Positions 1 to 64,000 of a DNA stretch of 64,000 nt are shown piece by piece. The translations under genes and the position numbers were made by a program. The notes under the pieces are model-generated. The model was not told where the DNA came from and ran no database searches. It saw nothing but the letters and a program-made list of their open reading frames with translations. How positions within the stretch are numbered: the stretch's first letter is position 1; each line of letters begins with the position of its first letter. The DNA is taken from NCBI RefSeq assembly GCF_900129685.1, contig NZ_FQWM01000006.1:1-64000 (forward strand), in the 5' to 3' direction. The DNA comes from Cognatishimia maritima. GTDB taxonomy: Bacteria > Pseudomonadota > Alphaproteobacteria > Rhodobacterales > Rhodobacteraceae.

Positions 1-345
1 GCCGAAGGGCTGCATCCATCATACGGATCGCGGATCGCAATATTGTTCTCACGATTATCAGAAGATCTTGCGCCAAAATGGGTTCAAAGTGTCGATGTCA
101 GGCAAGGGAAATTGTTACGACAATGCGGCAGTCGAGACTTTCTTCAAGACCATCAAAGCTGAACTGATCTGGCGGCGTTCATGGGAAACGAGGCGGCAGG
201 CCGAAATGGCAATTTTCGAATACATTAACGGGTTCTATAACTCGCGCCGGCGGCACTCAGCATTGGGCTGGAAAAGCCCGGTCGCTTTCGAACGGAAAGT
301 AGCCTAAACGAGCACATGGGGCGGCACAAAAACGCGACAGGTCCA
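1..345 (+). mobile_element. Right end of an IS3-family insertion sequence (partial)
   Basis: The window opens inside an IS3-family element. It contains the 3' part of the transposase gene and a likely right terminal repeat: reading inward on the minus strand from 345, the sequence starts TGGACCTGTCGCG. The boundary at 345/346 is inferred because the SIR2 reading frame on the minus strand is coherent up to 346 and then changes into sequence antiparallel to the transposase. The left end and the target duplication lie outside the window. Confidence 0.75.
2..307 (+). CDS. IS3-family transposase OrfB, C-terminal fragment
   Basis: This is the C-terminal part of an rve/DDE integrase-core transposase that catalyses cut-and-paste of the IS. 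The frame is open from base 2, so the gene begins upstream of the window. The second catalytic Asp is seen in HHTDRGSQY and the Glu in the region NAAVETFFKTIKAE, followed by the usual C-terminal segment with YNSRRRHSALG. The family normally has OrfA and OrfB joined by a -1 frameshift; only the end of OrfB is visible. Downstream lies the inferred IS right end. No frameshift or stop interrupts the visible part, so the element may be intact. Confidence 0.9.
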   Translation, partial: PKGCIHHTDRGSQYCSHDYQKILRQNGFKVSMSGKGNCYDNAAVETFFKTIKAELIWRRSWETRRQAEMAIFEYINGFYNSRRRHSALGWKSPVAFERKVA

Positions 346-1267
346 TTTTAAAACTTTGTCGCAAGATGTCAGAGCCAGCGTCATGAGTTCGGAAATGCTT
401 TCGATAAGGCTCATCCGCCACGCCTTCAGGTGGGCTCAAACTTCGAAACAAAGAAGGTATTTGATGATCCAAAGCATCTAGAAATTCCCCGAAGGTTGCA
501 TCGATTACATCGACGCTCATAGAGGACCAAAGTTTCACGTCATGCTCATCACTGTCAGGCGACACAATATACCACCTTGGGCGGTGCCCAGCGTTGATCT
601 CATAGACCAAAGAACGCAAGTGTGGATCGGCTAGTCCATATCCGACAAAAATTAAGGGCGATGATTGCGCCCAATCACGCAAACGCCCGAAAAGAAGTTT
701 CCTGTTTGCGATGAACCGATGATAATGCTCATTGGACAACACCAGCGGAATGTCTGGATCAAGTCTATGATTCAAGCACCCGTGGAGCTTTAGTAATGCC
801 AGTGGATTAGTCTGAGCCCTTAACCGGTCCTCAAAAGGTTCAGTGTCTTTTACAAAAGGCAAGCAGGTCTGCTTTCTCTCTTGGTTTTCCGCATAGCCGT
901 GCTCGACTATCGTGTCGTAGTTCGTTGTCGCAAACCCTCGCCATCTAAAGTCTGCAAGTTTTTTGTGAGCGTTAGAAGGCGGGAAGCCTGATAGAAGATT
1001 GGAAATCTCTTCAAAGACTGCCGGTTGGCCAGCTCCATTGGCAATCGCCATTTCAGCAACTGTGGCTAAGTCGCGTTCTTCATCTCTTGTTCCCAAAAAC
1101 TTCAATGCAAGATGATCTCGCATATGGTGTCCGTTGGGAGGCCTATTTCCTTTTTTGTCGGTGCATTCCATAGATGCACCAGCACCGAAAACGACTACCG
1201 CCCTTTGATCTTTTACAGCTTCAACGAGTACATGTGGCAACTCAAGTTTTTGGCCTGCTTTATTCAT
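257..1267 (-). CDS. SIR2-domain protein, 3' end replaced by the IS insertion
   Basis: The N-terminal part is a SIR2-like NAD-binding/NADase fold: GAGAS at residues 29-33, TTNYD at 114-118 and LKLHG with the putative catalytic His162, then a region with FVGYGLADPHLRSL. Such SIR2_2 domains occur in many bacterial anti-phage NADase systems, so a defence role is plausible but inferred. Residues up to about 307 are native. The last 29 residues (from MDLSRF on) are read from the IS right end, antiparallel to the transposase, so the native C-terminus, which usually carries the sensor or partner domain, is missing. The start is ATG 1267 with a GGTGG-like site; TTG at 1270 is the alternative. The gene is probably inactive or altered. 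The neighbouring tRNA-Leu 3' end suggests an island. Confidence 0.75.
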   Translation of the reverse strand: MNKAGQKLELPHVLVEAVKDQRAVVVFGAGASMECTDKKGNRPPNGHHMRDHLALKFLGTRDEERDLATVAEMAIANGAGQPAVFEEISNLLSGFPPSNAHKKLADFRWRGFATTNYDTIVEHGYAENQERKQTCLPFVKDTEPFEDRLRAQTNPLALLKLHGCLNHRLDPDIPLVLSNEHYHRFIANRKLLFGRLRDWAQSSPLIFVGYGLADPHLRSLVYEINAGHRPRWYIVSPDSDEHDVKLWSSMSVDVIDATFGEFLDALDHQIPSLFRSLSPPEGVADEPYRKHFRTHDAGSDILRQSFKMDLSRFCAAPCARLGYFPFESDRAFPAQC

Positions 1268-1638
1268 CAATCCACCAATTGGACCTATTACGGTCAGAAA
1301 GTAATTTAATAATCATCCGAAACGTAATGACCTTCGGACCGATATGAAGAAAACACAACCCCCAATGGGCTTGATATTGCAGATACTCAACCCGATTGAC
1401 TGGCAACAAAAAAGTGCAGGATCCTAATGGGAATCCCTACGGCTATTGGTGCTTGAGTTAACTATAGGATATCTCGGTTATTCTGACGCGCGGTATTCGA
1501 ACGCGCAGGTTTGTCCGTTTCGGGCCTAATTCGGGCCTGAAAGTCGGTTCTTGTCTCAGTGTTTTTGGATGGATGCGCACTGTTCACTAGTTAAACGTCG
1601 TAAGCGCATGCTTTAAAACGCAAAAACTATCTCAGCGT
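1268..1638. other. Gene-free region between the SIR2 gene and tRNA-Leu
   Basis: No convincing coding frame. Visible structure: an inverted repeat around 1490-1505 (GCGCG...CGCGC) and a short direct repeat TCGGGCCT at 1520-1527 and 1531-1538. Because it lies at the 3' side of a tRNA gene this may be the att end of a former island, but no copy of the tRNA 3' end and no integrase is visible here. Confidence 0.4.
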
Positions 1639-1725
1639 TGGTACCCTCGACCGGACTCGAACCGGTACGGCCTATACGGCCTAGAGATTTTAAGTCTCCT
1701 GTGTCTACCATTCCACCACGAGGGC
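1639..1725 (-). tRNA. tRNA-Leu (anticodon UAA)
   Basis: An 87-nt cloverleaf on the minus strand. The acceptor arms GCCCTCG and CGAGGGT pair (one G-U), the anticodon stem GGAGA/TCTCT encloses the loop CTTAAAA giving anticodon UAA, a long class II variable arm follows, then a TTCGAGT T-loop and an encoded 3' ACCA. Its 3' end faces the SIR2/IS region, the usual geometry for island integration. Confidence 0.95.
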
Positions 1726-1808
1726 CCATCGCACGGGCCAATCGGCCACAACGAGTGCGCGCGACAATAGCGTGGAATGGCGGGGTGTAAAGACCCAGTC
1801 GGAGCGGT

Positions 1809-2342
1809 TCAAAGCTCTTCTTCGAGATTGAGCAAATAGGCCCGTTCGGGCAGCCAGGGATTCAATGCCAATGCGGCACGCAGGTCGCGCTGCGCCTCAA
1901 AATCGCGGCCCAAAGCCATAAAGGTCATGGCCCGCCCCGAAAGCGCGCCCAGATGACGCGGCGACAATTCCAATGCGCGATCAAGGTCTGGCAAAGCGGC
2001 TTCAAACTCATACCTTAGAAAATTCACGAAAGCGCGCTGGTTGTAGCCCTCGGCATAATGCGGGCAATACGCCACCAGCCTGTCAAAATCCTTCATCGCG
2101 CCAAGGAAATTGTATTGGCTTCGGCGCTGCATCCCCCGGTCGAGAATTTCTTGCGCGGTAACATCTGGGGCGTCTGTCCAAAACTCCCAAAGCTTTTGGC
2201 CAAGCGTCAGCCCCGTGGTCTGATCATCAGCATTCTGAATATCAAGATAAAGCGCATCCAAAGCCGCGCTACGGTCTGCCACCGCGGGGCAGTCCGCCCA
2301 AACCGGCGACGCGAAACAAGCTATGAAAACAAGGGCGCGCAT
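1809..2342 (-). CDS. Exported TPR-repeat protein
   Basis: A 177-residue protein with an apparent signal peptide (short N-terminus, hydrophobic ALVFIACFASP, cleavage near VWA/DC), so probably periplasmic. From about residue 85 it carries two to three tetratricopeptide repeats (A-rich helices with the YNFLGAMKDFDRL and FEAALPDLDRALEL patterns). TPRs mediate protein-protein contacts; no catalytic motif is seen. It lies 29 bp from the 3' end of the Lrp-type regulator, on the same strand. The exact role is unknown; similar small TPR proteins are common in Rhodobacteraceae. Confidence 0.8.
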   Translation of the reverse strand: MRALVFIACFASPVWADCPAVADRSAALDALYLDIQNADDQTTGLTLGQKLWEFWTDAPDVTAQEILDRGMQRRSQYNFLGAMKDFDRLVAYCPHYAEGYNQRAFVNFLRYEFEAALPDLDRALELSPRHLGALSGRAMTFMALGRDFEAQRDLRAALALNPWLPERAYLLNLEEEL

Positions 2343-2371
2343 GCCCTAGCCTGCCATAGATCGTGATTATT

Positions 2372-2848
2372 TCAAGTCACATCCCCGAGACCGAATTCCT
2401 TGACAGCTTCCATCACCACAAAGGTCGAGGTGCTAGACACATGAGGCAAAGCCGAAATTTTCTCTCCCAAAACCGTGCGATAGGCGGACATATTTGTCGT
2501 GCGCACCTTCAGCAGGTAGTCAAAATTAGACGCCATCATATGCGCCTGCTCGACCTCGGGCATCTGCACAACCGCTTTATTGAAAGCTTTCAAAGCCGCC
2601 TCGCGCGTGTCGTCAAGTTTCACCTCGACAAAGGCCACATGGTCCAGCCCAAGCCGCACAGGGTCCAGCATCGCGCGATACCCCGCAATCACGCCCTCGG
2701 CCTCTAGTCGCCTCAACCGCGCTTGGGTCGGGCTTTTGGAAAGGCCAATCTCTTTGGCCAAATCGGTAATCGACATGCGCCCGTCCTTGGCCAAAGCGTC
2801 GAGAATCCGTCGATCATGTCGATCAAGTTCAATTTGGTCACTTTGCAT
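2372..2848 (-). CDS. putR: Lrp/AsnC-family regulator, probable proline-responsive PutR
   Basis: An N-terminal winged HTH (LDRHDRRILDALAKDGR, then ITDLAKEIGLSKSPTQARLRRLE) is followed by an AsnC/RAM ligand-binding domain, with a total of 158 residues from the second Met, which is normal for Lrp proteins. I chose ATG 2848 over 2881 because homology-like sequence begins there. It is divergent from putA over about 120 bp, the arrangement known for PutR in Agrobacterium and Rhodobacter, where it activates putA in response to proline. The function is inferred from this context. Confidence 0.88.
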   Translation of the reverse strand: MQSDQIELDRHDRRILDALAKDGRMSITDLAKEIGLSKSPTQARLRRLEAEGVIAGYRAMLDPVRLGLDHVAFVEVKLDDTREAALKAFNKAVVQMPEVEQAHMMASNFDYLLKVRTTNMSAYRTVLGEKISALPHVSSTSTFVVMEAVKEFGLGDVT

Positions 2849-2968
2849 CGGAAACACCCAAATAATAAGTCGATTAGGCAAGCATAATCCTGATCATCGG
2901 GAAAATCGACCTGAATGTTCGCGCTATACTAACCAGATACCCCGCCACCCTTTTGTTCGGAGCCACAA
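2849..2968. promoter_or_regulatory. Divergent putR-putA promoter region
   Basis: The 120-bp AT-richer spacer between the divergent regulator and putA must hold both promoters and the Lrp-type operator. No certain box can be defined by eye. A GGAG ribosome-binding site lies just before the putA ATG. Confidence 0.55.
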
Positions 2969-5900
2969 ATGACCGCGCCGCGCCGTTTGATCGACACAAC
3001 CACCTACACTGACGAAGCCACCCTTGTTGCACGCCTAAAATCAGACTCGCAGCTATCGATGGAAGATCGCGCGCGCATTTCAGCAGCGGCGGCAGACCTA
3101 GTGCGTCAGATCCGATCACAGACCCAACCGGGCCTGATGGAGGTTTTCCTCGCGGAGTATGGCCTATCTACCGACGAAGGCATTGCCTTGATGTGTTTGG
3201 CCGAAGCGCTGCTGCGCGTGCCGGATGCCGACACAATCGACGCGCTGATCGAAGACAAGATCGCGCCATCTGATTGGGGTAAACACCTCGGGCATTCTAC
3301 GTCGTCCTTGGTCAACGCTTCGACTTGGGCGCTGATGCTGACAGGTAAGGTTCTGGACGAGGATCAGAAAGGCGTGATCGGCGCCCTGCGCGGGGCGGTG
3401 AAGCGGCTTGGTGAACCGGTTATCCGCACGGCGGTAGGCCGCGCCATGAAAGAAATGGGGCGTCAATTCGTTCTGGGAGAATCCATCACATCCGCGATGG
3501 ATCGCGCAGCGGGGATGGAAAAAAAGGGCTACACCTATTCCTACGACATGCTGGGCGAAGCCGCGAAAACCGATGCGGACGCGATGCGCTATCACCTCAG
3601 CTATTCGCGTGCGATCACCGCTATCGCTGCCGCCTGTACGCATGACGACATTCGCAAAAATCCCGGTATCTCGGTCAAACTCTCTGCCCTGCATCCGCGG
3701 TATGAGGTCACCCAACGCGCCCGCGTCATGGACGAACTGGTGCCCCGCCTGCGCTCACTTGCACTGCTTGCAAAATCCGCACGCATGGGGCTGAACATCG
3801 ATGCCGAGGAGGCAGACCGCCTGAGCATCTCTATGGATGTGATCGAGACGGTGCTGTCTGAACCGGCGCTGGAAGGCTGGGATGGTTTTGGCGTCGTGGT
3901 GCAGGCCTACGGCAAACGCGCCGGGGCGACATTGGACTACCTCTACGACCTCGCGACACGCCTTGACCGCAAGATCATGGTGCGCCTTGTGAAGGGGGCT
4001 TATTGGGACACGGAAATCAAACTGGCACAGGTCCAAGGGGTGGATGACTTCCCGGTCTTCACCAGCAAAGCGGCCACAGACATCAGCTATATGGCCAATG
4101 CCCGCAAACTGCTGGGCATGACCGACCGTATCTATCCGCAGTTCGCCACGCATAACGCTCATACCGTTGCTGCGATCTTGGATATGGCTGACGACCACGA
4201 AAGCTACGAGTTCCAGCGCCTGCACGGCATGGGGGAAAGCCTGCACAATATCGTCAAAACGCAAAACAACACGCGCTGTCGGATCTATGCACCTGTGGGT
4301 GCGCATCGCGACCTGCTGGCCTATCTTGTCCGCCGTCTGCTGGAAAACGGTGCGAACAGCTCCTTTGTGAACCAGATTGTCGACGAAGATGTCGCCCCTG
4401 AAGTAGTCGCACGTGATCCGTTTGAAACCCATGCAGAATTTACACCCTCTATCCCAAAGGCTTCCATGCTTTTCGCGCCAGAGCGTGTGAACTCTGCCGG
4501 GTTTGACCTGCACGATGTGCCAACACTCGAAAAAATTGACGCCGCCCGAGCGCCTTATCGGTCTGTGCAATGGCATGCGACCCCGCTGATCGCTGCAGAG
4601 GCCCCGAGCCTGAAACCGCATCCGGTCACCAACCCGTTCCTGCAGTCAGATGACCTGGGCACCGTTGCCCACGCCAGCCCAGAGTCGGTTGAAACTGCCC
4701 TGGCCCAAGCACGCCCATGGGACGCGACGCCCCAAGAACGCGGCGCTGTGCTGTCGAATGCGGCAGAGCTATATGAGGAAAACTTTGGCCTGTTCTTTGC
4801 CATCCTCGCCCGCGAAGCTGGCAAAACGCCAATGGATCAGGTTGCAGAACTGCGCGAAGCGGTAGACTTTCTGCGGTACTACGGGGCCAATGCCCCTACC
4901 GATCCGCCTGCAGGGGTCTTTTCTTGTATCAGCCCTTGGAACTTCCCGCTGGCGATTTTCACGGGCCAAATCGCAGCTGCCTTGGCGGCTGGCAATGCCG
5001 TCCTTGCGAAACCTGCGGACCAAACGCCCTTGATCGCTTTTGAGGCGGTGAAATTGCTGCACCAAGCGGGTGTTCCTCGCACCGCGCTGCAATTGCTGCC
5101 CGGGTCCGGGGCCACTGTTGGTGCGGCCATTACCTCTGATCCGCGCGTGAATGGCGTATGTTTCACTGGGTCGACCGCGACCGCCATGCGCATCCGCAAA
5201 GCCATGGCCGAAAACCTTCAGCCAGGCGCGCCGCTGATTGCGGAAACCGGCGGGTTGAACGCCATGATCGTGGATTCCACCGCCCTGCCCGAACAGGCCG
5301 TGACTGCCATCGTTGAAAGCGCCTTCCAATCAGCGGGCCAACGATGTTCTGCGCTGCGTTGCCTTTATGTGCAAGAAGACATTGCCGACAGCCTGTTGGC
5401 GATGCTGAAAGGCGCAGTGAAAGAATTGCGGTTGGGTGATCCATGGAACTACAGCACGGATTCTGGCCCCGTCATTGATGCAAAAGCGCAAGCCGACATC
5501 GCGGACCATATCGCGGCGGCCCAGAAAGACGGGCGTGTCCTGTTCCAAATGAATACGCCGCAAACCGGTACGTTCATTGCACCAACGATCATCAAAGTCG
5601 ACAGCATCAAAGACCTGACCAAAGAAATCTTCGGCCCGGTTCTACACGTGGCGACCTTTAAATCCAGCGAACTTGATCAGGTAATCGATGCCATCAACGC
5701 GACGGGCTATGGGCTGACATTCGGCCTGCAGACCCGGATTGATGACCGGGTGCAGCATGTGTCAGACCGCATTCAGGCGGGCAATATCTATGTGAACCGC
5801 AACCAGATTGGGGCCATCGTTGGCAGCCAACCCTTTGGCGGCGAAGGTCTTTCTGGCACAGGCCCAAAAGCGGGCGGCCCGCACTATCTGTCACGCTTCC

Positions 5901-6388
5901 GCAAAGTCGAAAACATCCTGAGCGATCAGGTGTTTACCCAAAACGAGGATGCCAAAACCGTGCAGCGCGCCATTGACAACGCCCCGGCAGGTGCGCCTAC
6001 CCAGACCGTTACCCTGCCCGGCCCAACCGGGGAATCCAACCGCCTGTCGACATCTTCGCGCGCGCCAGTTCTTTGCCTTGGCCCTGGTAACGCAGCGGCA
6101 GAGGAACAGGCCGCAGCTATCAAGAAGCTTGGTGGGCGGGCAGTCGCAGTTGGTGGGTTTGTCACCCCAGATGACGTGCAAAAACTGCAAGGTTTTTCAG
6201 GTGTCCTCTGGTGGGGCGACGTAGAAACCGGGCGCGCCTATGAACAGGCGCTGTCAGAACGCAACGGGCCAATCATTCCGCTCATCACTGGCCAGCCCGA
6301 TGTCACCCGTGCGCGCGCCGAACACCACGTCTGCGTGGACACAACCGCCTCTGGCGGCAACGCGGCCCTGCTGGGCGGAGCCGCCTAA
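2969..6388 (+). CDS. putA: Bifunctional proline dehydrogenase / glutamate-semialdehyde dehydrogenase PutA
   Basis: PutA oxidises proline to P5C with FAD and then to glutamate with NAD+. At 1139 residues it lacks the N-terminal ribbon-helix-helix of the 1320-residue E. coli protein, so control is likely by the adjacent PutR. Visible regions: PRODH barrel about residues 130-470 (MVRLVKGAYWD, HNAHT, QRLHGMGE), ALDH domain about 560-1010 with cofactor-site SPWNFPLAIF, GSTATA and the catalytic Cys in SAGQRCSALR, and a C-terminal ALDH-like tail of about 110 residues typical of type B PutAs. The start is preceded by GGAG. The protein is intact with no missing key residue seen. Confidence 0.97.
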   Translation: MTAPRRLIDTTTYTDEATLVARLKSDSQLSMEDRARISAAAADLVRQIRSQTQPGLMEVFLAEYGLSTDEGIALMCLAEALLRVPDADTIDALIEDKIAPSDWGKHLGHSTSSLVNASTWALMLTGKVLDEDQKGVIGALRGAVKRLGEPVIRTAVGRAMKEMGRQFVLGESITSAMDRAAGMEKKGYTYSYDMLGEAAKTDADAMRYHLSYSRAITAIAAACTHDDIRKNPGISVKLSALHPRYEVTQRARVMDELVPRLRSLALLAKSARMGLNIDAEEADRLSISMDVIETVLSEPALEGWDGFGVVVQAYGKRAGATLDYLYDLATRLDRKIMVRLVKGAYWDTEIKLAQVQGVDDFPVFTSKAATDISYMANARKLLGMTDRIYPQFATHNAHTVAAILDMADDHESYEFQRLHGMGESLHNIVKTQNNTRCRIYAPVGAHRDLLAYLVRRLLENGANSSFVNQIVDEDVAPEVVARDPFETHAEFTPSIPKASMLFAPERVNSAGFDLHDVPTLEKIDAARAPYRSVQWHATPLIAAEAPSLKPHPVTNPFLQSDDLGTVAHASPESVETALAQARPWDATPQERGAVLSNAAELYEENFGLFFAILAREAGKTPMDQVAELREAVDFLRYYGANAPTDPPAGVFSCISPWNFPLAIFTGQIAAALAAGNAVLAKPADQTPLIAFEAVKLLHQAGVPRTALQLLPGSGATVGAAITSDPRVNGVCFTGSTATAMRIRKAMAENLQPGAPLIAETGGLNAMIVDSTALPEQAVTAIVESAFQSAGQRCSALRCLYVQEDIADSLLAMLKGAVKELRLGDPWNYSTDSGPVIDAKAQADIADHIAAAQKDGRVLFQMNTPQTGTFIAPTIIKVDSIKDLTKEIFGPVLHVATFKSSELDQVIDAINATGYGLTFGLQTRIDDRVQHVSDRIQAGNIYVNRNQIGAIVGSQPFGGEGLSGTGPKAGGPHYLSRFRKVENILSDQVFTQNEDAKTVQRAIDNAPAGAPTQTVTLPGPTGESNRLSTSSRAPVLCLGPGNAAAEEQAAAIKKLGGRAVAVGGFVTPDDVQKLQGFSGVLWWGDVETGRAYEQALSERNGPIIPLITGQPDVTRARAEHHVCVDTTASGGNAALLGGAA

Positions 6389-6403
6389 ATCCTTGAAAAA
6401 CCT

Positions 6404-6423
6404 CGGGGCGTCTTGACGCCCCG
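6404..6423 (+). terminator. Hairpin after putA
   Basis: A perfect 8-bp stem CGGGGCGT/ACGCCCCG with a 4-nt loop lies 15 bp after the putA stop. There is no T-run, so it may be a weak terminator or a 3' stabiliser. Confidence 0.5.
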
Positions 6424-6447
6424 AACATTCCCCGGCAGCGTGCGCGC

Positions 6448-7194
6448 ATGTTTCCAATCCGCGATCACAACCCCTCGGGCCGCACGCCTTTTGTCACATA
6501 TGCGCTGATCGCGTTGAACGTGGTGATCTACCTCTACAGCTGGCCGCTCGAAGACACCCCGCGCCAACTCGCGGCCTTTTATTCCGACTACGCGCTATTC
6601 CCGGCCCGCATTGCCAACGGGTTCCATTACGAGGGGCTGTTCACCTCGATGTTCCTGCATGGCGGCTTCATGCACCTGATCGGCAATATGCTGTTTCTCT
6701 GGATTTTTGGCGACAACCTCGAAGACGAAATGGGCCACATCCGTTTCCTGCTGTTCTATCTGGTCGGCGGGATTGCAGCAGGTCTGACGCAGGTTTTCTC
6801 GGAACCTGCCAGCATGGTTCCAACCATCGGAGCCTCTGGTGCGGTGGCGGCTGTGATGGGCGGCTACCTTTTGCTTTACCCAAAGGCGCGCGTCGACATC
6901 TTGCTGATTTTTATCATTATTTTCAAAGCCATCACCGTGCCAGCCTGGCTGGTTCTGGGGATTTGGTTCGGCCTTCAGTTCTTTAACGGCATCACCGTCG
7001 ATACATCCGCAGGTGGCGTCGCCTATTGGGCGCATGCAGGCGGCTTCATCGCCGGCGTCGTGCTGACGCTGCCCCTGTGGGCCAAACGCGGTGGGGCACG
7101 GTTCTGGCGTGTGACAGATGGCCACCCGCCCCATCCAGATGCGAAGTATGGGTTTGCCCGTTCCAATGTCCCCAAAGTGAGGCGCAGAAAATGA
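6448..7194 (+). CDS. Rhomboid-family intramembrane serine protease
   Basis: A 248-residue multi-spanning membrane protein. The rhomboid catalytic Ser130 lies in GASGAVAAVMG, the catalytic His196 in YWAHAGGFIAG, and the oxyanion-type HxxxN in HLIGN (Asn80). These proteases cut transmembrane helices of substrate proteins in the inner membrane; the substrate here is unknown. It follows putA by 60 bp and shares an ATGA overlap with the next gene, so the two are translationally coupled. The C-terminus ends in a basic tail. Confidence 0.93.
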   Translation: MFPIRDHNPSGRTPFVTYALIALNVVIYLYSWPLEDTPRQLAAFYSDYALFPARIANGFHYEGLFTSMFLHGGFMHLIGNMLFLWIFGDNLEDEMGHIRFLLFYLVGGIAAGLTQVFSEPASMVPTIGASGAVAAVMGGYLLLYPKARVDILLIFIIIFKAITVPAWLVLGIWFGLQFFNGITVDTSAGGVAYWAHAGGFIAGVVLTLPLWAKRGGARFWRVTDGHPPHPDAKYGFARSNVPKVRRRK

Positions 7195-7556
7195 CCCATC
7201 TTTTGACCTGTCATTGTGGCGCTGTGGAAATCGAAGTGACGCTTTCAGAAGGATTGGAGACCGCCCGTCGATGCGATTGTTCATATTGTCGCCGAAGGGG
7301 AGCAGTGGCCGTCAGCGCGCCATTGGATGGCATCAAGATTCTAAAAGGCGCAGAGAACCTGAGCCTTTATCAATGGGGCACAAAAACCGCGAAGCATTAC
7401 TTCTGTAAGACCTGTGGAATTTACACGCACCACCAAAGGCGCAGCAATCCGAACCAATATGGCGTCAATGTCGCCTGCCTAGAGGGCATCAATCCGCGCG
7501 ATTTAGGCGACATCCCTTGGGTGGACGGCGTCAATCACCCCAGCGATCGAGAATAA
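7191..7556 (+). CDS. GFA/CENP-V domain zinc protein
   Basis: A 121-residue protein of the glutathione-dependent formaldehyde-activating (GFA)/CENP-V fold. It has CHCGAVEIEV at the N-terminus, CDCSYCRRRG near residue 30 and FCKTCGIYTHH near 75, which are the Cys sets that bind zinc in this family. The start is the ATG overlapping the rhomboid stop (ATGA); longer frames upstream overlap the rhomboid gene and are not credible. Family members are mostly uncharacterised. The substrate cannot be inferred. Confidence 0.88.
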   Translation: MTHLLTCHCGAVEIEVTLSEGLETARRCDCSYCRRRGAVAVSAPLDGIKILKGAENLSLYQWGTKTAKHYFCKTCGIYTHHQRRSNPNQYGVNVACLEGINPRDLGDIPWVDGVNHPSDRE

Positions 7557-7578
7557 AAAAGGGCGCTGGAAAGCGCCC
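7555..7578 (-). terminator. Rho-independent terminator of the inositol-phosphatase gene
   Basis: A GGGCGCT/AGCGCCC stem with a GGAA-type loop. On the minus strand it is followed by six T, 26 bp after the stop of the minus-strand gene. It may also act for the converging plus-strand pair. Confidence 0.85.
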
Positions 7579-7603
7579 TCGTTTCGAAGCCTTTCACAGC
7601 GCC

Positions 7604-8395
7604 TTATGCGCCGCGGATCACCTTGGCAAACTGATCCCAGATCGGTTCGTTCGCAGCGATCACATTGCCCGTTTCAATCACATTGTCACCATCGGCCATC
7701 CCGCTTACAAAACCGCCGGCTTCTTTCACGATAATGATGCCCGCAGCCACATCCCAAGCTTTCAAGTTGCGCTCCCAATAGCCTTCGTAGCGGCCCGCCG
7801 CCACATAGGCCAAATCAAGCGCAGCAGAGCCCCAGCGACGCACGCCTGCACAAGTTGGCATGATGCGTGCAAGGTCCTGCAAAGTCTCTGGAAGATCACG
7901 ACGACCGCCAAAAGGCACACCCGTTGCAAAGATCGATTCAATCATCCGGTTGCGGGCAGAAACACGCAAACGTTGACTATCGTTCAACCATGCGCCCGCG
8001 CCTTTTTCAGCATAGAACATTTCGTCCTTTGCAGGGTCATAGACCACACCAGAAACGATCTCGCCCTTGTGCTCAAGCGCGATGGAAACGGCCCAGTGTG
8101 GCAGGCCGTGTAGGAAGTTGGTGGTGCCATCCAGCGGGTCAACAATCCAGCGGCGGGTTGGGTCTTTGCCCTCTTCTTCGCCACCTTCTTCGGCCAGCCA
8201 GCCATAGGTCGGGCGCGCACCCATCAATTCTTCTTTCAGGATCGCTTCTGCGGCAATATCCGCCTTGCTCACAAAGTCGCCCGCGCCCTTAGTAGACACC
8301 TGCAGGTTTTCCACCTCGCGGAAGTCTTTCACCAGAGACCGCCCCGCTTTGCGCGCGGCTTTCATCATAATGTTCAGATTGGCGCTGCCCTGCAT
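7604..8395 (-). CDS. suhB: Inositol monophosphatase family protein (SuhB-like)
   Basis: A Mg2+/Li+-sensitive phosphatase fold of 263 residues. The metal-binding motifs are WLAEEGGEE (residues about 70-78), WIVDPLDGTTNF (about 90-101) and the C-terminal WDVAAGIIIVKEAGG. The family hydrolyses inositol-1-phosphate; in bacteria SuhB also acts as an rRNA antitermination factor. I chose the second ATG (8395), 7 nt from an AAGGAG site. The single gene ends at a strong terminator. The exact substrate is not determinable. Confidence 0.9.
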   Translation of the reverse strand: MQGSANLNIMMKAARKAGRSLVKDFREVENLQVSTKGAGDFVSKADIAAEAILKEELMGARPTYGWLAEEGGEEEGKDPTRRWIVDPLDGTTNFLHGLPHWAVSIALEHKGEIVSGVVYDPAKDEMFYAEKGAGAWLNDSQRLRVSARNRMIESIFATGVPFGGRRDLPETLQDLARIMPTCAGVRRWGSAALDLAYVAAGRYEGYWERNLKAWDVAAGIIIVKEAGGFVSGMADGDNVIETGNVIAANEPIWDQFAKVIRGA

Positions 8396-8499
8396 CATCC
8401 GGCTCCTTTGACGTCAGAGTGGGCGGATACACCCAGACGCCCCATTTGCCAAGGGCATATGGGCATCGCGTCGGTGTTTTTTGGGGCGATGCGACTGCG

Positions 8500-9411
8500 T
8501 CAAACGCTTTGTAAGCGCCGCGCCTCGGTTCCTGCGAGGCGGATCAAATCCTGCATAAAGGGTTTGGCCAGATCGTCGCTGCGCGTCGCGGCAAACAGCC
8601 CGCGAGAGAGACCGTCCTTGGTCAAGGGGCGCGTCACGTAATCAGAACTATATTTCACCTCGCGCACCACCCAATCGGGCAGCACCGCAACGCCCCGGTT
8701 TGAGGCAACAAGCAACAAGATAACCGCCGTCAATTCCGCTTGCCGCACCCGTTCCGGTTCCACCTTGGCAGGCGTCAATAGCTGGCTGAAAATATCAAGA
8801 CGTGACCGTTCAACCGGATAGGTGATCAGAGTCTCACCCCGAAAATCCTCGGCATCGACCCAGTCTTTCTGTGCCAAAGGGTGGCTGCTTGAGGCAACAA
8901 AGACCGGTTTATAATCAAAGAGGTGCGTAAATTCCACGCCCGGCATATCCTCTGGGTCAGAGGACACAACCAGATCGACCTCTTCCTTTTGCAAGGCGGG
9001 CATCGCGTCAAAGGCCAGACCTGGGCGAATATCAACATCCACGTCGGGCCATTTCTTGCGGAATTGTTCCAGAACTGGGAACAGCCATTCAAAACACGCA
9101 TGGCATTCGATCGCGATATGCAAGCGGCCCGAATTTCCTGACCGAAGCCCGGAAAATTCATCTTCCAGCGCTTCAACCTCGGGCAGGATGCGTTCCGCAA
9201 GGCGCAGCAGGCGCATCCCTGCGGCAGACAATTTCATTGGCTTAGAGCGGCGCACAAACAGTTCTACGCCTGCCTGATCCTCCAACCCTTTGATTTGATG
9301 AGACAAAGCAGACTGCGTAATATTCAACTGATCTGCCGCACGCGCCAGGCCGCCGCATTCATAGATGGCCTTGACTGTCCGCAGGTGGCGGAACTCGATG
9401 TGCATCTTCAT
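8500..9411 (-). CDS. metR: LysR-family regulator MetR
   Basis: A 303-residue LTTR: HTH at the N-terminus (LARAADQLNITQSALSHQI) and a substrate-binding domain with the MetR-like HIAIECHACFEWL stretch near residues 97-110. It is divergent from metF across 90 bp, matching the known role of MetR in activating methionine genes with homocysteine as co-inducer. An in-frame ATG at 9405 is an alternative start. The specific name rests on sequence resemblance and context. Confidence 0.87.
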   Translation of the reverse strand: MKMHIEFRHLRTVKAIYECGGLARAADQLNITQSALSHQIKGLEDQAGVELFVRRSKPMKLSAAGMRLLRLAERILPEVEALEDEFSGLRSGNSGRLHIAIECHACFEWLFPVLEQFRKKWPDVDVDIRPGLAFDAMPALQKEEVDLVVSSDPEDMPGVEFTHLFDYKPVFVASSSHPLAQKDWVDAEDFRGETLITYPVERSRLDIFSQLLTPAKVEPERVRQAELTAVILLLVASNRGVAVLPDWVVREVKYSSDYVTRPLTKDGLSRGLFAATRSDDLAKPFMQDLIRLAGTEARRLQSV

Positions 9412-9439
9412 ATCAAACTCATATTGTTATTGAGTATTA

Positions 9440-9452
9440 TGAAGTTTTCTCA
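9440..9452. promoter_or_regulatory. Candidate MetR operator
   Basis: TGAAGTTTTCTCA in the metR-metF spacer fits the MetR consensus TGAA-N5-TTCA with one mismatch. It lies between the two divergent starts, as LTTR sites do. Confidence 0.35.
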
Positions 9453-9501
9453 CACCTAAACCCGTGCCACAAGGGGACATCACAAAATACGGACGAGAAA
9501 A

Positions 9502-10368
9502 ATGACCGCACCGAATATCTCTTTTGAGTTCTTCCCACCAAAGAACCTAGAGGCCTCTTTCCGCCTCTGGGACACTGTGCAGGTCCTCGCTCCGATGCAA
9601 CCGCGGTTTGTCTCTGTGACCTATGGTGCCGGTGGCACCACCCGCGAATTGACACGCGACGCGGTGGCCACACTGCACAAATCCAGCGGCCTGAATGTTG
9701 CGGCGCACCTGACCTGCGTGAACGCCACCAAGGCCGAAACGCTGAAAATCGCGGATGACTTCGCTGCGGCAGGCGTCAGCGACATTGTCGCCCTGCGCGG
9801 CGATCCACCGAAAGGCAGTGGCCGCTTTGAAGCCCACCCAGAGGGGTTTGCGAATTCCATCGAATTGATCGAAGCGCTGGCAGACACTGGAAAATTCAAC
9901 ATCCGTGTGGGCGCCTATCCCGAAGCGCACCCCGATGCCGCCGATCAGGCCGCCAATATCAATTGGCTCAAAGCCAAGTTCGAGGCCGGCGCATCCGAGG
10001 CGCTAACCCAGTTCTTCTTTGAACCAGAGACCTTCCTGCGATTCCGCGATGCTTGCGTCAAAGCTGGCATCGACAAACCGATCATTCCGGGCATCCAGCC
10101 AATTGAAAACTGGAAGGGAATTCGCAACTTCGCAACCCGCTGTGGTGCGACGTTCCCAACTTGGCTGCAGGATGCTTTTGAAAAGGCCGAACGTGACGGT
10201 CGCGAAGAACTGCTGGCAACCGCGCTGTGCACCGAACTTTGTGACAAGCTGCGCTCTGAAGGCGTTGACAGATTCCACTTCTACACGCTGAACCGCCCAG
10301 AGCTGACACGCGATGTCTGCCATGCGCTGGGTGTGGTGCAAAATGCAAAACTTGAAAAGGTCGCGTGA
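9502..10368 (+). CDS. metF: 5,10-methylenetetrahydrofolate reductase
   Basis: A 288-residue MTHFR barrel that reduces methylene-THF to methyl-THF with FAD, feeding methionine synthesis. Visible signatures: SFEFFPPKN at the N-terminus with the Glu used in catalysis, VSVTYGAGGTTR (residues about 36-47), ALRGDPP, and the FAD-binding stretch with GAYPEAHPDA. Length matches bacterial MetF. It is likely controlled by the divergent MetR and ends at a strong terminator that lies inside the neighbouring minus-strand gene. Confidence 0.96.
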   Translation: MTAPNISFEFFPPKNLEASFRLWDTVQVLAPMQPRFVSVTYGAGGTTRELTRDAVATLHKSSGLNVAAHLTCVNATKAETLKIADDFAAAGVSDIVALRGDPPKGSGRFEAHPEGFANSIELIEALADTGKFNIRVGAYPEAHPDAADQAANINWLKAKFEAGASEALTQFFFEPETFLRFRDACVKAGIDKPIIPGIQPIENWKGIRNFATRCGATFPTWLQDAFEKAERDGREELLATALCTELCDKLRSEGVDRFHFYTLNRPELTRDVCHALGVVQNAKLEKVA

Positions 10369-10395
10369 TCAGCGCTGCGGACTATAAAAGTCGGG

Positions 10396-11475
10396 CTAGT
10401 GCCCTTTCAATCGCCTCAACAAAGGAGCCACCCGTGGCTCCTTTTTTTCCATGAAACGCTGCGCGGTTTCGTGAATGGCCTCTGAAGGGTCTCGTCCAAT
10501 CTCACGCTTCTTGCGCAGCAGAAACATCTTACCCCACCCGGTCCAGGTCCCCACCGAGGGCGCAGTTGCATCCTGCGGGAACCGCGCCTGCCACCCCTGC
10601 GGCAAAGGCAATCCAAGTGCTTCGGATTTTTCCAACATCCAGACCAGCGGGATATTTGCCAATGGTCGGCTTTCTTCCTCGCCAAGCAGCTGCCCGCCGA
10701 CATCGGCATGTGACCCGTGGAACCACATTTGCTCGACCCGGCCCGTGAAACCCTCTGGCTCATCCCAAAGCACAGGCTCATAAACCAACCGATTTTCATC
10801 AATCGCCAGGGCATGATAGCCGTGCCGCACCGAGTTTCCCAGTTGGTGGTTGTGAAAGGCGTGTTTCTCTTCCGTCAAACGCCACAACAACGGCAAGCGC
10901 AGGCCAAGTGCCTTGACCGTGTCCCAAACGCCGATCATCTCGATCTCTGCGGCGTCATGGCAAAAGAGTTTGGAAAATTCGCGCGCTGCGTCGCTGTCAG
11001 GTGCGCATTCATAATGACGATATGCCATTTGCACATTGCGTTCCGTCGCATGTTTGGCCTGCAACAGCCCGACCCGGTCAATCACCCCCGCCAGCGACCG
11101 GACTGCAAAGGCCCCGCGAGAATAGCCAAAGAGGAAAATCTTATCGCCGGGCCGATAGCGCGAGGCCAAGAACCCATAGGCGCGCCTGATTTGACGGTTG
11201 ATCCCCCGCCCCATCATCACGTCGGGCGCATGTTTCCACTTTTTGAATTGCACACCTGCCTCGTAATAAAGCGAAATCGGTGGTACCGCCTCTTTGAGCA
11301 ATTGAAACGTCTGCCCGGCATTGGTCTGCATGCCAGCAGCCAAAGAAGACATCGTCCCGTCGAGGATCACCACGTGGATCTGCGGCTCTCGCCTGATGGC
11401 AAGCCCTTGCTGCGGTTCTGACACCTTGCGGCGGAACAGCGTTCGCAGCTTCAATGTCCAACGTGGCAGTCTCAT
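10396..11475 (-). CDS. DUF2235 alpha/beta-hydrolase protein (Tle1-like fold)
   Basis: A 359-residue protein with the DUF2235 layout: N-terminal VVILDGTMSS, the nucleophile elbow GYSRG with Ser119, and a later WFHGSHADVGG stretch with the conserved HxDVGG-type motif. This fold is shared with type VI secretion phospholipase effectors (Tle1), but there is no VgrG, PAAR, immunity or T6SS gene nearby, and many alphaproteobacteria carry stand-alone copies. It is likely a cytoplasmic lipase or esterase of unknown substrate. Its 3' end contains the metF terminator. Confidence 0.85.
   Translation of the reverse strand: MRLPRWTLKLRTLFRRKVSEPQQGLAIRREPQIHVVILDGTMSSLAAGMQTNAGQTFQLLKEAVPPISLYYEAGVQFKKWKHAPDVMMGRGINRQIRRAYGFLASRYRPGDKIFLFGYSRGAFAVRSLAGVIDRVGLLQAKHATERNVQMAYRHYECAPDSDAAREFSKLFCHDAAEIEMIGVWDTVKALGLRLPLLWRLTEEKHAFHNHQLGNSVRHGYHALAIDENRLVYEPVLWDEPEGFTGRVEQMWFHGSHADVGGQLLGEEESRPLANIPLVWMLEKSEALGLPLPQGWQARFPQDATAPSVGTWTGWGKMFLLRKKREIGRDPSEAIHETAQRFMEKKEPRVAPLLRRLKGH
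10421..10448 (+). terminator. Rho-independent terminator of metF
   Basis: A GGAGCCA/TGGCTCC stem, loop CCCG, followed by seven T. It lies within the 3' coding end of the convergent DUF2235 gene. Confidence 0.85.
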
Positions 11476-11673
11476 CCTTTCCTCTCAATGCGCGTGTTTC
11501 TCTCACTATAACATAAGCATCGTTTACGCCCGGTTCACGACAACAAGACGCAACTTCGTGTGACGAATATTACAGCCTCTGCCGCCCAGCATGCCAAAGG
11601 ATCGCGACCTTTTCAGGACTGCGGTGTGCCGAAATACGTGCGTTTTTCAGATTGCCCTGCCCCAGAAAACAGA

Positions 11674-11744
11674 AACGGCGGCGCCAGGGAGGAGGAGGGG
11701 CACCGCCGTTCTAGTAAGCGTCCGGCCAGGGAGGAGGAGAGGCC
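11674..11744 (-). ncRNA. Cuckoo/CcsR-like sRNA, copy 3
   Basis: Read on the minus strand: two stem-loops (11724-11744 with stem GGCC/GGCC; 11674-11710 with an extended AACGGCGG/CCGCCGTT stem), each exposing CTCCTCCTCCCT in the loop. This two-hairpin, CCUCCUCCC-loop architecture defines the cuckoo RNA family, with CcsR1-4 of R. sphaeroides as an example. The loops can pair with Shine-Dalgarno-like sequences. Exact ends are not known. Confidence 0.82.
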
Positions 11745-11781
11745 TTTCGCATCCGTTGGGTCGCTTGACCCGATATTAGGT

Positions 11782-11853
11782 CCGGTGGGCTCAGGGAGGA
11801 GGAGGAGCGCCACCGGTCTTGCAACAAGAGCCTAGGGAGGAGGACGGCTCTTG
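11782..11853 (-). ncRNA. Cuckoo/CcsR-like sRNA, copy 2
   Basis: Two hairpins: 11825-11853 (perfect stem CAAGAGCC/GGCTCTTG) and 11782-11816 (about 11 bp with one bulge), both with the CCTCCTCCC loop on the minus strand. A motif-less hairpin (GGGTC-GCTT-GACCC, 11758-11771) follows it and separates it from copy 3. Confidence 0.82.
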
Positions 11854-11883
11854 TATGTCTGGGCCATGTGGCCCGGTATAACT

Positions 11884-11950
11884 GCGGCGACTTCAGGGAG
11901 GAGGAGGAAGTCGCCGCTATCTTCGAAGGGCCAGGGAGGAGGAGAGGCCC
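11884..11950 (-). ncRNA. Cuckoo/CcsR-like sRNA, copy 1
   Basis: Two hairpins: 11928-11950 (stem GGGCC/GGCCC) and 11884-11917 (perfect 11-bp stem GCGGCGACTTC/GAAGTCGCCGC), both with the CCTCCTCCC loop. It starts 15 nt after the stop of the DUF1127 gene, so it is probably processed from a common transcript. A motif-less hairpin at 11861-11874 follows. Confidence 0.84.
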
Positions 11951-11965
11951 GTCGAATTCAAATTT

Positions 11966-12181
11966 CTATGCGCCGTACACCGCTTCATGTGCGATGGACC
12001 GGCTGGACGATGGGTGAATTCCCAAATCCGCCAGGTCGTGGCGAGACAGTTGACTCAGTTCATCAACGGTTTGGCGGTACAGGCGGTACTGTTTGAACTG
12101 TGCCCAAGCCTTTGCAAGAAAGGATGCTTCCGAGCGTTGTGCCGAAACATGAAAGCCAGTGAGTTGTGCCGCGTTTGCCAT
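11966..12181 (-). CDS. DUF1127 small basic protein (CcaF1-like)
   Basis: A 71-residue protein with the C-terminal DUF1127 helix pair (YRQTVDELSQLSRHDLADLGI). In R. sphaeroides a DUF1127 protein of similar size (CcaF1) precedes CcsR1-4, is cotranscribed with them from a stress-sigma (RpoH) promoter and binds RNA to influence their maturation. The same arrangement is seen here with three sRNA units downstream. ATG 12181 has a GGAAAAAG site upstream; ATG 12220 would add 13 residues. No clear RpoH promoter could be assigned by eye. Confidence 0.88.
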   Translation of the reverse strand: MANAAQLTGFHVSAQRSEASFLAKAWAQFKQYRLYRQTVDELSQLSRHDLADLGIHPSSSRSIAHEAVYGA

Positions 12182-12411
12182 CGTCTTTTTCCGTACGTCG
12201 TCTTGTGTTGTGTCATTCATATAAAAATTTGCTGCAGGTGCACAACGCCTAGCCGCGCAATGCTGCTATGCAGAAACCGAATAGCGCTAACAGATGATGA
12301 TTATTTCGGCAGCGCGGGTGGCAAAATGTGTAATCCACAGTCACAATATAACAAATTATGGGTTGCACCCGCCCGACTGACCGGCAGAGTGGCGCGCAAA
12401 GGAGACCCGAA

Positions 12412-13482
12412 ATGGCCGTGACCGAACAAGAAATCAAATCAGCATTGGAATCCCTTGGTTTGCCCGATGGTGGAAACCTGATCAGCCGGGACATGATTCG
12501 TGCACTTTCGGTTGACGCCGGCACGGTGCGTTTCGTGATCGAGGCCCCCTCCCCCGAACTGGCGCGCCGCATGGAAGGATTGCGTCAAGCGGCCGAACAA
12601 GTGGTTGGGCAAGTACCGGGCGTCACGACAGTTCAAGCCGCGTTGACGGCCCATGGCCCTGCAGAACAAAAAGCACCACCGAGCCTTAAGGTGGGCGGCC
12701 ATCCAAAGCCGCAAAATGGGCCGATGAAAATTGCAGGTGTAAAACGCATTATCGCGATTGGCTCGGGCAAAGGAGGCGTCGGGAAATCCACAGTTTCCAG
12801 CAATTTGGCGGTGGCTCTGGCAAAACAAGGCCGCAAGGTTGGGCTATTAGATGCCGACATCTATGGCCCGTCGCAGCCGCGCATGATGGGCATCCAAAAA
12901 CGCCCCTCGTCGCCCGACGGGAAAACGATCATTCCACTGCAATCTCATGGCGTTACGCTGATGTCGATTGGCTTTATGCTCGACCCTGACAAAGCGGTGG
13001 TCTGGCGCGGGCCAATGCTGATGGGTGCTCTGCAGCAGATGCTTGGACAGGTGCAATGGGGCGAACTTGATATTCTGCTCGTCGATTTGCCACCCGGCAC
13101 AGGCGATGTGCAGCTGACCCTTTGTCAAAAAACCGAACTCAGCGGCGCGATTCTGGTGTCCACGCCACAAGACGTAGCCCTTTTGGATGCGCGCAAGGCG
13201 CTGGATATGTTTGGTTCCCTGAAAACCCCGGTGCTTGGCATGATTGAAAACATGTCCACGCACATCTGTTCCAACTGCGGGCACGAGGAACACATCTTTG
13301 GCCACGGCGGCGTTGCGGCAGAGGCCGAGAAACTCGGCGTCCCCTTGCTCGGAGCGCTGCCCATTGACCTTGAGACCCGCCTTGCAGGCGACGCAGGGAC
13401 ACCGATCGCGGCTGGCACCGGCCCAATGGCAGAGGCCTATGGCCGAATTGCCGAGGGTCTGATCAAAGGCGGCTTGGCTTAA
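12412..13482 (+). CDS. Mrp/NBP35-type P-loop ATPase, Fe-S cluster carrier
   Basis: A 356-residue protein with an N-terminal MIP18-like domain (about 1-80), then a deviant Walker [12 protein letters not shown] (about residue 120), a Walker B-like DLPPGTGD and the CxxC pair in [11 protein letters not shown], which bridges a [4Fe-4S] cluster between subunits. It delivers Fe-S clusters to apo-proteins in the cytoplasm. The start follows AAAGGAG; an upstream extension lacks a site. Length and motifs are intact. Confidence 0.94.
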
Positions 13483-13491
13483 AGCAGGCCT

Positions 13492-14259
13492 TCACGCAGG
13501 TGCTGGCGGTTCCACTTGCCCAGCTTCGGCACGGGCTTGAATATAAACTCGGTGGCGCATGATATCATGCGGCACCGCAATCAACTGTCCGATCCGTGGC
13601 GGGATCGTGGACTGTTTCAACAACGCCTCATGTTCCTTCAGGGTCAGCCATTGATCAAAGGCACATGGTGTGAAATGCCCGTTCATCCCGTCAATAAAGA
13701 CCGGCAGCTTTAGATCACCCGCTTCCAACGTAAAGAAATGCATCTCGGGCGCATCGACCAGCGCCTGCAGCGCTTCACACCGCGCCATGCCGTCCGGCAC
13801 AAAGCGACTGCAATTGCGCCCCAGCACCGTGATGAAACCCGAAATCGACGCACCCTGCGTTGTCACCTGCACCGGGATCATACACACGCGCCGACGCCGG
13901 ATCAGACCAAGCAGGATTTTGGATAGGTAATACAACCCAACCAAGGTGCTGAAGACGAGAACGGCCAGTGTCAACAAACTGAGGATGCGCACCAACAGAG
14001 GCAAGTCAGTGCCAAAAATGTCCATAAAGCGAAATGGTATCGAATGCGCCAGCGGGTCTGCTTGCGCAAACGTCGGGCTGCAAATTGCCATGCCGACCAA
14101 AGGCGCACCTAACAATCCTGCGCCTGCTATCCCTTTGCGGCACTGCTTCATCACTGTGCACGACATGTGGTTTGTGGTGTTGATATCCGTCACACCTTCA
14201 AGTTCTACCTGAACATGTAATCCGTCAACCTTTTTCGCCTTTGTCCTGCGGCGCGTCAT
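13492..14259 (-). CDS. Hypothetical membrane protein
   Basis: A 255-residue protein I do not recognise. A hydrophobic stretch ending SPTFA (about residues 44-66) could be a signal peptide if translation starts at Met37 (14151). A clear transmembrane helix follows at about 85-118 (LLVRILSLLTLAVLVFSTLV), then a basic RRRR and a roughly 140-residue soluble domain. It lies 7 bp after the DUF2244 gene and is probably cotranscribed with it. The start is uncertain. Confidence 0.6.
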   Translation of the reverse strand: MTRRRTKAKKVDGLHVQVELEGVTDINTTNHMSCTVMKQCRKGIAGAGLLGAPLVGMAICSPTFAQADPLAHSIPFRFMDIFGTDLPLLVRILSLLTLAVLVFSTLVGLYYLSKILLGLIRRRRVCMIPVQVTTQGASISGFITVLGRNCSRFVPDGMARCEALQALVDAPEMHFFTLEAGDLKLPVFIDGMNGHFTPCAFDQWLTLKEHEALLKQSTIPPRIGQLIAVPHDIMRHRVYIQARAEAGQVEPPAPA

Positions 14260-14266
14260 ACACGCC

Positions 14267-14770
14267 CTACCCCCGCGGGGGGGCAGCGATCTCTGATTGT
14301 AGGTATTCTGTCAGTTCTTCAAAGAGCATTTGTCGCTCTTCCTCAGCCAGGAAACGTCCGATCTCCACGGTACGCCCATTGCCTGTGAGCGTCACATAAT
14401 AGTCGACCGGCCCACCGGATTTATGCAGTTCCACCCGCACCCAATAGATATTGCACGACCATTCGATCGCAGCCGCGCGCGCTGGCTGGTGAATCAGGGT
14501 CAGGGTGTCTCCCTTTCGCGTGAGCAACTCAAACACTTGCCGGTCCCGATACGAGCGGCGCAGCGCAATCCATAGCGCGGCAACCGCAGCTATCAAAAAG
14601 GGCAACATCCACCACAAAAGCGCCGTGCCAAGCACAGACATCAAAGGCAGCGCCAACATCAGCGACGTGATCCCAATCATCAAGGCAAACCCCTTGGGTG
14701 ACAGAGAGTTGTACGCTCTTAGACGCAGCACCTCTGGTCCCTGTGGCGTGTCTGTCCAGTGATAGGGCAT
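14267..14770 (-). CDS. DUF2244 membrane protein
   Basis: A 167-residue protein of the DUF2244 type: two adjacent transmembrane helices (about residues 25-70) followed by a cytoplasmic beta-rich domain with WVRVELHKSG. The longer start at 14797 would begin inside the ctaD terminator, so ATG 14770 is preferred. The gene follows ctaD on the same strand, as it often does in alphaproteobacteria, which suggests but does not prove a link with oxidase assembly. Confidence 0.82.
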   Translation of the reverse strand: MPYHWTDTPQGPEVLRLRAYNSLSPKGFALMIGITSLMLALPLMSVLGTALLWWMLPFLIAAVAALWIALRRSYRDRQVFELLTRKGDTLTLIHQPARAAAIEWSCNIYWVRVELHKSGGPVDYYVTLTGNGRTVEIGRFLAEEERQMLFEELTEYLQSEIAAPPRG

Positions 14771-14796
14771 CAGGCGATCTTCTATCCGCTTCAACA

Positions 14797-14823
14797 AAAA
14801 AGGCCCCGGATCAACCGGGGCCT
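14797..14823 (-). terminator. Rho-independent terminator of ctaD
   Basis: A perfect GGCCCCGG/CCGGGGCC stem with a short loop and six T on the minus strand, 24 bp after the ctaD stop. It separates ctaD from the DUF2244 gene. Confidence 0.9.
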
Positions 14824-14846
14824 CGCTTTGACTTCCTAGAGAGGGA

Positions 14847-16526
14847 TTAGTGCGCGTGGCCTTTGTCCCAGTCTTCCTGCTTTGGCAGGATTTCGAAGGT
14901 GTGCTCTGGTGGTGGGCACGGCAGTGTCCATTCCAGAGTATCCGCGTATTCGTTCCAGTAGTTGTTCTCTGTCACGCGCGGGCCCTTGCGTACCGCGTAG
15001 ATCATGATGCCGAAGAACAAGATGAAAGACGCAAAGGAAATGAACGCACCGTAGGAGCTGATCTTGTTCCAATATGCGAAGGCTTCTGGGTAGTCGATGT
15101 AACGACGTGGCATGCCCTGACGACCCAAGAAGTGCTGTGGGAAGAAGGTCAGATTTGCGCCGATAAAGAACAGCCAGAAGTGCACTTTTGCTGCTGTCTC
15201 TGGGTAGTGACGGCCAGACATCTTACCGAAGTAGAAATAGATGCCCGCAAAGATCGCAAAGACCGCACCCAAGCTCATCACGTAGTGGAAGTGTGCCACA
15301 ACATAGTAGGTGTCGTGATACGCGCGGTCCACGCCCGCTTGGGACAGAACGATGCCGGTCACGCCACCTGCAGTGAAGAGGAACAGGAAACCGAAGGCAA
15401 AGAGCATAGGCGCTTTGAATTCGATCGAGCCGCCCCACATGGTCGCGATCCAAGAGAAGATCTTAACCCCGGTCGGAACCGCAATAACCATCGTGGCCAT
15501 CATAAAGTAGGACTGCTGTGTCAGCGACATCCCAACCGTGTACATGTGGTGTGCCCACACAACAAAGCCCAGTGCACCAATCGCGATGATCGCCCAGACC
15601 ATTGGCAGGTAGCCAAAGACTGGCTTACGCGCAAAGGTCGCGATGACGTGGCTGATGATACCAAAGCCCGGCAGGATCACGATGTACACTTCCGGGTGTC
15701 CGAAGAACCACAGGATGTGCTGATACAGGATCGGGTCACCGCCGCCAGCAGGATCAAAGAAGGTCGTGCCAAAGTTACGGTCGGTCAACAGCATGGTGAT
15801 TGCACCGGCCAGAACTGGCAGCGCCAGAAGGATGAGCCATGCGGTCACAAAGATCGACCAAGAGAACAGCGGCACCTTGAACAGGGTCATGCCGGGGGCA
15901 CGCATGTTCAGGAAGGTGGTGATCATGTTGATCGCGCCAAGGATCGAAGAGGCACCAGAAACGTGTACCGCAAAGATCGCAAGGTCCATGGACAGACCCG
16001 CTTCTGTGGTTGAAAGCGGTGGGTACAGAACCCAGCCCACACCAGAACCAAGCTGGCCGTTGCCACCCGGAGAGAACATAGAAGCCACACCCAAAGACGT
16101 ACCCGCAACATAAAGCCAGAAGCTTAGGTTGTTCATACGTGGGAAGGCCATGTCCGGCGCGCCGATCTGCAGCGGCATGAAGTAGTTACCAAAGCCACCG
16201 AAAAGCGCTGGGATAACAACGAAGAACATCATCAATACACCGTGGTAGGTGATGAAAACGTTCCAAAGGTGGCCGTTTGGCGTACAGCCTTCGGTGGTTG
16301 CACCGAAGCTCAGGAAGCGGCTGCCTTCCTGACACATGTATTGAACGCCCGGCTCCATAAGCTCCAGACGCATGCCGACAGTCAGTGCCACGGCAATAAA
16401 GCCGACAACTGCGGATACGATGAGGTAAAGGATACCGATGTCTTTGTGGTTCGTGGACATGAACCAGCGCGTAAAGAAGCTACGGTCGTCCTCGTGTTCG
16501 TGGCCCTGAATGGCTGCGTCTGCCAT
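14847..16526 (-). CDS. ctaD: aa3-type cytochrome c oxidase subunit I
   Basis: A 559-residue haem-copper oxidase subunit with twelve hydrophobic segments. It holds the low-spin haem and the haem a3-CuB site that reduces O2 while pumping protons. Motifs: [12 protein letters not shown] at the N-terminus, [14 protein letters not shown] (CuB His, cross-linked Tyr), [10 protein letters not shown] (two CuB His) and the HFHYVMS haem-ligand pair. ATG 16526 follows AGGAGGCG; the longer start lacks a site. The other subunits (ctaC, ctaE) are not in this window, so ctaD is monocistronic here and ends at its own terminator. Confidence 0.97.
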
Positions 16527-16781
16527 GCCTCGCCTCCTATTGAAGTGCATGTTTGGCGCAAGAGTCACCTCTCACGCCCGGATTCCTCGCACGTTTTAGT
16601 GTGCAACGCCCCGCGCGGCAATGACCGTCTTTGACGCAGATCAAGAAAAAACGTCGCGGGTGCTTGATGTAGACCAATCATTTCAACGCAGCGGCGGCGT
16701 CTCGGGTCTCAGAATGCACAAATTGCTCCAATAATGAGACTAATTTGCAATCCTGACGTGTATGTAGTAGTTTCGGTTCAA

Positions 16782-16829
16782 AGCGAGACGACACAGGTCG
16801 CAAAAAGCGAGACGACACAGGTCGCAAAA
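16782..16829. repeat. Two perfect tandem copies of a 24-bp unit
   Basis: AGCGAGACGACACAGGTCGC plus AAAA occurs at 16782-16805 and again at 16806-16829. It lies 21 bp upstream of the Nudix start, between ctaD and the Nudix gene. It may be a replication-slippage duplication or a regulator-binding pair. Confidence 0.85.
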
Positions 16830-16850
16830 AGAACGAAGCGCAGGCACCAA

Positions 16851-17309
16851 ATGCAAAATCCATTGAAACTCGTTTGGGGAGAATTTCTGTCCCCCCTCCT
16901 AAGGCGTCCCGGTCGGCTACAGGTCGCTGCGCTATGCTATCGCAATGGCAAGCGTGGACGCGAGGTGCTTGTCATAACCAGCCGCGACACCGGTCGCTGG
17001 ATCATCCCCAAAGGCTGGCCCATGCGCGGCAAAGAAAGCAATGAGGCGGCCCTGCAAGAGGCCTGGGAAGAAGCAGGCGTTCGCACTGGTCGTGCGCCAA
17101 CGAAAGCCCTTGGTCACTTCCATTATGATAAACGTGAGTCCGGTGGATGGTCGCAGCCCGTTAAGGCTTTGGTCTATCCGGTCGAGGTCAAAGAGCTCGC
17201 CGATAAATTTCCTGAGGTGACAGAGCGCAAACGCAAATGGGTCAGCCCGGATGAGGCCGCAAATCTGGTGGCCGAGCCCGAACTTAAGAAATTGCTGCAA
17301 GAATTCTAA
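16851..17309 (+). CDS. Nudix hydrolase
   Basis: A 152-residue Nudix-fold protein resembling diphosphoinositol/dinucleotide polyphosphate hydrolases: WIIPKGWPMRGK followed by the Nudix helix EAALQEAWEEAGV (about residues 58-73). The usual Arg of the REUxEE box is Gln here, while the metal-binding Glu pair is retained. It hydrolyses a nucleoside diphosphate linked to another moiety; the substrate is unknown. The start is ATG 16851. Upstream in-frame sequence is composed of the tandem repeat and is unlikely to be coding. Confidence 0.87.
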   Translation: MQNPLKLVWGEFLSPLLRRPGRLQVAALCYRNGKRGREVLVITSRDTGRWIIPKGWPMRGKESNEAALQEAWEEAGVRTGRAPTKALGHFHYDKRESGGWSQPVKALVYPVEVKELADKFPEVTERKRKWVSPDEAANLVAEPELKKLLQEF

Positions 17310-17417
17310 GACGCGGCCACCTCGGAACCGTCATAAAACTGTTACAAAACTGTTGCGTTTGACCTGAGGCCCGCCTAATCCGTCTGAAATCCAATTGGGA
17401 CAGGGACGGAGCAACCA

Positions 17418-18905
17418 ATGGCTGGCAACAACAACGCAGATCCTCGGCACCTAGAGACACTGGACCGTGATCTGGGACGGCTTTCCAATCTTGAACAAGC
17501 AACATCCTTCGCGGCGCGCCCTATCGTTGGCGGCGGCATCGCGTTGGTATTCATCGCGCTGGCTGGTCTGGCCGCTGCTCTGTTCTTTGGCCAATCCAGC
17601 AACACCTTGCTTGTGACTGTGGCGGCAGCTTTTGGGGCCTATATGGCGCTAAACATCGGGGCAAACGATGTTGCCAACAACATGGGTCCTGCCGTGGGCG
17701 CCAAGGCGCTTTCTATGGGCGGCGCAATCCTCATCGCGGCGATCTTTGAAAGCGCGGGGGCGCTTTTGGCAGGTGGCGACGTTGTGAAAACTATCGCCAA
17801 AGGCATCATTGATCCACAAAGCCTTGGCACAACCGAGGTTTTCATCTGGGCCATGATGGCGGCGCTTCTCGCCTCGGCCCTGTGGGTCAACCTCGCCACT
17901 TGGGTTGGCGCACCTGTGTCCACCACACACTCTGTTGTGGGGGGCGTCATGGGCGCGGGCATCGCCGCCGCAGGATTTGGCGCTGTCAGCTGGGGCACGA
18001 TGAGCACAATCGCAGCAAGCTGGGTGATTTCACCAGTTCTGGGCGGTCTGATCGCTGCAGGGTTTCTTTGGTTCATCAAGGTTAAGATTGTTTATCAGGA
18101 CGACAAAATCGCCGCCGCACGCAAATGGGTTCCGGTGCTTGTCGGCATTATGGCCGGCGCTTTTGCATCCTATCTGGCCATCAAAGGCCTGAAGAAGATC
18201 ATCAAGATCGACCTGCAAACCGCGCTGATGATTGGAGTCGCGGCAGGGCTGATCATCTGGGCTGCGACCATCCCGCTAATCAAGAAACAGTCCGAAGGGC
18301 TGGAGAACCGCAACAAATCGCTGAAAGTGCTGTTTGGCATTCCGCTGGTTGTCTCTGCCGCGCTACTCAGCTTTGCCCATGGGGCGAATGATGTCGCCAA
18401 TGCGGTGGGTCCTCTAGCGGCCATTGTGCAGGCATCGGGCAGCGGCGATTTCTTGGCGGCCGTCAGCATTCCTTTTTGGGTGATGATTATCGGGGCCTTT
18501 GGGATTTCCTTTGGTCTATTCCTGTTCGGACCAAAACTGATCAAGATGGTCGGCGACCAGATCACCAAGCTGAACCCAATGCGCGCCTATTGTGTGGCGC
18601 TGTCAGCCGCCATCACCGTGATCATTGCAAGCTGGCTGGGGCTGCCGGTCAGTTCAACGCACATTGCAGTCGGCGGGGTCTTTGGTGTCGGCTTCTTCCG
18701 CGAATGGTATACAGAGCGCCGCATCAAACAGGCGCGCATGGCCATGCCGACCCGCAAGCAATACTCGCGCGAGGAGCGCCGCCGCCGCAAATTGGTGCGC
18801 CGGTCCCACTTCCTGACCATTGCTGCGGCATGGGTCATCACCGTGCCAGCGACGGCAACAATTTCGGGACTTCTGTTCCTGTTGTTGAATAGCTTCAGCA
18901 GCTGA
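17418..18905 (+). CDS. PiT-family inorganic phosphate transporter
   Basis: A 495-residue polytopic membrane protein with the duplicated PiT signature: GANDVANNMGPAVG (about residues 80-93) and GANDVANAVGPLAA (about 322-335), each followed by a VSTTH/VSSTH segment. It imports phosphate-metal complexes with protons. A long N-terminal soluble extension of about 30 residues and a basic cytoplasmic stretch near 430-450 (RKQYSREERRRRK) are typical of alphaproteobacterial members. It ends at a terminator. A linked phoU-like gene is not seen. Confidence 0.94.
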   Translation: MAGNNNADPRHLETLDRDLGRLSNLEQATSFAARPIVGGGIALVFIALAGLAAALFFGQSSNTLLVTVAAAFGAYMALNIGANDVANNMGPAVGAKALSMGGAILIAAIFESAGALLAGGDVVKTIAKGIIDPQSLGTTEVFIWAMMAALLASALWVNLATWVGAPVSTTHSVVGGVMGAGIAAAGFGAVSWGTMSTIAASWVISPVLGGLIAAGFLWFIKVKIVYQDDKIAAARKWVPVLVGIMAGAFASYLAIKGLKKIIKIDLQTALMIGVAAGLIIWAATIPLIKKQSEGLENRNKSLKVLFGIPLVVSAALLSFAHGANDVANAVGPLAAIVQASGSGDFLAAVSIPFWVMIIGAFGISFGLFLFGPKLIKMVGDQITKLNPMRAYCVALSAAITVIIASWLGLPVSSTHIAVGGVFGVGFFREWYTERRIKQARMAMPTRKQYSREERRRRKLVRRSHFLTIAAAWVITVPATATISGLLFLLLNSFSS

Positions 18906-18922
18906 TCAAACAAGACATCACT

Positions 18923-18948
18923 GGGCACCTTCGGGTACCCATTTTTTT
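18923..18948 (+). terminator. Terminator after the phosphate transporter
   Basis: GGGCACC/GGTACCC hairpin with one mismatch, TTCG loop, then seven T. Confidence 0.8.
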
Positions 18949-18951
18949 GGC

Positions 18952-20553
18952 CTAAATCAACCCTGCGGTCGTCAGCGCCTTGAGCATCGGTGCCAGTTCC
19001 GCCTCATAGACCCTCCAGCCTTGGTCGCTGTCCTTGTAGACCGGCTGCGTCACCTGCACGGCACTGGCCGTGCGCACATGGTTTGTGGCTTTCTCTGGGG
19101 TCAGCCAATCCTCGGACCATGTCAGCCTGGTTGCCTCTGCTAAGGCTTTGGTGGACGCTATGGGTTCATTCACCAAAGCGCCATAGCCCAGATCAAACAC
19201 CCGATCCCCGCAGACTTTGTTCCAATGCTGCATCAGGTCGCGGTGGTAGATCATAAAGCGCGCGATATCGTCAAAGCTGTTCACAAACCCCTGCGCCCTG
19301 CCCTTGAACACCTGCCGATAGAGCGACCATGCAACCGCACGCGGGTCACGACTCATATGCACAATGCGCGCCTCAGGCAGCGCGGCGGCAATAAAGCCAA
19401 TCCAACGGAAATTCAGCGGCATCTTGTCCACCATCACCGGTCGACCATCCGAAAGACTGTCAAACTCACTTAGAAGAAGGTCCCGTAGCGCTTGGATGTC
19501 CTGAGCACTCAACTGCGCCTGACCCTTTGCTTGCAGGGTCTGCATCTGCTGAATGACAGCCGCCCGCAGGATATTCAGTTCTCCGCAAGCCTGAACATTT
19601 GCATCCCGCGCCAAAATGCGTTCGGTCAGGGTGGTGCCTGTCCGTGGCAGCCCCGTCACGAAAATGAAACGCGTATCAGGCTCGGTGCCGGATTCAGGTA
19701 TTGGCTCTGGGAACAGGCTTTTGGCATAAGCGCCTGCAATCGCTTCGGATCTGAAATCATAAGGCGTGGTCTTGGCCAGCAAAGCGTTCCCCTGCTGCAA
19801 ATGGGAAAACGCCGCAGCGTGGTCCTTGCATTTGTGCAGCAAGTCAAACAGCGCAAACTGCACATAGGCACTGCGGGGATTGTCCTTACCTAGCTTGGCA
19901 ATGGCTTGGCGCATTTGGGCAATCAGCGGGTCCGACGCGTCGACCTTGCGCTTAACAACCGAGATATGCCGCAACAGACCGACATCCATGGGGTCGACCT
20001 GCAACCCTGCCTCAAAATGTTGTTCTGCCGTCTCAAGCTCGCCTTGCGATTGCGCAACCGCGCCAAGCAGCCGGTAGATAATTGTATCATCCGGCGTCAA
20101 CACGCGCGCCTTCTCCAAGACCTGCACGGCTTCATCAGGGCGGTTCAATTCGTGCAGCGCCTGCCCACGCAAGATCAGCGCGCGTGGCAAATCAGCGGAA
20201 ATCGCAAGGATGTCATCACACACCTTAAGCGCCTCAACTGCTTGGTCATCTTCCAGCAAACACTTGGCCAAAGCACAAGCGACCTGCGGATGCGTCGGGG
20301 CCAAATAAAAGGCTGCCCGCAAGTGGGTGATCGCGGCTGGCCAATCGTCTTGCTGTTCTGCGACCTGTGCCCGTTGAAACAACCCTTCGGTCGCGACGAC
20401 ACGCATTTCAGCAAGGGCCTTTGCCGCCTTCTTATTCTTCGGGAAGCGTTCCAGCACGGCCTGATTCAATGTGACCGCCGTCAGCCAATCCTGCTTCTTG
20501 GCGGCCTGCCGCGCCTGCGTCAGCGACTTTTCAACGGAAAGAGATGCAGCCAT
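18952..20553 (-). CDS. TPR-sulfotransferase fusion protein
   Basis: A 533-residue protein: about 245 residues of tetratricopeptide repeats, then a sulfotransferase domain. The PAPS 5'-phosphosulfate loop is seen in FVTGLPRTGTTLTE (about residues 292-305) and the 3'-phosphate region in HMSRDPRAVAWS (about 398-409). It transfers sulfate from PAPS to an unknown acceptor, possibly a glycan or protein. Such fusions are common in Rhodobacteraceae. It stands alone between two terminators and is not adjacent to the polysaccharide locus. Confidence 0.9.
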   Translation of the reverse strand: MAASLSVEKSLTQARQAAKKQDWLTAVTLNQAVLERFPKNKKAAKALAEMRVVATEGLFQRAQVAEQQDDWPAAITHLRAAFYLAPTHPQVACALAKCLLEDDQAVEALKVCDDILAISADLPRALILRGQALHELNRPDEAVQVLEKARVLTPDDTIIYRLLGAVAQSQGELETAEQHFEAGLQVDPMDVGLLRHISVVKRKVDASDPLIAQMRQAIAKLGKDNPRSAYVQFALFDLLHKCKDHAAAFSHLQQGNALLAKTTPYDFRSEAIAGAYAKSLFPEPIPESGTEPDTRFIFVTGLPRTGTTLTERILARDANVQACGELNILRAAVIQQMQTLQAKGQAQLSAQDIQALRDLLLSEFDSLSDGRPVMVDKMPLNFRWIGFIAAALPEARIVHMSRDPRAVAWSLYRQVFKGRAQGFVNSFDDIARFMIYHRDLMQHWNKVCGDRVFDLGYGALVNEPIASTKALAEATRLTWSEDWLTPEKATNHVRTASAVQVTQPVYKDSDQGWRVYEAELAPMLKALTTAGLI

Positions 20554-20707
20554 CTGGTCCTCAAGGCGGAAATCATCGGTTGCCTCACCTTACGCCACGC
20601 ACCCTGCCCGGCAACCAATGAGCGCCCCATTCCGCAGCGAATGCGGGCACGGGGCAAACTTCTTTAACCAATTGTTAGTTTTCAACGCCGCGTTAAGCGA
20701 ACGCGGC

Positions 20708-20742
20708 AAAAGAAAACCCCGCTTGGTAGTCCGCAGCGGGGT
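20708..20742 (-). terminator. Terminator of the cytochrome c gene
   Basis: ACCCCGCT/AGCGGGGT stem with an 11-nt loop; on the minus strand it is followed by a T-rich tract (TTTCTTTT), 32 bp after the stop. Confidence 0.85.
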
Positions 20743-20773
20743 AATTTTATTCAAATCCGTAAATCAGCGCCGA

Positions 20774-21217
20774 TTATTGCGTGACAGCTTCTTCTTCGGT
20801 TTCTTCAACCTCAACCATCGGTGACACGCTTGCCAAATAAGCCGCGACATCTTCGCCGCCCTTTTTGAGCTTAAATGTCATCTTGGTTTTCCCATCGGTC
20901 CCCTGCTCTTTCAGGAACCCCTTGGGATCAGCAACAAAGGCCGCCAATAGCGCCTCGTCCCAGACAAGACCTGCTTCGCCTGCTTCAGTCATCGCCTTGG
21001 AATACTTGAAATCGCCAGCCCCGGCAGCGCGGCCAACCACGCCATATAGGTTTGGCCCTGTGCGGCCACCTTTCGCCAGAACTTCGCCTTCAGGCGTGGT
21101 GATCGTGTGGCAGGATTTGCATTTACCAAAGGCCTTTTCGCCTGCGGCAACATCGCCTTCCGCCTGCGCGGCAGTTGCCAGCATCAAGGCGGCGGTCGTC
21201 AACATGATACGTTTCAT
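20774..21217 (-). CDS. Periplasmic class I cytochrome c (c2/c550 type)
   Basis: A 147-residue precursor: signal peptide MKRIMLTTAALMLATAAQA, the haem site CKSCH (about residues 35-39), GPNLYGVVGR and the Met-ligand region KTKMTFKL, then an acidic tail (VEEETEEE-like) after the cytochrome fold. It is probably an electron carrier between the bc1 complex and oxidases. GAGGGATACG precedes ATG 21217; the longer upstream frame lacks a site. The acidic C-terminal extension is longer than in Paracoccus c550, as far as I can judge. Confidence 0.93.
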   Translation of the reverse strand: MKRIMLTTAALMLATAAQAEGDVAAGEKAFGKCKSCHTITTPEGEVLAKGGRTGPNLYGVVGRAAGAGDFKYSKAMTEAGEAGLVWDEALLAAFVADPKGFLKEQGTDGKTKMTFKLKKGGEDVAAYLASVSPMVEVEETEEEAVTQ

Positions 21218-21320
21218 CGTATCCCTCACTTTAGCTAGCGCGTTCGTTGCACAACCTAATGTTTGCAGTCTGATCTGCAATGGACAAATCAGCGCGGCCC
21301 GGCGGGTAGGCAGAAACTTG

Positions 21321-21974
21321 TTAGCCGGCCTGAAACATCTCTTCAAAAGTGCTGCGTAGGGCGACGTCCAGATCATCCATCGTCACCGGCAGCCCCAGAT
21401 CAACCAAAGACGTCACGCCAAATTCAGTGATCCCGCAGGGCACAATCCCGGTGAAGTGATCCAAATCCGGCTCCACATTGATCGAAATACCATGAAAACT
21501 GACCCATTTGCGCAGCCGAATACCGATGGCCGCGATTTTGTCCTCGGCCTTTTGACCGGTCACGGTCAACGGCTTGTCGTCCCGCTCGACCCAGACGCCC
21601 ACCCGGCCACAGCGGATTTCGCCTTTGACATTGAACTGATCCAGCGTCGCAATAACCCATTTCTCAAGTTGCTCAACAAATCCCCGCACGTCCTTGCCGC
21701 GCTTCGCGACATCAAGCATCACATAGATGACCCGCTGGCCGGGACCATGATAGGTATACTGCCCACCGCGTTTGCTGGTGTAGACCGTAAAGCGATCCGG
21801 GTCCGTCAGGTCCTCGACCTTAGCCGACGTGCCTGCTGTGTAAAGCGGCGGATGTTCGACCAACCAGATGCACTCATCTGCGTCACCCGCGCGGATCGCC
21901 TCGGCACGGGCCTCCATGAAATCCACCGCCTCTTGATAGTCGGTCAGACCGGATGAGATTTTCCATTCCACCAT
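21321..21974 (-). CDS. lipB: Octanoyl-[ACP]:protein octanoyltransferase
   Basis: A 217-residue LipB. It moves octanoyl from ACP to the lipoyl domains of 2-oxoacid dehydrogenases and GcvH, the first step of lipoate synthesis. Motifs: [24 protein letters not shown], the catalytic Lys in [12 protein letters not shown] and the catalytic Cys in GIVPCGI. AGGAG precedes ATG 21974; the longer frame was rejected. Single gene; family length normal. Confidence 0.96.
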
Positions 21975-22205
21975 GGCAACTCCTAAGCCCTGCGGCCCTT
22001 GTTTCAACTGGCATATAGGTGTGGAGCGCAGGCATTTCACGTCTCTGATCACAGGTCAACAGGCGGCGGTTCAATCCGTTGGACGCGCGCCACTGACCAC
22101 CGCCAGTCACTGCCTGTTGGGTGGGTTATCTTTTTCACCGCAAGGTGTTTTTTGCGCTTCACATCCAAATGGCGACTCGATATAGACCCCGTCACCAAGT
22201 CATGT

Positions 22206-22292
22206 GCGGTCGTGGCGGAATTGGTAGACGCGCAGCGTTGAGGTCGCTGTTCCTTAACCGGAGTGGAAGTTCGAGTCTTCTCGACCGCACCA
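22206..22292 (+). tRNA. tRNA-Leu (anticodon GAG)
   Basis: An 87-nt class II tRNA: acceptor GCGGTCG/CGACCGC, anticodon stem CAGCG/CGCTG around TTGAGGT (anticodon GAG), TTCGAGT T-loop and encoded ACCA. Its last 15 bases are repeated at 23607-23621. Confidence 0.96.
22278..22292 (+). repeat. attL-like 15-bp direct repeat (tRNA 3' end)
   Basis: TTCTCGACCGCACCA, identical to the copy at 23607-23621; this copy lies within the intact tRNA-Leu gene. Confidence 0.85.
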
Positions 22293-22357
22293 CCTAAAAC
22301 ACTTAAGCCACAGTAATTATTGGCTTTTTCGATTTTTATGTTACCTTACCCCACGGC

Positions 22358-22371
22358 CAGCCCCACAATTG
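22358..22371 (+). repeat. Inner 14-bp direct repeat, left copy
   Basis: CAGCCCCACAATTG, 66 bp inside the left att copy. The identical copy is at 23477-23490; both are followed by GCGC-rich inverted repeats. Confidence 0.8.
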
Positions 22372-22615
22372 TACGCAACAAGTGCGCGAAAATGGTGCGC
22401 AATTAGCAAAAACTTCCTCGAAACGATAGATGACCATTATAGAATTCGGAATCCGGATTTCGGTCACGATTGGACCGCGTTAGCTTTCGATGCTCTGCCA
22501 AATGTCTTATTCCAAACGACAGAATATATTTTCCGGCTACGGCATTCCGCCAAACCGACTTAGCGATACATGATTTTGGCATTAAATTTTGAAGGTATTG
22601 AGAGAGGGGCAAATT

Positions 22616-23416
22616 TTGGGAAAAAAGACAAAATCCAATGAGGAAACCAAAGTCGACCCGCTCGCAGAAGGTTTTCGGCAACCACCTGACCATACTACTG
22701 ACCCGTGCCTTACTTACATGGCGCGGATTATGGAGTTGCGAGAATTTGTGGGATTCGATTTTAACTTTGTAAAAACGTCTCATGAGCTACGTGAGGTTCT
22801 GAGTGATCAACTCAAAGAAAGCATTGGAATGGAAGGGTTGAATGCCCTTGAATACAACTTTTCAAAACAACGTTCCTTGGTAAACCAAATTTTGCTTTCG
22901 AGGGCCATTGAATCCTTCGATCTCTATCTAACAACTATCCTGCGAGATATAATTCTTTCTCGCCCTGAAATGCTCAAATCTGAAGGTACGGTTGAAGTTT
23001 CGACGATCATCGAAACCGGCAACTACGAAGATCTTATTTGGCAAATTGTTGAACGAAAAGTTCATGAACTATCATACAAGCCACTACGCGAGCTGAGTAA
23101 GTTCATAAAGTCTAGAACAGGGATCGAACTTTTTCCCACCGATGAGGCGTTTGAGATGACCTTGATCGCATCTGAAGTTCGCAATCTAATCGCTCACAAC
23201 GATTGTGTGGTGAACGATTTGTTTAATACACGGATCTCTGGAATAGAGTTTCCATTGCAAATAACAGAGACGGGTCGAATAAATATCGAAGATGAATGGT
23301 TAAGACGTGCGAGCTACACGCTTGATAGCTTAGTGTTCGACTTTGATGAAACTGCTTCGAAGAAATTCAAGCTGCAAACTCGCTACCGCTTCGCAGCATT
23401 CACACTTCGAAGCTAG
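22616..23416 (+). CDS. HEPN-like protein, possible RNase or defence effector
   Basis: A 266-residue soluble, mostly helical protein. Near residues 189-194 it has RNLIAH, which fits the R-x4-H catalytic motif of HEPN ribonucleases, set in a helix with VRNLIAHND. I cannot place it in a named HEPN family with certainty; it resembles RiboL-PSP/MAE_28990-like HEPN proteins found near defence genes. TTG 22616 is preferred as start because AGAGAGGGG lies 7 nt upstream; TTG 22589 is the alternative. No antitoxin (MNT or other) is encoded beside it. Low GC and the flanking att repeats indicate recent transfer. Confidence 0.65.
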   Translation: MGKKTKSNEETKVDPLAEGFRQPPDHTTDPCLTYMARIMELREFVGFDFNFVKTSHELREVLSDQLKESIGMEGLNALEYNFSKQRSLVNQILLSRAIESFDLYLTTILRDIILSRPEMLKSEGTVEVSTIIETGNYEDLIWQIVERKVHELSYKPLRELSKFIKSRTGIELFPTDEAFEMTLIASEVRNLIAHNDCVVNDLFNTRISGIEFPLQITETGRINIEDEWLRRASYTLDSLVFDFDETASKKFKLQTRYRFAAFTLRS

Positions 23417-23476
23417 CAAATCCAAGCACTCAATTGTCTACAGCAGTAGCATTTTATTCAGTTCCAGCCCCATCTA

Positions 23477-23490
23477 CAGCCCCACAATTG
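23477..23490 (+). repeat. Inner 14-bp direct repeat, right copy
   Basis: An identical CAGCCCCACAATTG, 117 bp before the right att copy, followed by GCGCGC...GCGCGC. It may be an integrase or excisionase arm site, or the scar of an internal deletion. Confidence 0.75.
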
Positions 23491-23606
23491 AACGCGCGCT
23501 GCGTAGCAAAAGCGCGCGACAACATGAAACGAAAAATCATACCAACATATTGATATTATTTTGTTTTATGGACAGAATGAAACAGCATGCGACACCTAGA
23601 TGCCGG

Positions 23607-23621
23607 TTCTCGACCGCACCA
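23607..23621 (+). repeat. attR-like 15-bp direct repeat
   Basis: A second copy of TTCTCGACCGCACCA. The sequence upstream of it does not continue the tRNA, so this is a partial duplicate marking the distal end of the island. Confidence 0.85.
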
Positions 23622-23676
23622 TTATCTCCCCCAATATAGATCTTTTCGAGTCGATGACGCTTAGCCCTTTTGCGCG

Positions 23677-24690
23677 CTAAATCCTGTCGCGATAGGCGGC
23701 GGGTGTATCCCCTGTCCAGTGTTTGAACGCCCGATGGAATGTCGCTGCGGAGGCAAAGCCAAGCGTTTGCGCCAGCGCCTCAATAGGTTGGCCTTCTGTT
23801 AGACCCGCAATCGCCATGTCGCGGCGCAGACTGTCTTTGATGGCTTGAAAGGAACTCCCCTGCGCATTCAGGCGCCGGATCAAGGTGCGCGGTGTCACAT
23901 GCAGGGCGGCGGCCGCATCATTGAGCGTAAGATCAAACCGCGCCGTATAGACCATCTCGCGTAGCTTCAACGTCAACGCATGTTCATTAGACTCGGTGAA
24001 TATCCAGTCCCGAGGCGCGTGGGTTAGAAACCGCTGCAGATCAGATGCTGTGCGTTGAATCGGAAGGGACCAAAGTGCGCGGTCAAAAGAAATTGCAGTG
24101 AACGGTTGATCAAAGCGCGCCTCGCACGGGAAAAGCACCGGGTAATCTGCGGCAAAGGGGGGCTTTGCAAACGCAAAATCCACCTGCGCCACAGGCAGTT
24201 CGCGCCCCGCAAGCCAAGAGGCCAGCCCATGCGCCAACTTGAGCATCAACATATGACCGAACCGGTTTACGTCGCCCCTGCCGCGAGGTTTCAACTGCAC
24301 CACAACACATTGATTTGCATTTGAAATCTCCAGAAAATAATCATCCAGAACGAGGTTCCAAAACGTGGCCATCCGGTAGATACCCGCCCCAATGGACGAC
24401 GCCCCTAATATCGTCGTGCAGATCTGCTTGAGTGCTCCCGGACGGATCGGGCGGGACCAAAGCCCCATCATTTCATCGCCGCTTTGCTGCGCGGCAACCT
24501 GATAAAGCCGCACGATCTGATCCCGCGATAGGCGCGTCTTTGTGTGGTTATCTCGCGCTGAAAACTCCGCGCGTTTCAGGATTTTCTGCAGTCCCTCTGC
24601 GCCGCAACGCACTTCAAGGGCCAATAAAAGGTCCTCAACTAGCGCAAATGAGACCGTAGCCGGTGCGTGGATTGGATTATGCATCTCCAT
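23677..24690 (-). CDS. AraC-family regulator with Arabinose_bd-type sensor domain
   Basis: A 337-residue regulator: an N-terminal ligand domain of about 200 residues (GLWSRPIRPGALKQICTTIL), then a C-terminal double HTH (LTLNDAAAALHVTPRTLIRRL and IEALAQTLGFASAATFHRAFKHWTG). This class commonly controls a divergent catabolic gene; here an enoyl-CoA hydratase gene starts about 130 bp away on the other strand. The inducer is unknown, and could be an acyl compound given the target. Confidence 0.9.
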   Translation of the reverse strand: MEMHNPIHAPATVSFALVEDLLLALEVRCGAEGLQKILKRAEFSARDNHTKTRLSRDQIVRLYQVAAQQSGDEMMGLWSRPIRPGALKQICTTILGASSIGAGIYRMATFWNLVLDDYFLEISNANQCVVVQLKPRGRGDVNRFGHMLMLKLAHGLASWLAGRELPVAQVDFAFAKPPFAADYPVLFPCEARFDQPFTAISFDRALWSLPIQRTASDLQRFLTHAPRDWIFTESNEHALTLKLREMVYTARFDLTLNDAAAALHVTPRTLIRRLNAQGSSFQAIKDSLRRDMAIAGLTEGQPIEALAQTLGFASAATFHRAFKHWTGDTPAAYRDRI

Positions 24691-24710
24691 GAATTAAGTC
24701 GAACATTCTT

Positions 24711-24779
24711 TGTCACTTTATGCAAATAATTTGTCATCTAGCGTCATTATCTCAAATACCAACAGTCATTAGATGTCAC
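24711..24779. promoter_or_regulatory. Candidate AraC operator region
   Basis: In the divergent spacer the word GTCA recurs five times. TGTCA at 24711 and 24732 are 21 bp apart (two helical turns), as direct half-sites of AraC proteins often are; others are near 24743, 24764 and 24774. The inference is weak. Confidence 0.3.
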
Positions 24780-24817
24780 TTAACGCAATTCACTACATAG
24801 AAAACTTCGGTGCACCC

Positions 24818-25624
24818 ATGACTGTCACACTCAACGACGACCAATTTGAAAACCTCACGCTTGAGAAACACGACGATGGCGTCTGGGTTGTGACCCTGAA
24901 CCGCCCCGAAAAGCGCAATGCGCTGAACTTGGCGACCATCGAAGAGTTGATCACGCTCTTTTCAAACGCACCACGTGCCGGGGCGCAGGCCATCGTCTTG
25001 GCGGCCAAAGGGGATCATTTCTGCGCGGGCCTGGACCTGATTGAACACCATGACGCAGATCGCAGCCCAGCGGATTTCATGCATGTTTGCCTGCGCTGGC
25101 ATGAGGCCTTCAACAAGATGGAATATGGCGGCGTGCCGGTGATCGCAGCCCTTAAGGGCGCGGTTGTTGGCGGTGGTTTGGAACTCGCCAGCGCGGCCCA
25201 TATCCGGGTGGCTGATGCTGGCACCTATTTCGCCCTGCCCGAAGGGCAACGCGGATTGTTTACAGGCGGTGGCGCGACCATTCGGGTCGCGGATTTGGTC
25301 GGCAAGTCCCGCATGATCGATATGATGCTGACCGGGCGGGTCTATCAGGGACAAGAGGCAGTTGATCTGGGCTTGGCTCAATATCTTGAAGAAGGGTCAA
25401 CATTTGATAAAGCCATCGCGCTGGCGCAACGCACCGCTGCCAATTTGCCCCTGACAAACTTTGCGATTTGTTCTGCTGTCAGCCACATGCAGAACATGTC
25501 CGCGATGGATGCCGCCTATGCCGAGGCCGTCGTTGCAGGTGTTGTGAACACGCAGCCCGCCGCCCGCGAACGTCTTGCGGCCTTTGCCGACAAATCCGCA
25601 GCGCGCATTCGCCCGAACACCTGA
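24818..25624 (+). CDS. Enoyl-CoA hydratase/isomerase family protein
   Basis: A 268-residue crotonase-fold protein. The CoA/oxyanion segment is [16 protein letters not shown] (about residues 62-77) and the second oxyanion helix is [17 protein letters not shown] (about 108-124). Crotonases hydrate or isomerise acyl-CoAs; a Glu in GGGLELA is kept and a second acid near 140 is plausible, but the precise reaction is not determinable. The start may be 24773 (15 residues longer); neither has a strong ribosome site. It is likely controlled by the divergent AraC regulator. Confidence 0.9.
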
Positions 25625-25670
25625 AATATGGATGAAGTATCAGCCGCAAAATGCTGATATTAAGCGATTT

Positions 25671-26426
25671 TTAGGAGAACAGGCTTTCTGCCTTATTCAA
25701 CACAACACCAAGCAGCTGGGTCTTATCCCCCAGCGCTTGCTCGGCACGCTGCACTTCTTCGGGCAGGCTTTGACCACCGCCGACGACAAGCAGAACACCG
25801 TCCACATTCGGCAGAAATCCAAGCACATCGTCGCTGTCCAGAACGGACGGCAGATCAAATATCACCATGTCCGGGCAGAGCAAATCTTGCATTTCGGACA
25901 GCACATCTGTGGTCATCATTTGCTGAATAAGCTCTGACGAATGATAGACCTTGGTGTCATTCAGGCCCAAGGCAAGCGACTGCCCGACGCGAATCAAATA
26001 TTCCTCGGGCGCGATATGACCGGCCAGATAGTCACTCAGCCGTCCGGGGTTCTTAACGCCCAAAAGCGCTGCCAAACTTGGCTTGGTGAAATGCATATCA
26101 AACAGAACGGTCCGCACACTTTCCATACGCGCAACGGACAGTGCGAGGTTGGCTGAAACAAAGCTCGCCCCGCAGCCTTCGGTCACGCCGGTAACTGCAA
26201 TCCGCGTCCAGCCGTGCTCTCGCATCGCGATCAAGAGCCGCGTGCGCAGCATGTCAAACCGCTTGTGCACAGGATCGTTTTTTTGCGCGGTCACGATCCG
26301 GTTCGCCCGCAGATGCGCCTCATCCAGGTCGATCTCATGCATCTCATTCCAAAGCAATTGTGCTTCGTCGCCAAGATCGATGAGAAGCTTGGCGTTTGAG
26401 GCACTGGGAAGATGGTCTTTGGTCAT
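25671..26426 (-). CDS. CpsD/Wzc-type BY-kinase-like protein with altered P-loop
   Basis: A 251-residue cytoplasmic ATPase domain of the tyrosine-kinase family that controls polysaccharide polymerisation together with a Wzz/Wzc membrane partner. The Walker A region reads TGVTEGCGASF: Ala87 replaces the usual Lys, while Walker A'-like VLFDMHF and Walker B-like VIFDLPS remain. No tyrosine cluster is at the C-terminus. It lies downstream of the glycan genes on the minus strand. The Wzz-like partner in this locus is at 36241-37515. ATP binding may be weakened or lost. Confidence 0.82.
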   Translation of the reverse strand: MTKDHLPSASNAKLLIDLGDEAQLLWNEMHEIDLDEAHLRANRIVTAQKNDPVHKRFDMLRTRLLIAMREHGWTRIAVTGVTEGCGASFVSANLALSVARMESVRTVLFDMHFTKPSLAALLGVKNPGRLSDYLAGHIAPEEYLIRVGQSLALGLNDTKVYHSSELIQQMMTTDVLSEMQDLLCPDMVIFDLPSVLDSDDVLGFLPNVDGVLLVVGGGQSLPEEVQRAEQALGDKTQLLGVVLNKAESLFS

Positions 26427-26490
26427 CTGACTGGTCCTGTTTCTGGTCGAGCCGTTTTAGGCAATAAACTGGGGCAAAATATGGCGATTT

Positions 26491-28593
26491 TCAGAAGCCT
26501 AGCAGATTTGCCTCCACTATGGCCTTTTGAACAAATACCTCACGGCGGCTTTCGGGGGCCCACCCTAGGATCTCTTTGGGCAGACGATTGTCAAACGGCG
26601 ACAAATGGGCGCGTGATTTCCAATCGGCAAGGCTGGGTCGAATGGCCCCATGGCGGCGCAGGACGTGTTTCTTCAGCGCATATTTCACTGCATCTGCCGC
26701 CCAAAAGGCAGTCAAATTGCCAGAGGACACGCGAATATTGGCGCCAAGGGATTGATGAATGGCGGCAAAATAGTCGCGGGCAGACATCATCGGGTCCGCG
26801 ACCAGGTTGAAGGACTTCCCGACCGCCTCTGGTGTGTCTTTCATCAACACGAGCGCGTCAGCGACATCGTCGATCAGGACAAAGGGCAGAATATTGCTGC
26901 CATCGCCCCAAATACGCACTGCGCCTGCGCCATGCCAGCGCCCGATGCCCCAGTGCTGCAGCGGCCCCCCTTCCCCAACGACGATACCTGGGCGGGCAAT
27001 CACCAGAGGCAAGCCTTTGGTATCATGTAGCTTTAGGAGTTCTTCCTCGCATTTTGCCTTGGACCGCGCGTATAGATTGCGATCCGTCATATCCTCGGCA
27101 AAACCGGTGTGTTCCGTGATTGTGTCATCCGGGCGGCTCATGTCATATGAGGCGATTGTGCCTGTATAGATGAACCGCATGACGTCTGCTTTTTGGGCTG
27201 CTTCGGCCAAGGCCAGCGTAACGCCGACATCGTTCTTAAGGCACCCTTCCCAAGTGATATCAAGCGATTTGCCAAGGTGGTAGACCGCCTCAATGCCTTC
27301 CATCGCACCGGCGAGCGCCTCTGGGTCTGAAAGCGACGCGGAATACAGTTCCACCTGATCGGCGATATCGTCAAATGGACCGGTTTTACCGCGACTTAAG
27401 ACGCGCACGTCGTGCCCCTGCGCCACCAATTTTCGGGTCAATGCGCGCCCGATAAAGCCGGTACCGCCAACAACCAAGACGCTTGGCTTGGGTTTCTTTT
27501 TGGTGGCAGGCTTTGGCTTGGCCGCCGCCTTGGGCATCATGGCGATCACATCATCAATCGCGCGCATGACCTCGATCGCGGCAGCGCCGTCGAACCGGGT
27601 ATCCAAGGCGTTCCCTGATTGCAGCGCTGAATAGAACGCTTTGAACGCACCCTGAAAGCCCAGACCATAGGCCGATTTACGGTTCAAAGAACTCAGCTGC
27701 CGCGCGGCATTCACAACGCCTTCGCGCAGGTGTTGCGCGGCCAGATCAAGCTCTCGCCGCAACGGGTTTAGCACAAGGTCCGATGCGTTTTCGCGCTGCA
27801 GAACCAAAGTGTCGTTTGCGTAATTCAGCCGCGCCAGTGCCGAACTGCCACGCACGACAACAGACCGGTCATCGACGGTTTCGACAAGGGATAGGTTGAA
27901 GGTCACATCCACATCTCCAGCCCGCGCCAGAATGCGCCAGCTTTGCGGGCGGTCTGTGTCGGCGGGCAAGGCAATGGGTTTGCCAAGGCTCAGCGCCTCA
28001 ACCTCTACCGGTCCAAACAAGTCCTGCGCAAAGGCAAAGAGGTGCGGGCCGAGTTCCAAAAGCAGGTTTTTCGGTTCTTTCAGCAACCACAGGCCAAAGG
28101 GGCCAGAACGCAAAGGCGCGAGTGGGAAATGCCAATTGACCTCAGCAGAGGTGATGCGACCAAGGTCACCTGTCGTGACCAATGTTTGGAGCCGCTCGTA
28201 AGAAGGCAAACCCAAGAAGTTATGCCCGGCGGCGAAGGTTTTTTCATGCTTTTCAGAGGCTTCTACGATTTTCTTTGTATCCGCCAAGGACAGCGCAACC
28301 GGTTTTTCCACAAAGCAATGCATCCCGGCAGACAGGCATTTGGTCGCAAGTGCCGCGTGGCTGTCCGGCGGCGTCAGAATGTGAACAGCATCACAGACTT
28401 TCGCCGCGATCAACTCATCCAGATCGTGAAACGCGACAAGCCCATAGCGTTCTGCAAACCCATCCGCTGCGCCCTTTGATCGGTCGCAGACAGCGACCAG
28501 CTCCGCCCCAGCCGTCAATTTGAGAGCCTCGGCATGCCAATCGGCAATGTAACCTGCGCCGATAATGGCGGTTCTGATGGGCGTCTGTGTCAT
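26491..28593 (-). CDS. Fusion of Gfo/Idh/MocA oxidoreductase and NAD-dependent epimerase
   Basis: A 700-residue two-domain protein. Residues 1-345 form a Gfo/Idh/MocA dehydrogenase (AIIGAGYIADWH nucleotide loop; HCFVEKPVA with the conserved EKP). A Lys/Pro/Ala-rich linker at 353-370 joins an extended SDR epimerase/dehydratase (VVGGTGFIGRAL at about 374-385; YARSK as the YxxxK site). It probably makes a modified nucleotide sugar for the polysaccharide. Its ATG overlaps the stop of the GT2 gene upstream by one base, so it belongs to the same operon. A fusion of the two activities is unusual in my experience. Confidence 0.88.
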   Translation of the reverse strand: MTQTPIRTAIIGAGYIADWHAEALKLTAGAELVAVCDRSKGAADGFAERYGLVAFHDLDELIAAKVCDAVHILTPPDSHAALATKCLSAGMHCFVEKPVALSLADTKKIVEASEKHEKTFAAGHNFLGLPSYERLQTLVTTGDLGRITSAEVNWHFPLAPLRSGPFGLWLLKEPKNLLLELGPHLFAFAQDLFGPVEVEALSLGKPIALPADTDRPQSWRILARAGDVDVTFNLSLVETVDDRSVVVRGSSALARLNYANDTLVLQRENASDLVLNPLRRELDLAAQHLREGVVNAARQLSSLNRKSAYGLGFQGAFKAFYSALQSGNALDTRFDGAAAIEVMRAIDDVIAMMPKAAAKPKPATKKKPKPSVLVVGGTGFIGRALTRKLVAQGHDVRVLSRGKTGPFDDIADQVELYSASLSDPEALAGAMEGIEAVYHLGKSLDITWEGCLKNDVGVTLALAEAAQKADVMRFIYTGTIASYDMSRPDDTITEHTGFAEDMTDRNLYARSKAKCEEELLKLHDTKGLPLVIARPGIVVGEGGPLQHWGIGRWHGAGAVRIWGDGSNILPFVLIDDVADALVLMKDTPEAVGKSFNLVADPMMSARDYFAAIHQSLGANIRVSSGNLTAFWAADAVKYALKKHVLRRHGAIRPSLADWKSRAHLSPFDNRLPKEILGWAPESRREVFVQKAIVEANLLGF

Positions 28594-29558
28594 TACTTAT
28601 ACTCGATGATGTGCATGCGCCGCCCCAATAGGCGACGACGATAAAATTCAAGCATGCCAATGGCATTCGGGATCTTTGAAAGCGTGATCAGCGCCGCAAG
28701 TCGCCGCGCGCGGGCTGTCTCAAGCCCCTCTCCGCGCAAACCTTGGGCGATCCGCAGAAAGTTTACGCCATAGACAAGAAGGCTAAGGATGGTCAGGGGC
28801 CAAAAAAATAGCAGCCCCAATCCAGCAAGCGCGGGTAGCACCATGCCATAGACCACCACGCGCTGGCGCTCTCGCGCGAAATATGGCGGGTGCATCTGGC
28901 CTACCTGCGCGAAGCCGTGGCCAGAGCGGACCGCACGTTTCCACCATTGTTCAAAGTGATACATCGCAGCATCGTGCCGCGTCATTTCCAATGGAAGGCG
29001 GTGGATAGTCCAACCTGCTATGCGGATACGGACACAGAACTCATCGTCCTCCGCCGCGATCACATGATCATCAAACGGACCAGCCTCTTTGATGGCGGCC
29101 GCTCGAACCAACATATCGCCGCCACAGGTTGAGATGTCACCCGCAGGACGATCCCACTCGTGATGACAGAGCGCGTTGTAAACACTGGCATCCGGATAAA
29201 CTTCGCGCCGCCAGCCGGTTACGATGCCCCAATCAAGGTGATCTTCCATTGCGGACAGCGCTTGATCCAACCAACCCGGCTGCAACGCGCAATCGCCATC
29301 GATAAACTGAATAAAGTCAGGGCAACCTTGTTCACACAGCGCTTCATAGCCTTCGCGTCGGGCGCGCGCAGCGGTAAAGGGGCGGTCTGGTGAGAGTTCC
29401 ACCACCATCGCACCTGATTTGCGGGCCAATTCCACCGACCCGTCTGTCGAGCCTGAATCCACATAAACAATCGGCACGTCGGGCAAAGAGGCAAGGCAAG
29501 CTTTCAACCGGTCCCCTTCGTTTCGGCCAATCGCCACAATCGCGACACGTGGGTTCAT
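28593..29558 (-). CDS. Glycosyltransferase family 2
   Basis: A 321-residue GT-A enzyme: VAIVAIGRNEGDRLKACL at the N-terminus, VYVDSGSTDGS, the DxD-like FIDGDCALQPGW (about residues 96-107) and one or two C-terminal hydrophobic helices (LALAGLGLLFFWPLTILSL) that place it at the inner membrane. It adds one sugar to the lipid-linked repeat unit; donor and acceptor are unknown. It overlaps both neighbours (4 bp upstream, 1 bp downstream). Confidence 0.9.
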   Translation of the reverse strand: MNPRVAIVAIGRNEGDRLKACLASLPDVPIVYVDSGSTDGSVELARKSGAMVVELSPDRPFTAARARREGYEALCEQGCPDFIQFIDGDCALQPGWLDQALSAMEDHLDWGIVTGWRREVYPDASVYNALCHHEWDRPAGDISTCGGDMLVRAAAIKEAGPFDDHVIAAEDDEFCVRIRIAGWTIHRLPLEMTRHDAAMYHFEQWWKRAVRSGHGFAQVGQMHPPYFARERQRVVVYGMVLPALAGLGLLFFWPLTILSLLVYGVNFLRIAQGLRGEGLETARARRLAALITLSKIPNAIGMLEFYRRRLLGRRMHIIEYK

Positions 29559-30799
29559 GCCTCTGCCTCCGGGCGGAGGTCCAAAGGCGGTGCTTCATTG
29601 GCATAGCCTGTCAGAATGTCCGACAGCCAAGCGGCCTCTTTTTCGGCGACATAGTCCTGGCGTACCTTAGCACGCCCCGCCTGACCCATAGTTTCCGCGC
29701 GATTTGGGTCTGATGTGAGTTCCGCAATCGCTGCTTTCAGCGCCCCGACATCGCCGGGCGCGACGAGCAGACCTGATACGCCATCTTCGACCAATTCAGG
29801 GATCCCGGCGATGCGCGTTGTGATGACAGGCCGCGCGGTTGCCATGGCTTCCATCAACACGACCGGCACGCCTTCGGCAAAACTTGGCAGCACAAAGATG
29901 GCGTGTGACTTCAGGAAACGGGCAACGTCATCCTGCGACTTGTAGCCCACAAAGTCGACGCGCGTGGCAAGCCCTAGGTCACGCGCTTCTGTCTGGAGGG
30001 CTTCACGGTCCGGTCCATCCCCGACCACGGTCAGGCGCAAATCTGGCAGATCGACCATCGCTTGCAAGAGAATGGGCAGACCTTTGACCGACGCAAGGCG
30101 TCCAACAAACAAGAGCGTGTTCGGCGTCGGCGTGACGTCATCAGCGTAGCGATCCGGGTCGATCCCGCAGTGCACAATATGCAGTTTGGACCAATGTTCG
30201 CGGTCTGAAAAACTCATCGCCTGAGCGCGACAAAAGTGGCTGATGCAGGCGACAAAGGTGGCTTTTTCGATCTTTTTGTCGAGCCGCCAATGCTCTGGTG
30301 CAAAGAAAATATCCGGGCCATGCAGGGTGAAACTGAAGGGAATGCCTGTCATTTCTGACATGAGCATCGCCACAGAACAGCTTGATTTCGCGATATGATT
30401 GTGCAGATGCGTGACTTCATTGTCCTGCAAATGCGCGCCCAAAACAGCGGCTTCAGCAAAGTAGAACAATTGGTAGAGCGTATTTTTGATGCCACCAGGC
30501 GAGGTTGCCAGCGCCAGTTTCAACGCCGCAGCATATCGTCCTGGATTGTTGCGCAGGAACCGCCAGTGGCACCGAAACAGATGCGCCGGCGCTTTCGCAG
30601 CTTTCAATACATGAAACGTACGGGCGGCTTCGGCGCGCTGTTCGGGGCCGACGTGATGTTCAGGACCGGTCTGCCGGATGGAACAGGTGAGCACCTCATG
30701 CCCCAGGGTCCGCAAGGCGGCGACTTCGCGCTGGATAAATGTATCCGTCGCGCGCGGGTATTCCCCGGTCAGATAGGCAATCCGGCTTAGCGCGCCCAT
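29555..30799 (-). CDS. Glycosyltransferase family 4
   Basis: A 414-residue GT-B enzyme: N-terminal IAYLTGEYPRATDTFI, then the C-terminal nucleotide-sugar domain with LLFVGRLASVKGLPILLQAM and the EX7E-type region FVLPSFAEGVPVVLMEAMATARPV. It retains the sugar's anomeric configuration. ATG 30799 has GGAG 8 nt upstream and is preferred to 30823. It overlaps the preceding oxidoreductase gene by 13 bp and the following GT2 gene by 4 bp (ATGA), so it is part of a four-gene operon from 31911 to 26491. Confidence 0.9.
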   Translation of the reverse strand: MGALSRIAYLTGEYPRATDTFIQREVAALRTLGHEVLTCSIRQTGPEHHVGPEQRAEAARTFHVLKAAKAPAHLFRCHWRFLRNNPGRYAAALKLALATSPGGIKNTLYQLFYFAEAAVLGAHLQDNEVTHLHNHIAKSSCSVAMLMSEMTGIPFSFTLHGPDIFFAPEHWRLDKKIEKATFVACISHFCRAQAMSFSDREHWSKLHIVHCGIDPDRYADDVTPTPNTLLFVGRLASVKGLPILLQAMVDLPDLRLTVVGDGPDREALQTEARDLGLATRVDFVGYKSQDDVARFLKSHAIFVLPSFAEGVPVVLMEAMATARPVITTRIAGIPELVEDGVSGLLVAPGDVGALKAAIAELTSDPNRAETMGQAGRAKVRQDYVAEKEAAWLSDILTGYANEAPPLDLRPEAEA

Positions 30800-31911
30800 G
30801 GCATCGGCTCCATTGGCTGGCAAGTGGTGGTCATGGTTTGCGCGCCGGTTGTCTGCCCCGCGTTTTGGATCGCAAGCGTGACTTCGTTCAGGTGCAGGGC
30901 AAAATCTCCAGCCAGCCGACTTTGACGCCCCGCCTTAATCGCCGCTAACATTTCCATCGGACCCAGCGCGAAATTCATCGCGGCCGCACCCCAGCGTTTG
31001 ACCTTGGGGTGCGTCTCCTTTTTGATGTGAATGCGCCGCCCCAGCGGGTTTTCCAGCAACTTGCGCCGCAGGACCATGCGTTTGTAAAACTTGACCGGCG
31101 CGCTGTTGTCCCAAGCCTTTTTGACCTTCAGAACGCCCGCATCCCCGACCACCATAATTTCATGGTTATGCGGCGCAACGATGGAGCAGGTCAGCCGCAC
31201 GGGTGGGCCGTCTGCGAAAAACAAGGTCGCGACGGACAGATCAGGCGTGCCCTGCCCTGATGGGGCCTTGTCAGGCAGAACCTCTGCCGAGGCTGCAACA
31301 ACCGTCTGCACGGGCCCAAACCAGCTGATCAGCCACGAAAGGTAATAGCCAGCATGTTCCAGCGTGCAGCCGACGCGAAATTCATCCTCGGCAGGCCAAG
31401 ACGCGCCGCTGTCGCTGACCCAATCGGCAAAGGGGGCCTGGGGGACAAAACCGTCGTCAAGTTCCGCATAGATCAGTCGCGCCTGCCCGGCGACTTGATC
31501 GCGAATGGCCTTGCCCAGTGTCTGCGCCGTTTCACCCAGGACGCTGCACGGGGCCGAGGCAACTTGCAGTCCACGTTCAGCCGCGATGTCATGCACCTTT
31601 TGCGCATCTTCCATGGTCACTGCCAATGGCTTTTCGGAATAGACATGATGCCCGGCCTCAAGGCAGCGCAGGTTTACTTCTAGATGGCTGCTGGGGTTCG
31701 TCAGGTTCAGGATGAGGCTTTCGTTTGGAAGCTGCGCAAGCAAATCATCCATCGAACCCGCCGCTTTCACTGCCCAGAAGTCACAAAATGCCTTTAGCCG
31801 CGCCGGATCACGATCATAGACCACGCTGACCTGCACATGGGGAAAGGTCGCCAAAGACCTCATATAAAGGTCGGCGACAAATCCGCAGCCAATGATTGCC
31901 AAGGACGTCAT
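30787..31911 (-). CDS. Gfo/Idh/MocA-family oxidoreductase
   Basis: A 374-residue NAD(P)-dependent sugar dehydrogenase-like protein: LAIIGCGFVADLY at the N-terminus and HVYSEKPLAV (about residues 88-97). It probably acts on a nucleotide sugar for the surface glycan. ATG 31911 follows a GAGCAGG site; the longer frame upstream was rejected. It is the first gene of a minus-strand operon and is divergent from the TagA-type gene across about 190 bp, so both promoters must lie there. Confidence 0.9.
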   Translation of the reverse strand: MTSLAIIGCGFVADLYMRSLATFPHVQVSVVYDRDPARLKAFCDFWAVKAAGSMDDLLAQLPNESLILNLTNPSSHLEVNLRCLEAGHHVYSEKPLAVTMEDAQKVHDIAAERGLQVASAPCSVLGETAQTLGKAIRDQVAGQARLIYAELDDGFVPQAPFADWVSDSGASWPAEDEFRVGCTLEHAGYYLSWLISWFGPVQTVVAASAEVLPDKAPSGQGTPDLSVATLFFADGPPVRLTCSIVAPHNHEIMVVGDAGVLKVKKAWDNSAPVKFYKRMVLRRKLLENPLGRRIHIKKETHPKVKRWGAAAMNFALGPMEMLAAIKAGRQSRLAGDFALHLNEVTLAIQNAGQTTGAQTMTTTCQPMEPMPWAR

Positions 31912-32097
31912 AGATATAGCCTGCTCATTCCCTCTTATGGCACGTTTTGCGCCGAATTTGACCTGCTGTCTAATTGGAAAAATCGACAAGATTGCGTCGG
32001 GCATCTGGCAATTGCACGGGCTTTGCTGATTTCAACAACACGATGGCAAATCTATTTGCAGATGGTAAACAGAAACAACCGAGGCAGGGAGCACAAG

Positions 32098-32850
32098 ATG
32101 CAGTTTGAAACACGACAGGGTCCTGTGGCTGTATCCGTCAAATCCATTGCAGACCTTAAAGCCAAAGTCTGCGAGAAAATCGAACGCAATCAAGGCTTTG
32201 CCCTTGCAACCATAAACCTTGACCACCTTGTAAAGATGAATACCGATGTGCCGTTTTATGCGGCCTATCAGGCGCAGGACTACGTCGTTGCCGATGGCAA
32301 CCCGATTGTTTGGATGGGGCGCATGGCCGGGCAGGAAATAGAGTTGCTGCCGGGGTCGGATTTGATCTTGCCGATGTGTCAGTGGGTGACCGACCTTGGC
32401 GCTACTGTCGCTTTGGCGGGGTCCACGTCAGAGGCTTTGGCGCAGGCAGAAGTCACAATGAAAGCGGCTTGCCCGGGGCTGGTAGTGACAGCGAAGATTT
32501 CTCCGCCCTTTGGCTTTGATCCACACGGCGATGACGCACGGGCGCTTTTGCAAGCGATCCACGAGTCAGGCGCGCGGATTTGTTTTATCGCCCTAGGTGC
32601 GCCAAAACAGGAAATGCTTGCCGCCTATGGTCGCGAAATCGCGCCGCAGACAGGGTTTGTCAGCATTGGTGCCGGGCTGGACTTTCTCGCCGGAACACAA
32701 GACCGCGCGCCGAAATGGGTGCGGCGGCTTGCGCTCGAATGGCTTTGGCGGCTGATGCAATCGCCCTCGCGCATGGCCGGACGCTATGCACGGTGCTTTG
32801 CGATCTTGCCCGGCCACGTCAAACGCGCTTTGATGGGGCAACGGCAGTAA
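32098..32850 (+). CDS. WecG/TagA/CpsF-family glycosyltransferase
   Basis: A 250-residue GT26 enzyme. Signatures: TINLDHLVKM near residue 45, VVADGNPIVWMGR (the family's ADG motif, about 64-76), and IALGAPKQEML (about 165-175). The family adds the second sugar (ManNAcA, glucose or others) to undecaprenyl-PP-linked sugar. GGCAGGGAG precedes ATG 32098; the frame upstream is not coding. It is followed at 13 bp by an acetyltransferase gene on the same strand. Confidence 0.92.
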   Translation: MQFETRQGPVAVSVKSIADLKAKVCEKIERNQGFALATINLDHLVKMNTDVPFYAAYQAQDYVVADGNPIVWMGRMAGQEIELLPGSDLILPMCQWVTDLGATVALAGSTSEALAQAEVTMKAACPGLVVTAKISPPFGFDPHGDDARALLQAIHESGARICFIALGAPKQEMLAAYGREIAPQTGFVSIGAGLDFLAGTQDRAPKWVRRLALEWLWRLMQSPSRMAGRYARCFAILPGHVKRALMGQRQ

Positions 32851-32863
32851 AGTGCAGGCAGGC

Positions 32864-33364
32864 ATGACACAACAGAACAACCATATTTCAGCAACAGAGC
32901 CCGATTGGACGCGCGAAGAAATCGGTCATTTCTGGGCGCCCGGTCTTAAACTTTTGCGCAGTATTCGGCGCTATCAAAGCTGGCGGGCTCGCAAGGGAGT
33001 CTTCGCGCGCATCGCTGCCAAATACTGGGCGGTCGTGCATTGGTTCTGGTCTTTGGTTACTCAGAGTGAAATCCACGCCCACCAAAAAATCGGTGGCGGA
33101 TTGCGGCTACCGCATCCGACTGGAATTATCATACATCCTGAAGCGTCAATCGGGCCAAATTGCATGATATTTCATCAGGTTACTGTATCTGGCGCGGTTC
33201 AGGTCGGTGGGCATGTGGACATTGGCGCCGGGGCAAAGATCCTCGGTCCGCTCACAATCGGAGACCACGCCAAAATCGGCGCAAATGCTGTTGTGCTTTC
33301 GGATGTTCCTGCAGGCGCTACCGTCGTCGGCGTCCCTGCAAAAGTGGTCAAACAACAGGCCTAA
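32864..33364 (+). CDS. Serine acetyltransferase-like left-handed beta-helix protein
   Basis: A 166-residue hexapeptide-repeat (LbH) acetyltransferase resembling the C-terminal half of CysE: GGGLRLPHPTGIIIHPEA, IGPNCMIFHQVT and the C-terminal GVPAKVV. Short CysE-like enzymes in glycan loci usually O-acetylate sugars, so O-acetylation of the polysaccharide is more likely than cysteine synthesis. The start may be GTG 32852 instead. Confidence 0.83.
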   Translation: MTQQNNHISATEPDWTREEIGHFWAPGLKLLRSIRRYQSWRARKGVFARIAAKYWAVVHWFWSLVTQSEIHAHQKIGGGLRLPHPTGIIIHPEASIGPNCMIFHQVTVSGAVQVGGHVDIGAGAKILGPLTIGDHAKIGANAVVLSDVPAGATVVGVPAKVVKQQA

Positions 33365-33367
33365 CTG

Positions 33368-34879
33368 CTAAAGAATGGTCCTTGGCCCTGTTTCCACTGT
33401 GATGCGATTGGACGCTTCAAGGGCGGACTTCCTTCGCCCTGACGCCATTTCTTTCAACTGCGTGCGGAGCTGCTCACAATATCCCAGCAGCGCCCCGGCA
33501 ATAAGCCAGGTGATCGGCGTCAAAGTGGCATTGGGCAATAGGTCGACGAGATTTAGGGCCAAGAGCAACGACAATCCACCACCAAGCTGAGAGATCACCT
33601 GGTCCACTTGACGTTCTGCCGAGGTTTTCCGAAGGGGAATCGACGTTTCCACCTGCGCACGATTTAGCCTTCGGCGCGTTGCCTGTTCCGATCCGGCAAG
33701 CCGGTAGAAGGCAAAAATGGGAGCTGCCAAAAGACCAAACTCTGCAAGGAAACCGATCCAGCCAAAGACACCAACGGCAATAATCCACCGACCGTCGGTG
33801 ACCGTGCGAATGGTACCGTCAATTGGGTCGTGTAGGTGATTGCGCCCCCAGGACCCCCAGCCAAAGAGCGGCTTTTCCATAGCGCGTTCAAACAGCAGGT
33901 TTTCATTATCGAACCGGAACTGCAATGAATTCGCGCGTTCTGCGCTAACGCTTGTGGCTGCGGCAAGAATTTGCTCTTCAGGCACGATGTCGACCAGTTT
34001 GGCCAACGGATAGGCGAGCGTCAGAACAGCCAATAGAAGCGCGACACGTGCTTGAATTTTCCAGTTCGCAAACACAACCAATGCAATCAGCACCATCGCA
34101 TAAAGCACAGGACTTAGGGTTTTGTTCAACACAAGGACCCCCGCCAGAAAAACGCCAGCGATAAACTTTGCTGACCGACGTTTCCCTGCGGCGTTGCGCC
34201 AGAGTATCACGGCTGCCGAGAGGGCCGTCATAATAAAAAACGCAGCCCAGATGCCGTGCGACAAAAAGACGATTGCCCGATAGCCCCCCGCCCGGATCAT
34301 CTGTTCAAAGACGTGCTGAAAATAGCCATAGATCCAAATGTTCAATTGCGGACTCAGGCGCACCTCGAGCAGCATCGGGAAGCTGTAGACCACGCCTGCG
34401 ATCATCAAGGCCATCAAGAGATCTCGTAGATGTTCTGGCTTGAAAAGGAACTGGCGCGCCAAGACAAACCCAATCAGAATAATCGCCTGGTTAATTACAA
34501 GCGCCACGATATCCATCGCATAGAGTCCACGCAGGCCACCTTGGGCAAAGAGCACAGGTTCAGGGTTGGTCAGAACCGTGAGTGCGGGACTGAAAATAAA
34601 GCATAGCATCACCGCCTTCACCCAGTTGGATTGCGGGAAGAATTCCACTTTTTCACGGGCAACAAAGATGACCATGAACAGCGCCGCCAAGTTCGGAAGC
34701 GTCAGCTTGTTCAAGGGCGGCATCAAGGGAAAATCAAAAGCCGTCGGCAGCGGAGGTAGCAGCAAATAGGCGCCCAAAAACGACCAGATCAGCGCACGCC
34801 CAACCGGCATCCGTTTGAAGGAAACAAACATCACAAGCGGCCATGCGGCCAAAACGATATAGGCAATGCTATTGGGCAT
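33368..34879 (-). CDS. O-antigen ligase/polymerase-like membrane protein
   Basis: A 503-residue protein with about ten to twelve hydrophobic segments and a large loop between about residues 300 and 360 containing PLFGWGSWGRNHLHDP, features of the O-antigen ligase (Wzy_C/WaaL) superfamily. It probably polymerises or attaches the repeat units at the periplasmic side of the inner membrane. ATG 34879 is preferred to 34921 because the N-terminus then begins with a hydrophobic helix. It converges with the acetyltransferase gene (3-bp gap). Confidence 0.83.
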   Translation of the reverse strand: MPNSIAYIVLAAWPLVMFVSFKRMPVGRALIWSFLGAYLLLPPLPTAFDFPLMPPLNKLTLPNLAALFMVIFVAREKVEFFPQSNWVKAVMLCFIFSPALTVLTNPEPVLFAQGGLRGLYAMDIVALVINQAIILIGFVLARQFLFKPEHLRDLLMALMIAGVVYSFPMLLEVRLSPQLNIWIYGYFQHVFEQMIRAGGYRAIVFLSHGIWAAFFIMTALSAAVILWRNAAGKRRSAKFIAGVFLAGVLVLNKTLSPVLYAMVLIALVVFANWKIQARVALLLAVLTLAYPLAKLVDIVPEEQILAAATSVSAERANSLQFRFDNENLLFERAMEKPLFGWGSWGRNHLHDPIDGTIRTVTDGRWIIAVGVFGWIGFLAEFGLLAAPIFAFYRLAGSEQATRRRLNRAQVETSIPLRKTSAERQVDQVISQLGGGLSLLLALNLVDLLPNATLTPITWLIAGALLGYCEQLRTQLKEMASGRRKSALEASNRITVETGPRTIL

Positions 34880-34978
34880 CTGTCCTGATTTTGCTTTTGC
34901 GCACCTTGCTGTCCACCCCACGCAACGTATTGGGCGGCTGTGGCTCAGTCTGACGAGAAATCACGTCAAATAAACAAA

Positions 34979-35006
34979 AAAAACACGCCCATTTCGTGGC
35001 GTGTTT
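34979..35006 (-). terminator. Terminator after the ExoY-type gene
   Basis: AAACACGCC/GGCGTGTTT stem with an 8-nt loop, 15 bp after the stop of the minus-strand transferase gene, followed on that strand by a T-rich stretch. Confidence 0.82.
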
Positions 35007-35020
35007 TCTAAGCGTCTTGT

Positions 35021-35686
35021 TTATTGACCCGTCGCGCGCGCCACGACCGAAACAGTTTTGACCAGAATGGAAAGATCAGAGGCAAGGCTCAGGTCATCGT
35101 GGTAACGGTTGTCGTAAAATGCGCGCTCTGCAAAGCTGCTTTCATTCCGTTCTGAGACCTGCCAAAGGCCAGTGATGCCGGGGCGCATGTCGTAGTAGGC
35201 TTTGCCAGGATAGATATCTTTCTGGCAGGGCATCATTGGGCGTGGGCCAACGAGAGACATATCGCCCTTCAGCACGTTCCAAAGCTGCGGAAGTTCATCC
35301 AATGAAGTTTTGCGGATCAAACGTCCCAAAGGTGTGATCCGCGGATCATCGCGCAGCTTTTGCTTTTCGTCCCACTCAGCTTTCGCCGCAGGATTATCGG
35401 CAAGAAAGTTAGCCAGAATACGGTCTGCATCACGCACCATGCTGCGCAGTTTCAGCATATTGAACTGGCGACCATTCTGCCCAATGCGTTTTTGGACGTA
35501 GAAAGGCGATGCGCCCTCAAGCATCAGTGCAACGGCCAGAACCATCACCACAAAACCGACGGGCAAAACCAAAATCATAACAACGCCAACGTCAAAACAG
35601 CGCTTGGCTACGTTGCGGTAGAACCCAGGGGCCAGGTTCCCAAACTGTGTCTTCAGCGCGACATCGCGCTTATCTAAATAGGCCAT
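35021..35686 (-). CDS. ExoY/WcaJ-type undecaprenyl-phosphate sugar phosphotransferase
   Basis: A 221-residue polyprenyl-phosphate hexose-1-phosphate transferase that primes synthesis of the repeat unit. It has one N-terminal membrane helix (VGVVMILVLPVGFVVMVLAV), then the catalytic domain with KLRSM, the DDPRITPLGRLIRKTSLDELPQ stretch containing the essential Asp-Glu pair, and VGPRP followed by RPGITGLWQV. Length is typical of ExoY-like enzymes without the N-terminal four-helix domain. The single gene has its own terminator. Confidence 0.94.
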   Translation of the reverse strand: MAYLDKRDVALKTQFGNLAPGFYRNVAKRCFDVGVVMILVLPVGFVVMVLAVALMLEGASPFYVQKRIGQNGRQFNMLKLRSMVRDADRILANFLADNPAAKAEWDEKQKLRDDPRITPLGRLIRKTSLDELPQLWNVLKGDMSLVGPRPMMPCQKDIYPGKAYYDMRPGITGLWQVSERNESSFAERAFYDNRYHDDLSLASDLSILVKTVSVVARATGQ

Positions 35687-36193
35687 ACCACTTCCTCATA
35701 CAGATCGGCCAAACACAAGAAGACACGCGCTGAAACCACAGCGTTCTGATCTGCCTCAGACCAGTGAGAATTTACGCTTCGTTGCCCCCGAATGGCTGAC
35801 CCTGTCAGCCGACGCAAATCCGTGTCAGTTTGTTGCTTGGATAATCTTTAGACCCAACTCGCCATATATTTATATCAAATTTGGCAGAATTCGTCCACAT
35901 TTCCGCCACTCTCCTTTAGGTATAATATGTTGTTTTATATGTGATTTATGGAAAATCTCTGATTTTGAGGCCAAAAAAGCGACACATTTCAGGAAGTGGA
36001 CGGGTTATCTGTTAACGAAATCGCAATAATTCTACAATTTATGATTGTCTGTTTCGATTTCTTCAATAAATACGGTTTCCAAAACGGAACCAAATTCAGC
36101 GCTCTGCCCGACTTGTTCGCAGATACAGAAAATACATTCGAGGCTTTCAATTCAAAGTTGCAATTTGATTCTATTGCCCTGGAACTGAGAGAC
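35687..36193. other. Long AT-rich spacer in the polysaccharide locus
   Basis: About 500 bp, clearly AT-richer than its surroundings, holding the promoter for the ExoY-type gene. The plus-strand frame at 35996 runs through the terminator and has no recognisable features, so I do not call it. No repeat or riboswitch was recognised. Confidence 0.5.
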
Positions 36194-36217
36194 AAAAATG
36201 GCGCCCAGAGGGCGCCA
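36194..36217 (-). terminator. Terminator at the end of the PKS-NRPS/polysaccharide operon
   Basis: A perfect 8-bp stem TGGCGCCC/GGGCGCCA with a 3-nt loop and five T on the minus strand, 24 bp after the Wzz-like gene. It is the first convincing terminator downstream of the flippase-PKS-NRPS gene run. Confidence 0.9.
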
Positions 36218-36240
36218 AATTGTGTCGCAACCTACGGTGA

Positions 36241-37515
36241 TTATCTGACTGAAACGAAGGCCAAAACCGCCAAAGTCGCGAGCGCGAATACAAGCAATCC
36301 TATGGTCCAGAAAATCCGACGCCACGTGCGCTCGCGTGCGACATGAACAAGCGGGATCACAGCAACTGCACGCAGACCCAGCTGACGCTCGAGTTGGGCT
36401 TCGGTGCGAATGATTGGGTTTCGCATTTCAAGGATCACAACCGCAACGATGCCTGCGAGACCTGAAAGGATGCAGCCCAGAAACGCGATGCGTTTTCGAT
36501 TGGGGGCAATTGGTGTTTCCGGGGCAACTGCGGTTTCGAGTATTTGAAAGCTTTCGCCCTGCTGGCTCGCTTGCAGCATCAAAGACATTTCGGCCTCTGC
36601 CTGATTGCGGGTAATGACCAAATACTGGTCCGTCAGCCGTTGCAACTCACGCTCCAAAGCGCTGAGTTCTCGTTCAATATTCGGCGCTACTTGTATCAGG
36701 GCTGTGGTCTGACGGATCTGAACATCCAAAAGTGCGGCTTGCTCCTGCAGCTGCGCCAACCGGTTTGCCACCAATGTATTACGAGAACCGCGATTGCCTG
36801 CGGTCAGTTCAATAATCTGCCGTTCTAACTCCAACCGCTCTTGTCGCGTGCGTGCAAGTTCTTCACGTTTCAGCGTCAACCCTGCATTTAGGCTATCGCC
36901 GTTCTTTTGTTTGAATTCGGCAATTTCAGTTTCAAGCTTTTCGATATCTGCGCCCAGCCGCGCCTCTTCGCTTTCAAAAAACGCAAGCGCCTCGGCAGCG
37001 CGTTCCTCGCGGCGGTTTTTGTTCTGGGCGAGCACGTTGTTGACCAAAGTGTTGGCAACACGCGCTGCAACTTCAGGGTCGCCCATGCGTACGGTGATAT
37101 TCAGTGCTGTCGGAATAATGTCAGGACGCCATGCCAAAGCAGGATCTGTCACCCGCACCACGCGTGCCCCAAGACGCAACGCAAACACTTTGTCGGAATC
37201 CGATATGTCCGGAACGTCTGCGAACAGGTTTTCGGCTTCGATAATGGCCAAAAGATTGTCACGAGACATTACGCGTTGTTCAATGATTTGCAGTTGCTGC
37301 AGGGTCCGCGCGTTGACCGAAGAGGACCCACCAAACTCGGGCGCCTGCACCTGCGCTTGCTCAATCTGGATTACGGCAACGGCTTCGTATTCTCTTGGCA
37401 GGCTGACGGCGTAGAACAATGACGCAGCAACACCCGCCGCAACGATCAGCGCCAAAAGCACGATGTGGCGCAGAAATGCGCCAAAGATTTCATCAAGCGT
37501 CGACAGCCTGTTCAT
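36241..37515 (-). CDS. Wzz-like chain-length determinant protein
   Basis: A 424-residue polysaccharide co-polymerase: N-terminal membrane helix about residues 18-38 (HIVLLALIVAAGVAASLFYA), a periplasmic domain with a long coiled coil at about 165-330 (rich in E, R, Q, L), and a second membrane helix at the C-terminus (FWTIGLLVFALATLAVLAF). It sets polymer length or couples export. The cytoplasmic kinase partner is split off; the CpsD-like protein at 25671-26426 may fill that role. ATG 37515 follows a GAGG site. It lies 76 bp after the PPTase gene on the same strand, so it is probably the last gene of the operon. Confidence 0.88.
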   Translation of the reverse strand: MNRLSTLDEIFGAFLRHIVLLALIVAAGVAASLFYAVSLPREYEAVAVIQIEQAQVQAPEFGGSSSVNARTLQQLQIIEQRVMSRDNLLAIIEAENLFADVPDISDSDKVFALRLGARVVRVTDPALAWRPDIIPTALNITVRMGDPEVAARVANTLVNNVLAQNKNRREERAAEALAFFESEEARLGADIEKLETEIAEFKQKNGDSLNAGLTLKREELARTRQERLELERQIIELTAGNRGSRNTLVANRLAQLQEQAALLDVQIRQTTALIQVAPNIERELSALERELQRLTDQYLVITRNQAEAEMSLMLQASQQGESFQILETAVAPETPIAPNRKRIAFLGCILSGLAGIVAVVILEMRNPIIRTEAQLERQLGLRAVAVIPLVHVARERTWRRIFWTIGLLVFALATLAVLAFVSVR

Positions 37516-37591
37516 CGCAATTGCCTCACATTTTGGCCGTCCCTTGCCGGGCAACCCTTATCGTTGGTTCAGCTATGCCCAAGCAATGTGT

Positions 37592-38317
37592 TTATCCGAT
37601 GACCGAATTTGGAAACTCGCTGCCAAATTCGACACCTTCGGCAATATGACACAGGCTGATGATCTGTTCACCTGAATTGCTGGTGAGGCCACGGAAGATA
37701 CTGCCCTGTGCAAACCCTTCGACATCGCGCATCAGGCGCGCGTCAAAACGGCCCTGTTTATCAAAAACCACGGACAAGGCTTTGAAATCAATCAAAGTCC
37801 GGCTGACCGTGTATTGGCATTTGTAGATGGCTTCTTTGGCGCTAAAGAAACGCCGCGCCACGATTCCCCGGGATTGAAACGGCAGTTGGCGCAGCCAGGC
37901 CAATTCTTCTGGGCGGCAGATTTCGGAAAACACGTCTGCCTCAAGCGGCAAAGCCGGTTCTACATCCACGCCAAGCGCGCGGAAGCGATCCCGTTCGGCG
38001 ACAATCGCAATGCAGGATTTGTCGTCATGCGTGATGCTGCCAACCACGGCACTTGGCCAAACCGGAGAACGATCCCGATCCATCGGAATGGCGGACGGTG
38101 CGCGCCCCAAGGCCAGCAAGGCCCGTCGCGCTGCCATACGCCCGGCTGCGAATTCCATTTGGCGTGCAGGCACTGCGTTTGAAATTGCAGACGCCTCTGC
38201 CGGCCAAAGGGGTTCTGGGGCTGCGTGGGGAGACGTCACAGCAACGGCCACACCGGCTGGCACTAGAGATCGAACGTTCATTTCAAGCATCGATAGGCGA
38301 CGAAGTTGTGTGGTCAT
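37592..38317 (-). CDS. 4'-phosphopantetheinyl transferase (Sfp/EntD-like)
   Basis: A 241-residue PPTase that loads the 4'-phosphopantetheine arm onto carrier domains. The metal/CoA site is seen in LGVDVEP (Asp and Glu, about residues 118-124) and the second signature in FFSAKEAIYKCQY (about 160-172). Its ATG overlaps the NRPS stop by 4 bp (ATGA), so it is translationally coupled and very likely serves the PCP of the NRPS and the ACP of the PKS, which both keep the acceptor Ser. ATG 38317 lies inside the NRPS end with a GGGAG site. Confidence 0.93.
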   Translation of the reverse strand: MTTQLRRLSMLEMNVRSLVPAGVAVAVTSPHAAPEPLWPAEASAISNAVPARQMEFAAGRMAARRALLALGRAPSAIPMDRDRSPVWPSAVVGSITHDDKSCIAIVAERDRFRALGVDVEPALPLEADVFSEICRPEELAWLRQLPFQSRGIVARRFFSAKEAIYKCQYTVSRTLIDFKALSVVFDKQGRFDARLMRDVEGFAQGSIFRGLTSNSGEQIISLCHIAEGVEFGSEFPNSVIG

Positions 38318-41300
38318 GAGATTTTCTCCCGACGGCGTGCGCGCATCATCCGTCGTTTGGCCATGGTGGATTGGCGGGACTTTGCCTGATCGGGGGACGC
38401 TTGTGTCGGCGTTTGCCCGGCTGCAGCTTCTGCCTGCAGAGTATTGGTTTGTTTTGCGGTTCCCACTTCAAGGCCGCAAATCGCCTCGATCCGCGCAGAC
38501 AATGCGCCGAGTGTCGGGAACCGGAAGATATCGGTGATCGAAACCTGTTTGAAACCAAGCGTATCGCGCATATCGCGGTGCGCCTGAACGGCCAGCAGGC
38601 TGTGCCCGCCAAGGTCAAAGAAATTGTCGCCCGCAGAGATATTATTGACCCCCAAGATACGTGACCAAAGGGCTGCGATCTGTGGCATCACGGCGGCCCC
38701 TTCTGCACCAACTGGGGCGGCGCTTGGCTGCGGCGCAGATTCTGCGCGGCGCTCTTTTGGTGCCGGCAATGCTTTGCGGTCGATCTTTTTATTTGGCGTC
38801 AGCGGGAATTCCGCCACGCGGACAAATCGGCTGGGCACCATGTAACTTGGCAAATGCGCCGCAAGATGCGACCGCATAAGGTCTTCGGCAACAGGGCCTT
38901 TGTGATAGGCCACCAGTCGCACATCGCCGGGGGTGTCTTCGCGGACGATAACAACCGCTTGCGATATCCCCTCAAGGTCTTCGATGCGGCGCTCGATTTC
39001 ACCGAGTTCGATACGGTAGCCACGGATCTTCACCTGGTGATCCACACGCCCAATAAAGTCCAGAACACCGTCCAAACGCCGCCGCACAAGGTCGCCGGTG
39101 CGATAAAGACGCCCCTGCCCCGCTGGCTGACCCGACAAATCATCTGGGACAAACCGATCCTGCGTCAGGTCTTCGCGCCCGAGATAGCCGCGCGTGACGC
39201 CATCACCACCAATCAGCAACTCACCCGCCACGCCAAACGGCACCGGCTGCAGGTTATCGTCCACAACATGGGTCGTTGTATTGGTGATAGGCGTGCCGAT
39301 ATTGGCAATCGCATCTGCGCCCGTGACAGGCGCGGTGGTGGACCAAATGGTTGTTTCAGTTGGCCCGTACATATTTGTAATCTTGGCATCCGTGCGCTCT
39401 GCCAATTGCGCAACCAGTCCCGCGGGCAGTGCCTCACCGCCAAGGAAAAGGTGATCGAGTTGGCGCAGCGCCATTGACGCCTCATCATTCATACAGAACA
39501 TGCGCGCCATCGACGGGGTGCATTGCATATGGGTTACGCCATGGCGCATGATTTGACCGGCGATGGACATATCAGACGGATCAACCGTGACCTCGCCCTG
39601 ACAGGCAGCCACGACCTCGGTCAAGGGGCGCAGCCCCTCAAGCACCACATCGGTGTCGATGCCATAATCGATCAAGCAAGCGATTTCAGTCACGCCAATG
39701 CGCTTCAACTCATCCGCCCGGGCGATACAATCATCGACTGTGCCAAATAGCCCCGAGTCCTCGAAATACCGCTGGAAGGCGAAATCAAGGATGCCGTCCA
39801 TCTCATCATCGCTCAGGCTCCCTAGGTCGAGCTCAAACGGGTTGTTGACGCCTTCGGGTTTCTTAAACGCCGGGAAGGCCCAGGCGTATTGTTTGATCAA
39901 ACCGGCGGCGGAACGCAGGTAATCTTTCATCGGCTCGCGCGCGATGTCGCGGGCGGTTTCGCGATCTTCTGCAATAAAGCTGTGCAGCATCAGCGTGACT
40001 TTGAAGTCTTCGGGGCGATGCCCCGCCTCGCGCAGCGCTGCGTGGTAAAGTTTAATCTTATCCGCAACCTCAGAGATGCTCTGCCCCAAGAGGTGGGTTA
40101 GGATATGAGCCCCATTGCGCCCGGCCTCTTTCCATGTTTCGGGGTTTCCGGCGGTGGTCACCCAGATATCGGGTTCTTTGGACACGGGCCGTGGCTGCGT
40201 CACAACGGCGTGCATTTGACCATCGGCACGCGGGAATTCCACGGCTTCTCCGCGCCAGAGTTTGCGCAGGTCTGCGATTTGCTGGAACATTACCTCTTTG
40301 TTGGCAGGCGGAGTGTTCTCTGGGCGCAGGACAAAATCATCCGGCTGCCAGCCGCTGGCGATGGCCAGCCCGGCCCGGCCATTTGTGAGGTTGTCAATGA
40401 CAGACCATTCTTCGGCGATACGTGCCGTATGGTGCAACGGCGCAACGCAGCTGCCCGCGCGCACACCGATATTGCGCGTGGTCCCGGCCACGGCTGCCCC
40501 CGTCACCGATGGGTTCGGGTATGGTCCGCCAAAAGCGTGGAAATGCCGCTCTGGCGTCCAGACCGCGCAGAAACCGTTTTCGTCGGCAAACTGCGCGCCT
40601 TCCAGCAGCAGGCGGTATTTGTCGCGACCGGCACCGTCGTCGTTGCCCCAATAATAAAGGCTGAACTCCATGCCCGAAGCGCGCCCACGCAGCGGCCCAT
40701 CAGACAGTTGTGTGGCCTTTTCATCGCCAGACAGCACGACCTTATGACCGCGCGACAGCGTGTAGAACAGTTCCAAGACCGAGATATCAAACGAAAGGCT
40801 GGTGACCGCCATCCAAGTCGCGCTGGCGTCTGCCTGTACGCGGTCATCCATACCCGCAAAGAAATTGATGACATTGCTGTGCTCCACCATCACGCCCTTG
40901 GGCCGACCGGTCGAGCCGGAGGTGAACATAAGGTAAGCTAAGTCTGCGCCGGTGACCTGTTCGGCAGGGGTCGCGACCTCATCTGGCGGCGCTTCTGCGT
41001 CGATCAACAACACGCGCGCTGCGGACGTCGGTAGGTCTTTCGCAATCTCACTTTGTGAAACCACCAGTTTCGCGGCGCTGTCTTCCAGATAGATCGACAG
41101 GCGGTCCTGCGGAAAACTCGGGTCCAACGGTAAATAGGCGGCCCCTGCTTTCCAAATCGCAAGGCAGGCCACAACGAGATCGAGTGAGCGACGGCAATGC
41201 ACACCGATGATATCGCCTTTTTCGACGCCTTCGCGGATCAACTTCGTGGCCCAAGCCCCTGCGCGCGCGTCAAGCTCTGCATAGGTCAGCGCCTGATCTT

Positions 41301-43011
41301 CAAAGACCAAGGCGGTGACGTCTGGCGACGCTTGCGCTTGAATGGCAATGGCCGCGTGAACGGTCGCCTGTGGGTCGATGTCTGCTGTTGGTCCCTGTGC
41401 GGCCTTCAGCAGGGCCAGTCGCTCACTTTCTGGAACGGACAGCAATTTCCGGACCGATGTTTGACCCTTGGCAAGTTCTGCAAGGATGTGTTCCAGCCGG
41501 GTTTTCAACAGAATTGCGTGGTCGGCGGTGACGCGCGCCGCGTCATAGCGCAAACAGGATCGGTCTGTATCAAAAACCACCGACACCGCGACGCCTTTGG
41601 AAGGTTCCTTCTCAGCGGACGGTAAAACTTCCAGATCAGGCGTTTGCAGGGCCGACAACTCTGGTGCGCGTGAAATCAGATCAAGCGCGAAGGTGTCTCT
41701 GCCATGTAGAGTCGAAAGGGCGTCCTCAGTATTTTGTCGGAGCGTCGCAACATCATCTTCTGTGGTCGCAAGCAAAGGCATTGGCACCCATGGCGAAAGG
41801 ACGCAATCGGCGATCGAGAGACCAGCATGACGATACGCGATTTGCGTACCATCTTCGGCTCCGCTGAGTTTCGCAAAGAGGTGAACAGCCGCCACACGAT
41901 CCGCCATGGACAGATCTTTGAGACCGTGAATTTCCAAGCTTTGCCAGTCAGTTGTGTCCCCATCTAGATTCTTAACCGCGGCAACCAACGGCAAACGCAA
42001 AGGCGCAAATCCAGACAGGTCTTTCCGCCACGCGGCGTCGTCTGATGCGACCGATTTCATTCGTTTCGTGAGGCCAGCGGCATCGACAGGATAAGACAGT
42101 TTTTGACCAATAAGGGCATCGCTAGCTGCAATTTCAAACGGGTCGCCAGACAGGTCACAAAGTCCACTCAATGTCACAGAGCCATTTGCACATGCGACCT
42201 GAAGCGCGTTTTCATCTGCGCTGACGATTGTACCTGCGTCGCCACCTTCTGGGCGCGGCTCAATCTTACGGACTTGCAGAACTTTGCCGTTTAACCTGAT
42301 TTTCGGCACACAAAGCGGGTTAAAATACGCCCCGTGATCCAGCGCGCGGACAAGTGCGACCAAGGCGTCGCTTGGCTTGGTAAAATCCAGAAATCCTGCG
42401 GCTTCAGGACGTGCGGTGCGCCCGAAGTATGAGCGGTCTTCAAATACTTGCGCCTGACGCGGTAGCACGTCACCAGAAAGCGCCGTGATCACCTCTGGGA
42501 AACTGTCAATCGCGGCTTCAAAGCATTTGGCATTCAGGCTGAGCGCCGTGTCCTTTTCTGTGACGGGAAAGGACCTTTGCACCAGAATATCGCCCGCATC
42601 GACCTTACTTTCGATCAGATGCCACGTGACGCCATGCGTGGTTTCACCATTCAGTCGTGCCCAGACCGGCGCATTCAGACCAGCATAACGCGGCAATGGT
42701 CCGTCGTGGAAATTCACAGCGCCCAAATTGGCCCGCGCCAAGAGATCATCCGGGATAAGATCAAGATTTGCGATGCTGAGCAGCCAGTCAAAGCCCTTGG
42801 GCAAAACCAAATCAGCCAGACGGTCTGCTGTTTCCTGAACCGAGTGCCCTGCATTCTTCGCCCAACGCAATATGTCCGGGTTGCGCGTGGCAATCATGGC
42901 AATTTCATGGCCCGCCTGCAGCCAAAGCTCTGCGCATTGCACCAGCAACGACTCATTCCCGATCAGCACGGCTGAGCGTTTGCTTGAGGCGTCTGCGCGG
43001 TCCAAATTCAT
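38314..43011 (-). CDS. NRPS: formyltransferase, C-domain remnant, adenylation domain split by a luciferase-like monooxygenase, PCP
   Basis: A 1565-residue single-module synthetase. Residues 1-310: methionyl-tRNA-formyltransferase fold with the Asn100, His102 and Asp138 catalytic set. 315-545: only the C-terminal part of a condensation domain; no HHxxxDG. 553-760 and 1140-1415: adenylation domain (MFTSGSTGRPKG, FDISVLE, NMYGPTETTIW, YRTGDLVR, NKKIDRKALP). Between A4 and A5, at 775-1135, sits an FMN-type luciferase-like monooxygenase of the MupA/Atu3671 kind. 1440-1510: PCP with acceptor Ser1471 in DLGGHSLLAV. 1511-1565: a basic tail. Aligned on GrsA the specificity residues read D-I-L-Q-F-G-M-I-W, close to the known glycine code DILQLGLIW. 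Predicted role: starter module for N-formyl, possibly oxidised, glycine. AGGAG precedes the start. Confidence 0.93.
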   Translation of the reverse strand: MNLDRADASSKRSAVLIGNESLLVQCAELWLQAGHEIAMIATRNPDILRWAKNAGHSVQETADRLADLVLPKGFDWLLSIANLDLIPDDLLARANLGAVNFHDGPLPRYAGLNAPVWARLNGETTHGVTWHLIESKVDAGDILVQRSFPVTEKDTALSLNAKCFEAAIDSFPEVITALSGDVLPRQAQVFEDRSYFGRTARPEAAGFLDFTKPSDALVALVRALDHGAYFNPLCVPKIRLNGKVLQVRKIEPRPEGGDAGTIVSADENALQVACANGSVTLSGLCDLSGDPFEIAASDALIGQKLSYPVDAAGLTKRMKSVASDDAAWRKDLSGFAPLRLPLVAAVKNLDGDTTDWQSLEIHGLKDLSMADRVAAVHLFAKLSGAEDGTQIAYRHAGLSIADCVLSPWVPMPLLATTEDDVATLRQNTEDALSTLHGRDTFALDLISRAPELSALQTPDLEVLPSAEKEPSKGVAVSVVFDTDRSCLRYDAARVTADHAILLKTRLEHILAELAKGQTSVRKLLSVPESERLALLKAAQGPTADIDPQATVHAAIAIQAQASPDVTALVFEDQALTYAELDARAGAWATKLIREGVEKGDIIGVHCRRSLDLVVACLAIWKAGAAYLPLDPSFPQDRLSIYLEDSAAKLVVSQSEIAKDLPTSAARVLLIDAEAPPDEVATPAEQVTGADLAYLMFTSGSTGRPKGVMVEHSNVINFFAGMDDRVQADASATWMAVTSLSFDISVLELFYTLSRGHKVVLSGDEKATQLSDGPLRGRASGMEFSLYYWGNDDGAGRDKYRLLLEGAQFADENGFCAVWTPERHFHAFGGPYPNPSVTGAAVAGTTRNIGVRAGSCVAPLHHTARIAEEWSVIDNLTNGRAGLAIASGWQPDDFVLRPENTPPANKEVMFQQIADLRKLWRGEAVEFPRADGQMHAVVTQPRPVSKEPDIWVTTAGNPETWKEAGRNGAHILTHLLGQSISEVADKIKLYHAALREAGHRPEDFKVTLMLHSFIAEDRETARDIAREPMKDYLRSAAGLIKQYAWAFPAFKKPEGVNNPFELDLGSLSDDEMDGILDFAFQRYFEDSGLFGTVDDCIARADELKRIGVTEIACLIDYGIDTDVVLEGLRPLTEVVAACQGEVTVDPSDMSIAGQIMRHGVTHMQCTPSMARMFCMNDEASMALRQLDHLFLGGEALPAGLVAQLAERTDAKITNMYGPTETTIWSTTAPVTGADAIANIGTPITNTTTHVVDDNLQPVPFGVAGELLIGGDGVTRGYLGREDLTQDRFVPDDLSGQPAGQGRLYRTGDLVRRRLDGVLDFIGRVDHQVKIRGYRIELGEIERRIEDLEGISQAVVIVREDTPGDVRLVAYHKGPVAEDLMRSHLAAHLPSYMVPSRFVRVAEFPLTPNKKIDRKALPAPKERRAESAPQPSAAPVGAEGAAVMPQIAALWSRILGVNNISAGDNFFDLGGHSLLAVQAHRDMRDTLGFKQVSITDIFRFPTLGALSARIEAICGLEVGTAKQTNTLQAEAAAGQTPTQASPDQAKSRQSTMAKRRMMRARRREKIS

Positions 43012-44039
43012 TACTCTGCTCCTGCCAGGGCCTTTTTTGCCTTGGGAAATGCGATCTTGCGGGATTTTCGCAGTTGTCCACGAGTCCCCGTTTTCAAGGC
43101 ATGTTTTGCCATATCAATGAGGAAATATTTGGGCTGACCTGTGGATTTCCCCCGCAGCTTGGCGCGCACCGACGCAATGGCGCCGCCGGTCAAATGGGCA
43201 AGCGTCGCGCCCAGCGCATAAAGCCTGCCGTGGTTGACGGTGAAGTAATGCAAACGGGACTCCAGCCAGAAACCGGGGATGCGATCCCATGTTTTCATAC
43301 CTGTCGACACAGACCCGATGTGGGTAACGCAGCTTTCACGCACATAGGCGGTTTTCCAACCCGCCCGCGCAGCCCGTAGGCAAAGGTCGGTCTCTTCGAA
43401 ATACAGAAAGAACGCTTCGTCAAAGAGGCCGATCTGTTCCAACACCTCGCGCCGGATCAGAACCGACGCCCCAGCGCACCAGTCAACGGTGCAGGTGGTT
43501 TCGGGAATCGGCATGGGGACAATTGCGTGTTTCAACAGCTTGCTAACCGGCCCCAAGCGCGCGGCGCCTTCAAATTCGCCTGCCATGGTTGGAAAGCGAA
43601 AGGCCGTTAGATGCGGGTCGCCGTCGGGGCCGTGGATGTAACTGCCAGCCAAGCCCACATCTGAATTGTGATCTAGATAATGCATTAGCGCCTGAATGGC
43701 CCCGTCATGCGGGAAAGCGTCAGAATTTTGGATATAGATATAGTCTGGCAAGTGCCCATCGATACCAGTGGCAAGTCCATGCGTGATCCCGACATTATTG
43801 CCTGCACCAAACCCGCCATTGCGCCCGGATTGAAGGACCTCAACCCGGTCGGACGCCCAGCCTTTTGCAACAACCGCCGCCGACAGATTTTCAAAAGAGC
43901 CATCGCGGCTGTCGTTGTCCACGATCAGGATCTTGCCCGCGATCCCATCCATTTCAGCCACCGTCGCCACTGCGGCCTGCAAAGTCATGTCGGCGGTGCG
44001 GTAGTTCAGAATGATGGCCAGAACGGTTTTCTGCGGCAT
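43011..44039 (-). CDS. Glycosyltransferase family 2 within the PKS-NRPS operon
   Basis: A 342-residue GT2 resembling rhamnosyltransferases: VLAIILNYRTADMTLQA at the N-terminus, ILIVDNDSRDGSFENL, GRNGGFGAGNNVG (about residues 74-86), IYIQNSDAFP as the DxD-like site and FFLYFEETDLCLRA near 215. It begins 2 bp after the PKS stop and its stop shares one base with the NRPS start (TAATG), so it is translationally locked between the two megasynthases. This argues that it either glycosylates the PKS-NRPS product or that the product modifies the glycan. Donor sugar unknown. Confidence 0.9.
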   Translation of the reverse strand: MPQKTVLAIILNYRTADMTLQAAVATVAEMDGIAGKILIVDNDSRDGSFENLSAAVVAKGWASDRVEVLQSGRNGGFGAGNNVGITHGLATGIDGHLPDYIYIQNSDAFPHDGAIQALMHYLDHNSDVGLAGSYIHGPDGDPHLTAFRFPTMAGEFEGAARLGPVSKLLKHAIVPMPIPETTCTVDWCAGASVLIRREVLEQIGLFDEAFFLYFEETDLCLRAARAGWKTAYVRESCVTHIGSVSTGMKTWDRIPGFWLESRLHYFTVNHGRLYALGATLAHLTGGAIASVRAKLRGKSTGQPKYFLIDMAKHALKTGTRGQLRKSRKIAFPKAKKALAGAE

Positions 44040-44041
44040 GG

Positions 44042-47000
44042 CTACGCCGCCCCCTTGCGGAAAGGCAGGATCACGGCAGAGCCACGTTCGGCTTTTTCGA
44101 TCTCTTTGCGAATATGGGCCGCCAGCACACGCACGTTGGGTTCCAGCACCATACTGTCGTGGTCGCCCGGCACCTCGGTCACGTGGAGGTCATCCAAGAA
44201 CTGCCCCCAATCATTGTCATGCAAGACATACGTCCGTTCTGAATTCACCCAACGGTCTGCACCGACCTTCCAGGTGCCGACCAATGGCGGGCGATAAAGC
44301 GCAACGCGGCCTGTCCAAGGCTGCACGTCATACTTCGGCAGGGCGCGGTAGAAGGCAGCTTCGATCTCTGCATTGTGGAAATCTGTGCTGTCCTCTGCGG
44401 TCACCTCTGGCGCGCGGCGTTTGGACAGTTCCCACAGAACGCGGTTCTTGACCCATTTCCACAGAAACGCCGGGCCTTCTTTCTTAAGTTCCAACCACTT
44501 GATGCGCAGGCGGTCCTCTCGGGTCAGTGCGCGACGCACGGGCAAAGGCGTATCAAGCATCACCAAAAGCGAGACCTCCTCGCCCTCGGCTTTAAGCTGC
44601 CGCGCCAACTCATAGGCGGTCAAGCCGCCGCCTGAGAAGCCACCAAGCATGTAGGGGCCATGGGGCTGGACTTGCCGCAGTTCCACAAGGTAATCGCGCG
44701 CCGCCTCCACCAGATCGTCATGCGGAGCAGCGTCGCCAAACAACCCGCGCGCTTGCAGCCCGTAAAACGGCCGGTCCGCCCCAACAAGATGGGCAAGGTG
44801 GCGCAGGTTCAACACATTGCCATACATCCCCGCCACGAGGAAAAACGGTGTTTTGTCCGAGTCGCCAGCCTGATGCATCGGCACGATATGCGTATAGCGC
44901 CGTTCTGGTGCGATGGCAGTGGCGGCTTGGGCCGGGGCATCTGTCGCCGTTGCGGCCTCTTCGCCGATGCGATCAATGATCAGGGCTGCGCAGGCTTCAA
45001 CCGTAGGGGCCTCAAACAGGACCGAGATCGGGAACTCTGTGCGATAGGCCTTTTTCACCATCGCAAACAGCCGCACCGCAATCAGAGAATGGCCGCCAAG
45101 ATCAAAGAAGTTGTCCTGAATTCCGACCTGTTCGATGCCCAGAAGGTCCTGCCAAAAACCGGTCAGCGTGCGCTCGACATCATTGCGGGGTGCAACGAAA
45201 TCAACGTCGAGATCAGGGCGTTCAAATCCCTGACTGTCTTGATCGGCTGCGGCACTCACATCGTTAACCTGCCAGAGCAGGTCATCAACATCGACGGAAC
45301 TGACAACAACGCTGCTTTGGCCAAGGGCCATGGCACGGCGCAGGGCCTCTGGCCCCTCATCAGCGGTGATGCCCATAGCGAGCGTGTCTTGCAGCCTTTG
45401 TTCATTCGCTGACAGCGCGTGACGTTGTGCTGGCGTATCCCGCACCAATTCAGCTTCGCGCGGTGCAGGCAGCGATTGGGGTGAAAACGCGCTTTCCAAA
45501 CGTCGGAGGGTCAGGCCATCGACCTCGACACAGACGCGACCTTGGGTGTCGGCAAGCACAATGTCAAAGCTGACGCTGCCATCAGACGACGCACCGCGCA
45601 CGGCTTTAACCCAGCTGTGCACGGTTGTGGGCAAAGTGCCATAATGACGCAACGCCCCGTAGGAAACGGGCACCCAAAGGTGGCGGGCTGTGTAGCCTTC
45701 GATCAGCGACATCGCCCAGCCGGTCCCGATGTCCAAGAGACCCGGATGAAGCGGAAGCGTCTGTGACGCCTTTGCCAAATCATCATTCAGCGACAGCACC
45801 GCAATGCCCTCACCCGCGCCCAGCGCGTATTGGCGCAGGACATGCCAATGTTTACCAAAGGCCAAATGGGCCTCTTGCGGGGTCTTGAGGTGGCCGGTTT
45901 CGGCTTGGTCTCGTTGTGTATTGCAGCGCGCTGAAATCTGATCAAAGTCAAACGCTTGCGCAGGTTTCAAAGCGGCCATAGCAACCCTGCCCTCGGCGTG
46001 ACGCAGGAATGCGTCGCCGTGGTCAGACAAAACCTCGACCGCATAGCCACGGTCATCCGGACGCAGGTGGATTTGCACTTGACGTGAGGCGCTATCAGCG
46101 ACGTGCAGCGCACGCAGGAAGGTCAGGTCGCGCACCTCATAGGCGGCGTTTTCATTCAGCGCCTGCATCGCCTCAGCGATCAGTTCCAAATATCCTGTGC
46201 CGGGCATAATAGCAGCACCCTCGCGGGTGCGGTGCTGGTCTAGCATCCAGCAATTTGCCGTGGAAACCTCGGTTTGGAAGACGATTGTGCCGTCGCCATC
46301 CACGCGCACGCTTTGCAATGTCGGCGATGTGATATCCCGCGCAGTGCCTTTGTTGTTCTGGGTCGCGTCGCCCGCGATGGCATCAGCAGCCATGCCGACA
46401 TCGGACCAAATGCCCCAGTTCACCGCCGTGACCTTGGTTTTGTCGCCCTTGCGGCTGTCAGCATAGGCATTGAGGAAGGTGTTGGCCGCCACATAATCGA
46501 CCTGCCCTGCGGGCGTCAGGACGGTTGATGTGGAAGAAAACAGCGTCAGAAACTCCAGATCGCCATCCGCGAAAACCTGATCAAGCACCATTGTGCCGTG
46601 GATTTTTGGGGCCAGCACGTCTTCGACCTGTGCAGCCGTTTTGCTGAGCAAAGGCGCATCGTCAATTGCCCCCGCCGCATGGATCACACCATGGATCGCG
46701 CCGAATTCGTCGCGCAGGGTGTCAGCCGCCGCGCGCATGTCCGAGATGTTGCAAACATCCGCTGTCAACACGCGCAGCTTGCCGCCCAATTGCTCCAAGC
46801 TTTGCACGGTACGGATCAGACGCGCGTCTTTGTCGGTTTCATTGCTGAAGGAAGTGATCCGCAACCAGTCTGACCGGTCTGGCAATGCACGCCGCCCAAG
46901 AAGTGCGACATTGGCCCCGGCGCTAAGCATTTCACGCGCCACGCTGACGCCGATGCCACCGAACCCGCCGGAGATCAGGTAGGTTTTGCCTTTCTCCCAG

Positions 47001-50000
47001 TGTGTTTCCCGGCCTTCGGGCAAGGCAACTGCTTTATGAGACAATTCAAACCGTTTGCCGTCACGATAGGCCGCTTGGAAGGACCGAGGCGGTGCGATCA
47101 GGTCTTCGAGCAAGCAGTCATCCAAACCGTCGGTTTCAGCAACATCTATGCTGGCGCAGGTCATGCCCTGAACCTCGCGCGGCAAAACCCCAAGCGGGCC
47201 GCGGATGGTTGCCTTCTCAGGATAGGAGAGCGGCGCGCGACCCAAAGAGGCCGCGCCATTGGTCACACAGGTCACATGCACGGGCTGCGGCAGGTTTTCA
47301 TCAATGATCGCTTGCCCAAGGAAAAAGAGCGAATGAAAGCCCTGTTCCAGATTGCGATGGAAGAAACTGCTGCCGGGGCGGAAGGTTTCAGATGAGGTCA
47401 AAAGCCACATGTGTAGAATCCGGTTCGGGGCCTGCCCGCGTGCAATCAGTTCTTGCAACAACTGGTCGTAGCCTTCGCGCCCCCGTTCGGGGGAAAGCAC
47501 ATAGCGCGTATCAGACAGGCGGCCAAAGGCATCGCCGGTCACGACTTCGATCACGGAATGACCTGCTTCGCGCAGGGTCGCGGCAATCTTTGCGCCCTGC
47601 CCGGCTTCATCCACGAAAATCAGCCAAGAACACGGCTCCGTCAGCGCGAGGTTCTCAAGGGCGTCAACATCATATTCCGCCAGTCTTGGCGTCCAGACCG
47701 GGCGGTAGCCCCAGTTAGCGATGTCATCCTGCCGCGCGATATCGCGTGTTCCGGCCGCACCTGTCTCCTTCCGTTCAATGAAGTAGCGAGAGCGCTGGAA
47801 TTGATAGCTGGGCAGCAACGCCTTGTTGCGGCGCGCGTCGCCCCAGATTTGCGACCAATCAAACTGCCCACCACAGGCCCAAAGCCGCCCGAGGACCGAC
47901 ATGAAATATAGATCATCCGCGATCTCTTGCTCGGGGTGGCGCAGCGTTGAAATTGAACGCCCCTGCCCGACATCGGCGTGCATTCCAGCCAGCGAACTAA
48001 GCGCCTTGCCCGGTCCGACTTCAAGGAAGATGCGCCCAGGAACGCGGGCGAGTTCGCTGATACAATCTGAAAAGCGCACCGTACCCCGCAAATGGCGGAC
48101 CCAGTAGTCTGGGCTTGTGGCCTCCTCGGTGCTTAGTGCCTGACCGCTGCGGTTTGAGATGATCGGGATTTGCGGCGGGCTCAACTTGATGCTGCTGAGG
48201 TAGTCGCCGAAGTCCTTCAGGATCGGCTCCAACATCCGCGAATGCGCCGCGATGTTGATGGGAATGCGCTGCGCTTCGATATCTTGCGCAGCAAGCGATT
48301 GTTGAAGAACCTCAAGCGCTGCATCTGGCCCGGTCACGACAGTCAGTTCCGGCGCATTTTCCCCTGCAATGTCCAAATCATCGCCCAGCATTGGCTCTAG
48401 GGCGGCGCGGGACAATGGCACAGACAACATGCCACCTGCAGGCACGCGCTCAAACAGTTGGCCGCGCAGATACACAAGACCAATGCAATCCTCAAACGAC
48501 AGCACACCAGCCAGACAGGCCGCAGTGTTTTCGCCCATGGAATGCCCGACCAGCGCCTTTGGCGTTACGCCCCAGCTTTGCCAAAGCTGCGCCAGCGCGT
48601 ATTCCACAATCATAATCAGCGGCAGCTGAACAGAGGGGCGTTTCAGTTCCGCCTCTGCGGCCTCACGGCTCATGTCATTTGCCAGCCAAAGCGCCTTGGC
48701 ATCATAGTCTGCAAGGCCATCCAAAATTGCCAGCCCGGCATCCATCCAATCCTGAAACACCGGCTCTGTTTCATAAAGGTCCTGCGCCATCTGCACGTAT
48801 TGCGCGCCGCCGCCGGGGAACATGAAAACGACATCAGGCGTGTCAGCTTCGGCGCTGTGCGTAAAGACGCGGCGTTGGTCGTTCGCTTCGAGCAATTCTG
48901 CCGCTTCAAGTGGCGTTTCCGCAACCACCACGCGGCGTTTTTCAAAAGCACGCCGCCCCTTTTGCAAGGTGTATGCCACATCCGCCAGATCCACCTCTGG
49001 GTTGGCACGCAGGTAGGCCGCAAGGGCTGCGGTGTTTGCATCCAGGGCTTTGGTCGTGCGGCCTGAAATCGTCAGCAATTGAAATGGCCAGTCCGACGGT
49101 TCAGAGGCCGCGCGCGCGGGCGCTTCCTCTAGCACGACATGTGCGTTGGTCCCGCCAACGCCTAATGAATTCACGCCAGCCCGGCGCGGACCGCGATGGG
49201 CGGGCCAGACGCGGAGCGTATCGTTGACCTGAAAGGGGCTGGTTTCAAAATCAATAACCGGGTTTGGCTTTTCAAACCCAAGGCTGGGCGGGATCTGATG
49301 ATGATGCAGCGACAGTGCGGTTTTGATCAGGCTGGCCGCGCCTGCCGCAGTATCAAGGTGGCCGATATTGGTTTTGACCGACCCAACCCGGCAATAACCG
49401 CTTTCATCCGTCGTCTCTCGAAAGGCTTCGGTCAGCGCTGCGATTTCGATCGGGTCGCCGATATAGGTGCCGGTCCCGTGGCATTCTACGTAGTCGATTG
49501 TATCCGCTGTGACATCCGCCATGGCCAATGCATCAGCCACGGCATTTGCCTGCCCCCCAACCGAGGGGGCGAGATAGCCCGCTTTGTCAGACCCATCGTT
49601 GTTGACCGCAGAGCCACGAATAACGGCCCAGATATGATCCCCATCTGCCAGCGCATCCGCCATGCGGCGCAAGACAACCACACCGGCCCCGCTGCCAAAA
49701 ACTGTGCCTTCAGAGCGATGATCAAAGGCGCGGCAATGCCCGTCGGGTGATAGGATTTCGCCTTCTTCATAAAGGTATCCGCGTTTGTGCGGCATCTCGA
49801 TGGTCACGCCACCTGCCAATGCCATGTCGCATTCACCGTTCAACAGCGACTGGCAGGCATAATGCGCCGCCACCAAAGACGTGGAACAGGCGGTCTGCAC
49901 CGAAAGGCTTGGCCCTTTCAGGTCAAGGATATGACTGAGACGCGTGGACAGGAAATCTTTGTCATTGCCGGTGTGGCGCAGCAGGAACATGCCTGTGCTG

Positions 50001-50458
50001 TCGACCAGATCGCGGTTGGAGCAAAGGTTGAAATAGAAATAGCTGCCCATGCCGCAGCCGCCAAAGACGCCAATGGGGCCATCAAAATGCTCTGGCATAT
50101 GGCCCGCGTTTTCCAAGGCTTCCCAGCTGACTTCAAGGAACTGCCGGTGCTGCGGGTCCATAATCGCCGCTTCTTTGGGGCTGAGGCCAAAGAATTCTGC
50201 ATCAAAGTGATCAAAAGCCTCCAGAACCGAGGCTGATTTCACGTAGTTTTTGCGTTGCAGACGGGCCTTGCTTTCACCGGCTTCTAGCAGTTCAGCGTCG
50301 GTCAAAGGGGTGATGCACTCCACCCCGTCGCGCAAGTTCTGCCAATAGGCGTCCAGCGTCGCCGAGCCGGGCAAATGCGCTGCCATCCCTACGATTGCAA
50401 TGTCGTTATCTGTCCAGTCGCCTGAGCCTTGATTGTTTATCATAGTCCACTCGATCAT
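44042..50458 (-). CDS. Type I polyketide synthase KS-AT-KR-DH-ACP-TE
   Basis: A 2138-residue single-module PKS. KS about 17-445 (Cys191 in TACSTS, His327 in ECHGTGT, His367 in TNIGHLD). AT about 545-860 (Ser640 in GHSMGE, His739 in AAHS; extender probably malonyl, but not certain). KR about 915-1350 including its structural half (GGFGGIG at 1164-1170, Tyr1322 and Asn1326). DH about 1395-1660, placed after KR (His1409 with MPGTGYLEL; Asp1576 in HPGLLDIG). ACP about 1755-1830 (Ser1791). Thioesterase about 1870-2125 (Ser1942 in GFSGGG, Asp1969, His2100). All catalytic residues are present. The product would be a one-extension, reduced and dehydrated acyl chain released by the TE. ATG 50443 is an alternative start. 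Confidence 0.95.
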   Translation of the reverse strand: MIEWTMINNQGSGDWTDNDIAIVGMAAHLPGSATLDAYWQNLRDGVECITPLTDAELLEAGESKARLQRKNYVKSASVLEAFDHFDAEFFGLSPKEAAIMDPQHRQFLEVSWEALENAGHMPEHFDGPIGVFGGCGMGSYFYFNLCSNRDLVDSTGMFLLRHTGNDKDFLSTRLSHILDLKGPSLSVQTACSTSLVAAHYACQSLLNGECDMALAGGVTIEMPHKRGYLYEEGEILSPDGHCRAFDHRSEGTVFGSGAGVVVLRRMADALADGDHIWAVIRGSAVNNDGSDKAGYLAPSVGGQANAVADALAMADVTADTIDYVECHGTGTYIGDPIEIAALTEAFRETTDESGYCRVGSVKTNIGHLDTAAGAASLIKTALSLHHHQIPPSLGFEKPNPVIDFETSPFQVNDTLRVWPAHRGPRRAGVNSLGVGGTNAHVVLEEAPARAASEPSDWPFQLLTISGRTTKALDANTAALAAYLRANPEVDLADVAYTLQKGRRAFEKRRVVVAETPLEAAELLEANDQRRVFTHSAEADTPDVVFMFPGGGAQYVQMAQDLYETEPVFQDWMDAGLAILDGLADYDAKALWLANDMSREAAEAELKRPSVQLPLIMIVEYALAQLWQSWGVTPKALVGHSMGENTAACLAGVLSFEDCIGLVYLRGQLFERVPAGGMLSVPLSRAALEPMLGDDLDIAGENAPELTVVTGPDAALEVLQQSLAAQDIEAQRIPINIAAHSRMLEPILKDFGDYLSSIKLSPPQIPIISNRSGQALSTEEATSPDYWVRHLRGTVRFSDCISELARVPGRIFLEVGPGKALSSLAGMHADVGQGRSISTLRHPEQEIADDLYFMSVLGRLWACGGQFDWSQIWGDARRNKALLPSYQFQRSRYFIERKETGAAGTRDIARQDDIANWGYRPVWTPRLAEYDVDALENLALTEPCSWLIFVDEAGQGAKIAATLREAGHSVIEVVTGDAFGRLSDTRYVLSPERGREGYDQLLQELIARGQAPNRILHMWLLTSSETFRPGSSFFHRNLEQGFHSLFFLGQAIIDENLPQPVHVTCVTNGAASLGRAPLSYPEKATIRGPLGVLPREVQGMTCASIDVAETDGLDDCLLEDLIAPPRSFQAAYRDGKRFELSHKAVALPEGRETHWEKGKTYLISGGFGGIGVSVAREMLSAGANVALLGRRALPDRSDWLRITSFSNETDKDARLIRTVQSLEQLGGKLRVLTADVCNISDMRAAADTLRDEFGAIHGVIHAAGAIDDAPLLSKTAAQVEDVLAPKIHGTMVLDQVFADGDLEFLTLFSSTSTVLTPAGQVDYVAANTFLNAYADSRKGDKTKVTAVNWGIWSDVGMAADAIAGDATQNNKGTARDITSPTLQSVRVDGDGTIVFQTEVSTANCWMLDQHRTREGAAIMPGTGYLELIAEAMQALNENAAYEVRDLTFLRALHVADSASRQVQIHLRPDDRGYAVEVLSDHGDAFLRHAEGRVAMAALKPAQAFDFDQISARCNTQRDQAETGHLKTPQEAHLAFGKHWHVLRQYALGAGEGIAVLSLNDDLAKASQTLPLHPGLLDIGTGWAMSLIEGYTARHLWVPVSYGALRHYGTLPTTVHSWVKAVRGASSDGSVSFDIVLADTQGRVCVEVDGLTLRRLESAFSPQSLPAPREAELVRDTPAQRHALSANEQRLQDTLAMGITADEGPEALRRAMALGQSSVVVSSVDVDDLLWQVNDVSAAADQDSQGFERPDLDVDFVAPRNDVERTLTGFWQDLLGIEQVGIQDNFFDLGGHSLIAVRLFAMVKKAYRTEFPISVLFEAPTVEACAALIIDRIGEEAATATDAPAQAATAIAPERRYTHIVPMHQAGDSDKTPFFLVAGMYGNVLNLRHLAHLVGADRPFYGLQARGLFGDAAPHDDLVEAARDYLVELRQVQPHGPYMLGGFSGGGLTAYELARQLKAEGEEVSLLVMLDTPLPVRRALTREDRLRIKWLELKKEGPAFLWKWVKNRVLWELSKRRAPEVTAEDSTDFHNAEIEAAFYRALPKYDVQPWTGRVALYRPPLVGTWKVGADRWVNSERTYVLHDNDWGQFLDDLHVTEVPGDHDSMVLEPNVRVLAAHIRKEIEKAERGSAVILPFRKGAA

Positions 50459-50538
50459 CGATGTGCCGTCTGACCTTCGATTTGGGCCAGTGATTGCGAC
50501 TGTGAGTATCGCGCAATCGGAGCGCCAAATTGGTCAGA

Positions 50539-51927
50539 TCAAGGCGAATTAAGGGCGAATACCGCTGCCACATGGTCTTGGTTGAGCCACAGCGCCAAAC
50601 CCATCAACGCAAAGCCCAAAGCTGCAAATAAAAAATCGTGCAACGGGTCCCAGGTTCCTTGGTGGCGCGCAAGCCAAACCACCACTGGATAGACTGCCAC
50701 CATGGCCAGCCCATGCCCCACCAGCGCCCCAGCAAGGCCGCCGATCTCTACCCCCAACCAAAGTCCTGCAATCAACAGCACGGTCCGCGCCAGCGTCAGC
50801 ACAAAGAAGCGCCTTGTGTCGCCTGTCGCCAAGGCCGCCTGATCGTAGGTCAGAACAATCACCTGAGGCAGTTGGGCACAGGCAATCATTACCAGAATTC
50901 CGCCTGCGAGCCTATAGCGCGGGTCATAGAGCAGTTCGATGATCGGGCCTGACCACAGCGCCACCACGGAAAGTGCTGAAAGAAGCACAAAGGACAGGAG
51001 TATGCGCATCTTGCGAAGCTTTAGAAAATTGCTGCGGGATCCCTTTGGCGGGCGTTCGCGATAAATCGGGATCAATATTCGGCGTGTGACTGTCCCGCCC
51101 AACAGCAAAGGGAAACTCGCCAAAAAGAAGCCGATATTGTAAATACCCAGCGTCTCGAGCTGCAGATATTTGCCCAAGATGATCTTGTCGCCCTGGCTTA
51201 GGAAAAACCCTACAGCCGTACTGAGGAACACCCATTTCCCAAAGTTGATCAATTCAACAGAGGCCGTCTTGTCCCATGCCAAGCGATTGCGATGACCTGG
51301 CAAAAACCGTGTCAAAAGAATAAGTTGCACAACCGCGCCGAGAATTCCGCTGATCACAAGGGCCCAGACGCTCTGTAGGATATAGGCCGCGATGATCGCG
51401 ACGATCAGCGCGCCGATCTGTGTAACAAGTTCGATGATCGTTAGCCGCCCGAAATTGAGATGGCGGTTCGCTGTGTCCAGACGCGTTGGATTGAAGGCTG
51501 CAATAAACAGCGTGATGCCAATCGCCGGAAGCAGCTGCGTCAACAGCGGCGCATCAAAAAAATGCGCAGCAGGCGCAGCGAGAACGAAAGTCACCATCCA
51601 AAGGATAAACCCGCGCGCAATCTGGATGGTCCAAGCCGTGTCGAGAAACTTTGGATCATCGCCGCGTTTGCTTTGCATGATCGCGGGTGTGATCCCAACA
51701 TCTGAAAAGTTGTTCAGACCCTGCATGAACACGTAAACCAAAGCCATCAGACCAAAGGCTTCCGGGAACAACAATCGCGTCAGGATCAGGTTGGACGCAA
51801 GCCTAAGGACCTGACTGCCGCCAAAGCTGATCAGCGTCAGCGCGCCACCGCGCATCGCTTTGCTGGCCAGCCCCTCTCCGCGCAGCAGGTTGTTCCAACG
51901 TGCACCGACGCCGCCGAAGATCATCAT
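50539..51927 (-). CDS. Wzx-like oligosaccharide flippase (PST/MATE-type)
   Basis: A 462-residue protein with about 12-14 membrane helices; the N-terminal segment SFGGSQVLRLASNLILTRLL is typical of polysaccharide-transport family flippases. It would move undecaprenyl-linked glycan across the inner membrane. ATG overlaps the upstream GT2 stop (ATGA). The PKS starts 80 bp downstream on the same strand without a terminator between them, so the flippase is probably cotranscribed with the PKS-NRPS genes and might also move the hybrid product. Confidence 0.9.
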   Translation of the reverse strand: MMIFGGVGARWNNLLRGEGLASKAMRGGALTLISFGGSQVLRLASNLILTRLLFPEAFGLMALVYVFMQGLNNFSDVGITPAIMQSKRGDDPKFLDTAWTIQIARGFILWMVTFVLAAPAAHFFDAPLLTQLLPAIGITLFIAAFNPTRLDTANRHLNFGRLTIIELVTQIGALIVAIIAAYILQSVWALVISGILGAVVQLILLTRFLPGHRNRLAWDKTASVELINFGKWVFLSTAVGFFLSQGDKIILGKYLQLETLGIYNIGFFLASFPLLLGGTVTRRILIPIYRERPPKGSRSNFLKLRKMRILLSFVLLSALSVVALWSGPIIELLYDPRYRLAGGILVMIACAQLPQVIVLTYDQAALATGDTRRFFVLTLARTVLLIAGLWLGVEIGGLAGALVGHGLAMVAVYPVVVWLARHQGTWDPLHDFLFAALGFALMGLALWLNQDHVAAVFALNSP

Positions 51928-52751
51928 CGGCCGCGGCTCCAGTCGGCTTGGTCATTGTCTTGCGTTAGCCGCACCATCAAAGCCACTGAGGCATAGACCA
52001 AAAAGCTGAACGGATAGCTGAGCGCGGTCATCATCAATTGCGACCGCGCGTAGGGCCGTTTATCGTCATTCTTGATCAAGTGTGGGAACCGATCTGCGAT
52101 TTCGGTCACGCCCCGGTTTTGACGTCGGCGCACTTTGATCAAGTTGCGCCAACCTTCGGCAATGGGCCAGACATAGGTGCCGGGCACACCAAACCGTTCA
52201 CGCGGCTTGAAGTGCAGCCGCACGTAGGTGTCATCAGAGATGATGTCCGGAAACTCCCCCCAACGCGCACGGCCAGCGGTATTGACCGCAAACAGACCTG
52301 CTCCCGGCACGGATTTCGCCATGAAAGGCACACGCGACCAAAATCGCCCATAGGCGCGGCTGATCCGACTAGCGGCGGCCATTTGCAATGTGCCGCTGGC
52401 CCAAGCAGGCGTTTCGCGATCTAATGCGCGTTCCAGCTGATGGATGAGGCGTTTAGAGACCTGAACATCTGCATCCAGATAGACGCGAACATCACCCGTC
52501 GCCTGATGATCCCCCACGTTCAACGCATGCAGCTTGTTGCCAATAGTCAGGTCAATAACCACCATCTCCCACTGTTTGGCCTCTGCAAGCCGCACATAGC
52601 GTTCTGCAATGGCCACGGTTCGATCTTGGCAGCCGTTGGCGACCACTATGACCTGCGCTTCGTCCACGCGCTCTGATGCCAGCACGGCTTCTAGGCATGC
52701 GCTGATCCAGGATTCCTCATTGCTTGCCGGAATGATGATGCTCGTTTTCAT
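51924..52751 (-). CDS. Glycosyltransferase family 2
   Basis: A 275-residue GT2: TSIIIPASNEESWISACL, VIVVANGCQDRT, the DxD-like RVYLDADVQVS (about residues 90-100), SDDTYVRL and a QNRG segment near 214. A C-terminal hydrophobic helix suggests membrane association. It is the first gene of the long minus-strand run that ends at 36194 and is divergent from the GT4 gene at 52867, so the operon promoter lies in 52752-52866. Confidence 0.88.
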   Translation of the reverse strand: MKTSIIIPASNEESWISACLEAVLASERVDEAQVIVVANGCQDRTVAIAERYVRLAEAKQWEMVVIDLTIGNKLHALNVGDHQATGDVRVYLDADVQVSKRLIHQLERALDRETPAWASGTLQMAAASRISRAYGRFWSRVPFMAKSVPGAGLFAVNTAGRARWGEFPDIISDDTYVRLHFKPRERFGVPGTYVWPIAEGWRNLIKVRRRQNRGVTEIADRFPHLIKNDDKRPYARSQLMMTALSYPFSFLVYASVALMVRLTQDNDQADWSRGR

Positions 52752-52866
52752 TCGGTGCCCTGCCGTTTGTCGGCGTCTTTATGCTCGGCTTATTTTGCCA
52801 GATATGCTAACTCGATACCATGCGTCCATCGCGTAACCAGTAAAAAACGACAATCGAGCGGCGACC

Positions 52867-54087
52867 GTGACAGCTTTGCCTAAAATTGGGTATTTGATCC
52901 CGGAGTTTCCCGGCCAAACACATATCTTCTTTTGGCGTGAAATCCGCGCCTTGGAACGTATGGGGATCTCGGTCGCCCTGTTCAGCACGCGCCGCCCTGC
53001 GGTGGGGTTGATTTCCCATCAGTGGTCTGACGAAGCGATGGCGCGGACAACCTATCTGGCCAATATCGATCCCTTGGCAGCCGCGCAGACCGCTTTCAGC
53101 GTGTCCCCGACGGTTTACGCAAAAGATGTTCTGCGCGAGGGCAAGACGCTGGGGCGCGACCTCGCGATGATCACAGCGGCAGCGAAATATCTAAAAGAAA
53201 GCTGCGCTGTTCAGGGCATTTCGCATGTGCATGTGCATTCCTGCGGACGTGCCGCGCTGGTGGCTGTTTTGGCGCAACAAATGGGCGGGCCAAGCTACAG
53301 CCTGACGCTGCACGGGCCAATGTCGGATTATGGCAGCGGACAGCGTTTGAAATGGCGGCACGCAAAGTTTGCCACTGTCATTACCGAGAAGCTAAAGGCG
53401 GAACTGCCCAGCCAGCTTGGGCCAGATATGCCAAAGCGCGTGTTTGTACAGCCCATGGGCGTCGATTTGCAGGATCTGCAGCGAAACGCACCCTATCAGC
53501 CTTACACCGGAGCCCAACAACTCAAGTTGTTTTCCTGCGGTCGATTGAATATCGTCAAAGGCCATCAAGATCTGATTGATGCGGTCAAACTCCTGCGGGA
53601 CCGTGGCCTTGATGTGCATCTGACAATTGCGGGCGAAGATGATGACGGTGGCAGCGGATATCACCATGTTCTGAATGACAAAATTTCGGAACTGAAACTG
53701 GAAAACGCGGTCACCCTATTGGGCGCGATCAGCGCTGAAGAGGTCCGCCGGCATTTGCTAGAGGCCCATCTGTTTGTGCTGGCCTCGTGGCATGAACCGC
53801 TTGGCGTTGCCTATATGGAAGCGATGGCGTGTGAGGTGCCGACCATTGGCACCAATGCGGGCGGCGTGCCGGAATTGATCCGGCATGGGTTGGACGGGCT
53901 ATTGACCGACCCACAAACCCCAAAAGCTCTGGCCGCGGCGATCCAATTGCTGGCCACGTCGCCAGAGGACGCCGTGCGACTGGGTCAAGCAGGGCGTCAA
54001 CGCGTATTGGCGAAGTTTGACTGCCGTCGCGGTGCAGAATTGATAGCCCGTGAAGGGCTTGATCTGACCATCTCAAAAGAGATCTGA
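52867..54087 (+). CDS. Glycosyltransferase family 4
   Basis: A 406-residue GT-B enzyme: IGYLIPEFPGQTHIFFWREI at the N-terminus, SLTLHGPMSDYG, LFSCGRLNIVKGHQDLI (start of the donor domain) and the ExxxxxxE-type HEPLGVAYMEAMACEVP. It starts with GTG. It is likely involved in the same glycan but is transcribed from the opposite strand, and its 3' end overlaps that of the large secreted protein by 15 bp. Confidence 0.88.
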   Translation: MTALPKIGYLIPEFPGQTHIFFWREIRALERMGISVALFSTRRPAVGLISHQWSDEAMARTTYLANIDPLAAAQTAFSVSPTVYAKDVLREGKTLGRDLAMITAAAKYLKESCAVQGISHVHVHSCGRAALVAVLAQQMGGPSYSLTLHGPMSDYGSGQRLKWRHAKFATVITEKLKAELPSQLGPDMPKRVFVQPMGVDLQDLQRNAPYQPYTGAQQLKLFSCGRLNIVKGHQDLIDAVKLLRDRGLDVHLTIAGEDDDGGSGYHHVLNDKISELKLENAVTLLGAISAEEVRRHLLEAHLFVLASWHEPLGVAYMEAMACEVPTIGTNAGGVPELIRHGLDGLLTDPQTPKALAAAIQLLATSPEDAVRLGQAGRQRVLAKFDCRRGAELIAREGLDLTISKEI

Positions 54088-56943
54088 GGTCGAAATAATC
54101 AAGCCCGGTGTCGCCGAAAACGACAGGGTTTCGACAGCAAAAAGATGCACCTCAGAGGTTGCAGACTTTGCGATCAATCGTCCGTCTTTGCCATGAAACC
54201 GGTAGTGTTCGAGCATCCCCTCCAGCACGACATGATCGTTTCCTTCCCCGCCATGAATGTGGTCTTTGCCATGCATGGGGTGGAATTCATCATCACCCTC
54301 TTCGCCGAGGAGTAAATCAGGATACTGGGTCCCAAGGATGACTTCTGCCTGTTCCGTTCCAGCGTGCCAAACGCCTGCCGCGAAATCCTCCGCCGCGCGC
54401 AGGTCGTCCCAGTGAGAGCCAGCCAGATTGTAAGCAGACAGAATGTCAAACCGATGCGTCTCATCTCCAATGTGCCGCCGCGTGCCCCAACTCCCCCATT
54501 GCGAGGGTTTGGCGACGTCGACGAAAGCGTTGAAGACCGTACCGCCGGCCTTTTGCCAGCCAATTAGAAGCTCTTGGTAAAGCTCGGCCATCTGCGCAGA
54601 GTAATTCAACGCAATCAGAAAGTCGGTCAGCTCTGCCGTAGTGTTCCAGTCGCCATGTGCCACGACATGGGTGCCACCTTCGTACATGATCAGATCAAGA
54701 TTGTGCCGCGCGGCGACCTCGGCGTGGTAAGGCCAGGTCTCTGTCACCAGAGGCTTTAGGCTGTCACGTCGAAGATCGTCGGCCAATTGGTCCATGAGTG
54801 CAGTTTTGTCGGCCTCCGTGGCATTCGGCCAGCCGATGTCCCCAAGCCGCTGAACAAGGGCTGGTGCCGTGTCCTCATTCATCAACTCATAACCGAAATA
54901 TCCCGTCACGGCGTAGGCATCAAAGAGGTCGGAAGGCGCGTGCAGGTCTGTCTGCCCTGCCCTTGCTGCACCTTCGAAAATCGCGCCCTCCAACCCCGGC
55001 CAATCGGTATGGGTTGTGATGATTGTTTTCAGGCGGTCCGGTTGATCCGCAAAAATCGCCTTCCAATGCGCGGCGACCTGTGCGGCGCGATAGCCATAGA
55101 ACTGCATCCAACCGTCGTCACCAACGGTTTCGCCCCACCGGGCACGGGCCTGTTCGCCTGCCCATGGGGCTTGCGGGAAAAGGTAGTTCCAGACTTCGTT
55201 TGAATATTCCACATGCGCGGTCAGGTCTGGCCGAAGCTGCGCGTGGACATAGCGCGCGAATGCGTCGACATAGGCGTCATTTGCCAGATGCGGGAGGGTG
55301 AACCACGGGTCCGCCCCGATCTGATTAGCAAGGTCCACCATGACCTCAAGCGGCACGCCACGGCGGGTGTAGCTATAGTCCGTCACAACGGGTCGAGCCT
55401 GCCAGTCCGAGATCGCTGAGCCGTTGGTCTGCATCCAATCCATGAATCGCACCAGCCGGACAGGTTCAATCAGGCGGGTCCATTCCGGGTTGAACTGCAG
55501 CCCTGCCTCGTAAAGCGGGATCTGATCCTCGTGCACGACAGAGATGTTGCGGATGTAGTCACCAGATTGGTCGGGATCAGTTTCCGAGATACTGACCCCA
55601 ATACCGCCATCTCCGGGGGTGAAATGAAACCAGACCTCACCATCGCCGTAGCGACGCACCCGCAGCGGCCCTGACAGATCAACTTGCCCAGTGCCATCAT
55701 AGCGCAAACGATAAAGCCCCGCGTGTTGCGAGGCTTCGGGGGGAAAATCGGTGAGCATGAAGGTCTCGATCCTATCCAACGCATCCGGGATGCGGGTTGG
55801 CCATCCGTATGGATCAAGCGCGCCAGCGGCGTTCAGGTCGGCCTCATCCCAGCCACCAAACTGACCGGGTAAGTGCCCGATCCAAGTGCGTGCAGACTTC
55901 ATGTGGTCAACAAAGGGCACCTGCGTCGACCAATCTGCAATCCCGTTCAGCCCATAGCCCAAGGCTGGGGGCCGCCCCTGCTGAAAGGGGGCATCGGGAG
56001 AGGGTCGGACCGCTGTTTCTTTGATTGGCATTTCGCTGCGGACGATATCAAGGAAATCGCCGAAATGCGTTCTGACCGAAGGATGCAGTCCCTCAGGCAC
56101 GTCAGCCGCAGTCGGTAACCTGTCAAAAAGCGCAGCATAGACCGGGATTGCCGCTAGGAAGTAAAGCGTATCGGTGCCATGGGGCGCATCATCGGAATAA
56201 AGTGCCTCGACCGGGATGTCGCTCAGTCCGGTTTCTAAAAAGCCGCGCGACAAGATGCGCGCCACGGGTAACAAGTGGATTTCTTGATCTGGCAGTTCGG
56301 CCTGCAGGGCGTCGGCAAAGTCAACGTACCAATCGTGGTAGTCTTCGGTGTTGAAGGCGTGATATTTGCGCAGCTCTCGTGCTTTGGGCGGGAACGACCG
56401 GCCAAAGGGGGCCATCTCTGCCCAACCTTCATAAACGATCACGCGCTGCGGCATGCCCGGCTTGCTGAGTGTTTTGACAGCCGCTAACAGCGGCGTCGCA
56501 CGGTCTGGGTTTTCGCCGTCATAGGGCCGGTCTGGGCCCTGATATTGGATGAAATTCGCAGGATTGATGATCACCGCGTCATAGCCGACATCCTGAAACG
56601 TCCGGTATTGGCGGCTCCACGCAGAGGACAGCGTTTCAAAAGCCCAATTTGGCGCGGGTGGACGATCTTCGGCAAAATTCCTGAGAAACCCCCACTCTCC
56701 ATCCAATTCCAGCGGGGTATTTTGTCTTTGACTAAGATAGCCAAGCCAGTGCGGCACCGAAGTGCCCTCGCTTGCGCTCTCATGGTGGATCAGACTGTTG
56801 CCAAAGACATAAACCTTCGTGGCCTCCGCCCGCGCGCTCATGGCGCACAATATAAGAGCCACGGAAAGCACCGTAGAAAGCCCCGACATGCGCCGGTGCA
56901 GCCTGCCGATCTCGGCATGTTTGATCACCACAAGAATCCCCAT
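54073..56943 (-). CDS. Secreted multi-domain protein: SGNH-like, GH-A glycosidase-like and RTX end
   Basis: A 956-residue protein. A hydrophobic segment VLSVALILCAMSARA gives a signal peptide; ATG 56943 has AGGA upstream, while ATG 56889 would give a shorter, more standard signal. The N-terminal VYVFGNSLIHHE resembles SGNH esterases. The middle part contains YSNEVWNYLF (Glu about 582) and IMYEGGTHV (Glu about 755), which fit the acid/base and nucleophile of clan GH-A glycosidases. The C-terminus has RTX-like calcium loops (LGEEGDDEFHPMHGKD, GGEGNDHV). It could trim or bind the exopolysaccharide made by the neighbouring locus. I do not recognise a named family. Confidence 0.72.
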   Translation of the reverse strand: MGILVVIKHAEIGRLHRRMSGLSTVLSVALILCAMSARAEATKVYVFGNSLIHHESASEGTSVPHWLGYLSQRQNTPLELDGEWGFLRNFAEDRPPAPNWAFETLSSAWSRQYRTFQDVGYDAVIINPANFIQYQGPDRPYDGENPDRATPLLAAVKTLSKPGMPQRVIVYEGWAEMAPFGRSFPPKARELRKYHAFNTEDYHDWYVDFADALQAELPDQEIHLLPVARILSRGFLETGLSDIPVEALYSDDAPHGTDTLYFLAAIPVYAALFDRLPTAADVPEGLHPSVRTHFGDFLDIVRSEMPIKETAVRPSPDAPFQQGRPPALGYGLNGIADWSTQVPFVDHMKSARTWIGHLPGQFGGWDEADLNAAGALDPYGWPTRIPDALDRIETFMLTDFPPEASQHAGLYRLRYDGTGQVDLSGPLRVRRYGDGEVWFHFTPGDGGIGVSISETDPDQSGDYIRNISVVHEDQIPLYEAGLQFNPEWTRLIEPVRLVRFMDWMQTNGSAISDWQARPVVTDYSYTRRGVPLEVMVDLANQIGADPWFTLPHLANDAYVDAFARYVHAQLRPDLTAHVEYSNEVWNYLFPQAPWAGEQARARWGETVGDDGWMQFYGYRAAQVAAHWKAIFADQPDRLKTIITTHTDWPGLEGAIFEGAARAGQTDLHAPSDLFDAYAVTGYFGYELMNEDTAPALVQRLGDIGWPNATEADKTALMDQLADDLRRDSLKPLVTETWPYHAEVAARHNLDLIMYEGGTHVVAHGDWNTTAELTDFLIALNYSAQMAELYQELLIGWQKAGGTVFNAFVDVAKPSQWGSWGTRRHIGDETHRFDILSAYNLAGSHWDDLRAAEDFAAGVWHAGTEQAEVILGTQYPDLLLGEEGDDEFHPMHGKDHIHGGEGNDHVVLEGMLEHYRFHGKDGRLIAKSATSEVHLFAVETLSFSATPGLIISTSDLF

Positions 56944-57216
56944 ACCAAATCCTATTCGCAAAAAGGTGGTGTTTGCTGAGTCCCAACCTAAACGGGTCAC
57001 GCCGGAATTCCATGGGCTTCTGCAGAGAATTTTTTGGCCACCCACAAATCTCCGACTTCATTGCGAGCAAGCCCTTAAAACCGCAAGTTTCACAAAGATT
57101 GCCAGACCTTTCCGTAAGAAAGTTACATCAGAAATTCTTGCCTTGCGGCCCCTTTGATCCTGCCGATAAGCATGAGGAAACGCTTGCAACGACACTGGGC
57201 ATATTCGGAGGGAAAC

Positions 57217-58074
57217 ATGGCGCTGAGTGACAATATTCGGACCTATTTTGACGGCACATGGCACGACGGCAACCTGCCGGTCATCCGCGCGGCGGACCAT
57301 GTTGCTTGGCTTGGCTCTCAGGTTTTTGACGGCGCGCGCAAGTTTCAGGGCGTGATGCCTGATCTTGAGGGTCACTGTCATCGCTTGCTGCGCTCTGCCG
57401 AAGCAATGGGCATGGTGCCAAAAATCGCCGGGGACGACATTGTCGAGATCGTGCGCGAAGGCGTGGCGACATACGCCGATGATGCAGAGCTTTATATCCG
57501 CCCCATGATGTGGGCGACCGAAAGTACGCCGGGCATCATTGATATCGACCCGGACTCCACCGCCTTTTCCGTCTGTATCGAAACTCTGCCGATGCCAAAA
57601 CCGGAAGGGTTCTCTCTGACCGTGGCCCCTTATTGCCGGCCAAGGCAGGACATGGCGCTGACCGAAGCCAAGGCAGGTTCGCTTTATGCTAACAATGGCC
57701 GCATCATGGCTTGGGCGCGCGCGCGTGGATTCTCCAACGCGCTGTCCCTCGACATTGACGGCAATGTTGCCGAAACCGCCTCGACCAATGTCTTTACTGT
57801 GAAAGACGGCGTCGTGTTTACCCCGGTGCCAAACGGCTGCTTCCTGAATGGTCTGACCCGTCAGCGGGTGATCGGCCTTTTGCGTGCAGACGGGATTGAG
57901 GTGCAGGAGGTCAAGATGACCGTGGCCGATTTCGAGACCGCGGATGAGATGTTCTGCACCGGCAATATCGCCAAAGTGATGCCGGTCGAAACGTTCCAAG
58001 AACGGCAACTGGGCACCGGCCCTGTCACCAAGCGCGCGCGTGATCTTTATTGGGATTTTGCGCTGAGCGCTTAA
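57217..58074 (+). CDS. Class IV (branched-chain type) aminotransferase
   Basis: A 285-residue PLP enzyme of fold type IV. The FDGARKF motif near residue 45, the catalytic Lys in TEAKAGSLYANNGRIM (about 145) and the phosphate-binding CFLNGLTRQRV and ETASTNVF segments fit branched-chain or D-amino-acid transaminases and aminodeoxychorismate lyase. Rhodobacteraceae often have such copies labelled branched-chain aminotransferase, but specificity is open. GGAGGG precedes ATG 57217; the longer frame was rejected. Confidence 0.88.
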   Translation: MALSDNIRTYFDGTWHDGNLPVIRAADHVAWLGSQVFDGARKFQGVMPDLEGHCHRLLRSAEAMGMVPKIAGDDIVEIVREGVATYADDAELYIRPMMWATESTPGIIDIDPDSTAFSVCIETLPMPKPEGFSLTVAPYCRPRQDMALTEAKAGSLYANNGRIMAWARARGFSNALSLDIDGNVAETASTNVFTVKDGVVFTPVPNGCFLNGLTRQRVIGLLRADGIEVQEVKMTVADFETADEMFCTGNIAKVMPVETFQERQLGTGPVTKRARDLYWDFALSA

Positions 58075-58076
58075 AG

Positions 58077-59735
58077 CTACCGATTGGCCCGCGCCAAAAA
58101 CGCCACCGCAACCAGCCCGACCAGCACAATCAACACCGCGCCCGGGCTGGCATCGCCGAGGTTTTCAAGGCTCGCCTGATCATGCACTCGTGTTGCGAGG
58201 GTTTCATAGTTGAAGGGCCGCAGAAGCATGGTGGCGGGCAGCTCTTTGACGCAGTCCACAAAGACCAGCAAAAGCGCGGACCCGATGGAGCCTCGGATCA
58301 GCGGAAAGTAAATCTCTCGCAGCGTCTGCGCACGTGTGCGCCCTAGCGAACGAGCCGCCATTTCCAAACTTGGCGACACACGCCCCATCGCCGCGTCCGC
58401 CGCCCCTTGCGCAATCGCAAAGAAGCGCACGCAATAGGCCAAGATCAGCGCAAAGGCGGACCCGGTCAAAAGCAGGCCGGTTGGGTTGCCCGTCAGGGTC
58501 TCGATCATATCAGCCAGACGGTGATCCAAAAACGCCAGCGGGATCAGGATGCCAACACCCAGAACTGCCCCCGGTGCCGCGTAGCCAATGGTTGTCAATG
58601 GCAAGAGAAGCCTGGGCAGAGACCGCCCAGACAGGCGTACGCCATAGACAAGGAAGACCCCGGCCAAAACCGTAATGCTGGCCGCGATACCGCCAACCGT
58701 AACCGTATTGCCCAACGCGCGCAGCAGGCGGTCGTCGGTCCAGCTTTCGGGGTTCTCTATTGCATGGCTCAAGATCACCGAAACAGGCAATACAAACCCC
58801 ACTGCAAAGGGCAGCAAACAGGCCACCGTGGCAGCGACCCCTGCGGTGCCTCTTAGCTGAACGCGCTGCACTGGGCGGTGGCGCGAGGACAGGTTGAAAA
58901 ACTTGATCTTGCGGCGGCTGATCTTCTCCAGCGTCACAAGGAAGATCACGAGGATCAAAATGACCGATGCGATCTGCGCTGCGCCGCCAACATTGTGGCT
59001 TTCCAACCAGACACTAAAGATGCCCGTCGTCAGCGTTTGCACCGCGAAATAGTCTACCGTTCCAAAATCATTCACCGTTTCCATCATCACAATGGCCGCG
59101 CCTGCTGCAATTGCCGGGCGCGCCAGCGGCAGACCAACCCGGAGGAACCGGCCAATCGCCCCTGCCCCCAAGGAGCGCGCGACCTCTTCGGCGGAGCCTG
59201 ATTGCTCTCGGAACGCAGCCCGCGCAAGGATGTAGACATAGGGAAACATCGAGGCCGCCAGCACAATGATTGCAGCGCCCAAGGATCGGATTTCCGGGAA
59301 CCAATAATCGCGTGATGTCTGCCAGCCAAAGAGCGACCTCAACCCGGTTTGCACGGGGCCTGCATATTCAAGGAAATCCACAAGCGCATAGGCTCCGACA
59401 TAGGCGGGGATTGCCAAAGGCAGCAGCAAAAGCCACTCCAACCAGCGAGAGAGCGGAAAACGATAGCGCGAAATCAGCCACGCGGCCCCGGTGCCGACAC
59501 TTGCAGCCAATAGCCCAACGGAGAGCATCAGGATCAGCGTCGTCTTCAGATACCGCGGCAAGGTGGTGGCCATCAGATGTGGCCAGATGTTTTCCGTCGG
59601 GAACAGCGCAAGCACACCCACTGCTAGGATGGGCACCAAAACCACACCCGCAATCACCACGGCACCAAAGGACCACGGATCCAGCCCAAACCGGCGCTTG
59701 GCAGCGTGTTTTCTGGTGACGGTCATCTCTTCCAT
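58077..59735 (-). CDS. ABC transporter permease, ferric-iron (FbpB-like) type
   Basis: A 552-residue protein with two fused permease domains, about twelve membrane helices and two EAA-like loops (EEVARSLGAGAIGRFLRVGLP near the middle and MAARSLGRTRAQTLREIYFP near the C-terminus). This double-permease form is typical for iron(III) importers. The ATPase and binding-protein genes are not in the window; it converges with the aminotransferase gene. The start was moved from 59918 to ATG 59735, where the membrane-proximal sequence begins. Confidence 0.87.
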   Translation of the reverse strand: MEEMTVTRKHAAKRRFGLDPWSFGAVVIAGVVLVPILAVGVLALFPTENIWPHLMATTLPRYLKTTLILMLSVGLLAASVGTGAAWLISRYRFPLSRWLEWLLLLPLAIPAYVGAYALVDFLEYAGPVQTGLRSLFGWQTSRDYWFPEIRSLGAAIIVLAASMFPYVYILARAAFREQSGSAEEVARSLGAGAIGRFLRVGLPLARPAIAAGAAIVMMETVNDFGTVDYFAVQTLTTGIFSVWLESHNVGGAAQIASVILILVIFLVTLEKISRRKIKFFNLSSRHRPVQRVQLRGTAGVAATVACLLPFAVGFVLPVSVILSHAIENPESWTDDRLLRALGNTVTVGGIAASITVLAGVFLVYGVRLSGRSLPRLLLPLTTIGYAAPGAVLGVGILIPLAFLDHRLADMIETLTGNPTGLLLTGSAFALILAYCVRFFAIAQGAADAAMGRVSPSLEMAARSLGRTRAQTLREIYFPLIRGSIGSALLLVFVDCVKELPATMLLRPFNYETLATRVHDQASLENLGDASPGAVLIVLVGLVAVAFLARANR

Positions 59736-59818
59736 AAAGGCGTGTTGCCCGAAACTGGTTTCGCTGTCCAGAAACGAAGCTATATTGTGGGCAAAAGACG
59801 CAGAAAGAACGTAGAAAT

Positions 59819-60694
59819 ATGCAGGTCGCCCTACATTTCGGAGCCCCCTATACGGATGAGAACCGGCTACAGCTGTGCCTCGGCAAGAATCGCGAGCGCC
59901 TGCAAGAGGTTGGCACATGCATTCCCCGCCCGGCCAGCTTTCGCAAAAGCCTCCGCCCGGTGCTGCATCAGTTCCGCAAAGGCACGGGCGATGACGCGCT
60001 GCGCGAGGAGTTCATCACCGACGTCGTAGGCGACACCCTGCCGGATCGCTTGGTCTTTTCTCTGGATACATTCTTTGGCGTCCCGCGCCTGAGCGTGCGC
60101 GAGGATCAGTTCTTTCCGGGCTATCCCGACCGGATGGACAGTTTCCTGCAGCTTTTTGACGGGGCAGACGTGGAGCTTTACTTCGCCATTTGCAACCCGG
60201 CGACCTACCTGCAGAGCCTCTGCAAGGATCATCCGGGCGAAACGCTGGAGAGCCTGACTGAACACAGCGACCCAATGCGGCTGCGCTGGTCAGATTTCAT
60301 TGCCCGCCTGCGCGACATCTACCCCAACCTCCCCATAACAGTCTGGTGCAACGAGGACACGCCGCTGATCTGGCCCCAAATCCTGCGCGACGTGGCGGGG
60401 GTTGAAGCCGGCTTTGACTTTGATGGGGCCTTTGATCTCATCGAAGAACTGATGATGCCTGAAGGCTACAAAAGGTTCCGCGATTACCTGAAAGGCCGGC
60501 CCAATATCACGCCGGAGCAAGAGCTGCGCGTGGTCACCGCTTTCCTTGAAAAGTTCGCCCGCGAAGACCTGCTGGAAGAAGCCATCGACATCCCAGGCTG
60601 GACTGAGATGCACGTGGATGCGTTGACAGAGCTTTACGATCACGATGCAGAGGATATCCGTCGCATTCCGGGAGTGACGTTTGTAGGGCCGTGA
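59819..60694 (+). CDS. Conserved hypothetical protein
   Basis: A 291-residue soluble protein I do not recognise. It begins MQVALHFGAPYTDENRL and has a layout reminiscent of sulfotransferase-like or nucleotide-handling proteins (LVFSLDTFFG near residue 80; ELYFAICNPATYLQSL near 125), but lacks a clear PAPS loop. No membrane segment or signal. It is divergent from the ABC permease gene. Confidence 0.7.
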   Translation: MQVALHFGAPYTDENRLQLCLGKNRERLQEVGTCIPRPASFRKSLRPVLHQFRKGTGDDALREEFITDVVGDTLPDRLVFSLDTFFGVPRLSVREDQFFPGYPDRMDSFLQLFDGADVELYFAICNPATYLQSLCKDHPGETLESLTEHSDPMRLRWSDFIARLRDIYPNLPITVWCNEDTPLIWPQILRDVAGVEAGFDFDGAFDLIEELMMPEGYKRFRDYLKGRPNITPEQELRVVTAFLEKFAREDLLEEAIDIPGWTEMHVDALTELYDHDAEDIRRIPGVTFVGP

Positions 60695-60989
60695 ACAAAG
60701 CTCTGTCCAGTATTGGCAATCTGATCTTGGCAAGATCATTCGCGCCTCTCAGCCCGGTGCACCGGCAAAAAAGGCAAACAAAATCAGACGCGTCCAAGCG
60801 ACGCTCACCCATCTACCAAAGTCATTAAGTCGCTGAAAATGGAACGCGCGGTGATTGTTTGCAGCGCGCCAACTTCAAACAGACGTCAAAACCCGAAACT
60901 TTCAGTTTTTTGCCCTAACGCAATCGTTGCTCACTCGTGCACGCGCTCCTAAGGTGGAGAGCGAAAAGCACTCTTGATGAAGTGGGTAT

Positions 60990-62168
60990 ATGGAAAATTT
61001 CGTCGATATTTGGCAGTACATGCCGCATGGAATGTGCCTGCTCTGGCAGCCGTGGCTCGTTGTTCTCTGGGCCGGTTCTGATGCACTGATTTTCTTGGCA
61101 TACACCGCAATCCCATTTTCGCTCCTGAGCGTGATCAAACAACGCCCAGATTTGCAGAACCGCAAGCTTATCCTGTTGTTTGCAGGGTTCATTCTGCTCT
61201 GCGGTCTAACCCATCTTCTAGGCATCGTGACCCTTTGGTGGCCGATCTACCCCTATGTGGGACTTACGAAACTCGCCACTGGTTTGGTGTCGGGTCTGAC
61301 CGCCTTGGTCTTGTTTCGCCTTATTCCAACACTCGTCGCCATCCCAAGCCATCGAGAGCTTGAGGACCTGAACGAAAAGCTGCGCGACCAGATTGCGAAA
61401 TATGAAGCGTCCGAGGCCGAACTCCGTGACATCAAACATGCCCTTGAAGCCAAGGTGGCAGAGCGCACCGCAGAGCTAGAGGAAGCCCATGCCAAGATGG
61501 CTGTCGTGGCGCGCGAAGCCGTGCACCGCAGCAAAAACCTTCTCGCGGTGGTCGGCTCCATTGCAAGACAAAGTGCCCGTGGGCAAAGTGACATCCAAGA
61601 TTATGTATCAGTCTTGTTGGGGCGGATTGACGCATTAGCCAGCGCAACCGCAACGGTGATTGGGGGCGAAACATCTGCCTCTGCTGAACTTAGAACCGTC
61701 GTCGACAACCAGCTCAAGCCACTTCGTTTGACATTTGCAGATCGCATCACTGTCGACGGACCTCCCTTGCGCGTAAATTCGGAAGCGGCACAACAAGTGG
61801 GTCTGGCCGTCCACGAGTTGGCAACGAATACTCAGAAATACGGCTCACTGTCCGGGGCCGACGGCAAGGTCGCCGTTAAGTGGCACTGGGATCAAGCGGA
61901 CGCTGAGCGCAGCTTGGTGATTGAGTGGATGGAAGAATTTGCGAACCGCTCCGTTGAAAGCCCCCAAGCCGCCTCCAGTTTCGGCTTTACATTGCTGACG
62001 AAAGTTATTCCCACGATGCTGCAGGGCAGCGCGGAACGCGTCCTTGAAAGTAACCGCTTGCACTATCGCCTGCGCGTCCCTGCAAGCGTTTTGGAAACTG
62101 ATGAATCCTCGACCGGCGACGCCAACATGGCTGCGCGGGTTGTAGATGCGAGTTTCGGGATATCTTGA
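60990..62168 (+). CDS. HWE-type histidine kinase with ethylene-receptor-like membrane domain
   Basis: A 392-residue sensor kinase. Residues 1-115 form three membrane helices matching the ethylene-binding domain of plant ETR1: Asp31 in AGSDALIFLAYTAIP (Asp25/Tyr32/Ile-Pro in ETR1) and Cys71 and His75 in LLCGLTHLL (Cys65 and His69, the copper ligands in ETR1). A coiled coil (120-170) leads to the phosphoacceptor His179 in VHRSKNLLA, then the N-box HELATN at 275-280 and the W-x-E at 313-315, so it is an HWE/HisKA_2 kinase. No response regulator is adjacent. Ligand binding is inferred, not shown. Confidence 0.88.
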   Translation: MENFVDIWQYMPHGMCLLWQPWLVVLWAGSDALIFLAYTAIPFSLLSVIKQRPDLQNRKLILLFAGFILLCGLTHLLGIVTLWWPIYPYVGLTKLATGLVSGLTALVLFRLIPTLVAIPSHRELEDLNEKLRDQIAKYEASEAELRDIKHALEAKVAERTAELEEAHAKMAVVAREAVHRSKNLLAVVGSIARQSARGQSDIQDYVSVLLGRIDALASATATVIGGETSASAELRTVVDNQLKPLRLTFADRITVDGPPLRVNSEAAQQVGLAVHELATNTQKYGSLSGADGKVAVKWHWDQADAERSLVIEWMEEFANRSVESPQAASSFGFTLLTKVIPTMLQGSAERVLESNRLHYRLRVPASVLETDESSTGDANMAARVVDASFGIS

Positions 62169-62336
62169 TGCTGTTGTATTGAGCGCTATGCGGACGGAGC
62201 GGAGGTTTGACGCGCGGCCTCCAACTTCCGCTTTGGATCGTGTATGGGGGGATGCGACTACTGCAAGGGCTTGCACAAAGTCAGCATGAAGCCAACGAGC
62301 GACGCAATCGAATCTTGGACTGGAAGGAGATATATA

Positions 62337-62678
62337 ATGGCAGTCCTCAATCCCGGCCTGAACATTGCCATCAAGGTCCCAGCCTACAAATGGGACGAAA
62401 CCGTCGCGTTCTATCGCGACCGAGTTGGCCTGAGGATTCAGCGTGATCTGGGAGAGACCATCTTTTTCGATTTTGGAGAGGTCAATCTGGCATTGGATCG
62501 CGTCGAGACACAAAGCCAGGTTGATGTTTGGCTCGAGTTGACCACCGACGATCTCGATGACGCTCTTGCCAGTTTAGGAAGCCCAATTCGGGATGGTCTA
62601 GAGCCGCTGGAGGGCATTGATGCGCATTGGACATGTGACCCGGCGGGGACAGTCTTGCTTGTTCGCAAGTCGACCTGA
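62337..62678 (+). CDS. VOC (glyoxalase/bleomycin-resistance fold) protein
   Basis: A 113-residue single-VOC-domain protein: KWDETVAFYRDRVGLRI, TIFFDFGEVNLALD and the C-terminal DPAGTVLLVRK. The VOC fold often binds a metal using His/Glu from both halves, but the substrate cannot be predicted. ATG 62337 follows AGGAGATATATA; the longer frame was rejected. It lies 168 bp after the histidine kinase on the same strand. Confidence 0.85.
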   Translation: MAVLNPGLNIAIKVPAYKWDETVAFYRDRVGLRIQRDLGETIFFDFGEVNLALDRVETQSQVDVWLELTTDDLDDALASLGSPIRDGLEPLEGIDAHWTCDPAGTVLLVRKST

Positions 62679-62788
62679 TGCCAGGTAAGCTGGTTCCACG
62701 AAAGCGGTCGTTTGTTTTCGAAGCTGCACCCGACACTTTGGGCTGGATACCGTCATTCGCTGCAAGCGCCCCCTTACCCCCCAAAAAC

Positions 62789-62812
62789 AAAAAACCCCGG
62801 CCGAGGCCGGGG
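62789..62812 (-). terminator. Terminator of the gapR gene
   Basis: CCCCGGCC/GGCCGGGG hairpin with a 2-nt loop, followed on the minus strand by six T, 15 bp after the stop. Confidence 0.9.
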
Positions 62813-62826
62813 CGTTCTTGCGGGGC

Positions 62827-63087
62827 TTAGCTCATGCCTAGCGCTTCTTTGTACATTTCCAGAACCGCCTCTTCTTCGGCGATGTCGTTCTGGTCGCGTT
62901 TGCGCAATGCGATGATTTTGCGCATCACCTTGACGTCATAGCCGCGGCCTTTGGCTTCGGCCATCACCTCTTTCTGGTGATCCATGATGTCTTTCTTTTC
63001 CTGCTCCAGACGCTCAAATCGTTCGATGAACTGGCGCAGTTCATCTGCAGTCACGCGGTAGCTTGCCTCAACAACGTTATCGGACAT
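62827..63087 (-). CDS. gapR: GapR-family (DUF2312) nucleoid-associated protein
   Basis: An 86-residue all-helical DNA-binding protein: VTADELRQFIERFERLEQEKK forms a long coiled coil, followed by the conserved GRGYDVKVMRKIIALRKRD. In Caulobacter, GapR clamps over-twisted DNA and aids replication and transcription. AGGAGTGAAC precedes ATG 63087; the GTG at 63093 is a less likely start. Single gene with its own terminator. Confidence 0.95.
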   Translation of the reverse strand: MSDNVVEASYRVTADELRQFIERFERLEQEKKDIMDHQKEVMAEAKGRGYDVKVMRKIIALRKRDQNDIAEEEAVLEMYKEALGMS

Positions 63088-63221
63088 GTTCACTCCTGTC
63101 TTCTTCAGTCGCGCACCCTAATGCGCACCCGCAAAGGCCGCAAGTCAGCAATCCATTCTGGCTTGTGATTGACGCGCGTTTCCGGTACCCGAGGCGGCAA
63201 TTTGGCAAAGGGATGATGACC

Positions 63222-63437
63222 ATGGAATGGCTGGTTTGGATTGGTACCGCAATTTCGCTTGTGGGTCTGGCGGGGTTGATCCTGTCGATCATCCGGGTAG
63301 CGCGGCTGAAAAAGCAGGGTCTCGGTGACGATGATCTGCGGGCTGCGGTTCAGAAAGTGATGCCCTTGAACCTTGGGTCGCTATTTCTGTCGGTAATCGG
63401 GCTGATGGTGGTTATGGTCGGCATTTCGTTCAGCTGA
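63222..63437 (+). CDS. Small two-helix membrane protein
   Basis: A 71-residue protein with two transmembrane helices (WLVWIGTAISLVGLAGLILS and LFLSVIGLMVVMVGISF) joined by a basic, cytoplasmic loop. Similar short proteins occur widely in Rhodobacteraceae without a known function. ATG 63222 lies 9 nt after AAAGGG; in-frame ATGs at 63213 and 63216 are possible. Confidence 0.72.
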   Translation: MEWLVWIGTAISLVGLAGLILSIIRVARLKKQGLGDDDLRAAVQKVMPLNLGSLFLSVIGLMVVMVGISFS

Positions 63438-63472
63438 TCTGACCTGCGCCCTACCTAGAATATAGAGCCATT

Positions 63473-63500
63473 AAAAAACGCGCCTCGTTTCCAAGGCGCG
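63473..63500 (-). terminator. Terminator after the 71-residue minus-strand gene
   Basis: CGCGCCT/AGGCGCG hairpin with an 8-nt loop; on the minus strand six T follow. It lies 41 bp after the stop at 63541 and also between two converging genes. Confidence 0.85.
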
Positions 63501-63540
63501 CGATTGAAGACCATAATCTTCGAAGTGATGTTCCGTCCGG

Positions 63541-63756
63541 TTAGACCGGAACGTTGTCAAAGGACGCTTCCAGCGCCTCATCCACCAAATCAAGGTCAAG
63601 CCGACGCAGCTTACCGGGCACTTTGCCCCCTTTGAGTTTGATCAACTCAAGTGTCCGGTGCAATTGGTCATGCAGCCGGAAGCGATCCGATCCCGAAGCT
63701 TCGGAGATATGTGTCGCAATACCCTGCGCACGTTCGATCAGCTCTTTCACGTCCAT
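63541..63756 (-). CDS. Small conserved hypothetical protein
   Basis: A 71-residue soluble helical protein (MDVKELIERAQGIATHIS...). It has no motif that I recognise. GGGAGGAAAC precedes ATG 63756, a strong ribosome site, and a terminator follows the gene, so it is probably real. The gene was moved from 63768 to this start. Confidence 0.7.
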   Translation of the reverse strand: MDVKELIERAQGIATHISEASGSDRFRLHDQLHRTLELIKLKGGKVPGKLRRLDLDLVDEALEASFDNVPV

Positions 63757-64000
63757 GTTTCCTCCCATCTGTGTCTTCGACTTCTTTCAACACAATCTCA
63801 ACCAGAGAGCGATTCCTCCCTATCGCAGTCTACTTCTGTAATTGCGTCAGTTTTGCGAATGGCCCTTCGCAAGCGACGCATTTCACTCAATTGATGTTGA
63901 TACCCAGAATAACAGCGCGATTCTTGGTCTCACCGCAAGACTTGCGCAGAATTTAAGCGCAAGAATCTTACTTTCTGCATAATATCGAGAAGGTAATGAT
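63757..64000. other. Window end, no gene seen
   Basis: Promoter side of the small minus-strand gene, then AT-richer sequence to the window edge. No RNA gene, repeat or coherent coding frame was recognised; frames present overlap the gene or lack start context. Confidence 0.45.

What the first reader, a model, noticed from the sequence alone, without database searches (positions are those of the whole stretch)
38314..50458. PKS, glycosyltransferase, NRPS and PPTase in one translationally coupled operon
PKS stop to GT2 start is 2 bp, GT2 stop and NRPS start share one base, and NRPS stop and PPTase start overlap by 4 bp. All lie on the minus strand. A glycosyltransferase locked between two megasynthases is unusual and suggests a glycosylated N-formylglycine-polyketide or a glycan carrying such a group. 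Seen: the gene order, overlaps and domains. Inferred: the product.
Basis: partly seen in the sequence, partly recalled or inferred. Interest (0 to 1): 0.88.

Follow-up and report, generated by a model that had tools for sequence, protein, structure and literature searches.

The report
Assembly line inside an exopolysaccharide locus
A peptide-polyketide assembly line, probably making a small glycine-derived group, is wired into the genes for a surface polysaccharide in about a third of the sampled genera of one bacterial family, which hints at sugar polymers decorated by natural-product chemistry.

Summary
In detail: four coupled minus-strand genes, PKS, GT2, NRPS, PPTase, with a 2-bp gap and 1-bp and 4-bp overlaps. 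The NRPS is a loading module: formyltransferase, half a condensation domain by fold, a glycine-code A domain interrupted by a MupA-type monooxygenase, and a carrier; the same insertion in myxothiazol/melithiazol lines alpha-hydroxylates glycine. And the operon lies in an exopolysaccharide locus. PKS-GT2-NRPS order occurs in 59 of the 80 best relatives; 142 of 395 family genomes match the NRPS start. GT2, Wzy-like and SGNH/glycosidase-like genes track it (43/43 vs 3/77; 42/43 vs 7/77; 42/43 vs 6/77); a control gene does not. Best reading: the pair builds a short formylglycine-, hydroxyglycine- or glyoxylyl-derived polyketide that decorates the polysaccharide. Product and attachment are inferred. 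Roseobacter PKS/NRPS hybrids are in print; no listing from my ten paper searches tied them to exopolysaccharide.

The parts
44042..50458 (-). Type I PKS, 2138 aa, KS-AT-KR-DH-ACP-TE
   Evidence: KS, AT, KR Tyr, ACP Ser and TE Ser motifs kept in 71 of 71 aligned rows (window included)
49124..50407 (-). PKS ketosynthase (KS) domain
   Evidence: TACSTS in 71 of 71 rows
48011..48829 (-). PKS acyltransferase (AT) domain
   Evidence: GHSMGE in 71 of 71 rows
46400..46984 (-). PKS ketoreductase (KR), placed before DH
   Evidence: Tyr of DY(V/I)AAN in 71 of 71 rows
45491..46309 (-). PKS dehydratase (DH)
   Evidence: His motif seen in the 21 and Asp motif in the 45 of 71 rows that one search lists; the other rows were not printed
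44978..45169 (-). PKS carrier (ACP)
44129..44773 (-). PKS thioesterase (TE); the end is approximate
43011..44039 (-). GT2 glycosyltransferase, 342 aa
   Evidence: present in 43 of 43 monooxygenase-NRPS genomes and 3 of 77 others
38314..43011 (-). NRPS loading module, 1565 aa: FT - half C - A(MOx) - T - basic tail
42112..42975 (-). NRPS formyltransferase (N and C parts)
   Evidence: fold matches Fmt/ArnA; N100, H102, D138 in 80 of 81 rows
41404..42078 (-). Half condensation domain (no Pfam match)
   Evidence: AlphaFold model pLDDT 92.3; 45 of the 50 listed PDB rows are by title condensation-type domains or NRPS proteins with one, the other 5 rows (HtmB2-CT, CmnI) do not say
38752..41340 (-). 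Adenylation domain in two halves, code DILQFGMIW
39613..40665 (-). MupA/Atu3671-type FMN luciferase-like monooxygenase inserted between A4 and A5
   Evidence: TIGR04020, 478 bits against cut-off 244; position from motifs
38488..38682 (-). NRPS thiolation (T) domain
   Evidence: Ser in 81 of 81 rows
38317..38394 (-). Basic C-terminal tail, possible docking element
   Evidence: Motif in 67 of 81 rows
37592..38317 (-). 4'-phosphopantetheinyl transferase, 241 aa
36241..37554 (-). Wzz chain-length protein
35021..35686 (-). Polyprenyl-phosphate sugar transferase type (Bac_transf)
33368..34921 (-). Wzy-like protein, 517 aa (no Pfam match; called Wzy-like by appearance and position)
31837..32850 (+). 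WecG/TagA-type glycosyltransferase
32852..33364 (+). Serine-acetyltransferase-like hexapeptide transferase
   Evidence: NCBIfam below cut-off
30787..32004 (-). Gfo/Idh/MocA oxidoreductase
29555..30823 (-). EpsE-like GT4
   Evidence: NCBIfam below cut-off
28593..29558 (-). GT2
26491..28593 (-). Gfo/Idh/MocA-SDR fusion (nucleotide-sugar type)
25671..26426 (-). Tyrosine autokinase of EPS type
   Evidence: below cut-off
50539..51927 (-). Wzx-type flippase
51924..52751 (-). GT2
52867..54087 (+). GT4
54073..57045 (-). SGNH-like / glycosidase-like / calcium-repeat protein, 990 aa
   Evidence: present in 42 of 43 monooxygenase-NRPS genomes and 6 of 77 others

Best explanation
The operon encodes a two-protein assembly line that supplies an unusual small acyl group to the exopolysaccharide made by the surrounding locus. 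Shown by sequence: domain content, intact active-site motifs, conserved coupling, and co-inheritance with polysaccharide genes. Inferred: the PPTase arms both carriers. The NRPS loads glycine, formylates it, and alpha-hydroxylates it with the monooxygenase inside its A domain. The product is N-formyl-hydroxyglycyl thioester or, if the carbinolamide breaks as in myxothiazol, a glyoxylyl thioester. The NRPS lacks a full condensation domain and a TE, and the PKS lacks a loading domain but ends in a TE, so the NRPS primes the PKS. The PKS adds one malonyl unit, reduces and dehydrates it, and its TE releases or transfers a roughly four-carbon acyl group. The locus GTs, flippase and Wzy-like polymerase would then build it into the repeat unit; the neighbouring SGNH-like/glycosidase-like protein may trim the decorated polymer.
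For: Domains and motifs. MOx precedent: passages of PMC10204066 and PMC11342130. EPS setting in the window; in relatives: at least 2 of 6 EPS machinery genes in 58 of 60 loci of 24 kb or more; in annotated plasmids of Parasedimentitalea marina and Aminobacter sp. MSH1 (the only two of the 28 matching records opened). Phylogenetic profile over 120 genomes: GT2 43/43 vs 3/77, Wzy-like 42/43 vs 7/77, SGNH/glycosidase-like 42/43 vs 6/77, control gene 34/43 vs 53/77. PKS found in 42 of 42 searched NRPS-bearing relatives, same strand, 3140-3511 bp from the monooxygenase. NRPS-then-PKS order: G629, and a second copy in G113. Chemical sequence: G078 lacks monooxygenase and DH and has lost the KR tyrosine motif, but keeps FT, A, T, KS, AT, ACP and TE.
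Against: No acyltransferase for moving the group onto a sugar was identified, unless the TE or the hexapeptide protein does it. Co-location and co-inheritance could also come from co-regulation of a free metabolite with the polysaccharide. Outside the family, G629 has the NRPS-PKS pair, but no EPS protein of this window matched its about 38 kb of held DNA and the sampled Pfam annotation showed only an epimerase and a DegT aminotransferase as sugar-type genes. G089 keeps matches to the EPS genes while its megasynthase has lost KS, AT, T and FT motifs, so the polymer does not need the group there. G089 also lacks the monooxygenase but still has DH matches, so the joint loss in G078 is one genome and not a rule. 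The glycine code and the A4/A5 anchors use motif mapping recalled from the field, not a computed predictor. AT specificity was not resolved (AAHS motif). NRPS-first order is two cases among many PKS-first ones.
Confidence: 0.5

Rival explanations
1. A free small secondary metabolite (for example a signal or metal-binding N-formyl compound) is made by the PKS/NRPS pair and only co-regulated with biofilm polysaccharide; GT2 belongs to the polysaccharide.
For: The TE could hydrolyse a free acid. GT2 is not between PKS and NRPS in 10 of 69 same-strand loci. Genome papers list Roseobacter PKS/NRPS genes as secondary metabolism (PMC4062626 passages; PMC10608839 passages). G629 has the pair without recognised EPS machinery.
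Against: No exporter, receptor or resistance gene was recognised among the annotated genes of the coupled unit; 58 of 60 long loci hold at least two EPS machinery genes, and GT2 and Wzy-like genes are rare where the NRPS is absent (3 and 7 of 77).
Confidence: 0.27
2. One reading: a glycosylated formylglycine-polyketide, with GT2 glycosylating the PKS/NRPS product directly.
For: GT2 is between the two genes in 59 of 69 same-strand loci and overlaps them in more than half of the readable junctions.
Against: GT2's best NCBIfam match is a rhamnosyltransferase family, below its cut-off, and GT2 is not between the genes in the Tabrizicola/Rhodobacter-type loci. No nucleotide-sugar gene is among the four genes.
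Confidence: 0.1
3. The pair makes an acyl primer or anchor on which the polysaccharide is started, a role I recall being discussed for the RkpA/WcbR capsule PKS.
For: PKS genes rkpA/wcbR lie in capsule loci (PMC3908369 passages).
Against: A single KR-DH module without enoylreductase, beside an amino-acid loading module; a Bac_transf sugar transferase is present in the window, so initiation on polyprenol phosphate is expected.
Confidence: 0.08

Closest known systems
LgrA initiation module (linear gramicidin; FT-A-T)
   Same: N-terminal formyltransferase before A-T; best solved relative of the NRPS by sequence
   Different: Here a half condensation domain separates FT and A, a monooxygenase interrupts A, the code is glycine-type, and the partner is a PKS
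Myxothiazol/melithiazol MOx-interrupted glycine A domain (protein names MtaG and MelG recalled; function from passages)
   Same: Flavin monooxygenase inserted between A4 and A5 of a glycine A domain
   Different: There the extended glycine is cleaved to release an amide; here the domain sits in a loading module with a formyltransferase. No sequence of those proteins was compared
RkpA/WcbR capsule PKS (PMC3908369 passages)
   Same: Type I PKS inside a polysaccharide locus
   Different: No NRPS partner is mentioned in the passages read; no sequence comparison with RkpA was made
Roseobacter PKS/NRPS hybrid genes (PMC4062626 Inhi_1972 and Inhi_1974; PMC10608839 Figure 6 legend)
   Same: Possibly the same genes, a guess from kinship and from the one-gene gap in the locus numbers
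   Different: The passages read treat them as secondary metabolism and do not link them to a polysaccharide
Oxazolomycin/conglobatin formylglycine starters (recalled only)
   Same: Formylglycine passed to a PKS
   Different: No cyclodehydratase was recognised among the annotated window genes (not searched for specifically), and there is one PKS module only

Membership tests
Formylating NRPS initiation module (LgrA type) | N-terminal formyltransferase with N-H-D catalytic residues | tested here: met
   80 of 81 rows; fold. The role of the three residues is recalled
Formylating NRPS initiation module (LgrA type) | No active condensation domain before A | tested here: met
   No Condensation Pfam match at 0.01; only a half-size C-like fold
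MOx-interrupted glycine A domain (myxothiazol/melithiazol type) | Luciferase-like monooxygenase inserted between A4 and A5 | tested here: met
MOx-interrupted glycine A domain (myxothiazol/melithiazol type) | Glycine specificity | tested here: inconclusive
   Code DILQ(M/L/F/V)GMIW in 80 of 81 rows, one with an unread base; glycine reference code recalled; no activity data
MOx-interrupted glycine A domain (myxothiazol/melithiazol type) | Alpha-hydroxylation followed by cleavage to an amide and glyoxylyl thioester | not testable with these tools
   Needs in vitro assay
Wzx/Wzy-type exopolysaccharide locus | Flippase, polymerase, chain-length protein, initiating sugar transferase, GTs | tested here: met
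   the polymerase has no Pfam match and is assigned by appearance
RkpA/WcbR capsule PKS | Sequence kinship to RkpA/WcbR | not tested
   No RkpA sequence was compared
Two-protein NRPS-to-PKS assembly line | NRPS lacks a full C domain and TE; PKS lacks a loading domain and has TE | tested here: met
Two-protein NRPS-to-PKS assembly line | Physical hand-over from NRPS to PKS | not testable with these tools
   A basic tail in 67 of 81 rows and NRPS-first gene order in two cases are only hints

The most novel reading that the evidence does not exclude
The FT-A(MOx)-T module acts as a glyoxylyl-thioester generator: formylation of carrier-bound glycine followed by alpha-hydroxylation splits off formamide, and the PKS extends the glyoxylyl group to a reactive 4-oxo (aldehyde) acyl unit. 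Attached to the exopolysaccharide, this would give a polymer carrying natural-product aldehydes able to cross-link or adhere, in about a third of the sampled genera of the family.
Probability: 0.12. Interest if true: 0.88.

Novelty: new variant of a known kind. Interest (0 to 1): 0.62.

Why it matters
If right, a large share of the Rhodobacteraceae (family named from the titles of the relatives) decorates a surface polysaccharide with a group made by NRPS/PKS chemistry, a kind of glycan modification that none of my paper listings described. It gives a function to PKS/NRPS genes that genome papers list as secondary metabolism, it predicts a testable chemical mark (glycine-derived carbon in the polysaccharide), and the natural variants G078 and G089 offer ready comparisons.

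Tried and rejected
Considered and set aside: a chance arrangement (rejected by 59 of 80 loci); a cyclodehydrated oxazole starter (no such enzyme recognised; recalled chemistry); a GT2-specific glycoside product (see rivals). One search's family clustering showed no further near-universal gene of clear function. window:57058-58008 I judge not to be a gene: no Pfam match, and its printed translation does not look like the SGNH-type gene that stands at that place in relatives. L087 (G214) first looked like a monooxygenase-free variant by frame length, but its match spans the monooxygenase (query 469-1193) and instead lacks parts of the half C domain and of the A domain; it was dropped from the variants. 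L088, from the same genome, carries a full-length NRPS. One search undercounted GT2 between the genes because longest-ORF starts were used; one search replaced it. Of the five loci that classes as without PKS, L007 shows a PKS end cut by the contig edge just before GT2; L053 and L060 are contigs under 8 kb. Of four non-family matches, G629 has the NRPS-PKS pair; G651, G590 and G603 are other NRPS lines or cut contigs. Paper searches: searches were on this gene pair and its setting, on enzyme and PKS precedents; lists were capped where many papers matched (20 of 42, 10 of 197). Only passages were seen of PMC4062626, PMC11225332, PMC4359443, PMC10608839, PMC10204066, PMC11342130, PMC8383342 and PMC3908369; PMC5872303 held none of the terms sought. 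No paper was read whole. The PDB sequence search with GT2 gave no match at 0.001. The search for related loci kept the best 80 of 148 confirmed loci, so the 80 are chosen by similarity to this NRPS.
Full report
Observation. The ORF list confirms the four minus-strand genes and their spacing: PKS 50458-44042, 2 bp, GT2 44039-43011, shared base, NRPS 43011-38314, 4-bp overlap, PPTase 38317-37592. The stated range omits nearly all of the PPTase. Upstream, GT2b 52751-51924 and Wzx 51927-50539 overlap by 4 bp and lie 80 bp before the PKS; Wzz follows the PPTase after 37 bp. The coupled unit therefore looks like part of a longer exopolysaccharide (EPS) operon, though no transcript was measured.

Domains. 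Pfam and NCBIfam give the PKS as KS-AT-KR-DH-ACP-TE, with DH after KR. The NRPS is formyltransferase, A, T, with TIGR04020 (MupA/Atu3671 luciferase-like monooxygenase, 478 bits, cut-off 244) at residues 783-1133. The split of the A domain lies after the FDISVLELF stretch and before the CTPSM stretch, which in motif terms recalled from the field is A4-A5. The residues at the specificity positions read DILQFGMIW; across 81 aligned rows (window included) the code is DILQ(M/L/F/V)GMIW in 80, and one row has an unread base. The reference glycine code DILQLGLIWK is recalled, not computed. FT residues N100, H102 and D138 are kept in 80 of 81 rows, T serine in 81 of 81. PKS motifs for KS, AT, KR tyrosine, ACP serine and TE serine are kept in 71 of 71 rows; DH motifs were printed only for part of the rows.

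The stretch 312-536 of the NRPS had no Pfam match. Its AlphaFold model (pLDDT 92.3) matches condensation-type structures: of the 50 listed PDB rows, 45 are by title condensation, cyclisation, X or epimerase/condensation domains or NRPS proteins known to hold one, and 5 (HtmB2-CT, CmnI) do not say in the title (best E 7e-7). It is about half a domain long. So there is no complete condensation domain, and the module should load, not condense.

Precedent. Passages of PMC10204066 state that in the myxothiazol and melithiazol clusters the flavin monooxygenase is inserted between a4 and a5 of the A domain, hydroxylates a glycyl residue at the alpha position, and that cleavage then leaves an amide and a glyoxyl thioester. 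PMC11342130 passages describe the same MOx domain within glycine A domains. Here the same kind of insertion sits in a formylating loading module.

Setting. The window around it encodes Wzz, a Bac_transf sugar transferase, Wzx, a Wzy-like protein, WecG/TagA and EpsE-like glycosyltransferases, other GTs, nucleotide-sugar-type oxidoreductases and an EPS-type tyrosine autokinase (several NCBIfam matches are below cut-off). Of 80 loci from the genome collection (best 80 of 148 found), 69 have the PKS upstream on the same strand, 59 of these with GT2 between; in 6 (Hyphomicrobium and Rhizobium types) the PKS is convergent or divergent; 5 were classed without PKS, of which L007 has a PKS end cut by the contig edge. 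The PPTase is adjacent in 71 of 80. Of 60 loci of 24 kb or more, 58 hold matches to at least two of six EPS machinery genes; the other two (L073, L081) hold only the Wzy-like one. On an annotated plasmid of Parasedimentitalea marina the PKS, GT2 and NRPS stand beside a CpsD/CapB-type kinase, a sugar transferase and a WecB/TagA/CpsF glycosyltransferase; on one of Aminobacter sp. MSH1 a divergent PKS and NRPS-PPTase stand beside glycosyltransferases, an O-antigen ligase family protein, a polysaccharide export protein and a flippase. These are two of 28 matching plasmid records.

Prevalence and co-inheritance. In 120 same-family genomes (each of a different genus), 43 have the monooxygenase over cut-off; the 45 matches over cut-off all lie in open frames of 1202-1877 aa. 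PKS was found in 42 of 42 of the other bearing genomes; the distance from PKS match to monooxygenase is 3140-3511 bp, median 3334.5, same strand in 42 of 42, as in the window (3380). GT2 (E 1e-60) occurs in 43 of 43 bearing and 3 of 77 other genomes, SGNH/glycosidase-like (E 1e-60) in 42 of 43 and 6 of 77, Wzy-like (E 1e-40) in 42 of 43 and 7 of 77; a control gene from the same window, a Tle1-like protein (E 1e-60), in 34 of 43 and 53 of 77 (Fisher p 2e-29, 1e-24, 8e-24, 0.29). These p values ignore shared ancestry. With the FT-linker query (E 1e-40), 142 of 395 family genomes match, 129 of 351 genera; G089, which has a diverged copy, fell below this threshold. In the wider class 9 of 289 match at E 1e-30, five of them of the own family.

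Natural variants. Of the three non-bearing genomes with GT2, G105 has the NRPS apparently cut by contig ends. G078 (L085) has no monooxygenase, a PKS without DH and without the KR tyrosine motif, and the other domains with their motifs. I read this as loss of one chemical sequence, hydroxylation, reduction, dehydration; it is one genome. G089 (L082, L083, L086) has matches to 14 genes of the locus (the Bac_transf gene was not among them), but its NRPS has no monooxygenase and lost FT and T motifs, and its PKS is in two open frames with KS, AT and KR motifs lost and DH still matched. So the EPS locus can outlive the line, and monooxygenase loss is not always joined by DH loss.

Order of action. 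The NRPS has no full C domain and no TE; the PKS has no loading part and has a TE. In G629 an NRPS of 1548 aa is followed after 22 bp by the PKS, and a second copy in G113 also has the NRPS first. The NRPS ends in a basic tail motif in 67 of 81 rows. The two nearest solved PKS chains by sequence are 8xju and 8xjy; the sequence of 8xjy is also in entry 8xjz, which holds a peptide synthetase chain that is itself among the NRPS hits. These agree with hand-over from NRPS to PKS but do not prove it. Against a strict EPS link outside the family, no EPS protein of the window matched the about 38 kb held around the G629 pair; the annotated neighbours include an epimerase and a DegT aminotransferase but also many unrelated genes.

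Reading. The likeliest account is a decoration pathway: a short formylglycine-, hydroxyglycine- or glyoxylyl-derived polyketide put onto the EPS repeat unit. Shown: architecture, conservation, EPS linkage in the family. Inferred: substrate, product, attachment. Missing: a recognised transferase. Ten paper searches listed no paper that links this gene pair to EPS as far as titles, abstracts' beginnings and the passages opened show; the library is open-access only and long lists were capped. PMC4062626 already lists PKS Inhi_1972 and NRPS Inhi_1974 in Phaeobacter inhibens, citing a 2007 study, and the PMC10608839 passages report shared PKS/NRPS clusters with a synteny figure in close genera; genes of this kind are known, the role is not.

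Noticed in passing
window 54073-57045 (-): 990-aa protein: FGNSL-type SGNH-like start, then a domain with invariant SNE and EGG motifs like clan A glycosidases (recalled), then a calcium-repeat end; only a marginal Pfam match. It tracks the NRPS in 42 of 43 versus 6 of 77 genomes.
   Followed up: partly
L086 190-3516 and 4519-10512 (G089): A megasynthase with lost KS, AT, T and FT motifs still keeps very long open frames beside matches to the EPS genes; why the frames stay open is unexplained.
   Followed up: partly
L085 198-9831 (G078): Monooxygenase, DH and the KR tyrosine motif are missing together.
   Followed up: partly
window 45491-46984 (-): DH lies after KR in the PKS, an order unlike most modular PKSs (recalled); the relatives align without rearrangement.
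   Followed up: no
L097 (G629) and L101 (G113 second copy): NRPS-first arrangements of the pair; L101 also lies near wzx and GT matches, L097 does not.
   Followed up: partly
L095 6480-14603 (G590): A 2707-aa formyltransferase NRPS frame between two further NRPS frames in a 1.8-Mb alphaproteobacterial genome.
   Followed up: no
L087 4843-8259 (G214): A second, shortened NRPS copy of 1138 aa that keeps the monooxygenase but lacks parts of the half C and A domains.
   Followed up: no
L051: Record titled Exiguobacterium profundum carries a Rhodobacteraceae-type locus; probably a mislabelled MAG.
   Followed up: no
window 10396-11475 (-): Tle1-like phospholipase-domain protein, common in the family (87 of 120); used only as a control.
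   Followed up: no
window 18952-20553 (-): TPR-sulfotransferase fusion about 5 kb from the nearest gene of the EPS locus.
   Followed up: no
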